A stretch of 64,000 nucleotides of DNA, from NCBI GenBank assembly GCA_963995525.1, contig OZ023213.1:42392276-42456275 (forward strand). Direction: 5' to 3'. The position numbers were made by a program, and so were the translations under genes. This stretch comes from Escarpia spicata (Eukaryota; Annelida; Polychaeta; Sabellida; Siboglinidae). Position 1 is the stretch's first letter; every line of letters starts with the position of its first letter. Below the pieces are notes generated by a model that worked only from the letters and a program-made list of their open reading frames with translations, did no database searches and was not told where the DNA came from. This document shows positions 1 through 64,000 of this stretch, one piece after another.

Positions 1-1183
1 TGGGTTTTAATGACGTACATCAGTTCATCGAGTGATTTGTTACGATAGTGCAGTTTTGCTTTGATCACTCCCATTACTGATAGAAGTGTGCCACCCGGAC
101 CACGTAGTGCTTATTTTGTTGGTAGCAGCTTTTCTGTATTAAGCCACGCCTCTTGATCGCTGACTACAGAGACAGCTACACCCGTGTCTAGTTTGAACTT
201 TATGGCGTGACCATTGATCTCCACCTCAGCTGATCAATGTTCTGTGTCGTCTAGTGCCCCAACATAACCGAGGTACGGCAAATCGACACATTCGAGCTGT
301 TGCATTTCGTTGACCCGGTTTGACGGTTGTTTCACACCCCGACAGACAGAGTGGAAGTGCCCTTTCTTTTGGCAATTGCGACATATGGCTTCTCTTGCAG
401 GGCATTGTTGTCGATCGTGTCGACTGCGGCCACACCATGTGCATGTGTTGTTTGTGCCTGTTGTAGCAGAATTTGTTTTTGCGTCTTTGTAGTTCTTAGG
501 TTTGTGCTATGTACCGGTTTTGAGATGGTTTATTGGGTGAGCCGGTTTGACAAAATCAACAGTTTTGCTAGCGACAGTGTTCTCTCTAACAAATTCTCTA
601 TTTTGTTCTCTTGCCTCTGCATGTCTGCTAATTTCTATCGCTTTTTTCAGCGACAGATCGGACTTCCTTTGTAGCGTATCAGATAAAGCATCACTGAACA
701 CGCCTACGACGATTCGATCCCTGATTAGATCCTCTCGCAGATTGCCGTAGTCGCAGAATTCTGACAGCTTGTACAAGTCTTGTATGAAGGTGTCAATCGA
801 TTCACTCGGTGATTGAGTTCTTTTATTGAACCTCGCTCGCTCACAAATGACGTTTCGTTTTACCTTGAAGTATTCGTTCAGCGCCATCTTCACATCGTCA
901 TACGCATCTGTTTCTTCGTTTACCGTCAACGTAGACAGTATATCGTCTGCACAGTCCCCCATGTTGTAGAGTAGGATGCTGAGTTGATCTGCATCGGCTT
1001 GTTTTTCAGCCCCGATGCTACTCTATAGCGTTCAAACCGCTTTAGTCACTTAGGCCAAAGTTCTGCCTGTTGAGAGCTAATTGCGCTATCGAACTTTCCC
1101 GGCAGTGGAATGTCAAGCCGGATGCCAATGGGCGCAATATTATGCGCTAGCTGAACCGTAGGATTCTCCCGTGGTATGCTCAT
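1..1183 (-). pseudogene. LTR retrotransposon gag-protease, decayed, runs off the window
   Basis: Read on the minus strand from an ATG at 1183 this is a Ty3/gypsy-like Gag followed by a retropepsin. The longest open piece is 962-507 (151 aa), a retrotransposon Gag core with an RIVVGVFSDAL stretch. Further on are two perfect CCHC zinc knuckles (CX2CX4HX4C) at about 445-345, one starting CTWCGRSRHD and one CRNCQKKGHF. Around 200-170 comes the aspartic protease active site, LDTGVAVSVV. In-frame stops upstream of the 151-aa piece (near 1050) and just after the protease active site (near 110) show the copy is dead. Reverse transcriptase and integrase would lie to the left of the window. The knuckle and LDTG motifs are seen directly; assignment to Ty3/gypsy is from the Gag type and is less certain. 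Confidence 0.85.
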
Positions 1184-1225
1184 GTTCACCTTGTTGTATT
1201 AGCGTCGACTGTGGACTTTTTAAAA

Positions 1226-1238
1226 CCCGCTGTCACCA
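1226..1238 (-). other. primer-binding site
   Basis: The minus strand reads TGGTGACAGCGGG directly after TACA, about 45 bp upstream of the Gag start. This is the expected place and form (TGG...) for a tRNA primer-binding site at the inner edge of a 5' LTR. The tRNA itself is not assigned. Confidence 0.5.
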
Positions 1239-1568
1239 TGTATAATTCGTAAGTGAGTCGTTTTTGACAGACGTTGGACCATCTTTTTTCAGCATAAACT
1301 TGACATTGACATCACGTGTCGTATCCCATAATGCTTTGGGATAAATGCAAACATAAAGTATGGTGGCCAATATTGGCTGTTGCTACAGTTGGCAGCCAAT
1401 AGAATAGTCGATAAGCTCATGATGTAGGTATGTATTGTTCAAATGTAAACAACGCAATGAACCACGATATAGATTATACGCACTAAAATTCTTGCTAGTG
1501 GGTTAATTCACCACAAGAAGTTCCATCAACGAGGTGAATATAGGCTAGCAATACCTATATATGTTACA
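1239..1568 (-). mobile_element. probable 5' LTR
   Basis: This segment begins next to the primer-binding site and can be bounded by TG...CA, 330 bp long on the minus strand. The outer edge is uncertain: 1549-1568 also occurs at 31125-31143, so the LTR may end at 1550 instead. No second LTR is in the window to confirm it. Confidence 0.35.
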
Positions 1569-1578
1569 GTGTGTTGAC

Positions 1579-1581
<3 letters not shown>

Positions 1582-1623
<42 letters not shown>
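1582..1623. repeat. (TA)n microsatellite
   Basis: Uninterrupted AT dinucleotide run of about 42 bp. Confidence 0.95.
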
Positions 1624-1629
<6 letters not shown>

Positions 1630-2027
1630 GCACTCTTCCTCATCAATTTTAGCGTTTCCGCGCGGTAAATTTGTAACATCTTCATAGAATTTGCAACGTT
1701 TCAGCGCGGTAGATTTGTAACATCTTCATTATTATTATTATGTGCACTTTCGCGTGGCAGACGTGATGTAGTTCGCGTCTGTTTCGCTAGTGCCATTCCG
1801 CACTAAATATACCATCACAGTTCTTTGTAGAAGTGGAATAAATAGATATATAAATAAATAAATAAAAATATTTAAATTAATAGATACATGAATAATTAAA
1901 ATGTCCATATCATATAAACATATATAAAATAATCGTTAAAAAGTCAGTAGAAATTGCACTAAAAAGTAATAAAAATTTAAATAAATAATTTAAAATGGTC
2001 AATTCCATGGATTCATATGGTGCTTTC
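1624..2027. other. no gene; AT-rich tail region of LINE C and flanking repeat
   Basis: 1624-1760 carries two degenerate copies of a GCGCGGTARATTTGTAACATC motif. 1830-2000 is very AT-rich with several AATAAATA runs on the plus strand. It follows the stop of LINE C on the minus strand and is plausibly its 3' UTR. I see no coding sequence. Confidence 0.4.
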
Positions 2028-2721
2028 TTATTTTGAAATGGCTAGCCCCAATTGTCGCCACTGTTCACGGTCGAGTGCGCGCAGAGCGTCGACATCGGCG
2101 CGGCAACATAGCGTACGGCCTATGCGTCGCAGGTCCGCGCTGAACGCTGTCGGCAGTGTCGTTCGCGGTCGATCCATGTATGTCGTGACACCTGTGTCCA
2201 CGGCGAAATAGTTGTCGATCGCTCGCTGAGCGGGTGCATCGGGTGGCATACGGAGCACGTGCCCGAATAGACTCCATCTTGCAGTTATGACAGCTTCGCT
2301 GATGGGACGGCATTGGCAACGGTGGTAGAGTGCCTCGTTGGAAATGCGATGTGGCCAACATATGCCGATGATCTGGCGTAGATGACGACGGTGGTACGCA
2401 TCCAGATGATCTAGTTCTAATTTCGTGAGTCCCCATGTACCCAGGATGCGTATAGCCGTAGCCGCAGCTGTAGAGAGATCTGTGATCGCCTGAACCACAG
2501 TGTCCACAGCTTGCGGAAGGCGACGTTGGCCAGCTGCTTTCGGCGAGCGACGTATTCGGCTTCACCGAGGAGCGTTCCAAGCTTGCGTGTCATACGCCAC
2601 TCTTCCTGAATGCGGTCAGCGTGTCGGCTGATACTTGTTCGTTCTGTTTTCGACGCGTTGATCGTCAGCGACCACTCCGCCAAGCAAGCTGGCGCGATGC
2701 GCTCAATCTCGTCGAGGAACG
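2028..2721 (-). pseudogene. LINE C fragment: end of reverse transcriptase and C-terminal domain
   Basis: Two overlapping minus frames (2683-2417 and 2507-2028) together give the end of a non-LTR reverse transcriptase ORF, with one frameshift near 2450. The first part holds FLDEIERIAP and AEWSLTINASKTE, the region just after the YADD box. The second holds the typical LINE C-terminus HLRQIIGICWPHRISNEAL and WSLFGHVLRMP. Its upstream part is at 16440-17327, on the far side of element E1. Removing E1 and one AACGAG copy fuses the frames: the codons run from the YADD box through VSSSRSFLDEIE without a break. The LINE clade is not assigned. Confidence 0.85.
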
Positions 2722-2727
2722 AACGAG
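2722..2727. repeat. 6-bp target site duplication of E1, left copy
   Basis: AACGAG abuts the AGTAGTAAGCG end of E1 and matches 16434-16439 exactly. Confidence 0.85.
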
Positions 2728-3189
2728 AGTAGTAAGCGTGTGGTTTTCGCCCCCGTGTAAAAAAGTCATGTACCCAAGATCAAAGGAAGATCAAAGGAAT
2801 AGGCTCCGCCCCACAATTTTTTCCTAAAACTTAGCACCTATAGAGAAAAAGTCAACATCAAAGGATTTTGCACTTTTTCCTAAAACTTAGCACCGGAACT
2901 AAATACCCTTAATTACCCTTAATTACCTTTGATTGACAGGACCACCCAACGTCGCTGACCCGTTGCCCTTAGTGCGTGTAATGTATGTGTTTCGTTTCTC
3001 TATACTTGAGGGGCGTGATTGACAGGCCCAACAACAAATCAGAGGCTTAGAATGAGTCTAGGGCAACAATCTGCTGTATTAAGGAGATGTTCAGCGTTGA
3101 CCCCGTGCCATTTGCGTGTGTGTTTTCGTTTCGCTGCACTCTAGTGGCGCCGTTTTGATCGTCAGACCTAAGGTAGGGCTAAAATAACT

Positions 3190-3640
3190 GAATATTGCCT
3201 ATAGCCATTGTACCGGCACAAAACCACTGTATAAAAGAGTTGCCTGCTAATTGGAGCTGCGTTGATGAGTACGAAATTAGTACTGAGTGGTTATAATCAC
3301 TGTACCAGTACATAACCACGTATAAAAGTTCTACGCTGTTAGGCGGCTGTGTTGTTGTGAAACTTGATACAGGGACTGGTGTAAAGTCCGTACGCTGCTA
3401 GTGACCGCTGTAATGTGTGTTTTCGTTTCTCTGCACTCTAGTGGCGTTGTTTGGATCGTCAGACCTAAGGTAGGGCTAAAACAACTGAATATTGCCTATA
3501 ACCATTGTACCGGCACAAAACCACTGTATAAAAGAGTTGCCTGTTAATTGGAGCTGCGTTGATAAGGCCGAAAGTGGCTATAATCATAACCACGTACATA
3601 ACCACATAACCACGTATAAAAGTTCTACGCTGGGTTGTTG
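3190..3640 (+). promoter_or_regulatory. tandem TATA-containing blocks, E1 left arm
   Basis: The block 'ACCATTGTACCGGCACAAAACCACTGTATAAAAG' style unit recurs four times (TATAAAAG near 3229, 3321, 3526 and 3616), followed by AGTTGCCTG or TTCTACGCTG. Spacing and repetition look like duplicated core promoters, and the same TATAAAAG-YCTRCGC form precedes an ORF in E2. The mirrored copies are at about 15540-15970. That they act as promoters is inference. Confidence 0.4.
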
Positions 3641-3895
3641 TGAAACTTGATACAGGCACTGGTGTAAAGTCCGTACGCTGCTAGTGACGGCTGTAACATT
3701 CCTGCTTTGTCGTGAGTCGTGACGCCTTCTAGTAGTAGTGTATTTATAGCGTACAGTGTTTCGTTTATAAGCAAGCCTACTATAGTTCGTTTAGTTGGCG
3801 CTCGTAGGGACATACAGTGGTTTTGTGCGTTGGAAAGAATCAAACGACTAGTCGTTGACTGTTATAGTTTAATAAGGCAGAAATGAAGCCTTAGT

Positions 3896-4369
3896 CTAGC
3901 TACGGAGGATGCCGACAAATATTCTATTGCCATCCTGCGATGATGAATCTGATGACGGGACGTGATCATGTGGCAATCCAAAGCAGTGCCGTTGTTGTCG
4001 CCGCCGCGCTGGGCACCGAGGTAAGGCTAATGGGGTGCGTTGAGGCGGTGGTCTAAATTCGGGCCGCTCTGTCAGCACCCATGGGGCAGGAGCGGTCAAC
4101 CCCCATAAATCGGTGTCCGAGTCTCGCTCCCGTGGGCGAGGAGGGAGCGACACCCATAAATTGGTGTCTGGGTCGCGCCACTCTTGCGGGGGCGGCCTAA
4201 CGATGCCGCGTACGACTGCAATCGGTCGATCGGTCCGCCTTGGCTGCAATGGAGGCGGCATTTCGCAGGTTCGTGTTGGCGGTCGGGCCGTAGCGACAGA
4301 GGCGGGTGTATTCGGCGCCGCTGCCATAGCGCGTAGCGTGTAGCCACGTCCCAGCATTTGGGTGGCCAC
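3896..4369 (-). CDS. proline/arginine-rich ORF of E1 module (uncertain gene)
   Basis: A 157-aa open frame rich in Pro, Arg and Thr with repeated PPPLQPRRTDRP- and PPQRTPLALP-like segments, matched by 14802-15275 in the other arm with only a few substitutions. More diverged relatives are at 5178-5560, 13600-13989 and 12655-13094. Upstream on the coding strand is a pyrimidine-rich TTTCTATTCAC(A)G acceptor-like site, so it could be an exon. Against a real gene: overlapping frames are open too, the arms are recent copies so conservation between them proves little, and I recognise no domain. Confidence 0.25.
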   Translation of the reverse strand: MATQMLGRGYTLRAMAAAPNTPASVATARPPTRTCEMPPPLQPRRTDRPIAVVRGIVRPPPQEWRDPDTNLWVSLPPRPRERDSDTDLWGLTAPAPWVLTERPEFRPPPQRTPLALPRCPARRRQQRHCFGLPHDHVPSSDSSSQDGNRIFVGILRS

Positions 4370-4559
4370 TCATTAGGCGAACTGTGAATAGAAATGACTG
4401 AATAAATAAATGAAAATATTCTTGTATATATATATATTTATAGTTGTATATGAATGTTTGTTTGGGGACCCTCTCATTAGATGGACAGTGAATATAAATG
4501 AATAAATAAATAAATAATTCTTGTATATGAATGTTTGCTTTACCATACATAATTTGTGT

Positions 4560-4740
4560 AAGTTGTTTGTTTAGCCGGTTGATTTGTGCAGTTTATGGTG
4601 AAGACGTGTCGTGTGTGGCGTGTTCAAATCTCGCCTGTGTTAAATAGCCAAACACAACAGGTTGTGCACACTCACGGATTCCATTCAACAACTTCAGCCG
4701 CAACATCACCGAATTGCATGGATATTTCCACCTATATTTA
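4560..4740 (+). repeat. SINE-like module with tRNA B-box, copy 1
   Basis: Contains GTTCAAATCTCGCC at about 4622, close to the RNA polymerase III B-box consensus GGTTCRANNCC, followed by GTTGTGCACACTCACGGATTCC. The same tail occurs in the stand-alone SINE at 45415-45540. No A-box could be placed with confidence. Confidence 0.45.
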
Positions 4741-5177
4741 TAGTTGCATATGAATGTTTGTGACTCATTAGATGACCCGTGAATAGAAATGACTAAATAA
4801 ATAAATGATTCTTGTATATGAATGTTTGTTTGTATTTAGGTGCACCCGTGAATATAAATAAATAGTTGTAATGATTGGTTGTTTGTTTAAAAGAGTGTGA
4901 CGTACCGTTCGTGATGTGTGACGACTGTTTTGGAGCGACCTGACATGGCGGCCTGTTTACGCGGTGGCAAATGACGCATTAGTTTCATGTAGGTTGTTGA
5001 CTGCGCCATCTGGGTGCGCACGCATCGAGAGGCGTGTTTACGCGGTGGCAAATGACGCATTAGTTTTATGTAAGTTGTTGACTGCGCCATCGGGTTGCGC
5101 GCGCATCGAGAGGCGTCAAAATCAAACGACTAGTCGTTGACTGTTATAGTTTAATGAGGTAGAAATGAAGCCTTAAT

Positions 5178-5570
5178 CTAGCTACGGAGGATGCCGATAA
5201 ATACTCTATTGCCATCCTGCGATGATGAATCTGATGACGGGACGTGATCATGTGGCAATCCAAAGCAGTGCCGTTGTTGTCGCCGCCCTGGGGCCCTCGG
5301 TGGTTTAGGTAAGGCTAATGGGGTGCGTTGAGGCGATGGTCTAAATTTGGGCCGCCCTGTCCGCACCCTTGGGGCAGGAGCGGTCAACCCCCATAAATCG
5401 GTGTCCGAGTCTCGCTCCCGTGGGCGAGGAGGGAGCGACACCCATAAATTGGTGTTTCTGCGTCGCGCCACTCTTGCGCGGGCGGCCCGACCGCCAACAC
5501 GAACCTGCAAAACGCCGCCTCCATTGCAGCCAAGGCGGACCGATCGACCGACTGCAGTCGTACGCCGCTC
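5178..5570 (-). CDS. proline/arginine-rich ORF of E1 module, second copy (uncertain gene)
   Basis: Related to 3896-4369: shares DTNLWVSLPPRPRERDSDTD and the LPHDHVPSSDSSSQDGNR end. Its N-terminal extension to 5699 is translated AT-rich repeat and is unlikely to be coding. Mirrored by 13600-13989 in the right arm, essentially identical. Function unknown. Confidence 0.2.
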   Translation of the reverse strand, partial: ERRTTAVGRSVRLGCNGGGVLQVRVGGRAARARVARRRNTNLWVSLPPRPRERDSDTDLWGLTAPAPRVRTGRPKFRPSPQRTPLALPKPPRAPGRRQQRHCFGLPHDHVPSSDSSSQDGNRVFIGILRS

Positions 5571-5689
5571 AATTAGATGGACAGTGAATAGAAATGAATA
5601 AATAAATAAATAAATAAATGATTCTTGTATATGAATGTTTGTAAATAAATAAATGATTCTTGTATATGAATGTTTGTTTTGCATTTTGG

Positions 5690-5850
5690 TGCCATACATA
5701 ATTTGTGTAAGTTGTTTGTTTGTTTAGCCGTTTTGTTGTTGTTGTTGAGTTGTGCAGTTTATGGTGACCCAGTGTCGTGTGTGGCAGGTTCAAATCTTGC
5801 CTGTGTTCAAGTATCCAAACACAACAGGTTGTGCACACTCACTGCCATTG
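5690..5850 (+). repeat. SINE-like module with tRNA B-box, copy 2
   Basis: GGTTCAAATCT at 5787-5797 fits the pol III B-box. It lies between GTGTCGTGTGTGGCA and GCCTGTGTTCAAGTA, followed by the GTTGTGCACACTCAC tail. Mirrored at 13320-13470. Confidence 0.5.
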
Positions 5851-6984
5851 CGATATCTGAATCACTCGAACCAAGAATACACACATCTGGTTTACCCGCC
5901 TCTTTATACAGGCCTGGTAAAGGGCGCGCGTGCGCCTGACCACGTACGCTACACAACAGGCGCTTCTGTCAATGCTATTGTCAATAGAAAAAAATTAAAC
6001 GGTCATGCGGTGCATGGGTCGTAAGTCGCCTCTTTAGGGCGAATGTTTTCTAATACAACAGCACCACGCGATTCCTGACCCCCGATTTGTCTTCTAACAT
6101 ACTTATGTTCGAACATTTAGAATTTCATTAAACGAGTTTGAACCATTACTCAAAACAATAGTCAACAACTTACATAACGCCGCACGTGACGCGCCCCTCG
6201 ATGCGGTGCTTTCCCGCGTAAACAATAGTCAACAACTTACATAACGTGGCGCGCCTCTCGACGCGTCACCGGTATTTTTTCCCACGCAAACAGCATTCGC
6301 AGGAGCGCCTAGCCAAGATAATGACGAGTCGCGAAGCGAGCGTCGCACGAAAGGGCCTCCCACATCACGAAAGGTGCGTACGTCACGCTCTTTTAATAAA
6401 CAAACAAACAAACAAACATTCATTATAACTATATACAACTATAAATATATGTACAAGAATTGTTTTTGTTTTCATTTATTTATTTATTTATTTCTATTCA
6501 CAGGGCATCCAATGAAGCGGCGCCAGCGTCCCGGGGCTGTGGCTATATACTCCGTGCTAAGGCGACTATTCCTAATAGAGGCTGCAACGGGGGTGGCGTG
6601 CAAGGTCGGTTCGGCGGGCAGGCCGTGGCAGTATAGGGTTTAGCAGGAATTTCCGCCTTAGTACGGAGTGTATATCCGCGCCCCCAACTTACCCTTTGAT
6701 TGACAGGACCACCGGACCACCCATCTGACAGGTCTACCCAGCTGCGGCAATGGAATACCCAGCGCTTCCCTCTAGCGTGTGTAATGTATGCGTTTTCTCT
6801 ACCCTCTAGTGGTATTGTTTATGAGCCATGAAACAGACTTATGGAAGTTCCCAGGGCCGCTTATTCATTGTTAGAATGATGTTTCTATCAGTTGTACTTG
6901 GAAATGAATGAATAAATAAATGAAATATTCTTGTATACATGATTTGTGTTAGTTGTTTGTCTAGCCATTTTGTTGAGTTGTGCA

Positions 6985-7272
6985 GTTTATCCCATACACA
7001 TATAACATATAGACGGAAGGTTGGGACTCTGACAGGGCCCAGTCACCCCCATACACATAAAACATATAGACGGAAGGTTGGGACTCTGACAGGGCCCAGT
7101 CACCCCTATACACATATAACATATAGACGGAAGGTTGGGACTCTGACAGGGCCCAGTCACCCCCATACACATATAACATATAGACGGAAGGTTGGGACTC
7201 TGACAGTGTCCAGTCACCCCCATACACATATAACTTATAGACGGAAGGCTGGGACTCTGACAGGGTCCAGGT
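6985..7272 (+). repeat. 57-bp minisatellite, five units
   Basis: Unit of exactly 57 bp containing ATAGACGGAAGGTTGGGACT and CATACACATATAACAT. Because 57 is a multiple of three, long repetitive frames (19-aa unit with HTHITYRRKVGTLTG) stay open on both strands; these are not taken as genes. Counterpart at 11290-11460 has three units. Confidence 0.95.
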
Positions 7273-7439
7273 CTGCCTGTCTAGTAAGACCACACAGTGC
7301 TGGCATGAGCCTCTCTGTTGTAGTGCCCTCTGTCATCTTGTAGCTCCCAAACAGTGCTAGCGTCAGCCTCTCAGTTGTAGTGCCCCCTGTCATTTCGTAA
7401 CACCAAACAGTGCTAGCATGAGCCTCTCCATTGTAGTGC

Positions 7440-7920
7440 CTCCAGCATACACGTTGAAATCGATCTGCGCCTTATCTCCATCGCCTCGCAGCAGCCGTGA
7501 AACTAGGACAAAAGATCACCAGGTCAACGCCATACTAGTGACTGCTTAAATGTGAAGAAAAGTCTGTTGTAGTTTTGGTCGCTTAATAAAACGTATTCTT
7601 CCTGTTTACTGTTCCCGCATACACGATCAGAAATGTTGATTAAAACGTTGAATTCTTTCTGTTGAACGTTCCCGCATACACGATCAAAAAAACGTATGAA
7701 AATCCTCGCCCGTTGAAACCGATCCGCCCGTTATCTCCATCGCGTTGCGGCAGCCGTTTAACTAGGACAAAAGATCACCAGGTCAACGCTATACTAGTGA
7801 CTGCTTAAATGTGAAGAAAAGTCATTTGTAGTCGCTTAATAAAACGTATTCTTCCTGTTCCCGCATACACGAACAGAAATGTTGCTTAAAACGTTCTTTC
7901 CCGCTTATTTCCACCTATAC
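7440..7920. repeat. E1 arm spacer with internal duplicated segment
   Basis: Two copies of a roughly 300-bp block containing GACAAAAGATCACCAGGTCAACG and TTCCCGCATACACGA (7490-7700 and 7760-7900). Mirrored at 10660-11120. No coding sequence recognised. Confidence 0.7.
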
Positions 7921-8087
7921 TGGAAACTGTAGACAGCATTAGCATGACACTTTTAAATCACCAGTGGGTCCAATGATACAGTGTATACACTGCCTGTCTA
8001 ATAAGACCAAACAGTGCTAGCATGAGCCTCTCTGTTGTAGTGCCCTCTGTCATCTTGTAGCTCCCAAACAGTGCTAGCGTGAGCCTC

Positions 8088-8580
8088 CCCCATACATATA
8101 TAACATATATACAGAAGGTTGGGACTCTGACAGGGTCCAGTCACCCCCATACACATATAACATATAGACAGAAGGTTGGGACTCTGACAGTGTCCAATTA
8201 CATCCATACACATATAACATATAGACGGAAGGTTGGGACTCTGACATTGTCCAGTCACCCCCATACACATATAACTTATAGACGGAAGGTTGGGACTCTG
8301 ACAGTGTCCAGTCTCCTCCATACACATATAACATATAGACAGAAGGCTGGGACTCTGACAGGGTCCAGTCACCCCCATACACATATAACATATAGACGGA
8401 AGGTTGGGACTCTGACAGGACCCAGTCACCCCCATACACATATAACATATAGACAGAAGGTTGGGACTATGACAGGGTCCAATCACCCCCATACACATAT
8501 AACATATAGACGGTAGGTTGGGACTCTGACAGTGTCCAGTCACCCCCATACACATATAACATAGAGACGGAAGGTTGTTC
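8088..8580 (+). repeat. 57-bp minisatellite, about eight and a half units
   Basis: Same 57-bp unit as 6985-7272 with variants (GACAGGGTCC, GACAGTGTCC, GACAGGACCC). Counterpart at 9787-10490 has about twelve units, so the arms have changed copy number independently. Confidence 0.95.
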
Positions 8581-9078
8581 ATCAACACAGGCCTATAGCC
8601 ATTTAACGGCGTAGGACTTTTATCCAGTGGCTATACGTGGCTATGTACTGGTACAGTGATTATACGTATTCTTTAGTGGTTATGTACTGCTTTTACCCAT
8701 ACCTTCATCAACACAGGTGTATGGCCCCTTTTAAAGGCGCAGGACTTTTATACAGTGGCTAAACCTTGTTATGTACTGGTACAATGGTTATACGTATTCT
8801 TCAGTGGTTATGTACTGATTTTACCCATACTTTCAATCTACGTAAGTACAACTGGCAGAAACACCATTCTAACGATGAATAAACGGCCCTGGGCAGTCCC
8901 ATAAGTCTGTTTCACGGTTCGTAACAATACCACTAGAGGGTAGAGAAAACACATATATTACACACGCTAGAGGGCTCGCTTTCCATGTTGTGTACCGTGT
9001 TTTTATTAGTACCTAAGAGGAGTTGTACTTACGTAGATTGAAGGTATGGGAGTGTACTGTGTTTTTATTAGTACCTAG

Positions 9079-9304
9079 GAGGGAAGTAGCTCAACGACGC
9101 GCGTTCGACGACGGCGTCACCACGACGCCCATACGCGTATGAGGTGAACTCCAGCCGGCCCCTCTAGGGGTAGGGCCCTAAGGACTAGGGCGCCTTATAG
9201 GCGCCTCCTAGGGGTAGGACCCTAGGGCGCCTTATAGGCGCTAGGGACTGGGGCGCCTATAAGGCGCCTCCTAGGTAGGTAGGGACTAGGGCGCCTATAA
9301 GGCG
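9079..9304. other. E1 centre: GC-rich loop with four nested palindromes
   Basis: This is the only sequence between the two arms, whose inner ends pair through GTACTGTGTTTTTATTAGTACC (9052-9073) and its complement from 9312. It contains GGCGCCTTATAGGCGCC-type palindromes at about 9188-9205, 9225-9240, 9251-9268 and 9289-9306, alternating TTATA and TATAA cores, linked by CCTAGGGG. Their order is itself nearly inverted, so the loop could fold into a small cruciform. Origin, hairpin tip or residue of repeated fold-back events are all possible; none is shown. Confidence 0.7.
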
Positions 9305-9604
9305 CCTCCTAGGTACTAATAAAAACACAGTACACAACATGTGCGTTTTCATCGTTTTTTAATTGAGTACAGTAAGCGGAAAGCGAGCCCTCTAGCGTGT
9401 GTAATATATGTGTTTTCTCTACCCTCTAGTGGTATTGTTACGAACCGTGAAACAGACTTATGGAAGTGCCCAGGGCCGTTTATTCATCGTTAGAATGATG
9501 TTTCTGCCAGTTGTACTTACGTAGATTTAAGGTATGGGTAAAATCAGTACATAACCACTGAAGAATACGTATAACCATTGTACCAGTACATAACAACATA
9601 TAGC

Positions 9605-9626
9605 CACTGTATAAAAGTCCTGCGCC
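9605..9626 (+). promoter_or_regulatory. TATA core promoter shared with E2
   Basis: TATAAAAGTCCTGCG at 9610-9624 is identical over 15 bp to the TATA region of the first ORF of E2 (18253-18267). The mirrored copy in the left arm is at about 8733-8747. Similar blocks repeat at 9540-9770. Confidence 0.45.
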
Positions 9627-9786
9627 GTTAAAAGGGGCCATACACCTGTGTTGATGAAGGTATGGGTAAAAGCAGTACATAACCACTAAAGAATACGTAT
9701 AATCACTGTACCAGTACACAGCCATGTATAGCCACTGGATAAAAGTCCTACGCCGTTAAATGGCTATAGGCCTGTGTTGATGAACA

Positions 9787-10490
9787 ACCTTCCGTCCTAT
9801 GTTATATGTGTATGGGGGTGATTGGGCCCTGTCAGAGTCCCAAACTTCTGTCTATATGTTATATGTGTATGGGGGTGACTGGGTCCTGTCAGAGTCCCAA
9901 CCTTCCGTCTATATGTAATATGTGTATGGGTGTGACTGGATCCTGTCAGAGTCCCAGCCTTCTGTCTATATGTTATATGTGTATGGGGGTGACTGGGTCC
10001 TGTCAGAGTCCCAACCTTCCGTCTATATGTAATATGTGTATGGGGGTGACTGGATCCTGTCAGAGTCCCAGCCTTCTGTCTATATGTTATATGTGTATGG
10101 AGGAGACTGGACACTGTCAGAGTCCCAACCTTCCGTCTATAAGTTATATGTGTATGGGGGTGACTGGACACTGTCAGAGTCCCAACCTTCCGTCTATATG
10201 TTATATGTGTATGGATGTAACTGGACACTGTCAGAGTCCCAACCTTCCGTCTATATGTTATATGTGTATGGATGTAACTGGACACTGTCAGAGTCCCAAC
10301 CTTCCGTCTATATGTTATATGTGTATGGGGGTGACTGGGCCCTGTCAGAGTCCCAACCTTCTGTCTCTATGTTATATGTGTATGGGTGTAACTGGACCCT
10401 GTCAGAGTCCCAACCTTCTGTCTATATGTTATATGTGTATGGGGGTGACTGGACCCTGTCAGAGACCCAACCTTCTGTATATATGTTATA
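9787..10490 (-). repeat. 57-bp minisatellite, about twelve units
   Basis: Inverted counterpart of 8088-8580. The 270-aa and 180-aa frames that run through it are repeat translation (CMGVTGPCQSPNLPSICYM-like), not genes. Confidence 0.95.
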
Positions 10491-11289
10491 TATGTACGCT
10501 AGCACTGTTTGGGAGCTACAAGATGACAGAGGGCACTACAACAGAGATGCTCATGCTAGCACTGTTTGGTCTTACTAGACAGGCAGTGTATACACTGTAT
10601 CATTGGACCCACTGGTGATTTAAAAGTGTCATGCTAATGCTGTCTACAGTTTCCAGTATAGGTGGAAATAAGCGGGAAAGTTACGTTCAACAGAAAGAAC
10701 GTTTTAAGCAACATTTCTGATCGTGTATGCGGGAACAGGAAGAATACGACTTTTCTTCACATTTAAGCAGTCACTAGTATAGCGTTGACCTGGTGATCTT
10801 TTGTCCTAGTTAAACGCGACGCGATGGAGATAACGGGCGGATCGGTTTCAACGGGCGAGGATTTTCGTACGTTTTTTGATCGTGTATGCGGGAACGTTCA
10901 ACAGAAAGAATTCAACGTTTTAATCAACATTTCTGATCGTGTATGCGGGAACAGTAAACAGGAAGAATACGTTTTATTAAGCGACCAAAACTACAACAGA
11001 CTTTTCTTCACATTTAAGTAGTCACTAGTATGGTGTTGACCTGGTGATCTTTTGTCCTAGTTACACGGCTGCTGCGAGGCGATGGAGATAAGGCGCGGAT
11101 CGATTTCAACGTGTATGCTGGAGGCACTACAATGGAGAGGCTCATGCTAGCACTGTTTGGTGTTACGAAATGACAGAGGGCACTACAACTGAGAGGCTGA
11201 CGCTAGCACTGTTTCGGAGCTACACGATGACAGAGGGCACTACAACAGAGAGGCTCATGCCAGCACTATGTGGTCTTACTAGACAGGGA

Positions 11290-11460
11290 GACCTGGACCC
11301 TATCAGAGTCCCAGTCTTCCGTCTATAAGTTATATGTGTATGGGGGTGACTGGGCCCTGTCAGAGTCCCAACCTTCCGTCTATATGTTATATGTGTATGG
11401 GGGTGACTGGGCCCTGTCAGAGTCCCAACCTTCCGTCTATATGTTATATGTGTATGGGAT
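11290..11460 (-). repeat. 57-bp minisatellite, three units
   Basis: Inverted counterpart of 6985-7272 with two units fewer. Confidence 0.95.
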
Positions 11461-12474
11461 AAACTGCACAACTCAACAAAATGGCTAGACAAACAACTAA
11501 CACAAATCATGTATACAAAAATATTTCATTTATTTATTCATTCATTTCCAAGTACAACTGGTAGAAACATCATTCTAACAATGAATAAGCGGCCCTGGGA
11601 ACTTCCATAAGTCTGTTTCATGGCTCATAAACAATACCACTAGAGGGTAGAGAAAACGCATACATTACACACGCTAGAGGGAAGCGCTGGGTATTCCTTT
11701 GCCGCAGCTGGGTAGACCTGTCAGATGGGTGGTCCGGTGGTCCTGTCAATCAAAGGGTAAGTTGGGGGCGCGGATATACACTCCGTACTAAGGCGGAAAT
11801 TCCTGCTAAACCCTATACTGCCACGGCCTGCCCGCCGAACCGACCTTACACGCCACCCCCGTTGCAGCCTCTATTAGGAATCGTCGCCTTAGCACGGAGT
11901 ATATAGCCACGGCCCCAGGACGCGGGCGGCGCTTCATTGGATGCCCTGTGAATAGAAATAAATAAATGAAAACAAAAAAAATCTTGTATATATATTTATA
12001 GTTGTATATCGTTATAATGAATGTTTGTTTGTTTGTTTATTAAAAGAGCGTGACGTACGCACCTTTCGTGATGTGGAAGGCCCTTTCGTGCGACGCCCGC
12101 TTCGCGCCTCGTCATCATCTTGGCTAGGCGCTCCTGCGAATGCTGTTTGCGTGGGATAAAATACCGGTGACGCATCGACAGGCGCGCCACGTTATGTAAG
12201 TTGTTGACTATTGTTTACGCGGGAAAGCACCGCATCGAGGGGCGCGTCACGTTCGGCGTTATGTAAGTTGTTGACTATTGTTTTGAGTAATGGTTCAAAA
12301 TCGTTTAATGAAATTCTAAATGTTTTTATTGACAATAGCATTGGCAGAATCGCCTGTTGTGTAGCGTACGTGGTCAGGAGCACGCGCGCCCTTTACCAGG
12401 CCTGTATAAAGAGGCGGGTAAACCATATGTGTGTATTCTTGGTTAGAGTGATTCAGATATCGCAATGGCAGTGA

Positions 12475-12600
12475 GTGTGCACAACCTGTTGTGTTTGGAT
12501 ACTTGAACACAGGCAAGATTTGAACCTGCCACACACGACACTGGGACATCTTTGCCATAAACTGCACAACTCAACAAAATGGCTAGACAAACAACTAACA
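12475..12600 (-). repeat. SINE-like module with tRNA B-box, copy 3
   Basis: Minus-strand GGTTCAAATCTTGCC at about 12514-12528 with the GTTGTGCACACTCAC tail at 12470-12485. Same module as 5690-5850. Confidence 0.5.
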
Positions 12601-12654
12601 CAAATAATGTATACAAGAATATTTCATTTATTTATTCATTCATTTCCATTTACA

Positions 12655-13094
12655 GGCCGTCTAATGAGGAGGCGCCCAAAGGCTGGGAACGTGGATATAC
12701 GCTCCGCGCTAAGACAGTGGCGCCGAATAACCCCACCTCTATTACCACGACCTTCCCGCCGAGACGAACCTATAGCACGCCGCCACCATTACAGCCGAGA
12801 CGGACCAACCGAGGCACTGCCGCCGTACGCGGCGTCGTTAGGCCTGATCCGCACGCGAAAGATTGGCGAGATCGACGCGACTCGGACACCGAGTTATGGT
12901 CGACCCCAGTCCCACCGGAGAGGACAGGGCGGCGCGGCTTTGGACTGCCACCTCAACGCACCCCAGTCTCCTTACCTCAGCCATCATCACAAGCCACACT
13001 TCACGGACATCCGCTATTATCATCGACACCACCGAGGGCCATAGCGCGGCGCTGCTTTGGATTGCCACCTCAACGCAGCCCCACTCCCTTTTAA
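12655..13094 (+). CDS. proline/arginine-rich ORF of E1 module, diverged copy (uncertain gene)
   Basis: Open frame following a TTCCATTTACAG acceptor-like site. It is a clear but diverged relative of 14802-15275: the PPPLQPRRTNRGTAAVRGVV segment is recognisable and an internal FGLPPQRTP/S segment occurs twice. The left arm lacks a matching copy. Divergence with the frame still open is slightly better evidence for a coding past than the arm-to-arm identity, but no domain is recognised. Confidence 0.25.
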
Positions 13095-13319
13095 ACAAAC
13101 AATCATTCATTATAACTATTTATTTATTTCTATTCACGGGTGCACCTCAATGCAAACAAACATTCATATACAAGAATCATTTATTTATTTATTTATTCAT
13201 TTCTATTCACGGGTCATCTAATGAGTCACAAACATTCATATGCAACTATAAATATAGGTGGAAATAAAATATCCATGCAATTCGGTAATGTTACAAATGC
13301 GGCTGAAGTTGTTGAATGG

Positions 13320-13470
13320 AATCCGTGAGTGTGCACAGCCTGTTGTGTTTGACTACTTGAACACAGGCAAGATTTGAACCTGCCACACACGACACTGGGT
13401 CACCATAAACTGCACAACTCAACAACAACAACAAAACGGCTAAACAAACAAACAACTTACACAAATTATG
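13320..13470 (-). repeat. SINE-like module with tRNA B-box, copy 4
   Basis: Minus-strand GGTTCAAATCTTGCC at about 13368-13383. Mirror of 5690-5850. Confidence 0.5.
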
Positions 13471-13599
13471 TATGGCACCAAAATGCAAAACAAACATTCA
13501 TATACAAGAATCATTTATTTATTTACAAACATTCATATACAAGAATCATTTATTTATTTATTTATTTATTCATTTCTATTCACTGTCCATCTAATTGAG

Positions 13600-13989
13600 C
13601 GGCGTACGACTGCAGTCGGTCGATCGGTCCGCCTTGGCTGCAATGGAGGCGGCGTTTTGCAGGTTCGTGTTGGCGGTCGGGCCGCCCGCGCAAGAGTGGC
13701 GCGACGCAGAAACACCAATTTATGGGTGTCGCTCCCTCCTCGCCCACGGGAGCGAGACTCGGACACCGATTTATGGGGGTTGACCGCTCCTGCCCCAAGG
13801 GTGCGGACAGGGCGGCCCAAATTTAGACCATCGCCTCAACGCACCCCATTAGCCTTACCTAAACCACCGAGGGCCCCAGGGCGGCGACAACAACGGCACT
13901 GCTTTGGATTGCCACATGATCACGTCCCGTCATCAGATTCATCATCGCAGGATGGCAATAGAGTATTTATCGGCATCCTCCGTAGCTAG
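13600..13989 (+). CDS. proline/arginine-rich ORF, mirror of 5178-5570 (uncertain gene)
   Basis: Essentially identical to its left-arm counterpart, ending ...SSSQDGNRVFIGILRS. See 3896-4369 for the arguments for and against coding. Confidence 0.2.
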   Translation, partial: RRTTAVGRSVRLGCNGGGVLQVRVGGRAARARVARRRNTNLWVSLPPRPRERDSDTDLWGLTAPAPRVRTGRPKFRPSPQRTPLALPKPPRAPGRRQQRHCFGLPHDHVPSSDSSSQDGNRVFIGILRS

Positions 13990-14489
13990 ATTAAGGCTTC
14001 ATTTCTACCTCATTAAACTATAACAGTCAACGACTAGTCGTTTGATTTTGACGCCTCTCGATGCGCGCGCAACCCGATGGCGCAGTCAACAACTTACATA
14101 AAACTAATGCGTCATTTGCCACCGCGTAAACACGCCTCTCGATGCGTGCGCACCCAGATGGCGCAGTCAACAACCTACATGAAACTAATGCGTCATTTGC
14201 CACCGCGTAAACAGGCCGCCATGTCAGGTCGCTCCAAAACAGTCGTCACACATCACGAACGGTACGTCACACTCTTTTAAACAAACAACCAATCATTACA
14301 ACTATTTATTTATATTCACGGGTGCACCTAAATACAAACAAACATTCATATACAAGAATCATTTATTTATTTATTTATTTAGTCATTTCTATTCACGGGT
14401 CATCTAATGAGTCACAAACATTCATATGCAACTATAAATATAGGTGGAAATATCCATGCAATTCGGTGATGTTGCAGGTGAAGTTGTTG

Positions 14490-14640
14490 AATGGAATCCG
14501 TGAGTGTGCACAACCTGTTGTGTTTGGCTACTTAACACAGGCGAGATTTGAACACGCCACACACGACACGTCTTCACCATAAACTGCACAACTCAACCGG
14601 CTAAACAAACAACTTACACAAATTATGTATGGTAAAACAA
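14490..14640 (-). repeat. SINE-like module with tRNA B-box, copy 5
   Basis: Minus-strand GTTCAAATCTCGCC at about 14540-14554. Mirror of 4560-4740, including its variant B-box. Confidence 0.45.
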
Positions 14641-14801
14641 ACATTCATATACAAGAATTATTTATTTATTAATTCATTTCTATTCACTGTCCATCTAATG
14701 AGAGGGTCCCCAAACAAACATTCATATACAACTATAAATATATATACAAGAATATTTTCATTTATTTATTCAGTCATTTCTATTCACAGGTCGCCTAATG
14801 A

Positions 14802-15275
14802 GTGGCCACCCAAAGGCTGGGACGTGGCTACACGCTTCGCGCTATGGCAGCGGCGCCGAATACACCCGCCTCTGTCACTACGGCCCGACCGCCAACACGA
14901 ACCTGCGAAATGCCGCCTCCATTGCAGCCAAGGCGGACCGATCGACCGATTGCAGTCGTACGCGGCATCGTTAGGCCGCCCCCGCAAGAGTGGCGCGACC
15001 CAGACACCAATTTATGGGTGTCGCTCCCTCCTCGCCCACGGGAGCGAGACTCGGACACCGATTTATGGGGGTTGTCCGCTCCTGCCCCATGGGTGCTGAC
15101 AGGGCGGCCCGAATTTAGACCACCGCACCAACGCACCCCATTAGCCTTACCTCGGTGCCCAGCGCGGCGGCGACAACAACGGCACTGCTTTGGATTGCCA
15201 CATGATCACGTCCCGTCATCAGATTCATCATCGCAGGATGGCAATAGAATATTTGTCGGCATCCTCCGTAGCTAG
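14802..15275 (+). CDS. proline/arginine-rich ORF, mirror of 3896-4369 (uncertain gene)
   Basis: 157-aa frame preceded by a CATTTCTATTCACAG acceptor-like site at 14774-14788. Differs from the left-arm copy at only a few residues (for example T/A, S/T, G/E and H/P changes). Function unknown. Confidence 0.25.
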   Translation: MATQRLGRGYTLRAMAAAPNTPASVTTARPPTRTCEMPPPLQPRRTDRPIAVVRGIVRPPPQEWRDPDTNLWVSLPPRPRERDSDTDLWGLSAPAPWVLTGRPEFRPPHQRTPLALPRCPARRRQQRHCFGLPHDHVPSSDSSSQDGNRIFVGILRS

Positions 15276-16433
15276 ACTAAGGCTTCATTTCTGCCTCATT
15301 AAACTATAACAGTCAACGACTAGTCGTTTGATTCTTTCCAACGCACAAAACCACTGTATGTCCCTACGAGAGCCAACTAAACGAACTATAGTAGGCTTGC
15401 TTATAAACGAAACACTGTACGCTATAAATACACTACTACTAGAAGGCGTCACGACTCACGACAAAGCAGGAATGTTACAGCCGTCACTAGCAGCGTACGG
15501 ACTTTACACCAGTGCCTGTATCAAGTTTCACAACAACCCAGCGTAGAACTTTTATACGTGGTTATGTGGTTATGTACGTGGTTATGATTATAGCCACTTT
15601 CGGCCTTATCAACGCAGCTCCAATTAACAGGCAACTCTTTTATACAGTGGTTTTGTGCCGGTACAATGGTTATAGGCAATATTCAGTTGTTTTAGCCCTA
15701 CCTTAGGTCTGACGATCCAAACAACGCCACTAGAGTGCAGAGAAACGAAAACACACATTACAGCGGTCACTAGCAGCGTACGGACTTTACACCAGTCCCT
15801 GTATCAAGTTTCACAACAACACAGCCGCCTAACAGCGTATAACTTTTATACGTGTTTATGTACTGGTACAGTGATTATAACCACTCAGTACTAATTTCGT
15901 ACTCATCAACGCAGCTCCAATTAGCAGGCAACTCTTTTATACAGTGGTTTTGTGCCGGTACAATGGCTATAGGCAATATTCAGTTATTTTAGCCCTACCT
16001 TAGGTCTGACGATCAAAACGGCGCCACTAGAGTGCACAGAAACGAAAACATACACGCAAAGGGCACGGGGTCAACGCTGAACATCTCCTTAATACAGCAG
16101 ATTGTTGCCCTAGACTCATTCTAAGCCTCTGATTTGTTGTTGGGCCTGTCAATCACGCCCCTCAAGTATAGAGAAACGAAACACATACATTACACGCACT
16201 AAGGGCAACGGGTCAGCGACGTTGGGTGGTCCTGTCAATCAAAGGTAATTAAGGGTATTTAGTTCCGGTGCTAAGTTTTAGGAAAAAGTGCAAAATCCTT
16301 TGATGTTGACTTTTTCTCTATAGGTGCTAAGTTTTAGGAAAACATTGTGGGGCGGAGCCTATTCCTTTGATCTTCCTTTGATCTTGGGTACATGACCTTT
16401 TTACACGGGGGCGAAAACCACACGCTTATTACT

Positions 16434-16439
16434 AACGAG
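16434..16439. repeat. 6-bp target site duplication of E1, right copy
   Basis: AACGAG, identical to 2722-2727. Confidence 0.85.
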
Positions 16440-17327
16440 AAGAGCTGACGAAGTCCGTGTCGTCAGCGTACTCGACGTCCAGCGGTAGGGTGGCATCGGC
16501 TGGTGGACGTGTCGGGAGGCGCGAACGAAGGTCACGGAGTGCCGCTTCGAGGTACACAATGAATAACACCGGTCTGAGGCTGTCGCGACGTGGCGGCGAG
16601 TAGGTAGCGAATCATCCGCAGTTCCGACTCGCCGAGGAATGTTTGTAGCGTATCAAGCAGCTTGTCGCGACGTATGGTGTCGAAGGCGAGACTCAGATCG
16701 ATGCCGAGGAATTCGATTTATACGTGCTGACGCTGCACTTTAACACACAGCCAACGATACCCGAAGACTACGTCCGCGTCGGAATCCCGATTGCGACGGC
16801 GACAGGTAGTCGTCAACTTTCGGCGCGATCCTCGATAGTACGATGAGAGACAGTGTCTTTCGGAGTACTGATAGTAAGACTATCGGACGCACACTCGATA
16901 GTGGACCTATTGGTTTGCCCGGCTTCTGTATTAATACGAGCACACCTTTGCCTAGGTCGAGCGGTTCGTGTTTTTCCAGTGCATCGTTGAAAATGCTGGC
17001 AATTGTGTTTGCTAACAGGCAGGCCGTGCATTTGAAAAATTCGGCCGGTATGCCATCTTGCTCGTTGGCTCGGCCGCTGTTCAATTTCCCGATCGCTCGC
17101 TTGACTTCTTCTGCTGTGATTGGGTCTGCCAGTCGCGATGGTCTTCCTGTGAAGGCAGGCAGTTCTTGTATAGCTTCGTCGCTGAACTGGCGACTAAAGT
17201 GTTCGGTGACCCGCGCGTTCAGTTCGGCTTTGTTACAGATAACGCTTCCTGAGTCGTCGTGGATCGTTAGCTTGACTGCACGTTTCCTCGTCATTTCATG
17301 AACGGCACGAAACATTTTTTGCGCCAT
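16440..17327 (-). pseudogene. LINE C fragment: reverse transcriptase core
   Basis: The minus frame 17327-16740 carries the start of a non-LTR reverse transcriptase: RPSRLADPITAEEVKRAIG, then GVLVLIQKPGKP, RPIVLLSVLRKTLS and SQSGFRRGRS. Further on, at 16459-16470, EYADDTDFVS is the catalytic YADD box, in another frame, so at least one frameshift lies between 16740 and 16600. The 5' part (endonuclease) is at 29506-30694 beyond E2 and the 3' part at 2028-2721 beyond E1. At the E2 junction the frame continues directly from ...SARLDR into MAQKMFRAVHEM once E2 and one duplication are removed. Confidence 0.85.
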
Positions 17328-17333
17328 CGTGTC
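17328..17333. repeat. 6-bp target site duplication of E2, left copy
   Basis: CGTGTC next to AGTAGTAATAG; the right copy 29506-29511 is CCTGTC, one mismatch. Confidence 0.7.
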
Positions 17334-17375
17334 AGTAGTAATAGAGGTCCCTTATGGTGGACGCTGGCGCCTCCT

Positions 17376-17416
17376 GGTGGCAATCCCATGTTAAGAGATA
17401 GGAATTGCCACCAGAC
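17376..17416. other. subterminal hairpin around ATGTTAAGAGATAGG
   Basis: CTGGTGGCAAT and ATTGCCACCAG form an 11-bp stem enclosing CCCATGTTAAGAGATAGGA, about 45-80 bp from the tip. The right end (29430-29463) has the same core with one arm changed. E3 carries the same ATGTTAAGAGATAGG 74 bp from its own tip. Confidence 0.6.
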
Positions 17417-17559
17417 CGCGCCAAGCGCTTTTCCCGCCAATTATGCAAATTAGGTCTTTGGAGCGTCTCGGAGGAAGTGCAATTGACCAATCACGAGCGA
17501 GCTGGGCCTTGTGGGCGTGGTTAGTTATGCAATTGAGCTTGGAAAAGTATTTCCTACCC

Positions 17560-17800
17560 CGGATTAAAGCATAGGGATTTTAACCCCATGTTAAAGCATA
17601 GGCCATTTTAATCCCACGTTAAAGCATAGGCCATTTTTATCGCAAAGGTATCCGACCACTTTTCGAATTTTAACCCCATGTTAAAGCATAGGCCATTTTT
17701 ATCGCAAAGGTATCCGACTACTTTTCGAATTTTTATCCCGGGTTAAAGCATAGGCCATTTTTATCCCATGTTAAAACATAGGAGCTGTTATCGTAAAGGT
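17560..17800 (+). repeat. E2 subterminal reiterated motif (left)
   Basis: CCCATGTTAAAGCATAGGCCATTTTTAT and variants recur about seven times, interleaved with CGCAAAGGTATCCGACCACTTTTCGAATTT. The same array is at 29025-29285 and, in changed form, in E3 at 34360-34870. Confidence 0.85.
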
Positions 17801-18211
17801 ACGCGACCACTTTTTGAATAAAATAACATATACCGAACACCATTTGAATAGGCTACTCACGAGATTGCTTGATCCGGATGCCGAGGCTTCGCCAAGGAAC
17901 CGACCCGTTATTTGTTTGACGATGACGTGTCCAATATGTGGTGTTATAGTAAGGCGTTGTTATAACAAAAGGCTTATAAATTCAACGGAGACCGTTTTAT
18001 CTGAAGTAATGTATACGAAATGTTTTTTCCGAATAGAGTGACCAAGGAGTACTGTCCAAATTCGTGTCTACTGCACGCTTGCATGCAATAGAGCACCGTG
18101 ACGGATACTTCATGAACCACAAACACCACTTTATGTGACGTCATGACGCAGTGACATCGTTAAAACTCTGCAGTCTGTGCTTTTGAATTTTCTACTCTAC
18201 AATCTGTGATC
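17801..18211. other. E2 TIR spacer, no gene
   Basis: No ORF is supported here. 17820-18030 is nearly identical to E3 at 34880-35100, and to the right TIR at 28830-29040. Confidence 0.6.
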
Positions 18212-18260
18212 TTTCGGCACGCCCACGCGACCTTTATGTTCTGTTGAACTGTTATAAAAG
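18212..18260 (+). promoter_or_regulatory. TIR promoter: TTTCGGCACGCCCACG element plus TATA box
   Basis: TTTCGGCACGCCCACGCGACC at 18212-18232 is followed, about 17 bp after the CTTTA, by TATAAAAG at 18253-18260; an ATG comes at 18307. The pair recurs with similar spacing at 19405-19450, at 28577-28627 (minus) and in E3. The combination and spacing are seen directly; promoter function is inferred. Confidence 0.65.
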
Positions 18261-18306
18261 TCCTGCGTCTGTTTTTTTGTGATCGTTATATCTTACATTT
18301 TGGAAG

Positions 18307-18699
18307 ATGAACAACATGACTAGTGATAACGTCCGACAAGGGATTTTGCTACCGAAGGCGCAGCCTTCTCCGACTATGGGACCACTCGACCTCTCGACCC
18401 AGACAATCAACCCGGACCAACAGCCAACGACCAGTTCAACGACCAGTTCGACGACCAGTTCAACGACCAGTCCGACGACCAGTTCAACGACCAGTCCGAT
18501 GACCAGTTTGACGACCAGCCCGATGACCAGTTTGACGATCAAAACAATTTCGTCTCTGTCATCAGCTCCGACAACCGACCCAATCATCAACCTGACGACA
18601 TCACCTCCGACGAAGCGTCAGAAGCTTCACGAGACTTCGGATGACACATCACACGAGAGTACCGACGAGACAAGAGATATGCCACGAGACTACGGATGA
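18307..18699 (+). CDS. small TIR ORF with PLDLS motif and Thr/Ser repeats
   Basis: A 130-aa frame that starts 47 bp downstream of a TATA box and is uninterrupted, unlike most genes in E2. Order: N-terminal about 20 residues; GPLDLSTQ at about residues 20-28, which contains PLDLS, the consensus of the CtBP co-repressor-binding motif PxDLS; a TTSSTTSSTTSP-type tandem repeat (residues 40-70) from 12- to 30-bp DNA repeats; a PPTKRQKL nuclear-localisation-like run near residue 98; an acidic TSDDTSHESTDETRD tail. Two further copies lie in the right TIR. A short linear motif can arise by chance. Some adintoviruses and adenoviruses carry small regulators with such motifs, so an early regulatory protein is a reasonable guess, not a finding. 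Confidence 0.5.
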   Translation: MNNMTSDNVRQGILLPKAQPSPTMGPLDLSTQTINPDQQPTTSSTTSSTTSSTTSPTTSSTTSPMTSLTTSPMTSLTIKTISSLSSAPTTDPIINLTTSPPTKRQKLHETSDDTSHESTDETRDMPRDYG

Positions 18700-18766
18700 C
18701 GGATGACGTACAATTCATCTCGCCATTCATTTCATTGCTTACACTTGAACCGTAAACACGTACATT

Positions 18767-19024
18767 ATGAGCTTATCGACTAGTCTACCAGCTGCCAACA
18801 AGCCCACACCATCACCATCCTTGGCACCGTTCCAGTGCCCAAATTGCAAGAGACATTTCTCTCGTCGGGAAAACTTGAAACGCCACATTGCCACCGTTCA
18901 CGGTGGACGATCGACAAACACCTCGTCACTGGATTCACTTATATTGGGACCCGCTATAACACCAACGTCTCTGGTCCCAGCGACCAGCTCGACATTCGTG
19001 TCTCCATCTCAAGTTATCGTAAAG
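18767..19024 (+). CDS. zinc-finger first exon (alternative 5' exon)
   Basis: ATG at 18767 opens an 86-codon exon ending at AAAG|GTATGT (donor at 19025). It encodes a proline-rich lead and one classical C2H2 finger, CPNCKRHFSRRENLKRHI...H, at about residues 24-46, then a Ser/Thr-rich linker ending SPSQVIVK. It ends in phase 0, the same phase as the polymerase exon at 19711, so it may be an alternative first exon of that gene. The right TIR has the same finger and linker, there fused directly to a different protein (26369-27100). Confidence 0.55.
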
Positions 19025-19059
19025 GTATGTGATGATATTTTGAATTTTCGGCGTGGAAC

Positions 19060-19400
19060 AAGCGACGCTACTGGCGACGTATCTGGTCTTGTTTGTTTGT
19101 TGCGCGCGAGCGCGCGCGAACCGCACCGTGATTGCGCAATGCCATCGCTCGCGGCTATAAATAAACTCGTACGCGGAGACGTATTTAAACTTGTTTGTTT
19201 GTTGCGCGCGGGAACTGTACTGTGATTGGACAATGTCAATCCTTGTGGCTATAAATAAACTCGTACGCGGAGACGTGTCTGAACTTGTTTGTTTGTTGCG
19301 CGCGGGAACTGCACTGTGATTGGACAAGGTCAATGTTTGTGGCTATAAATAAACTCGTACGCGAAGACGTGTCTGAACTTGTTTGTTTTTGTTCGTGCAC
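19060..19400 (+). promoter_or_regulatory. 94-bp tandem repeats, each with ATTGG and TATA boxes
   Basis: CTATAAATAAACTCGTACGC occurs at 19155, 19249 and 19343, exactly 94 bp apart. Each is preceded by GTGATTGGACAA or GTGATTGCGCAA (inverted CCAAT box, third copy from the top altered) about 25 bp upstream and followed by CTTGTTTGTTTGTTGCGCGCG. A fourth, diverged unit at 19445 becomes the TATA box of the polymerase gene. This looks like an amplified promoter. E3 has a relative at 35205-35280. Confidence 0.6.
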
Positions 19401-19404
19401 GAGC

Positions 19405-19452
19405 TTTTCGGCACGCCCACGTGACCTTAACGTTCAACATGCGGCTATATAA
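19405..19452 (+). promoter_or_regulatory. polymerase gene promoter
   Basis: TTTTCGGCACGCCCACGTGACC at about 19405-19426 includes the palindromic E-box CACGTG; about 20 bp later comes CTATATAAG (19445-19453), and the ATG is at 19491. Confidence 0.65.
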
Positions 19453-19490
19453 GTCCGTGGAGACGATCTGCTTGTCATTCGTCATTCGAC

Positions 19491-22400
19491 ATGGCACACA
19501 ACGAGACAAGACAAGGGTTGGCGCAAATAACCTACGGGGATGCCTTCCCTCCCCTACAGGCGACGGTCTCGACGGGACCAACCCCGGCACCATCCCGGGT
19601 GGTAAGTATTTATTAATATTATATTTCCATTTCACTATTTTTCGTGTGTATAGTTATCTAGCATTAAGACACTTATGAAAACGTCTAATAACAATCCTTC
19701 GTACATTTAGAACGTCGTCTGTGAGATCCCCACGGGACCATCCCCCTCCCGGGCAGGGTTTCAGTGTCCGGACTGTAAGACAAATTTCACACGGCGGGAC
19801 AGTTGGAAGAGACACGTCGTTCGCGGCCGTTGCAGTCGTAAAAGGACGGCCGAGGAGGCCGAGCTGGACGCGCTGGTGGTGAGTTTAACTTTATATTGCG
19901 TTACTATACACTTTCGCCTAAAATGGCGGCTTCTACCTTCTTCCCACCAAAAAGGTGGCTCCCTATATATTTTCCGTTAAAAGTGCGTCCCTGTATATTG
20001 TTTACTTCCGCTAAAATGGCGTCCCTTTGTATGTTTACTTCGAATTAAATTACGGTTCATACATACTTCCTGTCAACACAAATGCTCTCATCCTATTCCT
20101 ACTGAGACAGTGCCTCCATATATAGTTATCATCTTCCTATAGGCTTCTGTTCACGTGACTAAAAGCCACTTGACTTTTGGACACATTTTCCCTATCATTG
20201 CGTCTGTAATATTTAATTATTGTTGTAGAAATTCATCAAGGAACCCATGGCCCCAAAGAGACAACCGGCCCCAACAAACACAGGGACAGCCCCGGCCCCG
20301 GCCTCAACTGCTGTCGGGACACCCCCGACCAACCGAGTGAATGTGCTGCCACACTTTGCGTGTTGCGTGTGTGGCAACACATTCACTCGGAGAAGAGATT
20401 GGCAACGCCACATCAAGAAGGGGCGATGCCAAAGAAATATTAAGAAGCAGCAGCGGCGAGAAGAACACGTTGAAGAAATAATGGTAACTTGATCATGTTA
20501 TTGTTTTAATGTTTTCAGATGCTGTTACAAATATCATCTGTTCGTATTTTGTATAGTGTGATTAAAAGTCAACTTGTCTTTATTTTCAGGTGTGACTACA
20601 AAGCCCATTATCTCTTTATGTTTTGTATACCATGATTAAAAATCACCTTGTTTATTTCAGCGCCAAGAAAAGGAGCGCGTTGCTGTTGCTGCTGACGGTT
20701 TCCCATCAACCTCTGCGCCACGAAAACGTCGACGGTCACCGTCATCTTCAGCATCATCATCACCAGCTTCGTCAGCGACATCTTCTCCATCACCGAAAAG
20801 ACCGTCACCTGCAACCTCTCCGGCATCACCTGTAGCTTCTTTATTGCAACAAGATTCACTTGTACCACCTCCGGTGATCGATTTTGTACCGGATAATTTG
20901 TTTAATTTGTATAGGAGTCAGTGGTCGACAATTCGTACACATTATCGTAGGGGGCCTGTCCAGAGAACCTACAACATTCGATTATCGGATACTGACACAA
21001 CCTCATTACATCCAACATTGTGGAGCATTTTTGATGAACAAACTACCGCCTTCAAAATTAATTTAAGCTTTGGATTTATTTTATATAACCAGAAAACAAA
21101 AGAACATCTTCAAAAAACGTTTCCGGTAGGTTTCTGGACAGGCCCCCTTTAGTTACTAATGCCGATGAATTTCAGTTGTTTTTAAAAACGTTTGAAGAAA
21201 AAGATATTTTAAGTTGGACAATTAGACAGAGGCCCGATTCTCAGTGGATCTGTGAAATGGTAACAAATGTTACATTTTACATAAACATCATACCTGATCA
21301 CCCTATAGGTACTGGCAGTGTAGTCCTTCCCGACTATATTCTCACAAATAAAGGTTTACATTCGTTGTCCTGTGACTGGTCCCGACATGGCAAGCCTCCG
21401 TATAAAGATAATCTTTGTTTCTTCCGTGCTCTCGCACTAAGTCGGGGAGCTGATGTTTATCATCTGGAGCCTAATGTTGCCGCTTTATATAACATGTACC
21501 AAGAGGCTATAAACAATGCTCCATCTATGAAACATTTCCCTGGCTTTAAGCTAAGTGACCTTTATGACATTGAAAAGCTTTTTCACATCAATATGTTTGT
21601 TTATGAATTACTAGATCATCACGACGACGACGACAAGAACTTGGTAGCGTGTCATTTACTGAGACGTTCAACTTGTAAATTCCCCGATACTTTAAATTTG
21701 AATCTTTTCGAAACACATTTTTATTATATCCACGATATTAAAACGTACACACGGTCTTTCAAATGTGACAAACTTTGGCATACCCTAAAGTACTTAAAAA
21801 GACACCAACAAGGTTGCGAAGTCGAGGTCAAGAGAATATTCCCTGGTGGTATATTTCATGTTCAGGAAACCATTTTTCAGAAACTTGATGAGTTGGGTAT
21901 TGACGTCGAAGAAAAATACCGGTATTATCCGTTTCGGGCCACCTTTGATTTTGAATCTTATTTTGATACGGCCAACTTGCCGGTAAATACTCCAAAGGTC
22001 GAGTGGTTGGCTCGACACGAAATACTTAGCGTTAGTGTGTCATCCAATGTTCCCGGGTACAAGGAACCACGCTGTTTTATTAGCGAGGGTGAGCCGGGTC
22101 AACTAGTCGACCGTTTTTTAAATTATCTCTATGAAATTAGCGACACCGCTTCCGAAATTCTTAAAACACGTTATCAGTTTGTTTTTGATGATTTAAACCA
22201 ACAACTAAAAGATATTCAATCACCAGAGGGTAGAATACTCGAACCCGACTTAGACGAAATTCTAGATGACGGGTCGCCTTTACCTATTATCCCAGAAGAT
22301 CAAATTTAAAAATTAATTGGTAAGTTTCACGGATTTCTTGAAGAACTACCCGTCATTGGCTTTAATTCCGGAAAATACGATTTGATCGTCATTAAAAAAT

Positions 22401-24833
22401 ATATCACACCACACTTCCTGACATCCGACGTAGGTGACGAGATGGACGACACAACAAAGAAAAAATCTAAAAATATCATGTTCACAGTAATGCGTCATAC
22501 TAATATGATGTGTTTAAAAACAGCGACTTTGAAATTTGTGGACATCATAAATTATTTGGCCCCCGGTTTTAGTTACAATAAATTTCTGAAAGCTTACGGA
22601 TGTGTACAAACTAAAGGATACTTTCCCTACAAGTGGGTGACTTCGTTAAGTAGACTCGACTGTGAATCCCTTCCTCCAAAGGAAGCTTTTCACAGCGATT
22701 TGAAAAACGAAGACATTTCTGACGAAAATTACGCGTAATGCGAACAAATTTGGCGCGATCACGATATGAAAACTTTTCGTGATTTTCTTATTTGGTACAA
22801 CAATAGAGATGTCGTCCCTTTCCTTGAAGCTATAAAAAAAACAGTTCTCTTTTTACAAATTGCGCCACATTGACATGTTTAAAGACGGTATTAGCGTTCC
22901 CGGTCTAACCATGAAATTTTTGTTTGACACATTACCACGTGATATTTATTTCAGTCTGTTTAATCAAAAAGATATGTTAAAAAAAGCCATCGTAGAGGGC
23001 CCGTCTATAATATATCACCGCCATCACGAAGTCGACGTTACACGGCTTCGTGAATCGGAAAAGGGCGACTCAGCTCACCCCTGTCGTTCTATTGTTGGCT
23101 ACGATGCGAATGGCTTATACCTTTGGGCTCTTTCACAAGATATGCCCACCGGATGTTATACGCGTCGTAGCCAATAAAATAATTTCAGACCTAAAACATC
23201 ACGTGTTTACGGAAAAATGGCTCTTGAATGGTTAGAGTGGGTAGCTCACGAAAAGAATACAACGATAAGGCATCAATTTAACGGAGAAGAGAAACGCATT
23301 GGAGATCGTAAACTTCCCGTTGACGGATGGTGTGCCCAGACTCGCACCGTTTATCAATTTCACGGTTGCTATTTTCACGGTTGTCCTTGTAACGTGGAGC
23401 ACACCAACTCTATCAACGGGAAGTCTATGGCCGATCTCTTATCGGAAACTAAAAACAACACTACGTATTTGCGTAAATATACCGAGGTCGTCGAAATGTG
23501 GGAGTGTCAATGGAAAGAAATTCGGAAAAATTCCGAAGTAAGAAATTTTCTAAATTCAAAATTTCCTAACCGTAACCTGAAGTGGGAAATTACCCAAGAT
23601 AAAGTTTTGCAAAATGTAGTTGAAGGTCGCCTATTTGGTATGGTAGAGTGCGACATTTTTGTTCCGGATCATCTTAAAGATTATTTTGGTGAAATGCAAC
23701 CCGTTTTCAAAAACATTGACATTACCCGTGACGACATCGGCCCGTATATGCGAGTTTACGCTGAAGAGCACAATATATTATCTACTCCTCGGCGTACACT
23801 GGTGGCTTCGTATTTTGGTAAACAAATTCTTTTAGGTACACCTTTGTTAAAATGGTATTTGAAACACGGACTGGACGTTTCTCATGTTTATCAAGTTTTA
23901 GAATACGAACCCAGTCCGTGTTTCAAGCATTTCGCCAATGGCGTCTCGGATGCACGCCGCGAAGGTGACGCGCACCCGGACAAGGCTATTATTGGTGATA
24001 CGATGAAACTTCTTGGGAACAGTGGCTATGGAAAATGTATTACTAATAAGGATCGCCAAAGAGATATTATCTTTTGTAATAGTAAAACGGCGAGCCAAGG
24101 TATTAACAGTCATCGTTTTCGCCAGCTAGACCCAATTACGGAATCCGTGTACCAATTGACAATGAACAAGAAATCCATTAAGTACGATCTCCCTCTTCAA
24201 ATCGGTTTCATGGTTTACCAGTATGCAAAGTTGAGAATGCTGGAATTTTATTACGATTTCATATATTATTATATAGAGCGCCCTCTCTTCCACTATTGCG
24301 AGATGGATACGGATTCCGCATATTTAAGTCTAGCTTTTTCTTGTTTAGACGATTGTGTTACCACCAATAAACGACAAGAATATTTTACAAACTTGTCCCG
24401 GTGGTTCCCCGCTGCTTGTTGTGACGCGCACGCGTCCGATTATGTCACTTGTCGGATGGAAAGGAAAGAATGGGTCCCTTCGGAATCGTGTTGTATTGCG
24501 CGTGCGCGTCACGACAAAAGGACACCCGGTCTGTTCAAAATAGAGTACGAAGGTAGAGGTTTTATCGGGTTGTGCAGCAAAACATATTATTGTTTTGGTG
24601 ATACGGATAAACTCAGCACGAAAGGTCTAAATAAGAGACACAACGAAATTGACAAAGACACTTTTTTGAAAGTACTGAAAACCAAAGAGAGTGGTGTTGG
24701 AAAAAATCGAGGGTTTCGGGTGAAGAATGCTTCAGTTTTTACATATATTCAAGAACGTTCTGCACTAACATATTTTTATTCCAAACGCCCGGTACAAGCC
24801 GATGGAATCTCTACCTCTCCGTGTCTGGTATAA
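19491..24833 (+). pseudogene. family B DNA polymerase (protein-primed type) with zinc-finger exons, broken
   Basis: Predicted phase-0 exons: 19491-19601 (MAHNETRQ..., donor GTAAGT), 19711-19878 and 20229-20483, each with a C2HC finger (CX2CX12HX5C, ending RGRC or KGRC), then 20661 onward with an Arg/Ser/Pro-rich segment. The polymerase body follows: exonuclease motif ATFDFESYFD at about 21940, NSGKYDL at about 22365, YNNRDVVPFLEAI at about 22795; palm motif YDANGLYLW at about 23100; KLLGNSGYGK at about 24006; catalytic MDTDSAYLS at about 24303. The end, ALTYFYSKRPVQADGIS, looks complete. Lesions: a frameshift near 21130, TAA at 22307, TAA at 22736, a frameshift in an A8 run near 22835, TAA at 23175. 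In a living element it would replicate the linear DNA from a terminal protein. Confidence 0.88.
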
Positions 24834-24899
24834 TAGACACGCCAGTAAATCTTCTCGTGAGCTACCCGTGTATCATTCGGTATTGTTGTAACATTTAGT

Positions 24900-25270
24900 C
24901 TTGGTGTTTTCGCAATTTCTACAATAACAAGGTTTTATAATAGTGGCGCTTTCTACGTCTACCTACCTGAACGTAACACTCGTGATGAGGTGAACATTGT
25001 ATAACGCTGCACCAGAATAGTAAAGGTCGCGATGAATACTCCTGCTCGGACGGGTTTCCAACGCGACACGTTGCGTTTCGTAGATTCATGAATGAACATT
25101 GTGTAGAACGGACTCGTAATTCCAAGAGACTTCAAAGTACTATGTCTAACGTTTGTGATCAATACTGTGTCGCTTATATCATGTATCACTGTCGTGGCTT
25201 CTCGTTGAAGACTTTCGTGAACGGTTTCACCACTGATCTAGTAGCAAACGATTGTCGTGTATTTGGTTAG
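24900..25270 (+). pseudogene. adenain-like (Ulp1-fold) cysteine protease, decayed
   Basis: The open part, 25088-25270, ends with NVCDQYCVAYIMYHCRG followed by a segment with FVNGFTTDLVANDCRV, the usual context of the catalytic Cys (normally VCGQYC; here Gly is Asp). In the same frame upstream are RFMNEHC and, at about 24990, GEHC where the family has GxHW with the catalytic His. The expected FDSYG, which holds the acidic residue, reads YSCSDG here. A frameshift separates NTRDE from GEHC near 24985. In Polintons and adenovirus relatives this enzyme matures capsid proteins. Order after the polymerase gene fits. Family call rests on short motifs. Confidence 0.65.
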
Positions 25271-25844
25271 TTTAAACAATTAAGATAAGGTGTGTGTTTC
25301 GGCACTATGTTTACTTTCGGTACTGTTTCGGCACTATGTTTACTTTCGGTACTGTTTCGCTATAGACAACTAGGTTGTTATCATAGAACTGACGGCGAGG
25401 TTGAAATATCATACATATACCGTGTTTCATTAGCAAGCAAGTATCATCATCGTTTTCATCGTTCGAGCCACTGGCACGGTGTTAATTCACCCGTAATCAA
25501 GACCTCTGCCGCGGTGTTAATTCACCCGTAAGGAAACCCATACGAGCCAAGGGCATGGTCGTAATGACCTGTAAGCTCAGGACCTCTAGCGCGGTGTTAA
25601 TTCACCCGTAAGTCATGTCACATCAAGCACTTGTCTTCAGTTAATAAAATACGGTTTCGTGTATGATATCACACACGCATGTATATGCTAACAACGTCTA
25701 AGTTTGGTTCTTGCAACTCGTTGATCTAAGTTTGATACATGCAAGTGGCTAGTTTAAGATTTGCACTTATTTAAGATGATCTGTAAATACGTTTGTGATG
25801 TACACGAATAAAATGTGCAAATCTTATCTTGTGCCATTTTGTTC
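25271..25844. repeat. E2 spacer with short direct repeats
   Basis: GTTTCGGCACTATGTTTACTTTCGGTACT occurs twice (25296-25350), and GCGGTGTTAATTCACCCGTAA three times (25470-25612). Beyond these I see no gene. AATAAAATAC at 25643 and AATAAAATG at 25808 could be polyadenylation signals. Confidence 0.6.
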
Positions 25845-25902
25845 ATAATATAAGTAGTATAAGTACCGGGCATCCCAGTTCTTTTCATCATTTGCGTAAA
25901 GT
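25845..25902 (+). promoter_or_regulatory. probable promoter of ATPase remnant
   Basis: ATAATATAAG and GTATAAGTACCGGG lie 35-55 bp ahead of the ATG at 25903, similar in spacing to the other E2 promoters. Confidence 0.35.
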
Positions 25903-25974
25903 ATGGACACGAGGTTAGTTCATCCGTTTACCTGTTTCGTCGCCGGACCGACGGGCTGTGGTAAATTATCCTAA
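25903..25974 (+). pseudogene. P-loop ATPase, N-terminal remnant only
   Basis: 23 codons from an ATG: the product contains HPFTCFVAGPTGCGK, a clear Walker A motif (GPTGCGK), then LS and a stop. Polinton and adintovirus packaging ATPases begin with a P-loop near the N-terminus, and the position after the protease fits. Everything after the P-loop is missing, consistent with a deletion whose left edge is at about 25970. A chance P-loop this exact, directly behind an ATG, is unlikely. Confidence 0.6.
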
Positions 25975-26368
25975 TTGAACGCCAACCACAGTGACACATT
26001 GACAAAATAATTGTTGTCCCTTAAATGGGAACAATCATGAGTACCTTGACGATAATAAAAACTAAACAAACAAAAACACTCGTCCATAGTATCAACACAA
26101 TTTTATTTGTTATTTCATATATTTCTGATAAATAATGGATAGAATAGTCCCGACATGCTGTCTCTTGCACACTGTTCTTGTAGATTCCAAATCGGTAATG
26201 CTAATAAGGTTCCCAACGTGTGATTTGCAAAGGTGTCGCCGAATGAACTGGGCGCCGCGACGATGCATGTCGTCTACGATTCCGACGACGACCACTGTCA
26301 AACGGAATGCTGGTTTCCTTTGACACGTCATCGTCCACTGATGCTGTCTGCATGTAAATCCAACGATC
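25975..26368. other. no gene recognised; probable deletion scar
   Basis: Between the truncated ATPase and the end of the minus-strand gene there is no recognisable coding sequence. Polintons usually carry ATPase remainder, capsid proteins and integrase in this interval. Confidence 0.5.
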
Positions 26369-27100
26369 TTAGTTCCCAACTAAATCCATTGGCGTGTTGA
26401 CGTCCTTGAGACCACAAGCAAAGGTTTCCCATCCCACCGGTTCAAACGACTTCCGTTTTCTCAACACGTCATTCACAAGGTCCACGATATTACTTCCGGG
26501 AACCGCCTTGTTTCTATACATCATCTCGCCACGATCGTTCCAACTCACGGCACCTTTCATTTAATCGATGAGTCGCCGTGCTTTCTGCTTCATAGTTTTT
26601 GGAACGCTGTCGATGATTTCGTTTTCGATGTTCTTATTTTCGACGACTTAATTTTCGTTAGCAGGTTGTACTTTGTTTTTCTCTTCACTGTGAATTTTTT
26701 CGATGACTACACGCACGGGTTCTCGGATACGTTTGTCTGAAAGATCGTTGTACCGACTCAATACCTGGTTATACAACACAACTTTTTCCCTCTCGTGTAT
26801 ATCGTTTCGTTCCAATATGTCTAGCATTTCATTGTCGAGTCGTTGCAAGACCCTTTCGATAGGGTTAGCAGGAGAAAGACGTTGCGGTTGAATGTTTTCC
26901 AAAATACGAGGATCGACCAGGGCCATCTTCTTTGTATACTCCATGGGCACTTGAGATGGAGACACGAATGTCGAGCTGGTCGCTGGGACCAGAGACGTTG
27001 GTGTTATAGCGGGTCCCAATACAAGTGAATCCAGTGACGAGGTGTTTGTCGATCGTCCACCGTGAACGCTGGCAATGTGGCGTTTCAAGTTTTGAAAGAG
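26369..27100 (-). pseudogene. conserved E2 protein of unknown function, with two in-frame stops
   Basis: The minus frame starts with the end of a zinc finger (LKRHIASVHGG) and the SSTFVSPSQ linker, identical in type to 18767-19015. It continues PMEYTKKMALVDPRILENIQ, ERVLQRLDNEMLDILER and VVLYNQVLSRYNDL. After a TAA at 26648 the same frame goes on with IIDSVPKTMKQKARRLID, another TAA at 26561, then SWNDRGEMMYRNKAVPGSN and IVDLVNDVLRKRKSFEPVGW to the stop at 26369. I recognise the VDPR...YNQVL...WNDRGE...DLVND...GWE pattern from uncharacterised invertebrate proteins that I believe travel with such elements, but no function is known to me. The N-terminal finger is cut off by the GTGA/CACT satellite at 27118. 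Confidence 0.6.
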
Positions 27101-27117
27101 TGAAAATACACGAAGGA

Positions 27118-27333
27118 TGAGTGAGTGAGTGAGTGAGTGAGTGAGTGAGTGAGTGAGTGAACATACACGAAGGGTGAGTGAGTGAGTGAGTGAGTGAGTG
27201 AGTGAGTGAGTGAGTGAACATACATGAAGGGTGAGTGAGTGAGTGAACATTCACGAAGGGTGAGTGAGTGAGTGAGTGAGTGAGTGAGTGAGTGAGTGAG
27301 TGAGTGAACAGACACGAAGGGTGAGTGAGTGAG
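27118..27333. repeat. (GTGA)n arrays separated by a 12-16 bp spacer
   Basis: Five GTGA blocks are separated by ACATACACGAAGG-like spacers. On the minus strand this reads CACT arrays with CCTTCGTGT, the same combination as E3 at 36787-37018. It interrupts the zinc-finger exon. Confidence 0.95.
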
Positions 27334-27339
27334 TGTTGA

Positions 27340-27570
27340 AGCAAATCCCACGCGATAACACGTCTATTTTCCTGAAAACGGTGGGATTTGACGCGATAAC
27401 ACGTCTATTTTCCTGAAACGGTGGGATCTCACGCGATAACACGTCTATTTTCCTGAAACGGTGGGATCTCACGCGATAACACGTCTATTTTCCTGAAAAC
27501 GGAGGGATTTGACGCGATAACGTCTATTTTCCTGAAAAAGGAGGGATTTGACGCGATAACACGTCGAACC
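27340..27570. repeat. tandem repeat of about 46 bp with GCGATAACACGTC
   Basis: Five to six units of ACGCGATAACACGTCTATTTTCCTGAAAACGGTGGGATT. The GTGTTATCGCGT core recurs in E3 (36690-36720, 37095-37165 and 39755-39920). Confidence 0.9.
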
Positions 27571-27607
27571 GTACTCTCGTGTGATGTGTCATCGTGACAT
27601 ATCTCAG

Positions 27608-27994
27608 TCATAGTCTCGCGTGATGTGTCATCCGTAGTCTCGCGGCATCTCTTGTCTCGTCGGTACTCTCGTGTGATGTGTCATCCGAAGTCTCGTGAAG
27701 CTTCTGACGCTTCGTCGGAGGTGATGTCGTCAGGTTGATGATTGGGTCGGTTGTCGGAGCTGATGACAGAGACGAAATTGTTTTGATCGTCAAACTGGTC
27801 ATCGGACTGGTCGTTGAACTGGTCGTCGGACTGGTCGTTGAACTGGTCGTCGAACTGGTCGTTGAACTGGTCGTTAGCTGTTGATCCGGGTTGATTGTCT
27901 GGGTCGAGAGGTCGAGTGGTTCCATAGCCGGAGAAGGCTGCGCCTTCGGTAGCAAAATCCCTTGTCGGACGTTATCACTAGTCATGTTGTTCAT
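27608..27994 (-). CDS. PLDLS small ORF, right-TIR inner copy
   Basis: 128-aa frame, near-identical to 18307-18699, with EPLDLSTQ, a shorter Thr/Ser repeat and a shifted C-terminus (RDAARLRMTHHARL). TATAAAAG (minus) lies at 28042-28049; its upstream CACGCCCACG element is cut by GTGA repeats. Confidence 0.45.
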   Translation of the reverse strand: MNNMTSDNVRQGILLPKAQPSPAMEPLDLSTQTINPDQQLTTSSTTSSTTSSTTSPTTSSTTSPMTSLTIKTISSLSSAPTTDPIINLTTSPPTKRQKLHETSDDTSHESTDETRDAARLRMTHHARL

Positions 27995-28081
27995 CTTCCA
28001 AAATGTAAGATATAACGATCACAAAAAAAACAGACGCAGGACTTTTATAACAGTTCAACAGAACATAAAGGTCGCGTGGGC

Positions 28082-28112
28082 GTGAGTGAGTGAGTGAGTG
28101 AGTGAGTGAGTG
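28082..28112. repeat. (GTGA)n tract
   Basis: About seven GTGA units at the junction between the two tandem copies of the right-TIR segment. Confidence 0.9.
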
Positions 28113-28114
28113 TG

Positions 28115-28531
28115 TCATCCGTAGTCTCGTGGCATATCTCTTGTCTCGTCGGTACTCTCGTGTGATGTGTCATCCGAAGTCTCGTGAAGCTTCTGACGCT
28201 TCGTCGGAGGTGATGTCGTCAGGTTGATGATTGGGTCGGTTGTCGGAGCTGATGACAGAGACGAAATTGTTTTGATCGTCAAACTGGTCATCGGGCTGGT
28301 CGTCAAACTGGTCATCGGACTGGTCGTTGAACTGGTCGTCGGACTGGTCGTTGAACTGGTCATCGAACTGGTCGTTGAACTGGTCGTCGAACTGGTCGTT
28401 GAACTGGTCGTTGGCTGTTGGTCCGGGTTGATTGTCTGGGTCGAGAGGTCGAGTGGTCCCATAGTCGGAGAAGGCTGCGCCTTCGGTAGCAAAATCCCTT
28501 GTCGGATGTTATCACTAGTCATGTTGTTCAT
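28115..28531 (-). CDS. PLDLS small ORF, right-TIR outer copy
   Basis: 138-aa frame with GPLDLSTQ, the longest Thr/Ser repeat of the three copies (two extra units) and the same PPTKRQKL and DMPRDYG end as the left TIR. This is the true positional counterpart of 18307-18699. Confidence 0.5.
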   Translation of the reverse strand: MNNMTSDNIRQGILLPKAQPSPTMGPLDLSTQTINPDQQPTTSSTTSSTTSSTTSSMTSSTTSPTTSSTTSPMTSLTTSPMTSLTIKTISSLSSAPTTDPIINLTTSPPTKRQKLHETSDDTSHESTDETRDMPRDYG

Positions 28532-28576
28532 CTTCCAAAATGTAAGATATAACGATCACAAAAAAACAGACGCAGG

Positions 28577-28627
28577 ACTTTTATAACAGTTTAACAGAAC
28601 ATAAAGGTCGCGTGGGCGTGCCGAAAG
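28577..28627 (-). promoter_or_regulatory. right-TIR promoter
   Basis: On the minus strand CTTTCGGCACGCCCACGCGACC (28627-28606) is followed by TATAAAAG (28585-28578), mirroring 18212-18260. Confidence 0.65.
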
Positions 28628-29024
28628 ATCACATATTGTAGAGTAGAAAATTCAAAAGCACAGACTGCAGAGTTTTAACGATGTCACTGCGTCATGACGT
28701 CACATAAAGTGGTGTTTGTGGTTCATGAAGTATCCGTCACGGGGCTCTATTGCACGCAAGCGTGCAGTAGACACGAATTTGGACAGTACTCCTTGGTCAC
28801 TCTATTCGGAAAAAACATTTCGTATACATTACTTCAGATAAAACGGTCTCCGTTGAATTTATAAGCCTTTTGTTATACATAACGCCTTACTATAACACCA
28901 CATATTGGACACGTCATCGTCAAACAAATAACGGGTCGGTTCCTTGGCGAAGCCTCGGCATCCGGATCAAGCAATCTCGTGAGTAGCCTATTCAAATGGT
29001 GTTCGGTATATGTTATTTTATTCA

Positions 29025-29285
29025 AAAAGTGGTCGCGTACCTTTACGATAACAGCTCCTATGTTTTAACATGGGATAAAAATGGCCTATGCTTTAACCCG
29101 GGATAAAAATTCGAAAAGTAGTCGGATACCTTTGCGATAAAAATGGCCTATGCTTTAACATGGGGTTAAAATTCGAAAAGTGGTCGGATACCTTTGCGAT
29201 AAAAATGGCCTATGCTTTAACGTGGGATTAAAATGGCCTATGCTTTAACATGGGGTTAAAATCCCTATGCTTTAATCCGGGGTAG
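29025..29285 (-). repeat. E2 subterminal reiterated motif (right)
   Basis: Inverted counterpart of 17560-17800; same number and order of TTAAAGCATAGG units as far as can be followed by eye. Confidence 0.85.
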
Positions 29286-29505
29286 GAAATACTTTTCCAA
29301 GCTCAATTGCATAACTAACCACGCCCACAAGGCCCAGCTCGCTCGTGATTGGTCAATTGCACTTCCTCCGAGACGCTCCAAAGACCTCATTTGCATAATT
29401 GGCGGGAAAAGCGCTTGGCGCGGTCTGGTGGCAATCCCTATCTCTTAACATGGGATTGCCACAAAGAGGCGCCAGCGTCCATCATAAGAGACCTCTATTA
29501 CTACT

Positions 29506-30694
29506 CCTGTCTAGTCTCGCTGAGGCGTTATTGCGAGCTTTTCGGCGCATAGCGTGCAAGATTGTGTTGCGCTGGCGCTTCAGTTCGCACCGGCGGATAG
29601 CGTTTGGAGTGTTCTGCAGCCATAGTTTCAACTTGCGTTGTTCCTCTGACATTGCCGCCGGGGCGGTCAGTTCCGCCGCCGACTTCAGAACATGTTCTAC
29701 CGTGTTCCATCTCGAACTAGCTGACGTGTTCGCATTGACTTCCGATAGTGCTTCCGACACGACGTCACGAAACCTTGCGCGGAAGGGATCGCTGGCCAGC
29801 AACTCGGTGTTGTAGCGAACGTGTTTCGCCGAGCGCAACTTCTCGATTCGACCCCAAACGTTGAACATTTGCCTGAGGTCGAGCTTTGCGACGAGCAGAC
29901 GGTGGTCGGTATCGAGTAAAGTGCCGGCGTATGATCGGGAGTCTGTCAAGAGCCTTTTGTGTGTCTGTCGGCAGATGACAAAATCGATCACATTGTATAT
30001 GGGTGCAGTGCGACCTGTCGTCACATCGCGGCGCTGTCCTTGCCATGTTTTTTTGTGACGAACGGCGTGTTGGAATGCAGTGTTGCAGACAAACAGGCCG
30101 TGTACCTCGAAAAAGTCGGCGAGGGCTACGCCGTTGATGTTCCGTCTGACACGCGAGTGTTTTCCCATGAATTCCTCGTCGAGCTTCTTGTAGCCGAGCT
30201 TGCTGTTGAAATCACCAGCGATGTAAAATAGAGCATTCGACGCGTACTGCGACGTCAGACTTGCGAGTTCGGCGAAGAACTCGTCTTGCTCGACATTGTT
30301 GGTGTTAACACGCTGCGACGTCGGGCCGAATACGTTTATGATTGTTAGCAATGAGTTGTTGGTCAAGCGCAGTTGAATTACAGCGATTCTGTCACACACT
30401 GACCAATAGCGCACGATTCTTTCTTCCAAATGCATTGCGACAGCGACCGTAGTGTCGTGACTGTGACTGCAAGCCAAGGAGCCGATAGTTGCCTGACCGT
30501 TCATCAAATCCGCCGGGGGATTTCGTCTCCTGCAGACAGCAAATGTAGATGTGTAGTCGGCCGAGATCTTCGCTTAGCTGGCCTCGTTTCGTTGCTGACG
30601 AGAGTCCACGGACGTTGAACGTGCCGATAGTGAAACGGGAGGGAGTCGTTGAGTCATTGTTGTTGTGCCTGATCGACAATGGCGGTACGGCCAT
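29506..30694 (-). pseudogene. LINE C fragment: apurinic-like endonuclease domain
   Basis: The first frame, 30694-30392, has FTIGTFNVRGLSSATKRGQL and LHIYICCLQETKS, the start of an APE-type LINE endonuclease. After a frameshift near 30500 the frame 30507-29506 continues with INVFGPTSQRVN, YIAGDFNSKLG and DTDHRLLVAKLDL, the conserved GDFN and DHRLL boxes, and then the linker towards the reverse transcriptase. It is cut at codon ...SARLDR by E2 and resumes at 17327. A 29506-29511 target duplication (CCTGTC) marks the junction. Confidence 0.88.
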
Positions 30695-30984
30695 GGAGAA
30701 TGTTTACAAACAAATGTTGAGATGGTTCAATTGTCCGTATGGTGGCGCCTCTGAAGTATGTTGGTGCGTCAACAACACAACATATTATCGCCGCGGTGAG
30801 AAATAATGCCGAATCTTGCCGAGAAATCAAATTATTCGCCTCCCACTTTCTGTTGTGCCGAACCACCAGATAGTATTACATCAACATGCCGAATAACGAA
30901 TTAAAATAAACAACTGACAACGGTGCACGAGGCGGAATAAATAGACATAAATTAACATGGGACGTCACTCGACCTCGACCAAAC
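30695..30984. other. probable 5' UTR of LINE C; no gene supported
   Basis: A 70-aa minus frame at 30866-30654 overlaps the endonuclease start and has no recognisable domain. I see nothing else here. Confidence 0.35.
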
Positions 30985-31330
30985 TTAACAACTTCATAGA
31001 ATTTACAATGTTCACGCGTTCATATGCTAAAAATGCACTACACTATAGCACGAACTTACGACACTTACGCGTTAATGTATGAAAGTTGTACACGCCTATT
31101 GTGTTGAAACAATAAAGACACACACAGAAGCAATACCTATATATGTTACGTTACTGAATTGCAAGTATATATATTCTTCCTTCTCTATTGTATCGTTTCG
31201 GTGCGGTAGATTTGTAAAATGTTCATAGAATATACGACGTTCACGCGTTAATACACTAAAAATGCACTACACTGGCACGAGTTTTATGACACATACGCAT
31301 TCATACCAAAAAAATTATCACCCGTTGTCC
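30985..31330. repeat. two-unit tandem repeat, about 230 bp
   Basis: CTTCATAGAATTTACAATGTTCACGCG... at 30990 recurs at 31221, each followed by a CTAAAAATGCACTACACT segment. A piece beginning CAATACCTATATATGTTAC (31125) also occurs at 1549, on the far side of LINE C. Confidence 0.75.
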
Positions 31331-33071
31331 CTTCCATGATATGTCTCGTCCCTTGTCTCGTCTGATATATCGTCTGTTGTCTCGTTCGTTGTCTCTTACG
31401 TTGTGTCGTGAACCTGTGGCTGTCTAGCTAACAGTCAATTAAGACATACGTTATACGAAAAAGACGCGAGGAGGCCTGGTTACAATGTAATACATTTTAG
31501 GCCAAAAAGAAGCGCCGAGGTATAAATACAATGCAATACATTTTATAGGTTTAAGTTCAGAAAAAAATCGTCCAGGAATCAGTTCACCTATGCAAGTTAA
31601 TAACAGAATAACATACATAGGTATGCTGTAGTCATGAAATTTTCGCACCACTATGCAAAGGCGCAAATACTTACCTACAGTCTAGTGTACTCAAATGATT
31701 TATATAATTAACTATACATTCAAAATTAACTTTCAAATTTCAAGAAAAAAATTTCTTACGCTCTGGCATAGTGACATGTTGAATATGATGAAAATAGGAA
31801 TTTCAAATACCACACTACCAAAATGTAGTTTTCTATATCTAAACTTAATGCTCAACCTTTAAAATTCATCTTTGCAATGACCTGTTTAATATTACTGTTA
31901 CCTCTTTTACCACCCTAAGTCTTGTTATACTAAAGCGCTATACTAAGATATGAAGGTCGTAGACATGTACGGTAAACGGAATTAGGGCTAAGATAGTAGT
32001 GTCTTTACTACTGAAATTATGTTATTGTCGCTTTTCCTGCCACACTAACTATTGTTATAGTAAAGCGTTATACTGTGATATGAAGGTTGTAGACCTGTAT
32101 GGTAAATGGAAGTAGGGCTAAAGAAATAAAACAAATACACAAGATAAGATGTGTACGTTGTATTAGGGTACAAAAGAAGACAACAAATATTTACAGGTCA
32201 CCAGACATTACTATCAGAACCGTTTACTTGTGTTTCGCCACTGTTTTGAAACACAGTCTTGCAATCAGGTTTGATACTATACAAATGTTCGGATGTCATG
32301 TTGGATAGTTTTAAAACTGCCTCTAGTAAAACAATTAGTCTTTAATCACAACAGGTACAATGCAGTACATTAAAATACGTAACGAGGTACGAATACAATG
32401 TAATACGTTGTAGGTCACATCAAAAAGAAGCGACGAGGTATGAATACAATGTAATACATTTTATGGGGCCATGTTTAGAAAAACGTTTTTGGTATTGTCC
32501 TGGAATGAGTTCACTTCTACATTCGAAATGTTTTCGTAATGTGCAGGAACCAGTTCACGTGTGCTATTAATGAAAGAGAAGTCGTTTTAGCACAAGGTGT
32601 CGGCCCGGCGCCGATACAGGTAAACGGATAAAATAACCTATTGTCCATAATTTTCGCAAATGATGAAAGGGATTAGGGTGCACGGTAATTATACTTAAAA
32701 TGACACAAGATAAGGTTAGTACATTTTATTAGGTTACAAAAGAAGATACAAATTATTTACAGGTCACCCTCCGTTACTGCAAAGTTATTTACAGGTCACA
32801 TTCAATAACTGCAAGAACCAGAGACTGGACATTGTTTCGCTACTGCTCTGATACAGAATATTGCAACCAACTCTTGATACTACACAATTGTTTGTACGCC
32901 ATGTCGGATAGTTTAAAACCTGACTTGTAAAACAGTCATCCAGTCTTTAATCACTGCGGTTCAATTAATGGCATGAATGGTCTCATCGAAGTACATGTAA
33001 ATTAGAATGTCATCAGGTAACATACAATTGTGAAATTGACTAGGATCGTATATATTGTAACCTGGGCTTTG
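31331..33071. repeat. non-coding region with a degenerate duplication
   Basis: Blocks recur in order: AATACAATGTAATACATTTT (31470-31550 and 32380-32465), GTTATACTAAAGCGCTATACT plus ATGAAGGTCGTAGAC (31925-31990 and 32053-32110), CACAAGATAAG...TTTACAGGTCACC (32138-32200 and 32704-32770). These point to an old local duplication of roughly 0.9 kb. No gene seen. Confidence 0.55.
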
Positions 33072-33395
33072 TTATCTTGAGAGTTCAACGACGCCGCATG
33101 CTATGTGACGTGCAAGCGTCTTCTTCATTTCGGTCACAGGAAAGTCAATGGTAAAGTTCGAATCAGCGGCGGCAGGAGCGGAAGTTATGACATTGGCGAT
33201 GTCGGTGGAATCGTCAGGAACGGAAGTTGAGACATTGGCAGGTTCGATAAAAGTTGTGACATTGGACGCGTCGACTGAAGTCGTTACATGGGCGCCGTTG
33301 CCGGAAGTTGTGACATCGGCGGCATAGGTAGAAGTTTCGTCGCCGGAAGTTGTGATATCGGTCGCGTCGGTAGAATATGTCTTATAAGGCTGCAT
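33072..33395 (-). CDS. Thr/Ser-rich small ORF, unrecognised
   Basis: 107 aa with imperfect 12-residue repeats of the type DVTTSGNGAHV / NVTTFIEPANV, then a C-terminus ending KKTLARHIACGVVELSR. It lies downstream of 33592-33834 on the same strand and could be a second exon, but no splice pair is convincing. No homology recognised. Confidence 0.25.
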   Translation of the reverse strand: MQPYKTYSTDATDITTSGDETSTYAADVTTSGNGAHVTTSVDASNVTTFIEPANVSTSVPDDSTDIANVITSAPAAADSNFTIDFPVTEMKKTLARHIACGVVELSR

Positions 33396-33591
33396 CGTTT
33401 AGTCCATAACAGTAAACTTGTCGGCATTCACGTCAAGGATAAGAGCCATACACCGGTCAAATAAAGTCAACCATATACATTGACCCGTCGCTGTCTCGAT
33501 AAAGCACATTCGAACCGCGAAATGCATGTCAGAGGTCACGTAACCGTTCGTTCGCATTGCAAATGACCCCTATGGTCAACAATCATACGTT

Positions 33592-33834
33592 TCATGCAGT
33601 ATCTGCACCCGATGTAGAAGAGTGTATGCTGCCGTATTTATCGATAAGGAGACCTCTGATATCGATGACGGCGTCAGCGCTTACCATTGCTTCTAGGGTT
33701 GCAACGTCCACTACCTCTGGTTCCGACGGCGCGGAAGGACGGTTGGTCACCCGCATGATCGGTCTGGTCGTCGGCTCGTCCTCGTCGATCGAGTCTGCTG
33801 CATCGCGTGAGCAGTAATATGGTGTCTTCAACAT
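33592..33834 (-). CDS. small acidic ORF behind a TATA box, unrecognised
   Basis: 80 aa, acidic (DSIDEDEPTTRP near residue 16), starting 59 bp downstream of a minus-strand TATATAAG. No domain recognised. The promoter spacing makes it somewhat better than a random ORF. Confidence 0.3.
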   Translation of the reverse strand: MLKTPYYCSRDAADSIDEDEPTTRPIMRVTNRPSAPSEPEVVDVATLEAMVSADAVIDIRGLLIDKYGSIHSSTSGADTA

Positions 33835-33892
33835 GATCTTAGCTATGGTATCGTTGTGATACGAATGACGATCCGACTGGCAGAGCGCCGTG

Positions 33893-33900
33893 CTTATATA
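33893..33900 (-). promoter_or_regulatory. TATA box
   Basis: TATATAAG on the minus strand, followed by CACGGCGCTCTGCC and the ATG at 33834. Confidence 0.4.
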
Positions 33901-33924
33901 GGAATATGAGAAATCAAGTGGTCA

Positions 33925-34209
33925 TGTATAAACACAGGGAGGGACAGAAGGACACCAGGAGAAAGCATACAATCGGGTACCAAGGGAGGAGATATGGAGA
34001 TGTGCGAGAGAAAGGGATGTACCGGAAAAGTACATCAGACTGATACAGGATATGTACCGGGGGTGTGAGACAAAGGTACGCAGTGTGGCTGGTGAAAGCA
34101 GCAACTTTGGCGTAGAGGCTGGGTTGTACCAAGGATCTGCATTGAGTCCATTCCTGTTCCTCATATTGATGGACGTCATGACAGAGAACGTGAGAAAAGA
34201 TGCAACAGA
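33925..34209 (+). pseudogene. LINE D fragment: reverse transcriptase, first half
   Basis: Translates to KAYNRVPREEIWR, then YIRLIQDMYRGCETKVRSVA, GLYQGSALSPFLFLILMDVM and ENVRKDATE: reverse transcriptase motifs ahead of the YADD box. It is truncated at the 5' side. The frame resumes across E3 at 40323 as SMMFANYIVL, in frame when E3 and one AACAGA are removed. Confidence 0.85.
34204..34209. repeat. 6-bp target site duplication of E3, left copy
   Basis: AACAGA, identical to 40317-40322. Confidence 0.85.
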
Positions 34210-34605
34210 AGTAGTAATGCATGTCCTTTACCGTGGAAGGTTTGAGTTTGAGGGGAGGAAGAGGAAAAGTAGTTCCGGCTCCTATGTTAAGAGATAGGGG
34301 GTTACCCTATTATCGCCCGCTTTTCCCCCTGACCGTGCATTTTGTTTCATATACCGCGCCCAGGTTAAAGATAGGGATTTTTAACATGGGGGAGATAGGG
34401 AGCCCTCCGAAATTGGTAAACGACTTCTCGTCGTTTACAACCTGGGTTAAAGATAGGGATTTTTAACGTGGGAGAGATACAACACTGGTAAATGAGAAAT
34501 CTCGTTTACAAATAACTTCCGATTTACTCCGAAAACGGTTTTCGAGATTCGGATTTTGCGCATTACCACTCCCAGGTTAAAGATAGGGATTTTTAACATG
34601 GGAGA
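34210..34605 (+). repeat. E3 left terminal inverted repeat
   Basis: Inverted match of 39928-40316 with small indels, including GGTTAAAGATAGGGATTTTTAA repeated three times and the ATGTTAAGAGATAGG motif at 34284. Confidence 0.9.
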
Positions 34606-34659
34606 GATAGGGGTCCCTCCGGAAATGGTTTTTGAGATTACGTAATGTGCAGACCGGGG

Positions 34660-35105
34660 CAATTCCATGTTAAAGGATAGGCCATTTTAATCCCATGTTA
34701 AAGCATAGGGATTTTTATCGCAAAGGTATCCGATCACTTTTCGAATTTTCACCCCATGTTAAAGCATAGGCCATTTTTATTGTAAAGGTATCCGATCACT
34801 TTTCGAATTTTTATCCCATGGTAAAGCATAGGGAATTTTCACACTAGGTTAAAGCATAGGGATTTTTATCGCAAAGGTACGCGACCACTTTTTGAATAAA
34901 ATAAAATATACCGAACACCATTTGAATATGTCACACACGAGATTGCTTGACCCGTAGGTCCAGGCTTCACCAAGGAACCGAGCCTTTATTTGTTTGACTA
35001 TGACATGTCGAATATGTGGTGTTATAGTAAGGCGTAATGTATAACAAAAGGGGTTATAAATTCAACGGAGACCGTTTTGTCTGAAGTAATGTATACGAAA
35101 TGTAG
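34660..35105 (+). repeat. segment shared with E2 TIR
   Basis: Reiterated CCATGTTAAAGCATAGG and ATCGCAAAGGTATCCGATCAC, then a long near-identical run to 17800-18030 (GAATAAAATAaaATATACCGAACACC to GTAATGTATACGAAATG). Confidence 0.85.
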
Positions 35106-35204
35106 ATTATGTATAGGACTATGTTATACCAAAGCCTATAGCCTCGTTTTGTTTTGCGAACAGAGCGACCATTTTAGAATTAACCCTTTGGTGTCTGTTA
35201 CAAA

Positions 35205-35290
35205 AACCCGTACTCGACACGTGTCTGGACACGTTTGTTTGTCGCAAGCACGCGCACCCTGTATGACGTTATGGTACGCGCAGTAATTTT
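35205..35290 (+). promoter_or_regulatory. diverged relative of the E2 94-bp promoter unit
   Basis: GTGTCTGGACACGTTTGTTTGTCGC resembles GTGTCTGAACTTGTTTGTTTGTTGC in E2 (19277-19301), without its TATA box. Confidence 0.3.
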
Positions 35291-35654
35291 GTACACGAAG
35301 TGAGTTGTTCAAGCAGATAGTGCTTTGGTTAGACCTTGTATTGAACTTGCGCGTATGTAATGTAATCCCTTCATGTGACGTCAATTAAATAAGTAATTGC
35401 GCATGCGTAATAGTGGCTATTCTTATAGGTCGTAGGTTGTCGACCCTTTGAATAGGTGTAGGCCTCGCCTAGTCTATTCATTTACATAGGTTCAAAAACA
35501 TAGATCCAAACCGGATAAAGCATAGCCATAGGCATAGGCATAGTCATAGAGGCTAAAGGCTATCTGGCCTACAGCACATAATCACGGACAAACACCTTAC
35601 AAACACTCCCAAACAACTTACAAACACGGATATACAACTAAAAAATACCGACAT

Positions 35655-36480
35655 GCTATAGCGAGTGAAAAATTTCCCCGTTAACTGGTATGAACTGGTA
35701 TGAACTGGTATAAATTAAGCCTCAAGGTTCTGTGTATTTGTCCCGTGTTAAGGAAGTTATACGAACTTATCAGCTAAAACATTCAAACTACCAGCTATCT
35801 GTGTAACATTTTGGTCAAACTGGTTGTCATGTAACAGTATTTGACAGAATATCATAGTACTTACCAACGGTCACAGTGGGTATCCTGTTTGTAAACTGTT
35901 TTGAAGGGGTATTCCTTGTTCAAGTTTCATCTACATGTATGTCTCATCTGTACCTAGACGGCAACCTTTTATCACACTATCATTCTTAACCTATACGTAT
36001 GCACGTATGCACGTATGTACGTATGCACGTGTGTGTATAATTGCGTTCAAGCCTCATCTATTTAAATAAACAATCACGCTATGTCAGTATGTGCGATGCA
36101 CAATGGCGACTCGGTGGCATTGATACCAAAGAGCCTATAGCAATAAAAAGACAGCGCAGTACTCGCTATCTTCATTGTTCGAGGAAAGTGAAGCATTATG
36201 TTAGAACAGTACAGACCCATAATAACCTCCCAGATAAGATGTACCAGTATCTATATAGTTTACCGTATTAAGGGACAAGTGTACACATGTCCATTAGAAC
36301 GTTTTGATCCTTTTTCGTACTATAGTATTTAAATTCGTGCTTCTTCGGTAAAACCTTCGAAACCGACTTCTGTCGTAAAACAAATAACCTGGCATGGGTA
36401 ATCGAAAATGAACTCATAGATTCATACATATATACATAGATACATCAAGAGATGAGACTACGACCGAGATGTGTCACGAG
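35655..36480 (+). repeat. E3 internal block, copy 1
   Basis: Begins GCTATAGCGAGTGAAAAATTTCCC, includes AACTGGTATGAACTGGTAT and CATTCAAACTACCAGCTATCTG, and ends with a segment that encodes NNLPDKMYQYLYSLPY at 36215-36271. Partial copies at 37365-37790 and 37808-38055 (first part) and 39190-39610 (second part). The 76- and 60-aa frames in the second part are similar but no domain is recognised. Confidence 0.75.
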
Positions 36481-36786
36481 ACTACGGATGACACATCACA
36501 TGAGACTCAGACCAACTAGTTGCGTAAACGAAACAGAAACTTACCCGATTACGCTACACGAATCGAACTATAGACACGAGTTGTACAAACGAAACACGAA
36601 ACTTAGCTGAACACGTGACACGAATTGAACTCGGATCAATTAGTCGGACAAACGAAACACTTTAGTTTGACCAACACGCGGCACAAAGTTGTCAATTCGT
36701 CGTGTTATCGCGTCAAATCCCTCAAAAGTGAGGAGGAGGAGGAGGGCTAGAGATGAACGTGTTGAGGAGGAGGAGGAGGAGGAGGG

Positions 36787-37018
36787 CACTCACTCACTCA
36801 CTCACTCACTCACTCACTCACTCACTCACTCACTCACTCACTCACTCACTCATCCTTCGTGTCTGTTCACTCACTCACTCACTCACTCACTCACTCACTC
36901 ACTCACTCACTCACTCACTCACTCACTCACTCACTCACTCACTCACTCACTCACTCACTCACTCACTCACTCACTCACTCACTCACTCACTCACTCACTC
37001 ACTCACTCACTCACTCAC
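36787..37018 (+). repeat. (CACT)n satellite
   Basis: Two CACT runs (about 64 and 150 bp) split by CATCCTTCGTGTCTGTT. Same unit and spacer as the E2 arrays at 27118-27333. The 131-aa frame through it is repeat translation. Confidence 0.97.
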
Positions 37019-37364
37019 GCCGGCCCTTCGTCGTTTTCTAATAGTTTATCTTTTCAACATGTTACCGTGGTAACATTTTCGTAACTTTCTGACAATTCGA
37101 CGGGTTATCGCGTGACATCTCACCTCTTTCTGACAACTCGACGGGTTATCGCGTACAGCTAACCTCTTTCTGACAATTCGATGTGTTACTGAAACACTAA
37201 ACTTAGCCGAACACGTGACACGAATTGAACACAGTAAGGACAACCACCTGACAGGACTTCATTCAAAGAGGTGACCATCAAGGTTCCCATCATCACTCAA
37301 CGGATACCAATGTAATTAGTCAGAGTATTCCCATCTACCGACCATGACATATCTCTATTCGTCG

Positions 37365-38060
37365 AGTGAAAAATCTCCCTGTTAACTGGTATAAACTGGT
37401 ATAAATCAAGCCTCAAGGTTCTGTGTATTTGTCCCGTGTTAAGGAAGTTATACGAACTTGTCAGCTAAAACATTCAAACTACCAGCTATCTGTGTAAAAT
37501 TTTGGTCAAACTGGTTGTCATGTAACAGTATTTGACAGAATATCATAGTACTTACCAACGGTCACAGTGGGTATCCTGTTTGTAAACTGTTTTGAATGGG
37601 TATTCCCTGTTCGAGGCTCATCTACATGTATGTCTCATCTGTGCCTAGAGGCCAACAATACTGTTTCACCATTTTATCATGCTGGTGTAATTGCGTTCAA
37701 CATTATTATTAAATAAATAAACACGCTATGTCAGTATGTGCAATGCACAATGGTGACTCGATCGGCTTGATACCAAAGAGCCTATATCAATATAACCACT
37801 GACAAACATGCTATATCGAGTGAAAAATTTCCCTGTTAACTGGTATGAACTGGTATGAACCGGTATAAATCAATCCGGTATAAACAAAGGCTCTGTGTTG
37901 AAAAAACATCCGTGTATCTGTCCCGAGTTAATAAGGCATAGGAAATTACACGAACTTGTCAGCTAAAACATTCAAACTACCAGCTATCTGTGTAATATTT
38001 TGTTCAAACTGTTTGTCGTGTAACAGTATTTGTCAGAATATCATAGTACTTACCCAACTT
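37365..38060 (+). repeat. E3 internal block, copies 2 and 3 (first part)
   Basis: 37365-37700 and 37808-38055 repeat 35655-36000 with small changes, each containing AACTGGTATAAA and CAAACTACCAGCTATCTGTG. Confidence 0.8.
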
Positions 38061-38231
38061 TTTGTCCATATATCAATATAGCTAATACTCTTTTGTGAGA
38101 ATGCAGTTGGCTCTGAAAAGAGCCGTTTAAACAACTAAAACTGTTAAAACATAATCGGTAGCGACACCTCAAGAAGAAGCGGTACCAAAGAAAAAACAAC
38201 ACAATCAGCCGTTGAAGAGGTAAATACATCA

Positions 38232-38460
38232 TTAGTATGAGGTCAAAGGCTGTGATGAAATGCTGGCATTCGTTCAAGATACAACCACGTCGTATCAAGG
38301 GAACGAAGGCCGTGATGAACTGCTGGCGGCCGTTGAAGACACAAGCACGTCGTTATCAAGGGAACGAAGGCAGTGATGAAAGACTGGCGTCCGTTGAAGA
38401 CTCAAGCACGTCGTTAGCAAGGGTACAAAGGCAGTGATGAAATGCTAGCATCCGTTCCGT
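38232..38460 (+). repeat. tandem repeat of about 60 bp
   Basis: Four units of GTGATGAAATGCTGGCATTCGTTCAAGAT / CACGTCGTATCAAGGGAACGAAGGC. No gene is supported. Confidence 0.7.
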
Positions 38461-38594
38461 CAGTCACGATGAAAGTATGGCAAACTTCTCACGTCTCAGA
38501 TGGTCCTTTGCTGAGGCGACCAGAGAGCCGCAGCTCATATCATACTGAAGAGGCCTAATAATGTGTATAATTTCTTTTTATAGCAGGTCGATAG

Positions 38595-38710
38595 AGCATA
38601 AAGATCACGTGGGGGTGCCGGAACGTGGTGTTAGAATAATATTTGTAACTTTGTAACTTTGTTATAAATACGAAAGAACATAACGGTCACGTGGGCGTGC
38701 CGAAAGAGCA
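38595..38710 (-). promoter_or_regulatory. two promoter-like elements shared with E2
   Basis: On the minus strand GGCACGCCCACGTGACCG (about 38700-38683) and CGGCACCCCCACGTGATC (about 38620-38602), the first followed after about 14 bp by TATTTATA. Same arrangement as 18212-18260 and 19405-19452. Confidence 0.45.
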
Positions 38711-39189
38711 CCGATTTCAGAGGATAAACTACACATGCGCAGATGCTAGATTAGAAAAGTCAAACACGGACTGATGAGTAGAATGTACACATTCGAGTGA
38801 TGTTTGCTGTAAGATGAAACCTGTGCATTTGAGTTCTTCAGTTTGTTTCGACGCGAGAAGTGTGAAATATGGCTCCAGAGATAACAACGAAAGGTGGTAG
38901 ATTGGCCAGGGGACAAACACCACTGGCAACGAAGGAGGGAGATCGATAAATACGTTGGTAGTGAGAGGTCAAAGGCAGTGATGATATACACCAGCACGCG
39001 CTAAGTTCTCTACACGGTAAATCTAGTAACAAAACGGCTCTTTTCAGAGCCAACCCCATTTTCACAAAAGAGAATAATGCTAAATGAATTCGGATAAGTA
39101 TGTCTGTGTATAGTTCAGTAGAGATGATAGACACTTATGTCTGTGTAGTTCACTAGAGACGTTATATGGTAAGGTCTGTGTATAGGGCA

Positions 39190-39610
39190 CGAATAAAAAT
39201 TGCGTTCAACATCATTATTAAATAAATAAACACGCTATGTCAGTATGTGCGATGCACAATGTCGACTCGATCGTCTTGATACCAAAGAGCCTATATCAAT
39301 AAAAAGACAGTGCAGGCCTCGCTATCTATATTGTTCGAGGAAAGTGAAACGTTATGTTAGAACAGTACAGGCACATAATAATCTCCCAGATAAGATGTAT
39401 CAGTATCTATATAGTTTACCGTATTAAGGGTCAAGTGTACACAGGGACATTAGAATGTTTTTATCCTTTTTTGCACTATAGTATTTAAATTCGTGCTTCT
39501 TCGTTAAAACCTTTGAAACCGACTTCTGTCGTAAAACAAATAACCTGGCATGGGTAATCGAAAATGAACTCATAGATTCATACATAGATACATAGAGATA
39601 TACATAGATA
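39190..39610 (+). repeat. E3 internal block, copy of 36040-36480
   Basis: From ATTGCGTTCAACATCATTATT to CATAGATACATCAAGAGA, near-identical to copy 1. Confidence 0.85.
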
Positions 39611-39749
39611 CATCAAGAGAGGAGACTATGACCGAGAGATTCCGCGAGACTATGGATGACACGAGACAAGAGACGAGAGTACGGACGAGACAAGAGACGG
39701 GCCTATGCCCGAGAGGTGTCACGAGACTTCGGATGACACAGCATTCGAC

Positions 39750-39930
39750 GTGTTACAGCATGAGATTTGCTTCAAAGGGAAGCAAAGCAAAGCAAATAGA
39801 CGTGTTATCGCGTGAGATTTGCTTCAAAAGGAAGCAAAGCAAAGCAAATAGACGCGTTATCGCGTGAGATTTGCTTCAAAAGGAAGCAAAGCAAAGCAAA
39901 TAGACGTGTTATCGCGTGAGATTTGCTTCA
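39750..39930. repeat. tandem repeat of about 50 bp with GTTATCGCGTGAGATTTGC
   Basis: Four units of GACGTGTTATCGCGTGAGATTTGCTTCAAAAGGAAGCAAAGCAAAGCAAATA, directly abutting the inner edge of the right TIR. Confidence 0.92.
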
Positions 39931-40316
39931 AAAATCCCTATCTTTAATCTGGGAGTGGTAATGCGCAAAATCCGAATCTCGAAAACCGTTTTCGGAGTAA
40001 ATCGGAAGTTATTTGTAAACGAGATTTCTCATTTACCAGTGTTGTATCTCTCCCACGTTAAAAATCCCTATCTTTAACCCACGTTGTAAACGACGAGAAG
40101 TCAATTTCGGAGGGCTCCCTATCTCCCCCCCGCTGTTAAAAATCCCTATCTTTAACCTGGGCGCGGTATATGAAACAAAATGCACGGTCAGGGGGAAAAG
40201 CGGGCGATAATAGGGTAACCCCCTATCTCTTAACATAGGAGTCGGAACTACTTTTCCTCTTCCTCTTCCTCCCCTCAAACTCAAACCTTCCACGGTAAAG
40301 GACATGCATTACTACT
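39928..40316 (-). repeat. E3 right terminal inverted repeat
   Basis: Inverted copy of 34210-34605; ends GCATTACTACT at 40316. Confidence 0.9.
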
Positions 40317-40322
40317 AACAGA
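40317..40322. repeat. 6-bp target site duplication of E3, right copy
   Basis: AACAGA, identical to 34204-34209. Confidence 0.85.
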
Positions 40323-40900
40323 ATCAATGATGTTCGCAAATTACATTGTGCTGTATGGAGGAAAGGGGGTAGACATGACAGAGTACCTGGAGACGTGGAG
40401 GAAAGCACTGGATGAGAGAAGAATGAGGGTTAGTCGACCGAAAACCCAATTCATGGACTTCATGTTCGAACGGAATGAGGAGATAGACAGACCAACAGTA
40501 AAGATACTGGGAGACGAGCTGAACAAAGTGACACACTTCAAATATCTAGGGTCTGTCGTGGAAGAGACAGGAGGCATGGAAACGGAGATCAAACAAAGAA
40601 TTAGTACAGCTTGGAGAAATAGGAAAACATTGGAAGAAAACAGTGGAGTGTTGTGCGAAAGGAGGATGCCAATGAAGTTGAAGGGGAAGATCTATAAAAC
40701 AGTAGTCAGGCCAGCAATGCTGTACGGGGCTGAGACCTGGGCAACAACGAAAGGACAAGAAGCAAGGATAGAGATGAATGAGATGAGGATGCTGAGGTGG
40801 ATGAGTGGAGTAACAAAGAAAGATAAGATCTGAAACGAATGTATTAGAGGAGCAACGAGAGTGACACAAGCATCCAAAACGATAACTTAGAAACGACTGA
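40323..40900 (+). pseudogene. LINE D fragment: reverse transcriptase, second half
   Basis: SMMFANYIVLYGG is the YADD-type box with both catalytic Asp residues lost (FADD became FANY). It is followed by RMRVSRPKTQFMDF, VTHFKYLGSVVEETGGMETE, KIYKTVVRPAMLYGAETWAT and MRMLRWMSGVTKKDKI. The stop at 40831 and a further TAG show decay; GATRVTQAS continues after it. The type is common in invertebrate and fish genomes; I do not assign a clade. Confidence 0.88.
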
Positions 40901-41099
40901 AATGGCCCCTCAATTTTGCCTTAATCTGGCGACGGATTTTGAAATATTGGTGCGCTCTACAAAATAGCCACTATGCGAATACGCGAGCGACTAGCGTATA
41001 CTTATTACTACCACGTGAAAGATCTAATGCAACAGTTGTTCAGTATTCAAGGGCACTCTTTAACTGGATAATGGTGGACGAATCCTTTATGTGGTCTTA
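40901..41099. other. no gene seen
   Basis: Short unique-looking stretch between LINE D and a hairpin element. Confidence 0.4.
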
Positions 41100-41264
41100 A
41101 TTGGCAGGGCCTTAATAATCCAAGCTGTAGTGAGGGACCAATGCTGCCACCTCTCGGCGCCTGGGTAATCAAGGCTACTGTCTCAGTAGCCTCGATTACC
41201 CAGGCGCCGTGAGGTGGCAGCATTAGTCCCTCACTACGGCTTGTATTATTAAGTCCCTGCCAAT
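41100..41264. mobile_element. 165-bp hairpin MITE
   Basis: Nearly perfect palindrome centred on 41182: GGCTACTG-TCT-CAGTAGCC at the centre, extending through ATTACCCAGGCGCC, GGTGGCAGCATT and TAGTGAGGGAC to TTGGCAGGG at the edges, with few mismatches. It could be a fold-back MITE or a fixed cruciform. It interrupts a repeated segment (41255-41350 versus 41610-41700). Confidence 0.8.
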
Positions 41265-41760
41265 GTTACCGGTAGGGGACTTTACCCCAGATTCGGGTAG
41301 AGACAACGATTCGCTCTCAGGCCAACTATGAAATAACAAATTAAATAAGGATACACCATTATCAGACAATACTATACTATAACAAATATTCAACATTAAA
41401 CTTTTATTAAAACATGTCACACAGAAAATAAACCGATATTAAACGTTTTCGTAGTTTAGTGCCTTTTAATCACATGCATATTCACTAGGTGGCAGCTCTC
41501 ATGGCTGTCAACAAGTGGGCAGTTAAAACGCGATTCTGAGCCAGCAGACTATCTACCTGGCGAAGTCACGCAGCCAGGCGAGAGTCGGTTAAGCGAGACT
41601 AGGAATATTAAGGCCCTGGCAATGTTACCGGTAGGGGGGCTTTACCCAAAATTCAGGCTAGCTATGAAATAACAAATTAAATAAGGATACACTTTTATCA
41701 GGCGAGAGTCGGTTAACACATGTACACAGTCAAACAGCATGTCATGATGTACTCTGCGTA
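41265..41760 (+). repeat. imperfect duplication with ATGTTACCGGTAGGGG
   Basis: CAATGTTACCGGTAGGGGACTTTACCC...CTATGAAATAACAAATTAAATAAGGATACAC occurs at 41260-41355 and 41610-41690. GCGAGAGTCGGTTAA occurs at 41578 and 41702. No gene. Confidence 0.8.
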
Positions 41761-42355
41761 AATTATAGTTTATTTCAGCCGGGTTTGTAAAAGTCAATAA
41801 AACGTGAGTGGAAGTAATTTATACATCCATATGACGGTAATTTTTGTGGTCAAAGGAACACGGCAAATGATGCAATTGCAGGCTGAACGTTCTCATGTTG
41901 CCGCTGGTTGACAGGAATTTAATAACAATAAAAGATAGATATATGATGCTGCTATTCATATTCATGGTGTTGTTATTCATAAATCAGTCACTCTTGAAAA
42001 AAAGTTGTATGCTAATCAAGGCCTGTACTCTAAATAGAACAAATGCGTTACATAAAATTACGTGTTGTGATCAGTCATTAAACTTATGCACACATACACA
42101 ACATCGGATGTAGCCAATATCTTTACAAGTACTTTCTCAGTTGTCGACTTTCTCATTGTAAACTGACATATGTTTCAGCCTAGTTGTCTGTTTTATAATT
42201 TTTGATTTGTATATTTTTAATGTACGTGTGCATACGTGTGTGATTCGGTATGTTGCTTATATTCTGATTATGATGTACTTAATTTGGTAATATCATAATT
42301 TTTTGTCTAAAAAATGGTGACAACTGAAAAAATTGCACTCAAAGTGTGAACTATA
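41761..42355. other. no gene seen
   Basis: AT-rich non-coding sequence without recognisable features. Confidence 0.4.
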
Positions 42356-42359
42356 TTAT

Positions 42360-42720
42360 TTCATGAGCAGCTCGACGAATAAGAAAAAGTCTTAATTTCC
42401 CATCAGAACGGACAAATATAGGCACGAAGCGATCAGACAGCGTCGGATTTACTTCAAACAATTAGTATGTCCACGTAGATGCCTTGAAAATATGTCTAAG
42501 TGCACATGCACTCACGTCCAGAATCTGCTCAATAAATAACGAACGAAGTCGGCGTTATCGTTCTCGAGCAGAAATAAGGAACGTCTTCATTTTCCCATCA
42601 AGACGGACAAATACACGCACGAAACGATTCAACAGCGTCGGATTTACTACAGACAATTACTATGTCCACGTAAATATGTTTCTAAGTGCACATGCACGCA
42701 TCTCCAGATCTGCCCGTAGT
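42360..42720 (+). repeat. two-unit tandem repeat, about 180 bp
   Basis: TTTCCCATCA-ACGGACAAATA...CAGCGTCGGATTTACT...TATGTCCACGTA...CTAAGTGCACATGCAC occurs at 42396-42520 and 42592-42702. Confidence 0.85.
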
Positions 42721-43599
42721 GGGACGGCATAACCAACACACCCAGAAGAATTGTTTATTTGTGATAAAAGCACCACATTTGGCACACACGTAGACTAATA
42801 TATTATGAAAGATCTGGATATTGAGCCATCGCAGATTTGGCCTTTGGCGGCTGTTGCAGCCATTTTCCAAAATGGCCACCAGCAGTCACTGTTATTTTAC
42901 ATACCTACTCTCCTGGGGAAGGCACCGGGTTGACAGTGGAGGTTATTTCACTTATAAAAGTCCAAGAGTGGTTATGGAAGAGCTAATTATTTGATGGTTT
43001 TACCAAAACAAATAAGTTAACTTAGACTAATTTTTCTAATTACGCACATGATGCGGTTGGGTTCCGAATGGAAGTCAATAATGAATGAAAAATAACCCCG
43101 TTTGCACCTACTACGATTATTACTACAACGACTACTATTACCACTACTATTACTACTACTGGTAGTGATGACAATAGTAGTAGTAATGAAGTAGTCGCTA
43201 CTGAAGGAGTAGATGGAAGCATTGTCATCTTTGGAGGATCTGTGGATACAAGCTCCAAGACCATATGCCACTTGTCACACTACTGCACTGTTGTGCATCC
43301 TGTCAACAACAACAACAACAACATCAAATAGTCACCTGTCCCAGCTGGTAGCATGACTTCCTTCAGCTGACTGATGAAGACTATTTGTGGATAGACCAGG
43401 CGTGCCAGTCCTGAAAAACAAAACTGTGACCGAGGATAACACATCTTGGGCCACATTTCATGCCAGCCACCAGCCACCAAAGAAGCCTGAATCATCGCCC
43501 CCACCGCCCTACTTCCGCTGTTCCTGGACAGTGCTCACAGAGTGACCATGATCCGGCTCTCAGTGGATGTCTTGAAGAATGCCGAGGCACAGCTGAATC
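42721..43599. other. mostly non-coding; trinucleotide tract 43107-43190
   Basis: A degenerate ACT/AGT trinucleotide tract and a CAA tract (43303-43325) are present. 43330-43580 has some resemblance in tone to coding sequence but no convincing frame; it may be the eroded 5' part of the next pseudogene. Confidence 0.35.
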
Positions 43600-44086
43600 C
43601 TAGGCCGATAGCAGTGGAACTGAAACCAGGTGTTGGCACTGATCTACATGCATTCTCTGCGGCAGGCATCATTCCCGGTGTACATTGGACGCCCTGACAG
43701 AATTGGCCCCTGCTTCCATGCCTCAGATCACACTAACTATGCCAGATGGGTCCCTGTTCACCCGAGGAACATTGTTGAACTCCTAACAAAGCAACCGGGT
43801 GTGGTCACTCTCTGATGGAGGAAGCCTCCATGTAGGCACGAAGAGTGACCTTCTAACATGCTTGAAATACGTCTCCGATATCCAGTCTGAGGCTCCAGCC
43901 ACCACCAAAGTAATCCTTGGTGGAGATGTCGTCATCCAAATGCTGAAGCCAGCAGCATTCAAGAACTTTGATGAGTATATATGCCAGAAAGATCTTGATT
44001 CCATACCTGTTCACACAAAGCTTCAAACTGCGCCATGCCTGGACTTGGTGTGGGACAGCTACAATGTAGATTCACTGAAAGGATAA
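43600..44086 (+). pseudogene. copy of an expanded invertebrate protein family of unknown function
   Basis: Two frames join here. 43630-43815 carries a helical lead and DHTNYARWVPVHPRNIVEL; 43799-44086 carries a GTKSDLLTCL segment, then ILGGDVVIQMLKPAAFKNF and TAPCLDLVWDSYNVDSLKG, followed by two stops. The order NYARW...SDLL...VQML.P...LD.VWD.Y..DSLK is one I recognise from uncharacterised, multi-copy proteins of cnidarians, molluscs and other invertebrates. Function unknown to me. Frameshift near 43810 and stops at 44087 make this a pseudogene. Confidence 0.6.
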
Positions 44087-44389
44087 TAATGGGATATTAC
44101 TGGAACGCACGTGGGCGTGGACTATTTTACGTCCGCAGAGCAACCAGAAGCCAGCGTTCACAATATACGCTGACCTGGTGGTCACTGACCACCTACTTTG
44201 CCGTCGTGTAAGTAATTTTTTTGAATTACTGGTCCGTGTGACCGCCTATTTTTTATATTATACAACGTTCTACAGCAGCACGCATAAGCATATTGTCAAA
44301 ACTGTTCACCTGAAGACGCAGTTTACAAAAATGTATTTTACGCACACTCCCCCAGAATAGGAAGAAGAAAGAGATGAACTATGATAAAA
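44087..44389. other. no gene seen
   Basis: Contains AACGCACGTGGGCGTGGAC at 44103, a chance or real match to the E2 promoter element, without a TATA box nearby. Confidence 0.35.
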
Positions 44390-44397
44390 CTTTATTT

Positions 44398-44725
44398 GTT
44401 AATAAGGTACATATGCGTAGCATGCATTTTGACTTAAAAACACTAGTAATGGCAGTTAAAAACAGTAATAACGACATAGTACTGATATAACTGGAATAGC
44501 AGCAACATGTATAGTAAAACATCTGAATAATATTCCTTATAATGTTTGGCTAATTATGCTTTAACCTTTTCGAGTATACCTATGTTATTTTACTTTATAT
44601 ATTATTTTATACCTAAGTTATTTTATTTTAATCCTAGGTCATATCTTTATATTGTATTGATAATTATGTCTACTGCTGTTTTGAAGTACCTCAGGTTCTA
44701 CCAGTGCAGTAGGGATTCCCATTAA
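44398..44725 (+). repeat. dispersed repeat, copy 1
   Basis: Matches 47055-47365 over about 310 bp (CATTTTGACTTAAAAAC to AGTAGGGATTCCCATTA), with many point changes. Confidence 0.85.
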
Positions 44726-44859
44726 ACATTAGTTACAGCCCACTGTTTGACACAGGGAAGATACAGCTTAAAACTTGTAAAAAATATGTAACTGTCCAGT
44801 TTAACAGGGGATCTAGTGAGTTAATGTTGTCTGTTGGCACAAGCCTCTGCCAGTGACCG

Positions 44860-45370
44860 GTGGTGTCCTTAGAATGATTATGAATGATTCTTGTGTATAG
44901 TGGCACTACCACATGAAAATGTATGTAAAAAATGAGAGAAAAAGTTACTGAAGAGTTTCTGAAAAAATAGAAAAAATGTGAAAATGTACCAGTTTTTGGG
45001 TCTTTTTTGGGGGCCATTAGGTGCCCTTAGAATGACTCAGTCAAATACAGGTTCCTTGTGTATAATAGCAGTACCACAAGAAATGTCTATGCAAAATTAG
45101 ATAACAAGTTACTGAATAGTTTAAAAAAAATAGGCAAAATGTAAACATTTACCAGTTTTGGGTCCCTTGGATGCCCTAGGGAGCCCTTAGAACGATTCAA
45201 TAAAATACATATTTCTCGTGCATAGTGGCAGTGCCCTTAGATATGTCTATGCAAAATTAGAGAAAAAATTGCTAAACGGTTTCTGAGATTCTGCAGCTAA
45301 CATCGGTCGGCGGACGCAGAGTGATGGCAATATTCCGTTGGACATTCGGCCCGAAGGACTAAAAAAGATA
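44860..45370 (+). repeat. tandem copies of a dispersed element, about 170 bp each
   Basis: Three units of CCCTTAGAATGATTCAATCAAATAC...TTGTGTATAGTGGCAGT...AAAATTAGAGAAAAAGTTACTGAA. The last ends CAGCTAACATCGGTCGGCGGAC...TTCGGCCCGAAGG. Further units at 47690-47825, 48915-49040 and 49080-49270, the last with the same terminus. Confidence 0.85.
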
Positions 45371-45414
45371 GGTAGGGACTACATAAAAAATAAATTATAC
45401 ATGCTGAAGGGAAT

Positions 45415-45540
45415 TAATGGAATCAGTGGATGTGCACAACCAGCACTGTTTTGGATGCAACATTCAAACACCAGCAGGTATTGAACCTGCCACACATCAC
45501 TGGACCACAATGAACTCCATCGCTCTGATGCGTGGTAACA
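45415..45540 (-). repeat. tRNA-related SINE
   Basis: On the minus strand: CATTGTGGTCCAGTGATG, then GGCAGGTTCAATACCTGC (B-box at about 45481-45491), then GGTTGTGCACATCCACTGATTCC. The B-box context and tail match the modules inside E1, so the same SINE family was captured there. Confidence 0.6.
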
Positions 45541-45825
45541 TTGCATGAATTACAACAAAGAAAATAACAGTAATCTATTTTAATTTACCTAATTTTGTTA
45601 GATAAATGTTACACATTACATGCCATTTAATTTTTGAAAATCCTTACATTATTGGTTCATACAATACATGTAAAACTAAAAATGGGTGCTTGTAAATAAT
45701 GTAATGAACATTTAAAATAAATAATATATATAATATTATTACTGATACCAAGAATGTTATGCTGTGTAGGTAGCAAACAAACCGAGCTGATGGAAAGAGG
45801 AAATTGTAAAGCTCTACTCAATAGT

Positions 45826-46090
45826 GCCATTAATTGGACAATGGGTCACCTGACATAAGATGATGCCTGCCTACGTTCTGCCCCATTCTGTTCTATGCGA
45901 CATCTACTGGGAAGTTGCACATCACTTCGTGTTTCAAATGGATGTGTGCATCTGATAGCAGTGCTATTGATTGGACAATGTGTTAACTGACACAGTAGTG
46001 AAGAACATGCCTGACTTTGTTCTGCCACATTAGTTCTGTATGGTTTCTGCTGGGAATATGTTTCAAATGTGCAATCAATCGATTTGTGCA
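45826..46090 (+). repeat. two-unit tandem repeat, about 130 bp
   Basis: GTGCCATTAATTGGACAATG... and GTGCTATTGATTGGACAATG... each lead to TGCCTNNNTTCTGCC and TCTGCTGGGAA-like segments. No gene. Confidence 0.7.
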
Positions 46091-47054
46091 TCCAAATGCA
46101 CAACATTCCATCAATATGTTGCAAAATAGGAGTACATAATAACACTGATGCTTTCTTATGCTCATCATGTTTGGATTGTGTTCTACAGCATATTCTTCAA
46201 CATTTGTTGAAACAAGTTTGTGTTAAGTGAACTATACTGGGATAATAATGTGTACAATAATTTTGAAAATTCATAAAATATAAATGATCCACAACATTCA
46301 AAATGTTTTAGGGATCTTCTTGAGTTAAATACACCAATGATGACTGAAAACAGTGTTTTAAAATTTGCATTACTTTTAAAGTTTTGTAATTTTATAACTC
46401 TATTTGTCATCGAAACGGAAGTTAAACACAAACAAATTGAATATCTTTTACTCTAAGTGATGGGCAGAATAAATAATTATTGCACTCCAAGTACCAAATA
46501 AAACATGTTGTTACACTGATGCAATATATTTTAATATGTTATCGACAATAATGTTATTATGCTCTTTGTAGATCTACATTTTAAAACTAAAATTAAAACT
46601 TACGTACATAACCACCTGTGATATTTTAATATTGTACAATCTTCATGTGATGTATAATGTTGTATTTATACTGCTTATGGAAATAGCAGCTGGATTTTGG
46701 TGCAAACAAAATGCTTTCATTATTGAGTGTTTCTCGGCTTTAATAAGTTTCTGTTATCTAAACATCTAATTAAAACTAAACTTAAAAATGGGCCAAGAGG
46801 CCCTGAAGTCCTTTGGACTATATTGTGAGTTTGTAATTATTAATGAAATGTTTTTTGGTGAATCATAGTTACAGATCATTAAGGGTTATGATGGAAGTAA
46901 AATATTGACATGTTTAGTGGTGACTATAAATTATGCATGCCAGTGAAGATACACCTAGAAATAAAATATTCGAGGAGACCGTTTCATGAAGATTGTATAC
47001 ATTAGTTAATGTGTTATTAAAAATACTGTAGAATGTTATCCCGATACTCACAAA
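46091..47054. other. no gene seen
   Basis: AT-rich, no supported ORF, RNA or repeat structure. Confidence 0.4.
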
Positions 47055-47365
47055 TTACATATACAGTGTGCATTTTGACTTAAAAACAGTTGCAATTAAT
47101 GACATAAAACTGATTGAATTGGAGTGAAGTAATAGCTGTAACATGTGTAGTAAAACATCTTAATAATATTCCTTATAATTGTGGCTAAATACACTTTAAC
47201 TTTTTCGAGTATACCTAAGTCATTTTATATGTTATTTTATACCTAAGTTATTTTATTTTAATCCTAGATCATATCGTTACATTCCATTGATAATTAAGTC
47301 TATTGCTGTTTTTAAGTTTCTCAGGTTGTGAGCAGTAGGGATTCCCATTACACATTATAGTTACA
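47055..47365 (+). repeat. dispersed repeat, copy 2
   Basis: Direct-repeat partner of 44398-44725, 2.65 kb downstream. Confidence 0.85.
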
Positions 47366-48134
47366 GCCCACATGGAGGCATTCAGTTTGACACTGGGACA
47401 ATGGCAGGCAGAGCACCTAGGCTAGACCAATACACAGATTTACAGCTGGCCACTCCACTCAGAGCCACACTAGTGATCATGGCAAAGTCCACTATCCAGT
47501 TACATCAGTAGGGTGGCTCCCATGATAGCTGCATATAATTGTCTTAATGGGAGCCTCCCTGACCTTACAATGAATATCATATTGTAGTTTATGTGCTTAT
47601 GATGGTCAAAAAAATACTGTCTGTCTGTCTGTTATAAATAGAGATCAGGGGGAGCAGCAAAGAAACAGCCGGACAATTTTGCATTTTGGGGGGCCCTGAG
47701 AATGATTCAATCAAATGATTCAATAAAATACAGATTTCTTGTGTATACTGGCAGTACCCTAAGATACATTATGCAAAATTAGAAAAAAAGTTACTGAACA
47801 GTTTTTGAAAATATAGAGCTTTGGAGACTGGTAGGTGGTAATCTACGCTCTCAGCACTAGTGTTCAGTGCCAACAACTTGATTCATCCTTCATCCTCTAA
47901 AGTTATCAGAGTCACCACTGATTCATAGTCAAGTTGATTAGATCAACTCACCAACTAAGACAATACACAACACTGTGAGTGACAGTGTCCAGAGTGAGGC
48001 CCAAGCAGTGTCCTCCAATTGCTGAATAGATCAATTAAACCTGCTCCTCAGTCCCAAGAGGGTGATATTTTGCACAAGTGTTCATTAATCCTTAGTGATT
48101 GTTCAGAAATGCTACATAATTCTGAATGTAAAAA

Positions 48135-48215
48135 ATAGTTTAACCCGGGTTTAACCCAGTTTAGCCCAAAATGGAGGTTTAGCCCAACCCGGGTTTAACC
48201 CAGGGACGGGCTAAA
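48135..48215. repeat. CCGGGTTTAACCC short repeat
   Basis: AACCCGGGTTTAACCCAG occurs at 48141 and 48187, separated by a TTTAGCCCAAAATGGAGG segment. Low-complexity, internally palindromic. Confidence 0.7.
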
Positions 48216-48227
48216 CTTGCTGGCTTG

Positions 48228-48314
48228 GCAGCTGGTGAAATTTACAACAACCTTAGTGATGATGATGTAGACATTTTCTTGAAAATGTATGTTCTACTAT
48301 ATGCTGATGACACT
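48228..48314 (+). pseudogene. LINE reverse transcriptase scrap with YADD box
   Basis: 29 codons reading AAGEIYNNLSDDDVDIFLK then MYVLLYADDT: the palm motif of a non-LTR reverse transcriptase. Homology stops on both sides, the right edge running into a unit of the dispersed element described at 44860. Confidence 0.6.
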
Positions 48315-49270
48315 AGAATGATTCAATCAAATACATATTTCTTGTGTATAGCGGAACTATATCAACTCTTCTAATGGTTGATATTTGGATGTTTCAGGTG
48401 TCAACTACATTGTGAATCTGTAATTATTAGTCTATATTGATATAACTGATTTACATAGTACCATGTCTACACAAGGCATGGCAAGTGTAAACAGAACAGT
48501 AGAATGCATTTGATATCAATAAAGTGTAGGATAGTTCACTCTATAGTTGTCCAGAATATAAATTTTCTATGTTTGTCACCTACAGGTGACAATACATCTT
48601 TAACCAATAGACACCACAGTCACACCAATTTATAATAATTAAGTGAACATCAAAATAAACACAACTTGCAATTATAGAAAATCAATAGTTTTGAAGATAC
48701 AGTTTAAAAGCTGCAGGCAACTGTTCAATTTAACAGGGGTCAAATGTGTTTGCTCTGCCTGTGACCAATTAAAGATTAGTCAAGGTCTCAATGGAACAAT
48801 GCAGAGTGGAGTGAGGCTGGCCACTGTTCTGGCACAATACACAAAATCTACTGTTGGGGGTGGTCCCAAGGGCCCTTCTCAAAGCAACATCACTAGATAA
48901 TATAAAAATGTTTGTACTTTGGGGCCCCTGGGGTGCCCTTAGAATGATTAAATCAAATACAGATTTCTTGTGTATAGTTGCAGCGCCCTAAGATACATCT
49001 ATGCCAAATTAGATAAAACGTTACTGAACAGTTTTTGAAAAAATAGGCAAAATATGACAAATTGCCACCTTTTTTGCCTTTGGGGGCCCTACTGGGCCCT
49101 TAGAATGATTCAATCAAATACAGATTTCTCGTGCATAGTGGCAGTACCCTAAGATACGTCTATACAAAATTAGAGAAAAAGTTACTGAACAGTTTCTGAG
49201 ATACAGCAGCTAACGGCGGACGGCGGACACAGAGTGATGACAATAGTCTGTTGGACCTTCGGCCCAAAGA
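48315..49270. repeat. non-coding with further units of the 170-bp dispersed element
   Basis: Units at 48315-48360 (partial), 48930-49060 and 49095-49270. The short frame 48643-48900 has no recognised domain. Confidence 0.5.
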
Positions 49271-50880
49271 TGTATAGCCACAAGTACCAGGAGAAAAAGG
49301 AACACGATAGAACCATAGGTGAGATTTTTGTATGTTTTTATATTCCAACAAAAACAATGCCAACCATTCAATATGTCATTGGCGGCTTTGTGTGTGGAGA
49401 TCTGATGTTTTTCTTTTAAATCAATCTGTCTGTCATGAGCTGTCGCTATCTTCATTCTCCGTTTATTCTATATATTTTCCTTCTTTTCTTTGCTAAATCT
49501 GTAACATAAACAGCAGCTGGTCCACGTTTCCTTTTGGTAATTGGCTAATCCAAATACACACATGTTGATGATGTTTTTCTTGCATTTATTAACTTGACGT
49601 AGCTAATCGAAGACTGACTGACAGTTCCGTATATTAATGAGCATGCTTTATACAGATTGTGAAGGTGGAGCCAAAGTGGAAAACGCGCATACGTGCAGTT
49701 ATTTTGTCCATATATTGTTAGAGTCATTAGTGATTACTAAAACATAATTCTAATGAAATAAAGGCATAGAATTACATGAAATAATCATATTACAGGATTA
49801 TTTAATAATTGCATACATTACAATATAAAATTTTTCAAAGAATCGCTTTAAGTTTTACTAGTATTATTTATTATCTTTAATGTATACATCATGGATAGCG
49901 CAGTACAGCATATAAAACAATATGCATCATTAAATTTTGCAACAAACAAATTATTAATAAAAACAAAATAATATATACTGCATCATAGTATGATAAATTA
50001 CCTCTGGTAGACGTTAAAATGAAGCAATAATTACTCAAACTAATAGTAATAACCGCAATAAATACCCTCAGCTGCTGTCAACATTAAGTTTAACATAACC
50101 TTATTTAAGTAATTAATTTAATTAAATATCGTCTATTTTATTGACTTTGACAGTAATTATTGTCATAATTTATAAAGTGGCGCCACCTACCGAAGTTTCT
50201 GGTGGAATTAATAAATACATGTAAAAACGTGTGAATTTCTTGTACATTTTGATCGATAAAAAACAGTAAATTAATTTTTTTATTACGTAATAAATGTGCA
50301 TGTGTAGCATAGGTGTTGTAGATATATGGTGTGAAGTTTGGTGACTGTAGGTGACCGTTTTCATGTTTTTTTAAGGTGCGGGTCTAAACTGCAAAACTTA
50401 CCCAATCATGCAAAAGTTCCCGAATTTATTTCGTATTTATAAGTATAACTACAAGGGCATTTATTACAGTAGGCCTACATGTAATTATAACACTATGCCT
50501 AAGGCTAAGCACGCTTTGTGTAGACCCTTTCAGTTACCACCCAAACATTAAATTGTGAACCATAAATAATTCTTACGAAGGCCTAATATATATGGCACCC
50601 TGGCCATTACCAATTAAATTTAAACTAAAGCCTAGGCAAAACGTCCGGTAATCACCATAATCGGCATAGCTCATAAGCCATAATGCCCGTGATTAATAAT
50701 GACAGTGGTCAAGTAAGCCGATTGCCGAACGTCCCACATGATCATCATAATTGTGTTCTAGTCAGTTACGGTTGACGCATTCTACTTGGCATATTCACTT
50801 TTCGAATAAGAATGCAACGAATGCAAACATAAACTAACATATTTCACAAACCGTTTCCTTCAATGTTTTGTTCGTTAACC
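49271..50880. other. no gene seen
   Basis: AT-rich non-coding sequence. The last 500 bp are the upstream region of the NDUFAF5 exon; no TATA box is evident. Confidence 0.4.
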
Positions 50881-51139
50881 CGCTAACGGCGCCGTATCTG
50901 ACTATATTCATGCGCAGGCATATAAATAAAGAAAGTGCACGTAAATGGGTTAGCGTTTCCCGTACGTGGAGGGGTAGCACAAAGCGCGCTCCCAAGCGAG
51001 ACTAGAATAAATGGTGCATTCCAACCAGGCGGTAGAGGATTGCGACTGCTGCATTCTGGCACGGGGACATTCTGACAATTTCCGTTCCTTTCCAACAGTG
51101 TTATGGTTGCTACTTAAAGGTTAAGTCGAATGCCTAAAT

Positions 51140-51415
51140 ATGCTGAGGTTATGTTTGTCTGGCACCATGCACTTTGGTGGTATCTTTTCAAGAACATGCA
51201 AAACAGTGCACTCTGAGTTTGTCAGGAACATTGCCTACACCGTTCCCGGCGTGAGACGATTGCTACATGGAAACGGGACTGCCATTCGATGTTTCAGTTC
51301 CGGCGGCAGACCAGAGACAGTTATGAATGTTTTTGACAGAAAAGCAAAACGAACTCAGAAAAATACAAGTGCCCTCAATAAAGAATATGAACTGTACGAA
51401 TACTTGAGAGAAGAG
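51140..51415 (+). CDS. NDUFAF5: NDUFAF5 first coding exon (complex I assembly factor)
   Basis: 92 codons from the ATG at 51140 to GAAGAG|GTGAGC, a good donor at 51416, phase 0. The N-terminal 50 residues are basic and hydroxylated with no acidic run, as for a mitochondrial targeting peptide. Residues 60-92 hold VMNVFDRKAKRTQKN and LYEYLREE, which match the conserved start of NDUFAF5 (NIFDRxxKRxQKNxAA...YLKEEV). The vertebrate protein is a mitochondrial methyltransferase-fold enzyme that hydroxylates an arginine of NDUFS7 during early complex I assembly. The methyltransferase exons are not visible in the rest of the window; the intron must be long, or the gene is cut. A retro-copy is unlikely because of the intact splice donor. 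Confidence 0.75.
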
Positions 51416-51532
51416 GTGAGCAAACTTCAAAATTAGGGTTATTAGGGTGGAGCCGGATGTTTCGGCCCAGGCCAGGGCCGGGGGTCGAACCATCCGTTTT
51501 AGCAATCGGTGAAGCCTAACGGGGTCATGAAT
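51416..51532 (+). other. start of NDUFAF5 intron 1
   Basis: Contains GATGTTTCGGCCCAGGCC and GGTCGAACCATCCG, first occurrences of a short motif that recurs at 54660-54725 and 55088-55215. Confidence 0.4.
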
Positions 51533-54500
51533 GAATTTTGTAAAAATTCAAATGCTGTGACATATGATAAGTGCATTTGAGTAGGGAGATTTTCATGTGT
51601 GATTGTAGGTGTTGACTATAAAATGGTGGATTTCTAGATGATTTGAATAAGCGGAAGGATATTTGGCAGCAATTTGTCTGTGTGACCTGTTTGCGGAGTA
51701 ATTCTTGCCGGCATTTGTAAATATTGACGGGTGTCACACATACAGGCATTTTATGAGAGCTGGAAGTATGCAATTTTCGTTAAAATCTATCGGTATGTCA
51801 ATGACATGATGATAACAGCAGGTGAGAAGTTTAAGACATTTTATAGGTCACGTTTTCTTATAATCAGACAAAACGTTAACATGGTCGCCTACGGGAAAAC
51901 CAACAGTGGGCTGACCCCAATAAAGACCCTGGCAACGGAAGCATGCTATTGTCATTGCACAATCATGGAGGACGCATTTTACTTCAAATATCTTGAAACA
52001 ATCACTGATAATATATGTATGACAAAACACCAGTTGAAGTTTGAACGGGACAAACCGTTTTTGGATATTGCACACTTCTCATCAGTCTGCAAGTCCAAAT
52101 CACAGTGTCGGAACACATGTCTTATAAAGGGGGTGGGGTATGTATGCTACTAGTTAAGCCTCAATTTGCAAATCTGTATGATGATGAACCAATGACATTG
52201 CAGCAGGGTGATCCATCAATCTTTTTTGTTTACTTCTGCTAGTTAAACACACTTGAAGATCATGTCATTGACCCTAATGAAGCCTGACAACAGTGACTAG
52301 CTGGAGTCAGCTGTAGCCTGAGACTGTTATCAGATACTGTCTACTGGCAGGACCTTCTGGCCAATCAAGCAAGTGGCATTGTTTTCTGAATGTCTGCTAA
52401 TTAGGCTGTGTAATATTATGTAATTGAACTGCATAAGACTTCTGGCCTTTTGAGATTTCACACCCTAAGGTGACTTTTTGTTGATATTTACCTTTGTAAA
52501 TAGGGCGCAAGGTCATAAAATCAATATAAATTTGAATGTCACATATAACAACTCGCTGTATTGAATATTCTTATAAAACACATTGGACTTTCTGGAAAAC
52601 TGTTATAGGAGTTCATACGTGCCACCTGCGAATGTTGTGCTAGATTATAAATTGTCCGACAGTGAAATGCTTATTCACACGGTGCCCTGTCAAGCAGGGT
52701 GGCTCTTTTGAAATGTGTATAAAAACAAACACGTGGATGAATTAAACAAAAAATACCACACAGTGTATGAGATAGGAGAGCCTATCAAATGTGTTAGTTT
52801 CAACATTGTTCTCCAAACTTGCCTTGCCTACTTGCGGTCATGTTCTAGTTAGACTTCCTGTCCATTGCACACAAAGAAAAGTGCAGTGTATATTTGAGAA
52901 ATAATTTTTTACAAAATTCACATTCTGTGACATAAGTGCATTTGAGTAGGGAGATTTTCATTTGTGATTGTAGAAGATGTTGACTGTAAAATGGTGGTTT
53001 TCTAGATGATTTGAATAAGCGGAAGGATATTTGGCAGCAATTTGTCTGTGTGACCTGTTTGTGGAGTAATTCTTGCCGGCATTTGTAAATATTGACGGGT
53101 GTCACACATACAGGCATTTTATGAGAGCTGGAAGTATGCAATTTTTGTTAAAATCTATCGGCATGTCAATGAGATGATGATAACAGCAGGTGAGAAGTTT
53201 AAGACATTTTATAGGTCACGTTTTCTTATAATCAGACAAAACGTTAACATGGTCGCCTATGGGAAAACCAACAGTGGGCTGACCCCAATAAAGACCCTGG
53301 CAACGGAAGCATGCTATTGTCATTGCACAATCATGGAGGACGCATTTTACTTCAAATATCTTGAAACAATCACTGATAATATATGTATGACAAAACACCA
53401 GTTGAAGTTTGAACGGGACAAACCGTTTTTGGATATTGCACACTTCTCATCAGTCTGCAAGTCCAAATCACAGTGTCGGAACACATGTCTTATAAGGGGG
53501 GTGGGGTGTGTATGCTACTAGTTAAGCCTCAATTTGCAAATCTGTATGATGATGAACCAATGACATTGCAGCAGGGTGATCCATCAATCTTTTTTGTTTA
53601 CTTCTGCTAGTTAAACACACTTGAAGATCATGTCATTGACCCTAATGAAGCCTGATGACAGTGACTAGCTGGAGTCAGCTGTAGCCTGAGACTGTTATCA
53701 GATACTGTCTACTGGCAGGACCTTCTGGCCAATCAAGCAAGTGGCATTGTTTTCTGAATGTCTGCTAATTAGGCTGTGTAATATTATGTAATTGAACTGC
53801 ATAAGACTTCAGCCCTTTTGAGATTTCACACCCTAAGGTGACTTTTTGTTGATATTTACCTTTGTAAATAGGGCGTAAGGTCATAAAATCAATATAAATT
53901 TGAATGTCACATATAACAACTCGCTGTATTGAATATTCTTATAAGACACATTGGACTTTCTGGAAAACTGTTATAGGAGTTCATACGTGCCACCTGCGAA
54001 TGTTGTGCTAGATTATAAATTGTCCGACAGTGCAATGCTTATTCACACGGTGCCCTGTCAAGTAGGGTGGCTCTTTTGAAATGTGTATAAAAACAAACAC
54101 GTGGATGAATTAAACAAAAAATACCACACAGTGTATGAGATAGGAGAGCCTATCAAATGTGTTAGTTTCAACATTGTTCTCCAAACTTGCCTTGCCTACT
54201 TGCGGTCATGTTCTAGTTAGACTTCCTGTCCATTGCACACAAAGAAAACTGCAGTGTATTTTTGAGAAATAATTTTTTTCAAAATTCACATTCTGTGACA
54301 TAAGTGCATTTGAGTAGGGAGATTTTCATTTGTGATTGTAGAAGGTGTTGACTGTAAAATGGTGGTTTTCTAGATGATTTGAATAAGCGGAAGGATATTT
54401 GGCAGCAATTTGTCTGTGTGACCTGTTTGCGGAGTAATTCTTGCCGGCATTTGTAAATATTGACGGGTGTCACACATACAGGCATTTTATGAGAGCTGGA

Positions 54501-54655
54501 AGTATGCAATTTTTGTTAAAATCTATCGGCATGTCAATGAGATGATGATAACAGCAGGTGAGAAGTTTAAGACATTTTATAGGTCACGTTTTCTTATAAT
54601 CAGACAAAACGTTAACATGGTCGCCTATGGGAAAACCAACAGTGGGCTGACCCCT
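51533..54655 (+). repeat. 1368-bp tandem duplication, 2.3 copies
   Basis: GTGACATA-AGTGCATTTGAGTAGGGAG is at 51557, 52927 and 54295 (period 1368-1370). Copies 1 and 2 are complete and differ at few positions; copy 3 stops at ...CAGTGGGCTGACCCC (54655). Each complete copy holds a 140-aa frame (51731-52153, 53099-53521) with several Cys near the end. The changes between the copies (Y/H, D/E, K/R, Y/C) do not favour silent sites and no domain is recognised, so I do not call it a gene. Confidence 0.92.
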
Positions 54656-55579
54656 AACTCATGTGGGCCGAATCAACCGTTTCTGTTACCGGTGCCGGCG
54701 GGCTCTATGGGTCGAACCGTCCGCACTGCTTCTGTTGTGAAATCAGACTTGCTACTTGTATAGTAATCGTTTGCAACTATTTTGACTTGCATATCCTTCC
54801 TGGGAAATCGGTAAACGTGTCACGAAATATTATAATATCACTTGTAGATAGTTGTATTGTAAATAATTATAATAATCAGATAATACTTATTCTGGAAAGG
54901 TTACACATCCGGCAATCATTTTATTAACATATAACGTAATAATAGAAATCATTAAAATATGGAAATAATATCACCGAAACACCATACATGCATGGACCAC
55001 TTTGATTAGACCACTATTTGAGCGCACTTGCATATGTGTGTGGCTGGTCCAACGATATTTTTGAATGTAATCACTCCATAAAGAGCGTGGGCCAAATCGT
55101 CCGTCCTTAGATTTCCGCCGCTTTGAATTCCCGCTCTCCCGTGGGCCGAAACATCCGACATGGCACTCCTGATTTTTGTAATGTGGGCCGAACCATCCAT
55201 CTGTGTGGGCCGAACCCGTCATGTACATCCGGGACCCCTGACAGGTCCTTGCACATTTCAAATACATATATATATATAAATTTAATATATCCAATATAAT
55301 ACCATATTATCGTTGTGTCTCCTAAGTCTTGTTCGTGCGTCGGGAATTTACGTAGCAAAGTGATCCCGGTTCGTTTCCGGTTGAACTGTGGAGATCATGA
55401 TAGACCACACTGATTGACAGCTGTGATTTGTTATTTTGTACAGCTACTGAGGACAGTTAATTAAGAAAATGCATGACCAATGGCAACGACCAATCTCTTG
55501 ACTCCAAATCATAAAATGTAAATGGGTGCTTATCATTTTAAAATAAATCATGAATACTGTCATGATTGATAACGATAAG
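54656..55579. other. non-coding, with repeated GTGGGCCGAANCNTCCG motif
   Basis: The motif occurs near 54664, 54709, 55088, 55141, 55184 and 55205, all in the same direction, with spacings of 20-55 bp in the last group. No gene. Confidence 0.5.
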
Positions 55580-56112
55580 GTAATTGATAATGATTAATTG
55601 TCGTCTTCAAAAGCATGCGGTCCTGATGAAATGTCACCTCGTTTCCTTAAGATTGTCGCAAATGAGTTAGCTCCAGCTCTTAGATTTCTGTTCCAGCAAT
55701 CTTATGACCAAGCAACAGTCCCAAAACAGTGGCGCCAAGCACTGGTTACAGCAATTCAAAAGGGCGGACAAAAATCAGATGCCTCCAACTACCGACCCAT
55801 ATCCTTGACCTGCTTGTGCTGTAAAATAATGGAACATGCTGTAAAGTCATGTCGCCAAACATCTTAACATTCATAATATCCTCATTACATGATTAATGAA
55901 CAACATGGATTCAGGAACTGCCTCTCTACTGTAACACAACTCATAAACTCAACCAATGACTGGTCAGAAGCATTAAATCAAAAAGGTCAGACAGATGTAA
56001 TATTACTTGACTTCAGTAAAGCGTTTGATAAAGTCGCTCATCACCACCTATCAGATAAATTAAACTACTATGACATCAGAAACAACTCTCTTGGCTGGAT
56101 CAATAGCTTCTT
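55580..56112 (+). pseudogene. LINE A fragment: reverse transcriptase, first half
   Basis: SSKACGPDEMSPRFLKIVAN, VPKQWRQALVTAIQKGG, ASNYRPISLTCLCCKIMEH, then (new frame) INEQHGFRNCLSTVTQL and VILLDFSKAFDKVAHHHL: the first reverse transcriptase blocks of a Jockey/CR1-like LINE. It is 5'-truncated and split at WINSF by LINE B; the frame resumes at 59187. Confidence 0.88.
56100..56112. repeat. 13-bp target site duplication of LINE B, left copy
   Basis: TCAATAGCTTCTT, exactly repeated at 59187-59199. Removing LINE B and one copy restores the LINE A frame WINSFLSHRKQ. Confidence 0.85.
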
Positions 56113-59100
56113 CTTTCTTATCTTAGTCCTCTTCGCACGGAGTTGCGCATAAGGCCGCTACCAGAGCTCGCCACTGTGATGTATCTGTAGCATATCTTTC
56201 GAGGTATCCCCATGTCCATCCCTGTGCTTTCATCTCTTTCTCTACCGTCCTTCTCCAGGTCTCTTTTGGTCTGCTTCTCTTTCTCCGGCCATCAGGAGTC
56301 CATCTGAGGGCAATTCTGGGTAAGGCTGTAAGGTGGCATTCGTAGAACATGTCCGATCCATCTCCACCTACGCCTCTGGATTTCTTGTGTGATGGATTTG
56401 GCAGCAATCCTCCTGTGTACCTCGGCGTTCATGATGATGTTCGGCCAAAATATGTTGAGAATTCTTCGAAGGCATCTGTTCTGGAAGACTTATAGATTTT
56501 GGCTGATGGTCTTGGTCGTCTTCCAGGATTCAGCTCCACACAGAAAGGTGCTTAAAACGTTGCTCTTGAACAGTCTGGTCTTGGTGTTTGTGCTGATGCG
56601 TCTTGATCTCCGCGTACTTCTAAGTGCTGCAAATGCTTGGCTGGCCTTTGAAATCCTTGTTCTTCTCTCTTTTTCTTTGTCCAAGCTGGTTGTCATTTTG
56701 GAACCCAGGTATGTGAAATCTTCTATATTTTCAATTTCTTCACCATTAAACATGATGACTGCTTCTGTTCTGCTGTTCATCCTTAAGTGCTTTGTTTTGT
56801 TGGTGTTCATCTTCAGTCCAATCTGTCTTGCTGTTCTTGCCATGCTATCTGTCTTGGCTTGCATATCCTTGTGTCGATGTGAGAGCAGCGCTATATCGTT
56901 GGCAAATTCCAGGTCTTCCAAATGGCTTGTAAGGGTCCAACGTATACCTCCTTCCTTCACTGACCACACTCTTCATAATCCAGTCTATTCAAAGAATGAA
57001 GAGAAAGTGTGAGAGTATACATCCCTGTTTCACCCCGGTGCTGACTTTAAAGGTATTGGTCAATTCGTTGTTGCAGATCAGATGAAAAATCACTGCGCAG
57101 CATCTTCACTATGTTCACTAATTGCTGAGGGACTCCCTAGTGGCACAATATCCTCCACAGAGATTCACGATGGATGCTGTCAAATGCTTTCTCTAGGTCT
57201 ACAAAACTGGCGTATAACGGTGTGTTCCACTCTACTTTGCTCCAAAATCTGTCTCAGCGTGAAGATGTGGTCAGTGCAAGACCGTCCCGATCGAAAGCCT
57301 GCCTGTCGGATGTGCTTGTCAAGTGTTTCTACCAGTCTCTTATAAATGATCTTGCTGAATACCTTGCTGGTGAGGGACACCAAGGTGATGCCCCTTCAGT
57401 TCTTGCAGTTTGACAGGTCTCCTTTCTTGGGCAGTTTGACTATCAGTCCTGTCTTCCATGCTTCTGGTATTGTTTCATTTTCCCATATGTTACTAAAAAT
57501 CTCTGTCAGTAACCTTGGTGTCTGTGTTTCTTCTGCCTTCAACATTTCTGCTGTCACTCCATCCACTCCTGCTGTCACTCCATCCTCTCCTGCTGTCACT
57601 CCATCCACTTCTGCTGCCTTACCATTCTTTATTCCCATGATCGCTGCTTTCACCTCATTCATAGTTGGTGCATTTATGTTGTCCAGATCCTTTATTGCTG
57701 CTGGTATTTCTGCTGCATCAGGAGGTTCTGGCCTGTTCAGAATGGTCTGAAAATGTTCTTTCCACCATGCTATCTTATCAGTTTCACTGAATATGATGTT
57801 GTTGTCCTTGACTTTCACTGGTACATCATTGTTGCTGAACCCTCTATTTAGAGTTATGGTAATTCTTTAGATCTTGTCTTTTGGCTGCTTCCTCTGCTTC
57901 ATCTGCAAGTCTTTCTATGTACGTTTTCTTGTCTGCCTTTGCCAATTTGTTTACTTCTTTGTCTAGTTCTGTGTATCTTCCCTTAAGTTGGTGCTGAATC
58001 CTCTCTGGTCTGGTTGAACTTATTTTTTGTTTGATTTTTTTTTCAACAATTTTCTGCCAAGTTTTTGCCTGGATCCATTCTTTCTTCTTCTTTTTGTATC
58101 CTAAGACTTTCTCTCCTACTTCTCTGAAGGCTTGATTTAAGGCGTCAATATTCATTTCCTGTTGCTCTCCCAGAACTTGGAAGCGGTTCTTGAGTTCTTG
58201 TTTGAAGGCTTGCTTTACCCCAACATCTTTCAATCTGGCAGAGTCTATCACTCTTCCCCTTTCCTGTCCTCTTCTAGGCCTTGACATCTTATAGAGAACT
58301 TCTCCATTTCCCATTGATGAGGATATGGTAAATCTGGCTTTTGGTTACTCCATCTGGCGATGTCCACGTTGTCTTGTGGATATCCTTATGTTGAGACAAT
58401 GTCTCTCCAACAATCATGCCATTTTCTTCACAAAAGTCACTCTCCGTTGTCATTGATATGTCCAAAACCATGTCTTCTCTGCCTCTGTTATTGTCTCCGA
58501 CTCGGGCATTTAAATCTCCAATGATCAGCAGCATGTCATGCGCTCTTACTTCTTGTGTTGATGCCTGCAGTTGTTCATAGAAAAGTCTTCTTTATTCTTC
58601 TGCATCCTCAATTGGTGTGTAGCATACGATAACTGTTAGGTTGGTGTATCTTGAGTTGAATCTGGCCTTGAGAAGTCTTGGTCCAAGTGGTTTCCATTCA
58701 GTTAATGCTTTATCCAACTTGTTGCTGATTATCAGGGCAACTCCTTGTGTGTGCTGGTCATCTGGTCTTCCAGAAAAGAGTACAGTGAGGCCTGATGCTA
58801 ATTTCCTCTTTCCAACTCCCGTCCATCTTGCTTCGCTGATTCCAAGGATGTCTAGTTTGTAGTTGTCAAACTCCTTCACCACCTCAGCGAGCTTGCTGGT
58901 CTGGTACAGTGTGCGCACATTCCAACATGCTACTCCCGTCCTCCTCCTTGGCTTCAGGGAATCCACCATCGGGGCGCCAGCTGCCTGCTGGGTTTGGCTG
59001 TCACCCGTCATCTGTCCGGTGTCCTGGCATGTTTCATCCCTGTCACCACACTTGGTTTGTGCTCTGGTATTAGTTCCTGTAACAATGTTTTTTACGAGGT

Positions 59101-59186
59101 GGGGTTGTTAGCCCCACACTCAACCCTCCTTCTTTACCCGGGCTTGGGACCGGCAAGAGTTTCCGATAGAAACTCCAGGCGAAGTT
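56113..59186 (-). pseudogene. LINE B, near full-length non-LTR retrotransposon with frameshifts
   Basis: On the minus strand: endonuclease from 59011 (ACWNVRTLYQTSKLAEV, ILGISEARWTGVG, GVALIISNKLD), continued at 58534 (LLIIGDLNARVGDN); linker 58314-57844; reverse transcriptase 57818-57396 (EIFSNIWENETIPEAWKTG, VKLPKKGDL), 57383-57180 (QAGFRSGRSCTDHI) and 56969-56490 (LEDLEFANDIALLSH, the YADD-type box read as FAND, then INTNKTKHLRM-like and FTYLGSKM); C-terminus 56407-56123 (GWTWGYLERYATD, WRALVAALC). Its type resembles RTE-like elements often misannotated as craniofacial development protein 2. At least five frameshifts. The reverse transcriptase also contains an in-frame 21-bp triplication at 57545-57610. 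Confidence 0.88.
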
Positions 59187-60075
59187 TCAATAGCTTCTTA
59201 TCCCATCGTAAACAGTCTGTTTCAGTCAGTGGCACACATTCTTCCTAATGTAATTTCCGGAATCCCTCAGGGATCTGTCCTAGGGTCGGTCCTATTCCGT
59301 CTATACATAAACAACATCAAGGAACAAATAAATTCAACAGTTAAACTCTTTGAAGATGACAGCATCCTATACAAAGAAATAAAGGACACAAAAAATCAAC
59401 AGATATTACAAAACGATTTAGAAACCCTCACAACCTGGTCAAAGAAGTGGTCAATGAACTTCAATGTTAAGAAATGTGCAGTTCTCACCATCACACACAA
59501 ACGAAACCCCAAACTATATCAATATTAATTACTGGGAAAATCACTAAACCATGTTCAAAAGCACGACTACCTCGGAGTCACAATATCACATGACCTAAGA
59601 TGGAATGACCACTGCACCAAAATAACCACCAAAGCCTTGACTCTTAAGAAAAACACTCTCACCTTGCTCACAAAATGTCAAAGAAAAAGCTTACCAAACC
59701 CTTGTCCGACCACAAATTGAATATGCCAGTGAAGTCTGGAATCCTAACACAACTGAAATTAACCACATAAAACAAATCCAAAGAAATGCTGCAAGATTCA
59801 TCTTCTCCGACTACCGAAAAGAAACACATTAAACCTCTCATAAACAAACTCAACTCGGACTCGCTTCACACATGTCGCCTCATTCAACAAGCATCAGTGT
59901 TTTACAAAATCCACTACCACATCAGCCCTCCGTCATGTTTCCAGCACGCAACTCATATCTCCAACAGAATTGACTATCCACTTAAATACACCAACACAAT
60001 AATTCCAACCATCAATGCATATAAATATGCATTCTACAAGAGCAGTATCCATATGGAACTTATTATGTTCTACAC
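59187..60075 (+). pseudogene. LINE A fragment: reverse transcriptase second half and C-terminus
   Basis: From the duplication the frame reads NSFLSHRKQSVSVSG, ISGIPQGSVLGSVLFRLYIN and STVKLFEDDSILYKE (YADD-type box FEDD), then MNFNVKKCAVLTITHK. After frameshifts follow QTLVRPQIEYASEVWNPNT, QRNAARFIFSDYRKET and SLINKL...CRLIQQASVFYKI, the usual C-terminal end of this LINE type, to about 60075. Confidence 0.85.
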
Positions 60076-61254
60076 ATCACGCCATCATTGGCAGCCTTAT
60101 GTGTGTCGTCATGCCCAGCCATCAGGGAAATGCAACCCTTGCATGGCGCCACATCCTCTAAAGCCACAAACTTATGTATATAGTGCACCACTTGTTTTTA
60201 TCCGCGCTTTTGTTTGTTTTTCGTTGTTTTTCTTTCTTTATTTTGAACATCCTTCTACACAATTTTTTCCATTTTTGTTCAACTGCCCTGACATTACGCA
60301 CCGCACAAATCCCAGTTTAACTGTGAACAGCTGTAAAGGGATTACTATATCAAGCATCAAGCAAATCTACATTTTTGTTTGTGGTATAATTTGGTCTCCA
60401 GTACTTATAGTTCTCGTAATTTCTGCCAGGTAGTTCTGTTACCTGAGCACTATCAGATCCATTGCAAGCCACTAGAGGCATAAAAATAGAAAATGTTTCT
60501 TAGCAGGATAAAGCAGTGCAAAGGGTACGGAAATAGTTGCTTTACGAAAGCAATAATACAGACAAAACATCAAAAAAAATCAAGAAGAATAACTCTGTAT
60601 GTATGGCTGCATACTTTCATAATGTTCCAACCCAAACTTCGAGAGAGAAGGTCAAAGGCAGAACACCCCTAAATGGCTAGTGCAGAGAAAGCACAACAGT
60701 GGAACGCAGTGGTGCAAGAGAACCTTTGGCAAGTTCATTCACTCTACGTTGTTTCAGTTCATTCACTCGGCTGTATGAATGGCTATAAACAGCGGTGAAT
60801 ATTTGTGTATGAATAGTCTTCACGCATTAATTGCATTGTGGCTAGATGCTTCCCAGAGAAGTCGAGATGGTGTTCAGTTGAACAGATCTGCCAGGGAATA
60901 AAGTGTATTAAAGCACTTTGAGCAGTCCTGAGGACTGGATACTGTGCTATATAAGAACTTACCTTTACAACACATTTTCTGTCGGGGAAGTTTATTCTTA
61001 TTGGCCTTTCTGTTTTTATTACTAATATTTTGTTCAGTTTTGACATTAACAATGTTTTTTGCAGTTTTGTCAAGTTGGCTTGCCATACACATGCTAATAT
61101 AGCCCATAGCGTCATAGTTACCCAGCATGCTAAAACTTACGGAACACCAGTGATGGCAGTAAGTGATTGTGTTTGTTTAAAATGTCATTTTTACACATTA
61201 TGACAAAGTTTTGGTTGACACATTTTAAATGATGGTGAGTATGTACACATTATC
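60076..61254. other. no gene seen
   Basis: Non-coding. Open frames here are short and show no recognisable domain. Confidence 0.4.
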
Positions 61255-61257
61255 ACA

Positions 61258-61450
61258 GTGGAAACGTCTGAGAATAAAACATTTACATCTTAGAATAAAC
61301 AATTTACAACATCTTATAATAAAACATTTACAACATCTTAAAATAAACACATTTACATCTTATGATTAAACATTTATGACATCTTATAATAAAACATTTA
61401 CAACATCTTAGAATAAAACATTTACAACATCTTATAATAAAACATTTACT
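61258..61450. repeat. minisatellite of about 24 bp, eight units
   Basis: AATAAAACATTTACAACATCTTA with variants (TAGA/TATA, some units lacking ACAAC). Confidence 0.9.
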
Positions 61451-62204
61451 AGGTGTCATTCCATGCCAAGTCAACCAAAATCCAGAAATCTTTCTGGGTG
61501 ACTATCTCAGGTTTTTACGAAATTTCATGCATGTGTACATCCACTTAAAATCGACCTTGTGTATGTATGCGAGTACAGGTTTTCCTCTTAGATGGCTTGA
61601 ACCTTGAGCAATCAATCACATTTGCAAAATCATAGCTGCTATGTCATTTACTGTCATCCTATGACGATCCGTTCTGAAAACTTTTTTAATCCATCAACGA
61701 TTTGTATACTGTGGGAAAACGTTACTGCTGAAATCAACACCACCGTTTGCATGTACACTGTATAATGTTGAACAAAGAACTTGGTTGCTTTGTTTCTAAC
61801 CTTATACACTACTATGTTAATTCTTCCAGGGATGGGTAGTTTTCATAGTCCTTATAAATATAATTTATGGTCTACATTTCCTTTCTTAAAAGAGCAAATT
61901 TTTAATAAATGTAAATGGAGTTCAAGATCGTATGATAACTATATTTTGTCTGTTAATTCAAGTTGGTCATGTTTTTAAAAATTGTGCATGGTCTCTAAAC
62001 GTCATTAATTATAAAATCCAGAAATACTGCATAAAATTATGGGCCAACTTACATTTTTACCACTTTTTGGGGAAAGCAGCCCTGTTTTAACCAGCTTAAA
62101 ACCAGGCTGTTCAACCCTGGTTTGCAACATAAATAATCACCAAATTTGTTTTCTTGCTATAGCTTTTAAAACAGTTACATCTGCATGGTCCATGGTATCA
62201 CATG
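61451..62204. other. no gene seen
   Basis: AT-rich non-coding sequence. Confidence 0.4.
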
Positions 62205-62207
62205 ATA

Positions 62208-62231
62208 AATTATATATATATATATATAATA
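62208..62231. repeat. (TA)n microsatellite
   Basis: Short run of TA dinucleotides. Confidence 0.9.
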
Positions 62232-62239
62232 AATTATAA

Positions 62240-62425
62240 TTAAACTTTCACGGTCACCTTGGTAATACAACCACTTCATAATTAAGGTCACCGTAGGACA
62301 GTCCCAAATTATTTCTGTAACAGTAAAGAATATAAAAATAATCTCTCTAATACGATCACCTCGCCATTCAGGTCACTTTTGTCCAGTACCAAGGGTGACC
62401 TTACTAGTGAGGTTCCATTGTATAT
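62240..62425 (-). mobile_element. possible pogo/Tigger-like MITE remnant
   Basis: The minus-strand end reads TACAATGGAACCTCACTAG and then TAAGGTCACCCTTGGTAC; the other side has CACGGTCACCTTGGTAATAC and AAGGTCACCGTAGGACAG. Sequences of the form CAGTGGAACCTC...GGTCACC are typical subterminal parts of pogo-superfamily elements. Edges and target duplications are not clear. Confidence 0.35.
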
Positions 62426-64000
62426 TTGTACGCACAGTCAAATATAATTATGTTGTTTTTGTTTTCAAGGTTGGTTGGAGAATGGCAGACAGAATATGTG
62501 ATGTTAAGAGGTAAGTAGAACCATATACATATAAGGACGTGGATTTTCCGTTTAAAAACGGCACATTCTGTTTCAAATGACATATTTTCCATTAAAAAGA
62601 CAAATTCCATTTCAAATTCAAAAAATTGCAATTCAAATACATTTCTAAAGACTGCACTGTGTTCTTGACATGAGTGATAACGGTGCATGTTAAAGAAAAC
62701 CAGGCACTATTTAAGCAAAACAAATTATAATCTAGGAAACGTATGTATGCGGGTATGTTAACGTTTTCCTCTTAGACCAGGACAGATCCAGAAAGCGAGT
62801 CAAGGGGGGGAGACAAAAACCTCCACTGGCGACTGAACCAAATGGTGTAGAAATTTGTTTGCCACTGCCCTGTAACTTCACCTTATTGTAAACTGAACTG
62901 TGGTACATTTCAAACAGTCTGGGGGAGCACAGTCGTGTCAGCCCATTCAAAAAGGTCTATGGGCACACACAATTACAAAGGCCTGGGGGGACACAAACTC
63001 CCCAGGCCTCCCCTGAAACCGCCTATGTAGTTGGCTTGAACCTTGAGTGCCAAACTTTCGGGGATTAATCTACGACCTCAGGGTTTGGACGTATACCCTA
63101 TATATATTAAAAAATATATATATTTCTAGTTATAGGTGTTTTAAGGGTAAATCTCATTTGTTGACTACATAAGACATAAGCAGACATTTTTTGAATTGTG
63201 CTCATATGCTATCTGATTATTTACTTATTCACAAGGAAAGGTAGATTCCACTAGTTTCTCCTGGCTTTATGACTGCCCCCCACATGAATCATGACCCTCA
63301 GTGAGGTTCACCCTTGAGTTTGTGAGTTTACATCTAGTGCACAATACACTGGGACATTGTGACTGCTGCATGGCTGAAGGGGTTCAGTGGTGCTTTTAAG
63401 TCAGTTTTTCTGCCAACTATCCTTTTCACACAAGCCTTAAAGAATCAACAATCTCATATTGAAAGTTCAGACTTAGTAATAATAATAACAATATTTTTTG
63501 CAAACACCGTTTCCTATAAAATGCTGAAAGTGTTGTACACAATCAAATTAACAAAAAATAATGATTTTTTATTATAAGAACACTTAAATAAATTTTAAAA
63601 TAATAAATTAATTAAAAACTAAAACTATTAATTAAACATTATTAAAAATATATCATATCATTTATCGGTAAATAGTATAATCATTATTATTCTACATACA
63701 AACATTGATAAATAAAGTATGAGTTTAATGATAAAATGTCCAAGAAAATAAATTGTCAGTCAAATATCAGTGCATAGCTTTGAACATGTTTGCATTTTCA
63801 GAGTCTGTTTGGTATTGCAAATAAAGCGACCCACATCACCTTTGAGATTGCAAATAAAGCAAGCGACATCAACTTAATGTTGAAAGTTACACAAGAGATG
63901 ACAAGTAACTGGAATGTTCGATTCTCAGTAATGCACAGCAGTGATAAATTGTATTAATTCATATAATTCGCATTATTTTATGTAAAAAAAATAAAGGTAG
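62426..64000. other. no gene seen
   Basis: 62540-62650 has a short reiterated AAATTCCATTTCAAAT-like run. The rest is AT-rich, non-coding as far as I can tell. Confidence 0.4.

What the first reader, a model, noticed from the sequence alone, without database searches (positions are those of the whole stretch)
2728..16433. A 13.7-kb fold-back element with Polinton-type ends and an exact 6-bp target duplication
The two arms (6.4 and 7.1 kb) are inverted copies meeting at a 226-bp loop. The tips AGTAGTAA/TTATTACT and AACGAG duplications are those of a Polinton. Such elements normally have TIRs of a few hundred to about 1500 bp around genes. An element that is essentially all TIR, with no replication or capsid gene, would be an unusual non-autonomous form. 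It might arise by hairpin-end replication of a protein-primed linear genome.
Basis: partly seen in the sequence, partly recalled or inferred. Interest (0 to 1): 0.88.

Follow-up and report, generated by a model that had tools for sequence, protein, structure and literature searches.

The report
Gene-free fold-back Polinton and its kin
A 13.7-kb stretch of an animal genome looks like a virus-like mobile element (a Polinton) reduced to one of its own ends copied head to head, without recognisable genes, whose kin of the same build sit at several other sites; it resembles a defective satellite living off gene-bearing relatives.

Summary
Confirmed: window 2728-16433 is a 13,706-bp fold-back. Arms of 6.36 and 7.13 kb meet at a 222-bp loop and are 97.7% alike over 6,040 aligned bases (138 substitutions, 17 indels), which speaks against a folded read. 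The mirror stops at AGTAGTAA-type tips flanked by AACGAG; removing it restores a reverse-transcriptase-like frame.

The same genome holds gene-bearing Polintons with such tips, a TIR of ~326 bp, integrase and packaging ATPase. The outer 2.4 kb of both E1 arms matches ONE end of them, at up to 96% (N end). Of 38 N-end loci, 11 have opposed N ends. Four fold-backs (E1, C, E, N) share an inner breakpoint (6 of 8 arms) yet sit in four different exact 6-bp duplications: the fold-back itself moves. A 1.7-kb copy is a minimal snap-back with a 5-bp turn-around.

Best reading: a helper-dependent, copy-back (defective-interfering-like) Polinton lineage. Unexpected: in ten coding copies the terminal 25 bp differ 1% between the two ends but 25% between elements, and fold-back tips match different coding tip types. 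Replicative origin and helper dependence are inferred.

The parts
2728..16433 (.). fold-back Polinton E1, 13,706 bp
2722..2727 (+). left target-site duplication AACGAG
16434..16439 (+). right target-site duplication AACGAG
2728..9082 (+). left arm (6,355 bp)
9305..16433 (-). right arm (7,129 bp)
9083..9304 (.). loop, 222 bp, with GGCGCC-containing repeats
2728..5118 (+). outer left arm, collinear with the N end of coding Polinton D (positions 1-2388, 96.4%)
   Evidence: other coding copies
14049..16433 (-). outer right arm, same N end (2388-1, 95.7%)
2728..3053 (+). part equal to the short TIR (about 326 bp) of coding copies, left
16108..16433 (-). part equal to the short TIR of coding copies, right (inner border approximate)
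5120..6990 (+). left middle arm: re-used, partly inverted and diverged pieces of the same N end (ref D 1120-1479, 1572-1487, 1746-1808, 1774-1945, 2660-2372 and smaller ones), with gaps
11459..14047 (-). right middle arm: similar mirrored patchwork, longer than the left
6991..7270 (+). 57-bp tandem array, 4.9 copies
8087..8577 (+). 57-bp tandem array, 8.6 copies
9785..10496 (-). 57-bp tandem array, 12.5 copies
11293..11458 (-). 57-bp tandem array, 2.9 copies
7441..8087 (+). inner-arm sequence used as probe; no listed match at the coding copies read (40 of 291 candidates scored)
2028..2721 (-). target: downstream part of a LINE-like reverse-transcriptase frame
16440..17327 (-). target: RT part of the same LINE (...VEYADDTDFVSS...; RVT_1 match below cut-off)
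17334..29505 (+). neighbouring polymerase-bearing Polinton E2 (TIR about 1.37 kb, tips AGTAGTAA) in the same LINE; reference for the tips
17328..17333 (+). E2 left duplication CGTGTC (right copy 29506-29511 CCTGTC, one mismatch)
29512..30573 (-). upstream endonuclease-like frame of the same LINE (Exo_endo_phos_2 match below cut-off)

Best explanation
E1 is a transposed copy of a fold-back, gene-free Polinton lineage. Its ancestor arose from a coding Polinton of this genome by inverted duplication of its gene-poor N end, most likely when the polymerase turned back on a displaced strand during protein-primed replication (a copy-back, defective-interfering-type genome). Later template switches within the same end and uptake of a 57-bp-repeat stretch lengthened the arms. 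Because both ends carry the whole origin and integrase site, the fold-back is copied by the polymerase/terminal protein and inserted by the integrase of coding relatives in trans, giving 6-bp duplications. Shown: the structure, its source end, the shared breakpoint at several sites, the duplications, the coding relatives. Inferred: trans-replication, the replicative origin, helper dependence.
For: (1) Outer arms = one end of coding copies: 2728-5118 to D 1-2388 at 96.4%, 14049-16433 to 2388-1 at 95.7%; where the other end of a coding copy was aligned to the arm (G, I, M, P) it shares only ~326 bp. (2) The jump from N-end position 2388 to 1120 is in 6 of 8 arms of E1, E, N and C, with exact, different duplications AACGAG, GATGAC, TGAGTG, TGACAC. 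(3) Coding copy M carries rve integrase (E 2.6e-12) and a packaging ATPase (Adeno_IVa2 2.2e-6, Pox_A32 6e-6), all above cut-off; G and M carry NADAR. (4) B (1,723 bp, duplication TACGGA): N end 1-570 joined to 1148-1 over a 5-bp overlap. (5) 11 of 38 N-end loci hold opposed N ends; the reversed-pattern control has 0 sites. (6) Tips of E1/E, N, C, B match the coding tip types H1, K, I, G at 92-100%, while the left tips of E1 and N differ 36%. (7) AGTAGT end repeats, as reported for vertebrate Mavericks and tied there to jumping-back (PMC8097293, passages).
Against: Nothing shows extrachromosomal fold-back DNA or activity. Arms of one element are not always each other's closest relatives over the first 1,050 bp: E left-right is 95.4% against 98.0 and 97.8 to E1, C left-right is 96.3% against 96.2 and 97.2 elsewhere, while E1 (99.1) and N (98.1) are above (S and B are not comparable there, their arms differ in build). 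E1 arm identity is lower and uneven inward, down to 89.6% in the last 500-bp bin. Outside the tip, E1's closest coding copy changes from segment to segment. The N end is not the only one doubled: C4:4.11 is an opposed C-end pair with its own duplication. One element, O, has unlike tips. The inner arm's origin is unknown. Polymerase of E1's own coding relatives rests on a Pfam match below cut-off (E 0.028) and a 32-aa overlap with the E2 polymerase. Capsid genes were not identified (model useless).
Confidence: 0.72

Rival explanations
1. Chromosomal origin: the inverted duplication arose in integrated copies by gene conversion or break repair (one TIR repaired from the other with the tract running inward, as proposed for Galileo), and the product later transposed.
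For: The Galileo paper proposes this and says that expansion of inverted repeats has been reported for Polintons (PMC3573991, passages). Arms of E and C look mosaic; E's right arm lacks the stretch from about N-end 1051 to the second 1145, as if lost between direct repeats, and C's left arm runs collinear to 2595 without the jump.
Against: Conversion alone keeps the interior; B has none, only the end twice, with unequal lengths and a 5-bp overlap. Fold-backs must be mobile afterwards in any case (shared breakpoint, different duplications).
Confidence: 0.35
2. A fold-back transposon of another superfamily (Foldback/Galileo, TU-like) with chance Polinton-like tips.
For: Long arms with internal repeats are typical of those elements (Galileo description in PMC3573991, passages; the rest recalled).
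Against: 6-bp duplications in 21 of 24 pairs counted, 3 with one mismatch; arms up to 96% identical to the end of elements of which M carries a retroviral-type integrase.
Confidence: 0.03
3. Assembly artefact: a fold-back read or collapsed palindrome.
For: One other locus here, C12:38.70-38.73, is 99.9% mirrored through its flanks.
Against: E1 arms differ by 138 substitutions and 17 indels; its flanks are different parts of one frame, not mirrored; direct duplications; the frame is restored across the site; the 2388-1120 breakpoint recurs on four chromosomes.
Confidence: 0.03
4. Coincidental nesting: two separate Polinton ends inserted head to head, not one element.
For: E2 lies in the same LINE, so insertions are clustered here.
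Against: One pair of duplications, at the outer tips; one search lists no further tip motif inside E1 (100 of 108 sites listed); the build recurs and none of the 38 N-end loci shows an inward-pointing pair.
Confidence: 0.02

Closest known systems
Polinton/Maverick (adintovirus-like) elements
   Same: 6-bp duplications, (AGT)2 tips, source of both arms; coding relatives with integrase and packaging ATPase in the same genome
   Different: no recognised gene; end duplicated head to head; vertebrate intact TIRs are reported at 46-1,447 bp (PMC8097293, passages), here 6-7 kb
Copy-back or snap-back defective adenovirus genomes, including the symmetric recombinants called SYREC (recalled; one search listed no paper on them)
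   Same: as recalled: about 2 kb of one viral end mirrored, protein-primed replication of the parent, foreign or rearranged middle
   Different: here integrated and at several sites of a genome
Foldback / Galileo elements of Drosophila
   Same: non-coding copies made of very long internally repeated TIRs (PMC3573991, passages)
   Different: [quoted passage not shown] the source family here is a Polinton
TU elements of sea urchin (recalled)
   Same: fold-back anatomy with repeats in the arms
   Different: 8-bp duplications as recalled; relation to Polintons not tested

Membership tests
Polinton/Maverick | 6-bp target-site duplication | tested here: met
   E1 exact; 21 of 24 pairs exact, 3 with one mismatch; 7 further pairs left out of that count are told in the full report
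Polinton/Maverick | 5'-(AGT)2 or (AG)3 tips | tested here: met
   AGTAGTAA left; right AGTAATAA, one base off; AGTAGT at coding copies
Polinton/Maverick | terminal inverted repeats | tested here: met
   nearly the whole element is mirrored
Polinton/Maverick | protein-primed PolB | tested here: not met
   none found in the E1 frames scanned; relatives only
Polinton/Maverick | retroviral-type integrase | tested here: not met
   none found in the E1 frames scanned; in coding relative M above cut-off and in K just below it
Polinton/Maverick | packaging ATPase, protease, capsid proteins | tested here: not met
   none found in the E1 frames scanned; ATPase in M; protease and capsid not identified in relatives
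Non-autonomous derivative of a Polinton family | end sequence shared with coding members of the same genome | tested here: met
Non-autonomous derivative of a Polinton family | several insertions of one defective structure | tested here: met
   E1, E, N, C share a breakpoint (6 of 8 arms) with four different duplications
Defective-interfering copy-back genome | one end mirrored, unequal arms joined at short homology | tested here: met
   copy B, 570 against 1,148 bp, 5-bp overlap; in E1 itself the first turn is no longer visible
Defective-interfering copy-back genome | replicates only with helper, interferes with it | not testable with these tools
   inferred only
Foldback/Galileo | P-type transposase in full-length relatives | tested here: not met
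   full-length relatives have Polinton-type genes and 6-bp duplications; no P-type transposase among the frames scanned

The most novel reading that the evidence does not exclude
Animal genomes carry heritable satellites of Polintons: gene-free copy-back genomes that compete with their helper. Their terminal ~25 bp act as an origin 'type' that is rewritten on both ends together and must match a helper, so fold-backs swap tips to follow different helpers; and the preferred duplication of the gene-poor N end marks that end as the one with a cis signal (packaging or replication), as in adenovirus.
Probability: 0.3. Interest if true: 0.87.

Novelty: new variant of a known kind. Interest (0 to 1): 0.68.

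Why it matters
As far as I know (recalled), replication of Polintons outside the chromosome like protein-primed viruses is mainly inferred from their genes. Copy-back products fixed in a genome would be a fossil trace of that replication, and a minimal one (B) records a single turn-around. The matched, fast-changing 25-bp tips give a sequence handle on which helper copied which element, and the excess of N-end duplications (11 of 38 loci against 2 of 73 for a deeper C-end probe) points to one end as the possible carrier of a cis signal. It also warns annotators that long palindromes with 6-bp duplications may be Polinton satellites, not errors.

Tried and rejected
Artefact, other superfamily and nested pair: rejected, see rivals. 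Coding function of the N end: the 157-191-aa open frame there has nearly even codon-position differences (168/161/198 over six copies) and the E1 frame has no Pfam match, so I treat it as non-coding. N-end exclusivity: my first impression from six fold-backs; rejected after the C-end probes found an opposed C-end pair with its own duplication at C4:4.11 and, at C4:58.33, a copy whose C-end probe is mirrored but whose deeper probe is not. Arms as a clock: rejected, left-right identity is not consistently highest. Capsid in relatives: the structure model of a candidate minor capsid protein had pLDDT 28 and was not searched. Empty-site copies of the LINE: query did not complete, so the empty site rests on frame restoration alone. 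Host species: not identified. Integrase homologues: the query could not be made. Papers: the rows listed by searches (titles and abstract starts; long hit lists were cut) showed none on fold-back or defective-interfering Polintons; the library lacks most subscription journals.
Full report
What is there. Window 2728-16433 is an inverted repeat over nearly its whole length (95% covered by inverted matches). BLASTN gives 98.4% over the outer 3.1 kb and 92-96% in the longer inner pieces. An alignment of the two arms gives 97.7% over 6,040 columns with 138 substitutions and 17 indels, one of 854 bases. The innermost mirrored 31-mers leave a 222-bp loop, 9083-9304. Both arms carry arrays of a 57-bp unit. 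The mirror stops at tips AGTAGTAA and TTATTACT, and direct AACGAG copies flank it.

Insertion. The flanks are frame of a LINE-like reverse transcriptase on the minus strand; the Pfam matches (RVT_1 E 7e-4, Exo_endo_phos_2 E 1.3e-3) are below the curated cut-off, so the name also leans on the YADD box (recalled). Joining the flanks with one AACGAG kept gives an open frame through that box (VEYADDTDFVSSS-RSFLDEIERIAPACLAEWSLTINASKTERT). A second element, E2 (17334-29505), sits in the same LINE. Its tips are AGTAGTAATAGAGGTC at both ends, its duplication is CGTGTC/CCTGTC, its TIR is about 1.37 kb at 97%, and it carries polymerase-like sequence in several separate frames. Its 551-aa piece had no Pfam match itself but 1,890 relatives at E 0.001 or better; of the 120 listed a part carry PF03175, and named ones come from Littorina, Patiria, Branchiostoma and Oculina. 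So a polymerase-bearing element with the same first eight bases lies 900 bp from E1.

Relatives. The window lies in a 1.06-Gb genome. The first 573 bp of E1 gave 95 matches, a lower bound as 40 of 250 candidates were scored. A 24-base piece of the tip region occurs 108 times with up to two mismatches (100 listed), its reversed control 0 times. I read both ends of 36 element pairs. In four (C3:24.83, C4:56.17, C5:11.58, C5:11.61) the tips lay outside the stretch fetched, and in C2:49.42 the script found no right tip. Of the remaining 31, one search counted 24: 21 exact 6-bp duplications and 3 with one mismatch (I, H2, E2), 23 distinct left words (K and C4:4.11 share one), against at most 7 exact in 10,000 shuffles. 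I left seven out of that count: C12:38.70 (flanks inverted, no match), C10:49.84, C6:13.21 (read by eye), and C2:44.08, C2:44.29, C2:49.52, C3:10.81, which look like segmental copies; those last six have exact duplications in the output. With the seven, 27 of 31 are exact.

Two forms. Copies G, I, M and P have TIRs of about 310-330 bp and are 7-15% inverted; B, C, E, N, S and E1 are 76-95% inverted. Among coding copies, M has integrase (rve, E 2.6e-12) and an ATPase matching Adeno_IVa2 and Pox_A32, above cut-off; K has rve just below cut-off; G and M have NADAR; J, D and K have an RPA-like frame just below cut-off. The polymerase of this subfamily shows only weak direct matches: DNA_pol_B_2 at E 0.028, below cut-off, in F, a 32-aa overlap at 44% with the E2 polymerase, and no polymerase among the PDB hits. 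NCBIfam puts the integrase nearest IS481, below cut-off. Capsid proteins were not identified.

Source of the arms. Coding copies have one gene-poor end of about 2.7 kb (N end) and one with NADAR close to the tip (C end). E1's outer arms are the N end: positions 1-2388 of D at 96.4% and 95.7%, 91-97% in the long pieces from most other copies and 87-88% from P and R. Inward, the arm reuses pieces of the same 2.66 kb, forward and inverted, at 72-94%. The jump 2388 to 1120 is in both arms of E1 and N, the left arm of E and the right arm of C, not in E right or C left. Their duplications are AACGAG, TGAGTG, GATGAC and TGACAC. One defective structure thus reached four sites. The inner arm (7441-8087) had 114 matches (40 of 291 candidates scored); none of the listed places falls in the coding copies read, several fall in opposed loci, and more distant ones (80-84%) mostly lie elsewhere.

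A minimal copy. B (C5:49.72) is 1,723 bp with TACGGA on both sides: N end 1-570, then N end 1148-1, overlapping by 5 bp, TATAA. D itself has TATAC on the second side; E1 has TATAA there. Unequal arms with the rest of the longer arm as loop are what a polymerase that turns back would leave. Its tips are those of G, and its arms are 97-98% like G, with D as close in one segment.

How common. An N-end probe just inside the TIR has 58 sites, all listed, control 0, in 38 loci; 11 hold opposed sites, all pointing outward, and no locus holds an inward pair. Six of the 11 were read at both ends as fold-backs (E1, B, C, E, N, S); C4:48.22 was read and is more complex; C15:26.31, which also carries C-end probe sites, C6:20.23, C10:46.22 and C9:62.58 are known by coordinates only. 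C6:48.57 adds one by inverted inner arms and an exact AGTGTG. A C-end probe gave 221 sites, 100 listed; among those I see four opposed pairs (C4:4.11, C4:58.33, C2:64.43, C12:38.70). A deeper one gave 76 sites, all listed, in 73 loci, two opposed (C4:4.11, C12:38.70). Fisher tests of 11/38 against 4 of about 96 (listed sites) or against 2 of 74 (typed before the same call counted 73) give p of 1.6e-4 and 1.0e-4. The probes differ in depth and the C-end probes lie in gene-bearing sequence that may be shared with other lineages, so the bias is suggestive only. Four more loci have arms related to the N end of E1 (mostly 72-88%) mirrored at 99.6-100% over 2.1-2.56 kb.

The tips. In ten coding copies the first 25 bp differ by 1.2% between the two ends of one element but by about 25% between elements; positions 26-290 differ by 7.2% within and 8-12% between. 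Over 22 elements the mean is 0.55 mismatches within and 6.97 between, 0 of 10,000 shuffles as low. Nine elements with both tips read were not in that set: the seven named above, E2, and O, whose left tip is shortened and unlike its right one, a case against. Fold-backs follow coding types: E1 and E match H1, N matches K, C matches I, B matches G (92-100%), though the left arms of E1 and N, 96-99% alike from position 26 on, are only 64% alike in the first 25 bp. The two ends therefore seem to copy each other or to be selected together. Annealing of the two ends of a displaced strand (panhandle, described for adenovirus in PMC9863843, passages) would do the former; a match to a helper's priming apparatus would do the latter. 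I cannot tell which.

Literature. Vertebrate Mavericks have (AGT)2 tips, 6-bp duplications and TIRs of 46-1,447 bp (PMC8097293, passages). The Galileo paper explains fold-backs by conversion and mentions reported expansion of Polinton inverted repeats, citing other works that I have not seen (PMC3573991, passages). The adenovirus packaging domain lies at the left end (PMC5033970, passages). SYREC and TU elements are recalled. The rows listed by searches for defective-interfering or fold-back Polintons showed none.

Verdict. Observation confirmed; Polinton origin well supported; mobility of the fold-back as a unit well supported; helper dependence probable; copy-back replication as the origin more likely than conversion but open.

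Noticed in passing
17334-29505: A second, polymerase-bearing Polinton with AGTAGTAA tips, 1.37-kb TIRs and a one-mismatch 6-bp duplication, in the same LINE as E1.
   Followed up: partly
L041, L042 (G000:C12:38.70-38.73 Mb): A 27.8-kb opposed C-end pair whose two fetched ends, 60 bp of flank included, mirror each other at 99.9%: a genomic inverted duplication or an assembly palindrome, unlike E1.
   Followed up: partly
L057-L064 (G000:C3:24.83, C4:56.17, C5:11.58, C5:11.61): A further group, 12.9-18.7 kb between tip-motif sites, with N-related arms mirrored at 99.6-100% over at least 2.1 kb; tips not read.
   Followed up: partly
G000:C2:73.26-73.28 Mb: Five tip sites in the same orientation about 2.5-2.9 kb apart, a tandem array of Polinton ends.
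   Followed up: no
L012, L016-L021, L023, L025, L031-L033, L037, L038, L043, L044, first 25 bp of each element end: Terminal 25 bp matched within and hypervariable between elements, with a change of behaviour near position 25.
   Followed up: yes
38084-38129 (-) and 39031-39075 (+): Two divergent histone 3' stem-loops above the Rfam gathering score with no ORF of 100 aa or more between them.
   Followed up: no
51534-54654: A 1.37-kb unit repeated head to tail about 2.3 times at 95-98%, with a 141-aa open frame in two of the units.
   Followed up: no
510-1022 (-): Frame with a sub-threshold PNMA (gag-like) match.
   Followed up: no
target duplications of the 24 pairs: Position 4 of the left 6-bp word is G in 18 of 24 and position 3 is C or T in 20 of 24, a possible target preference over coding and fold-back copies together (not tested against the genome's composition).
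   Followed up: partly
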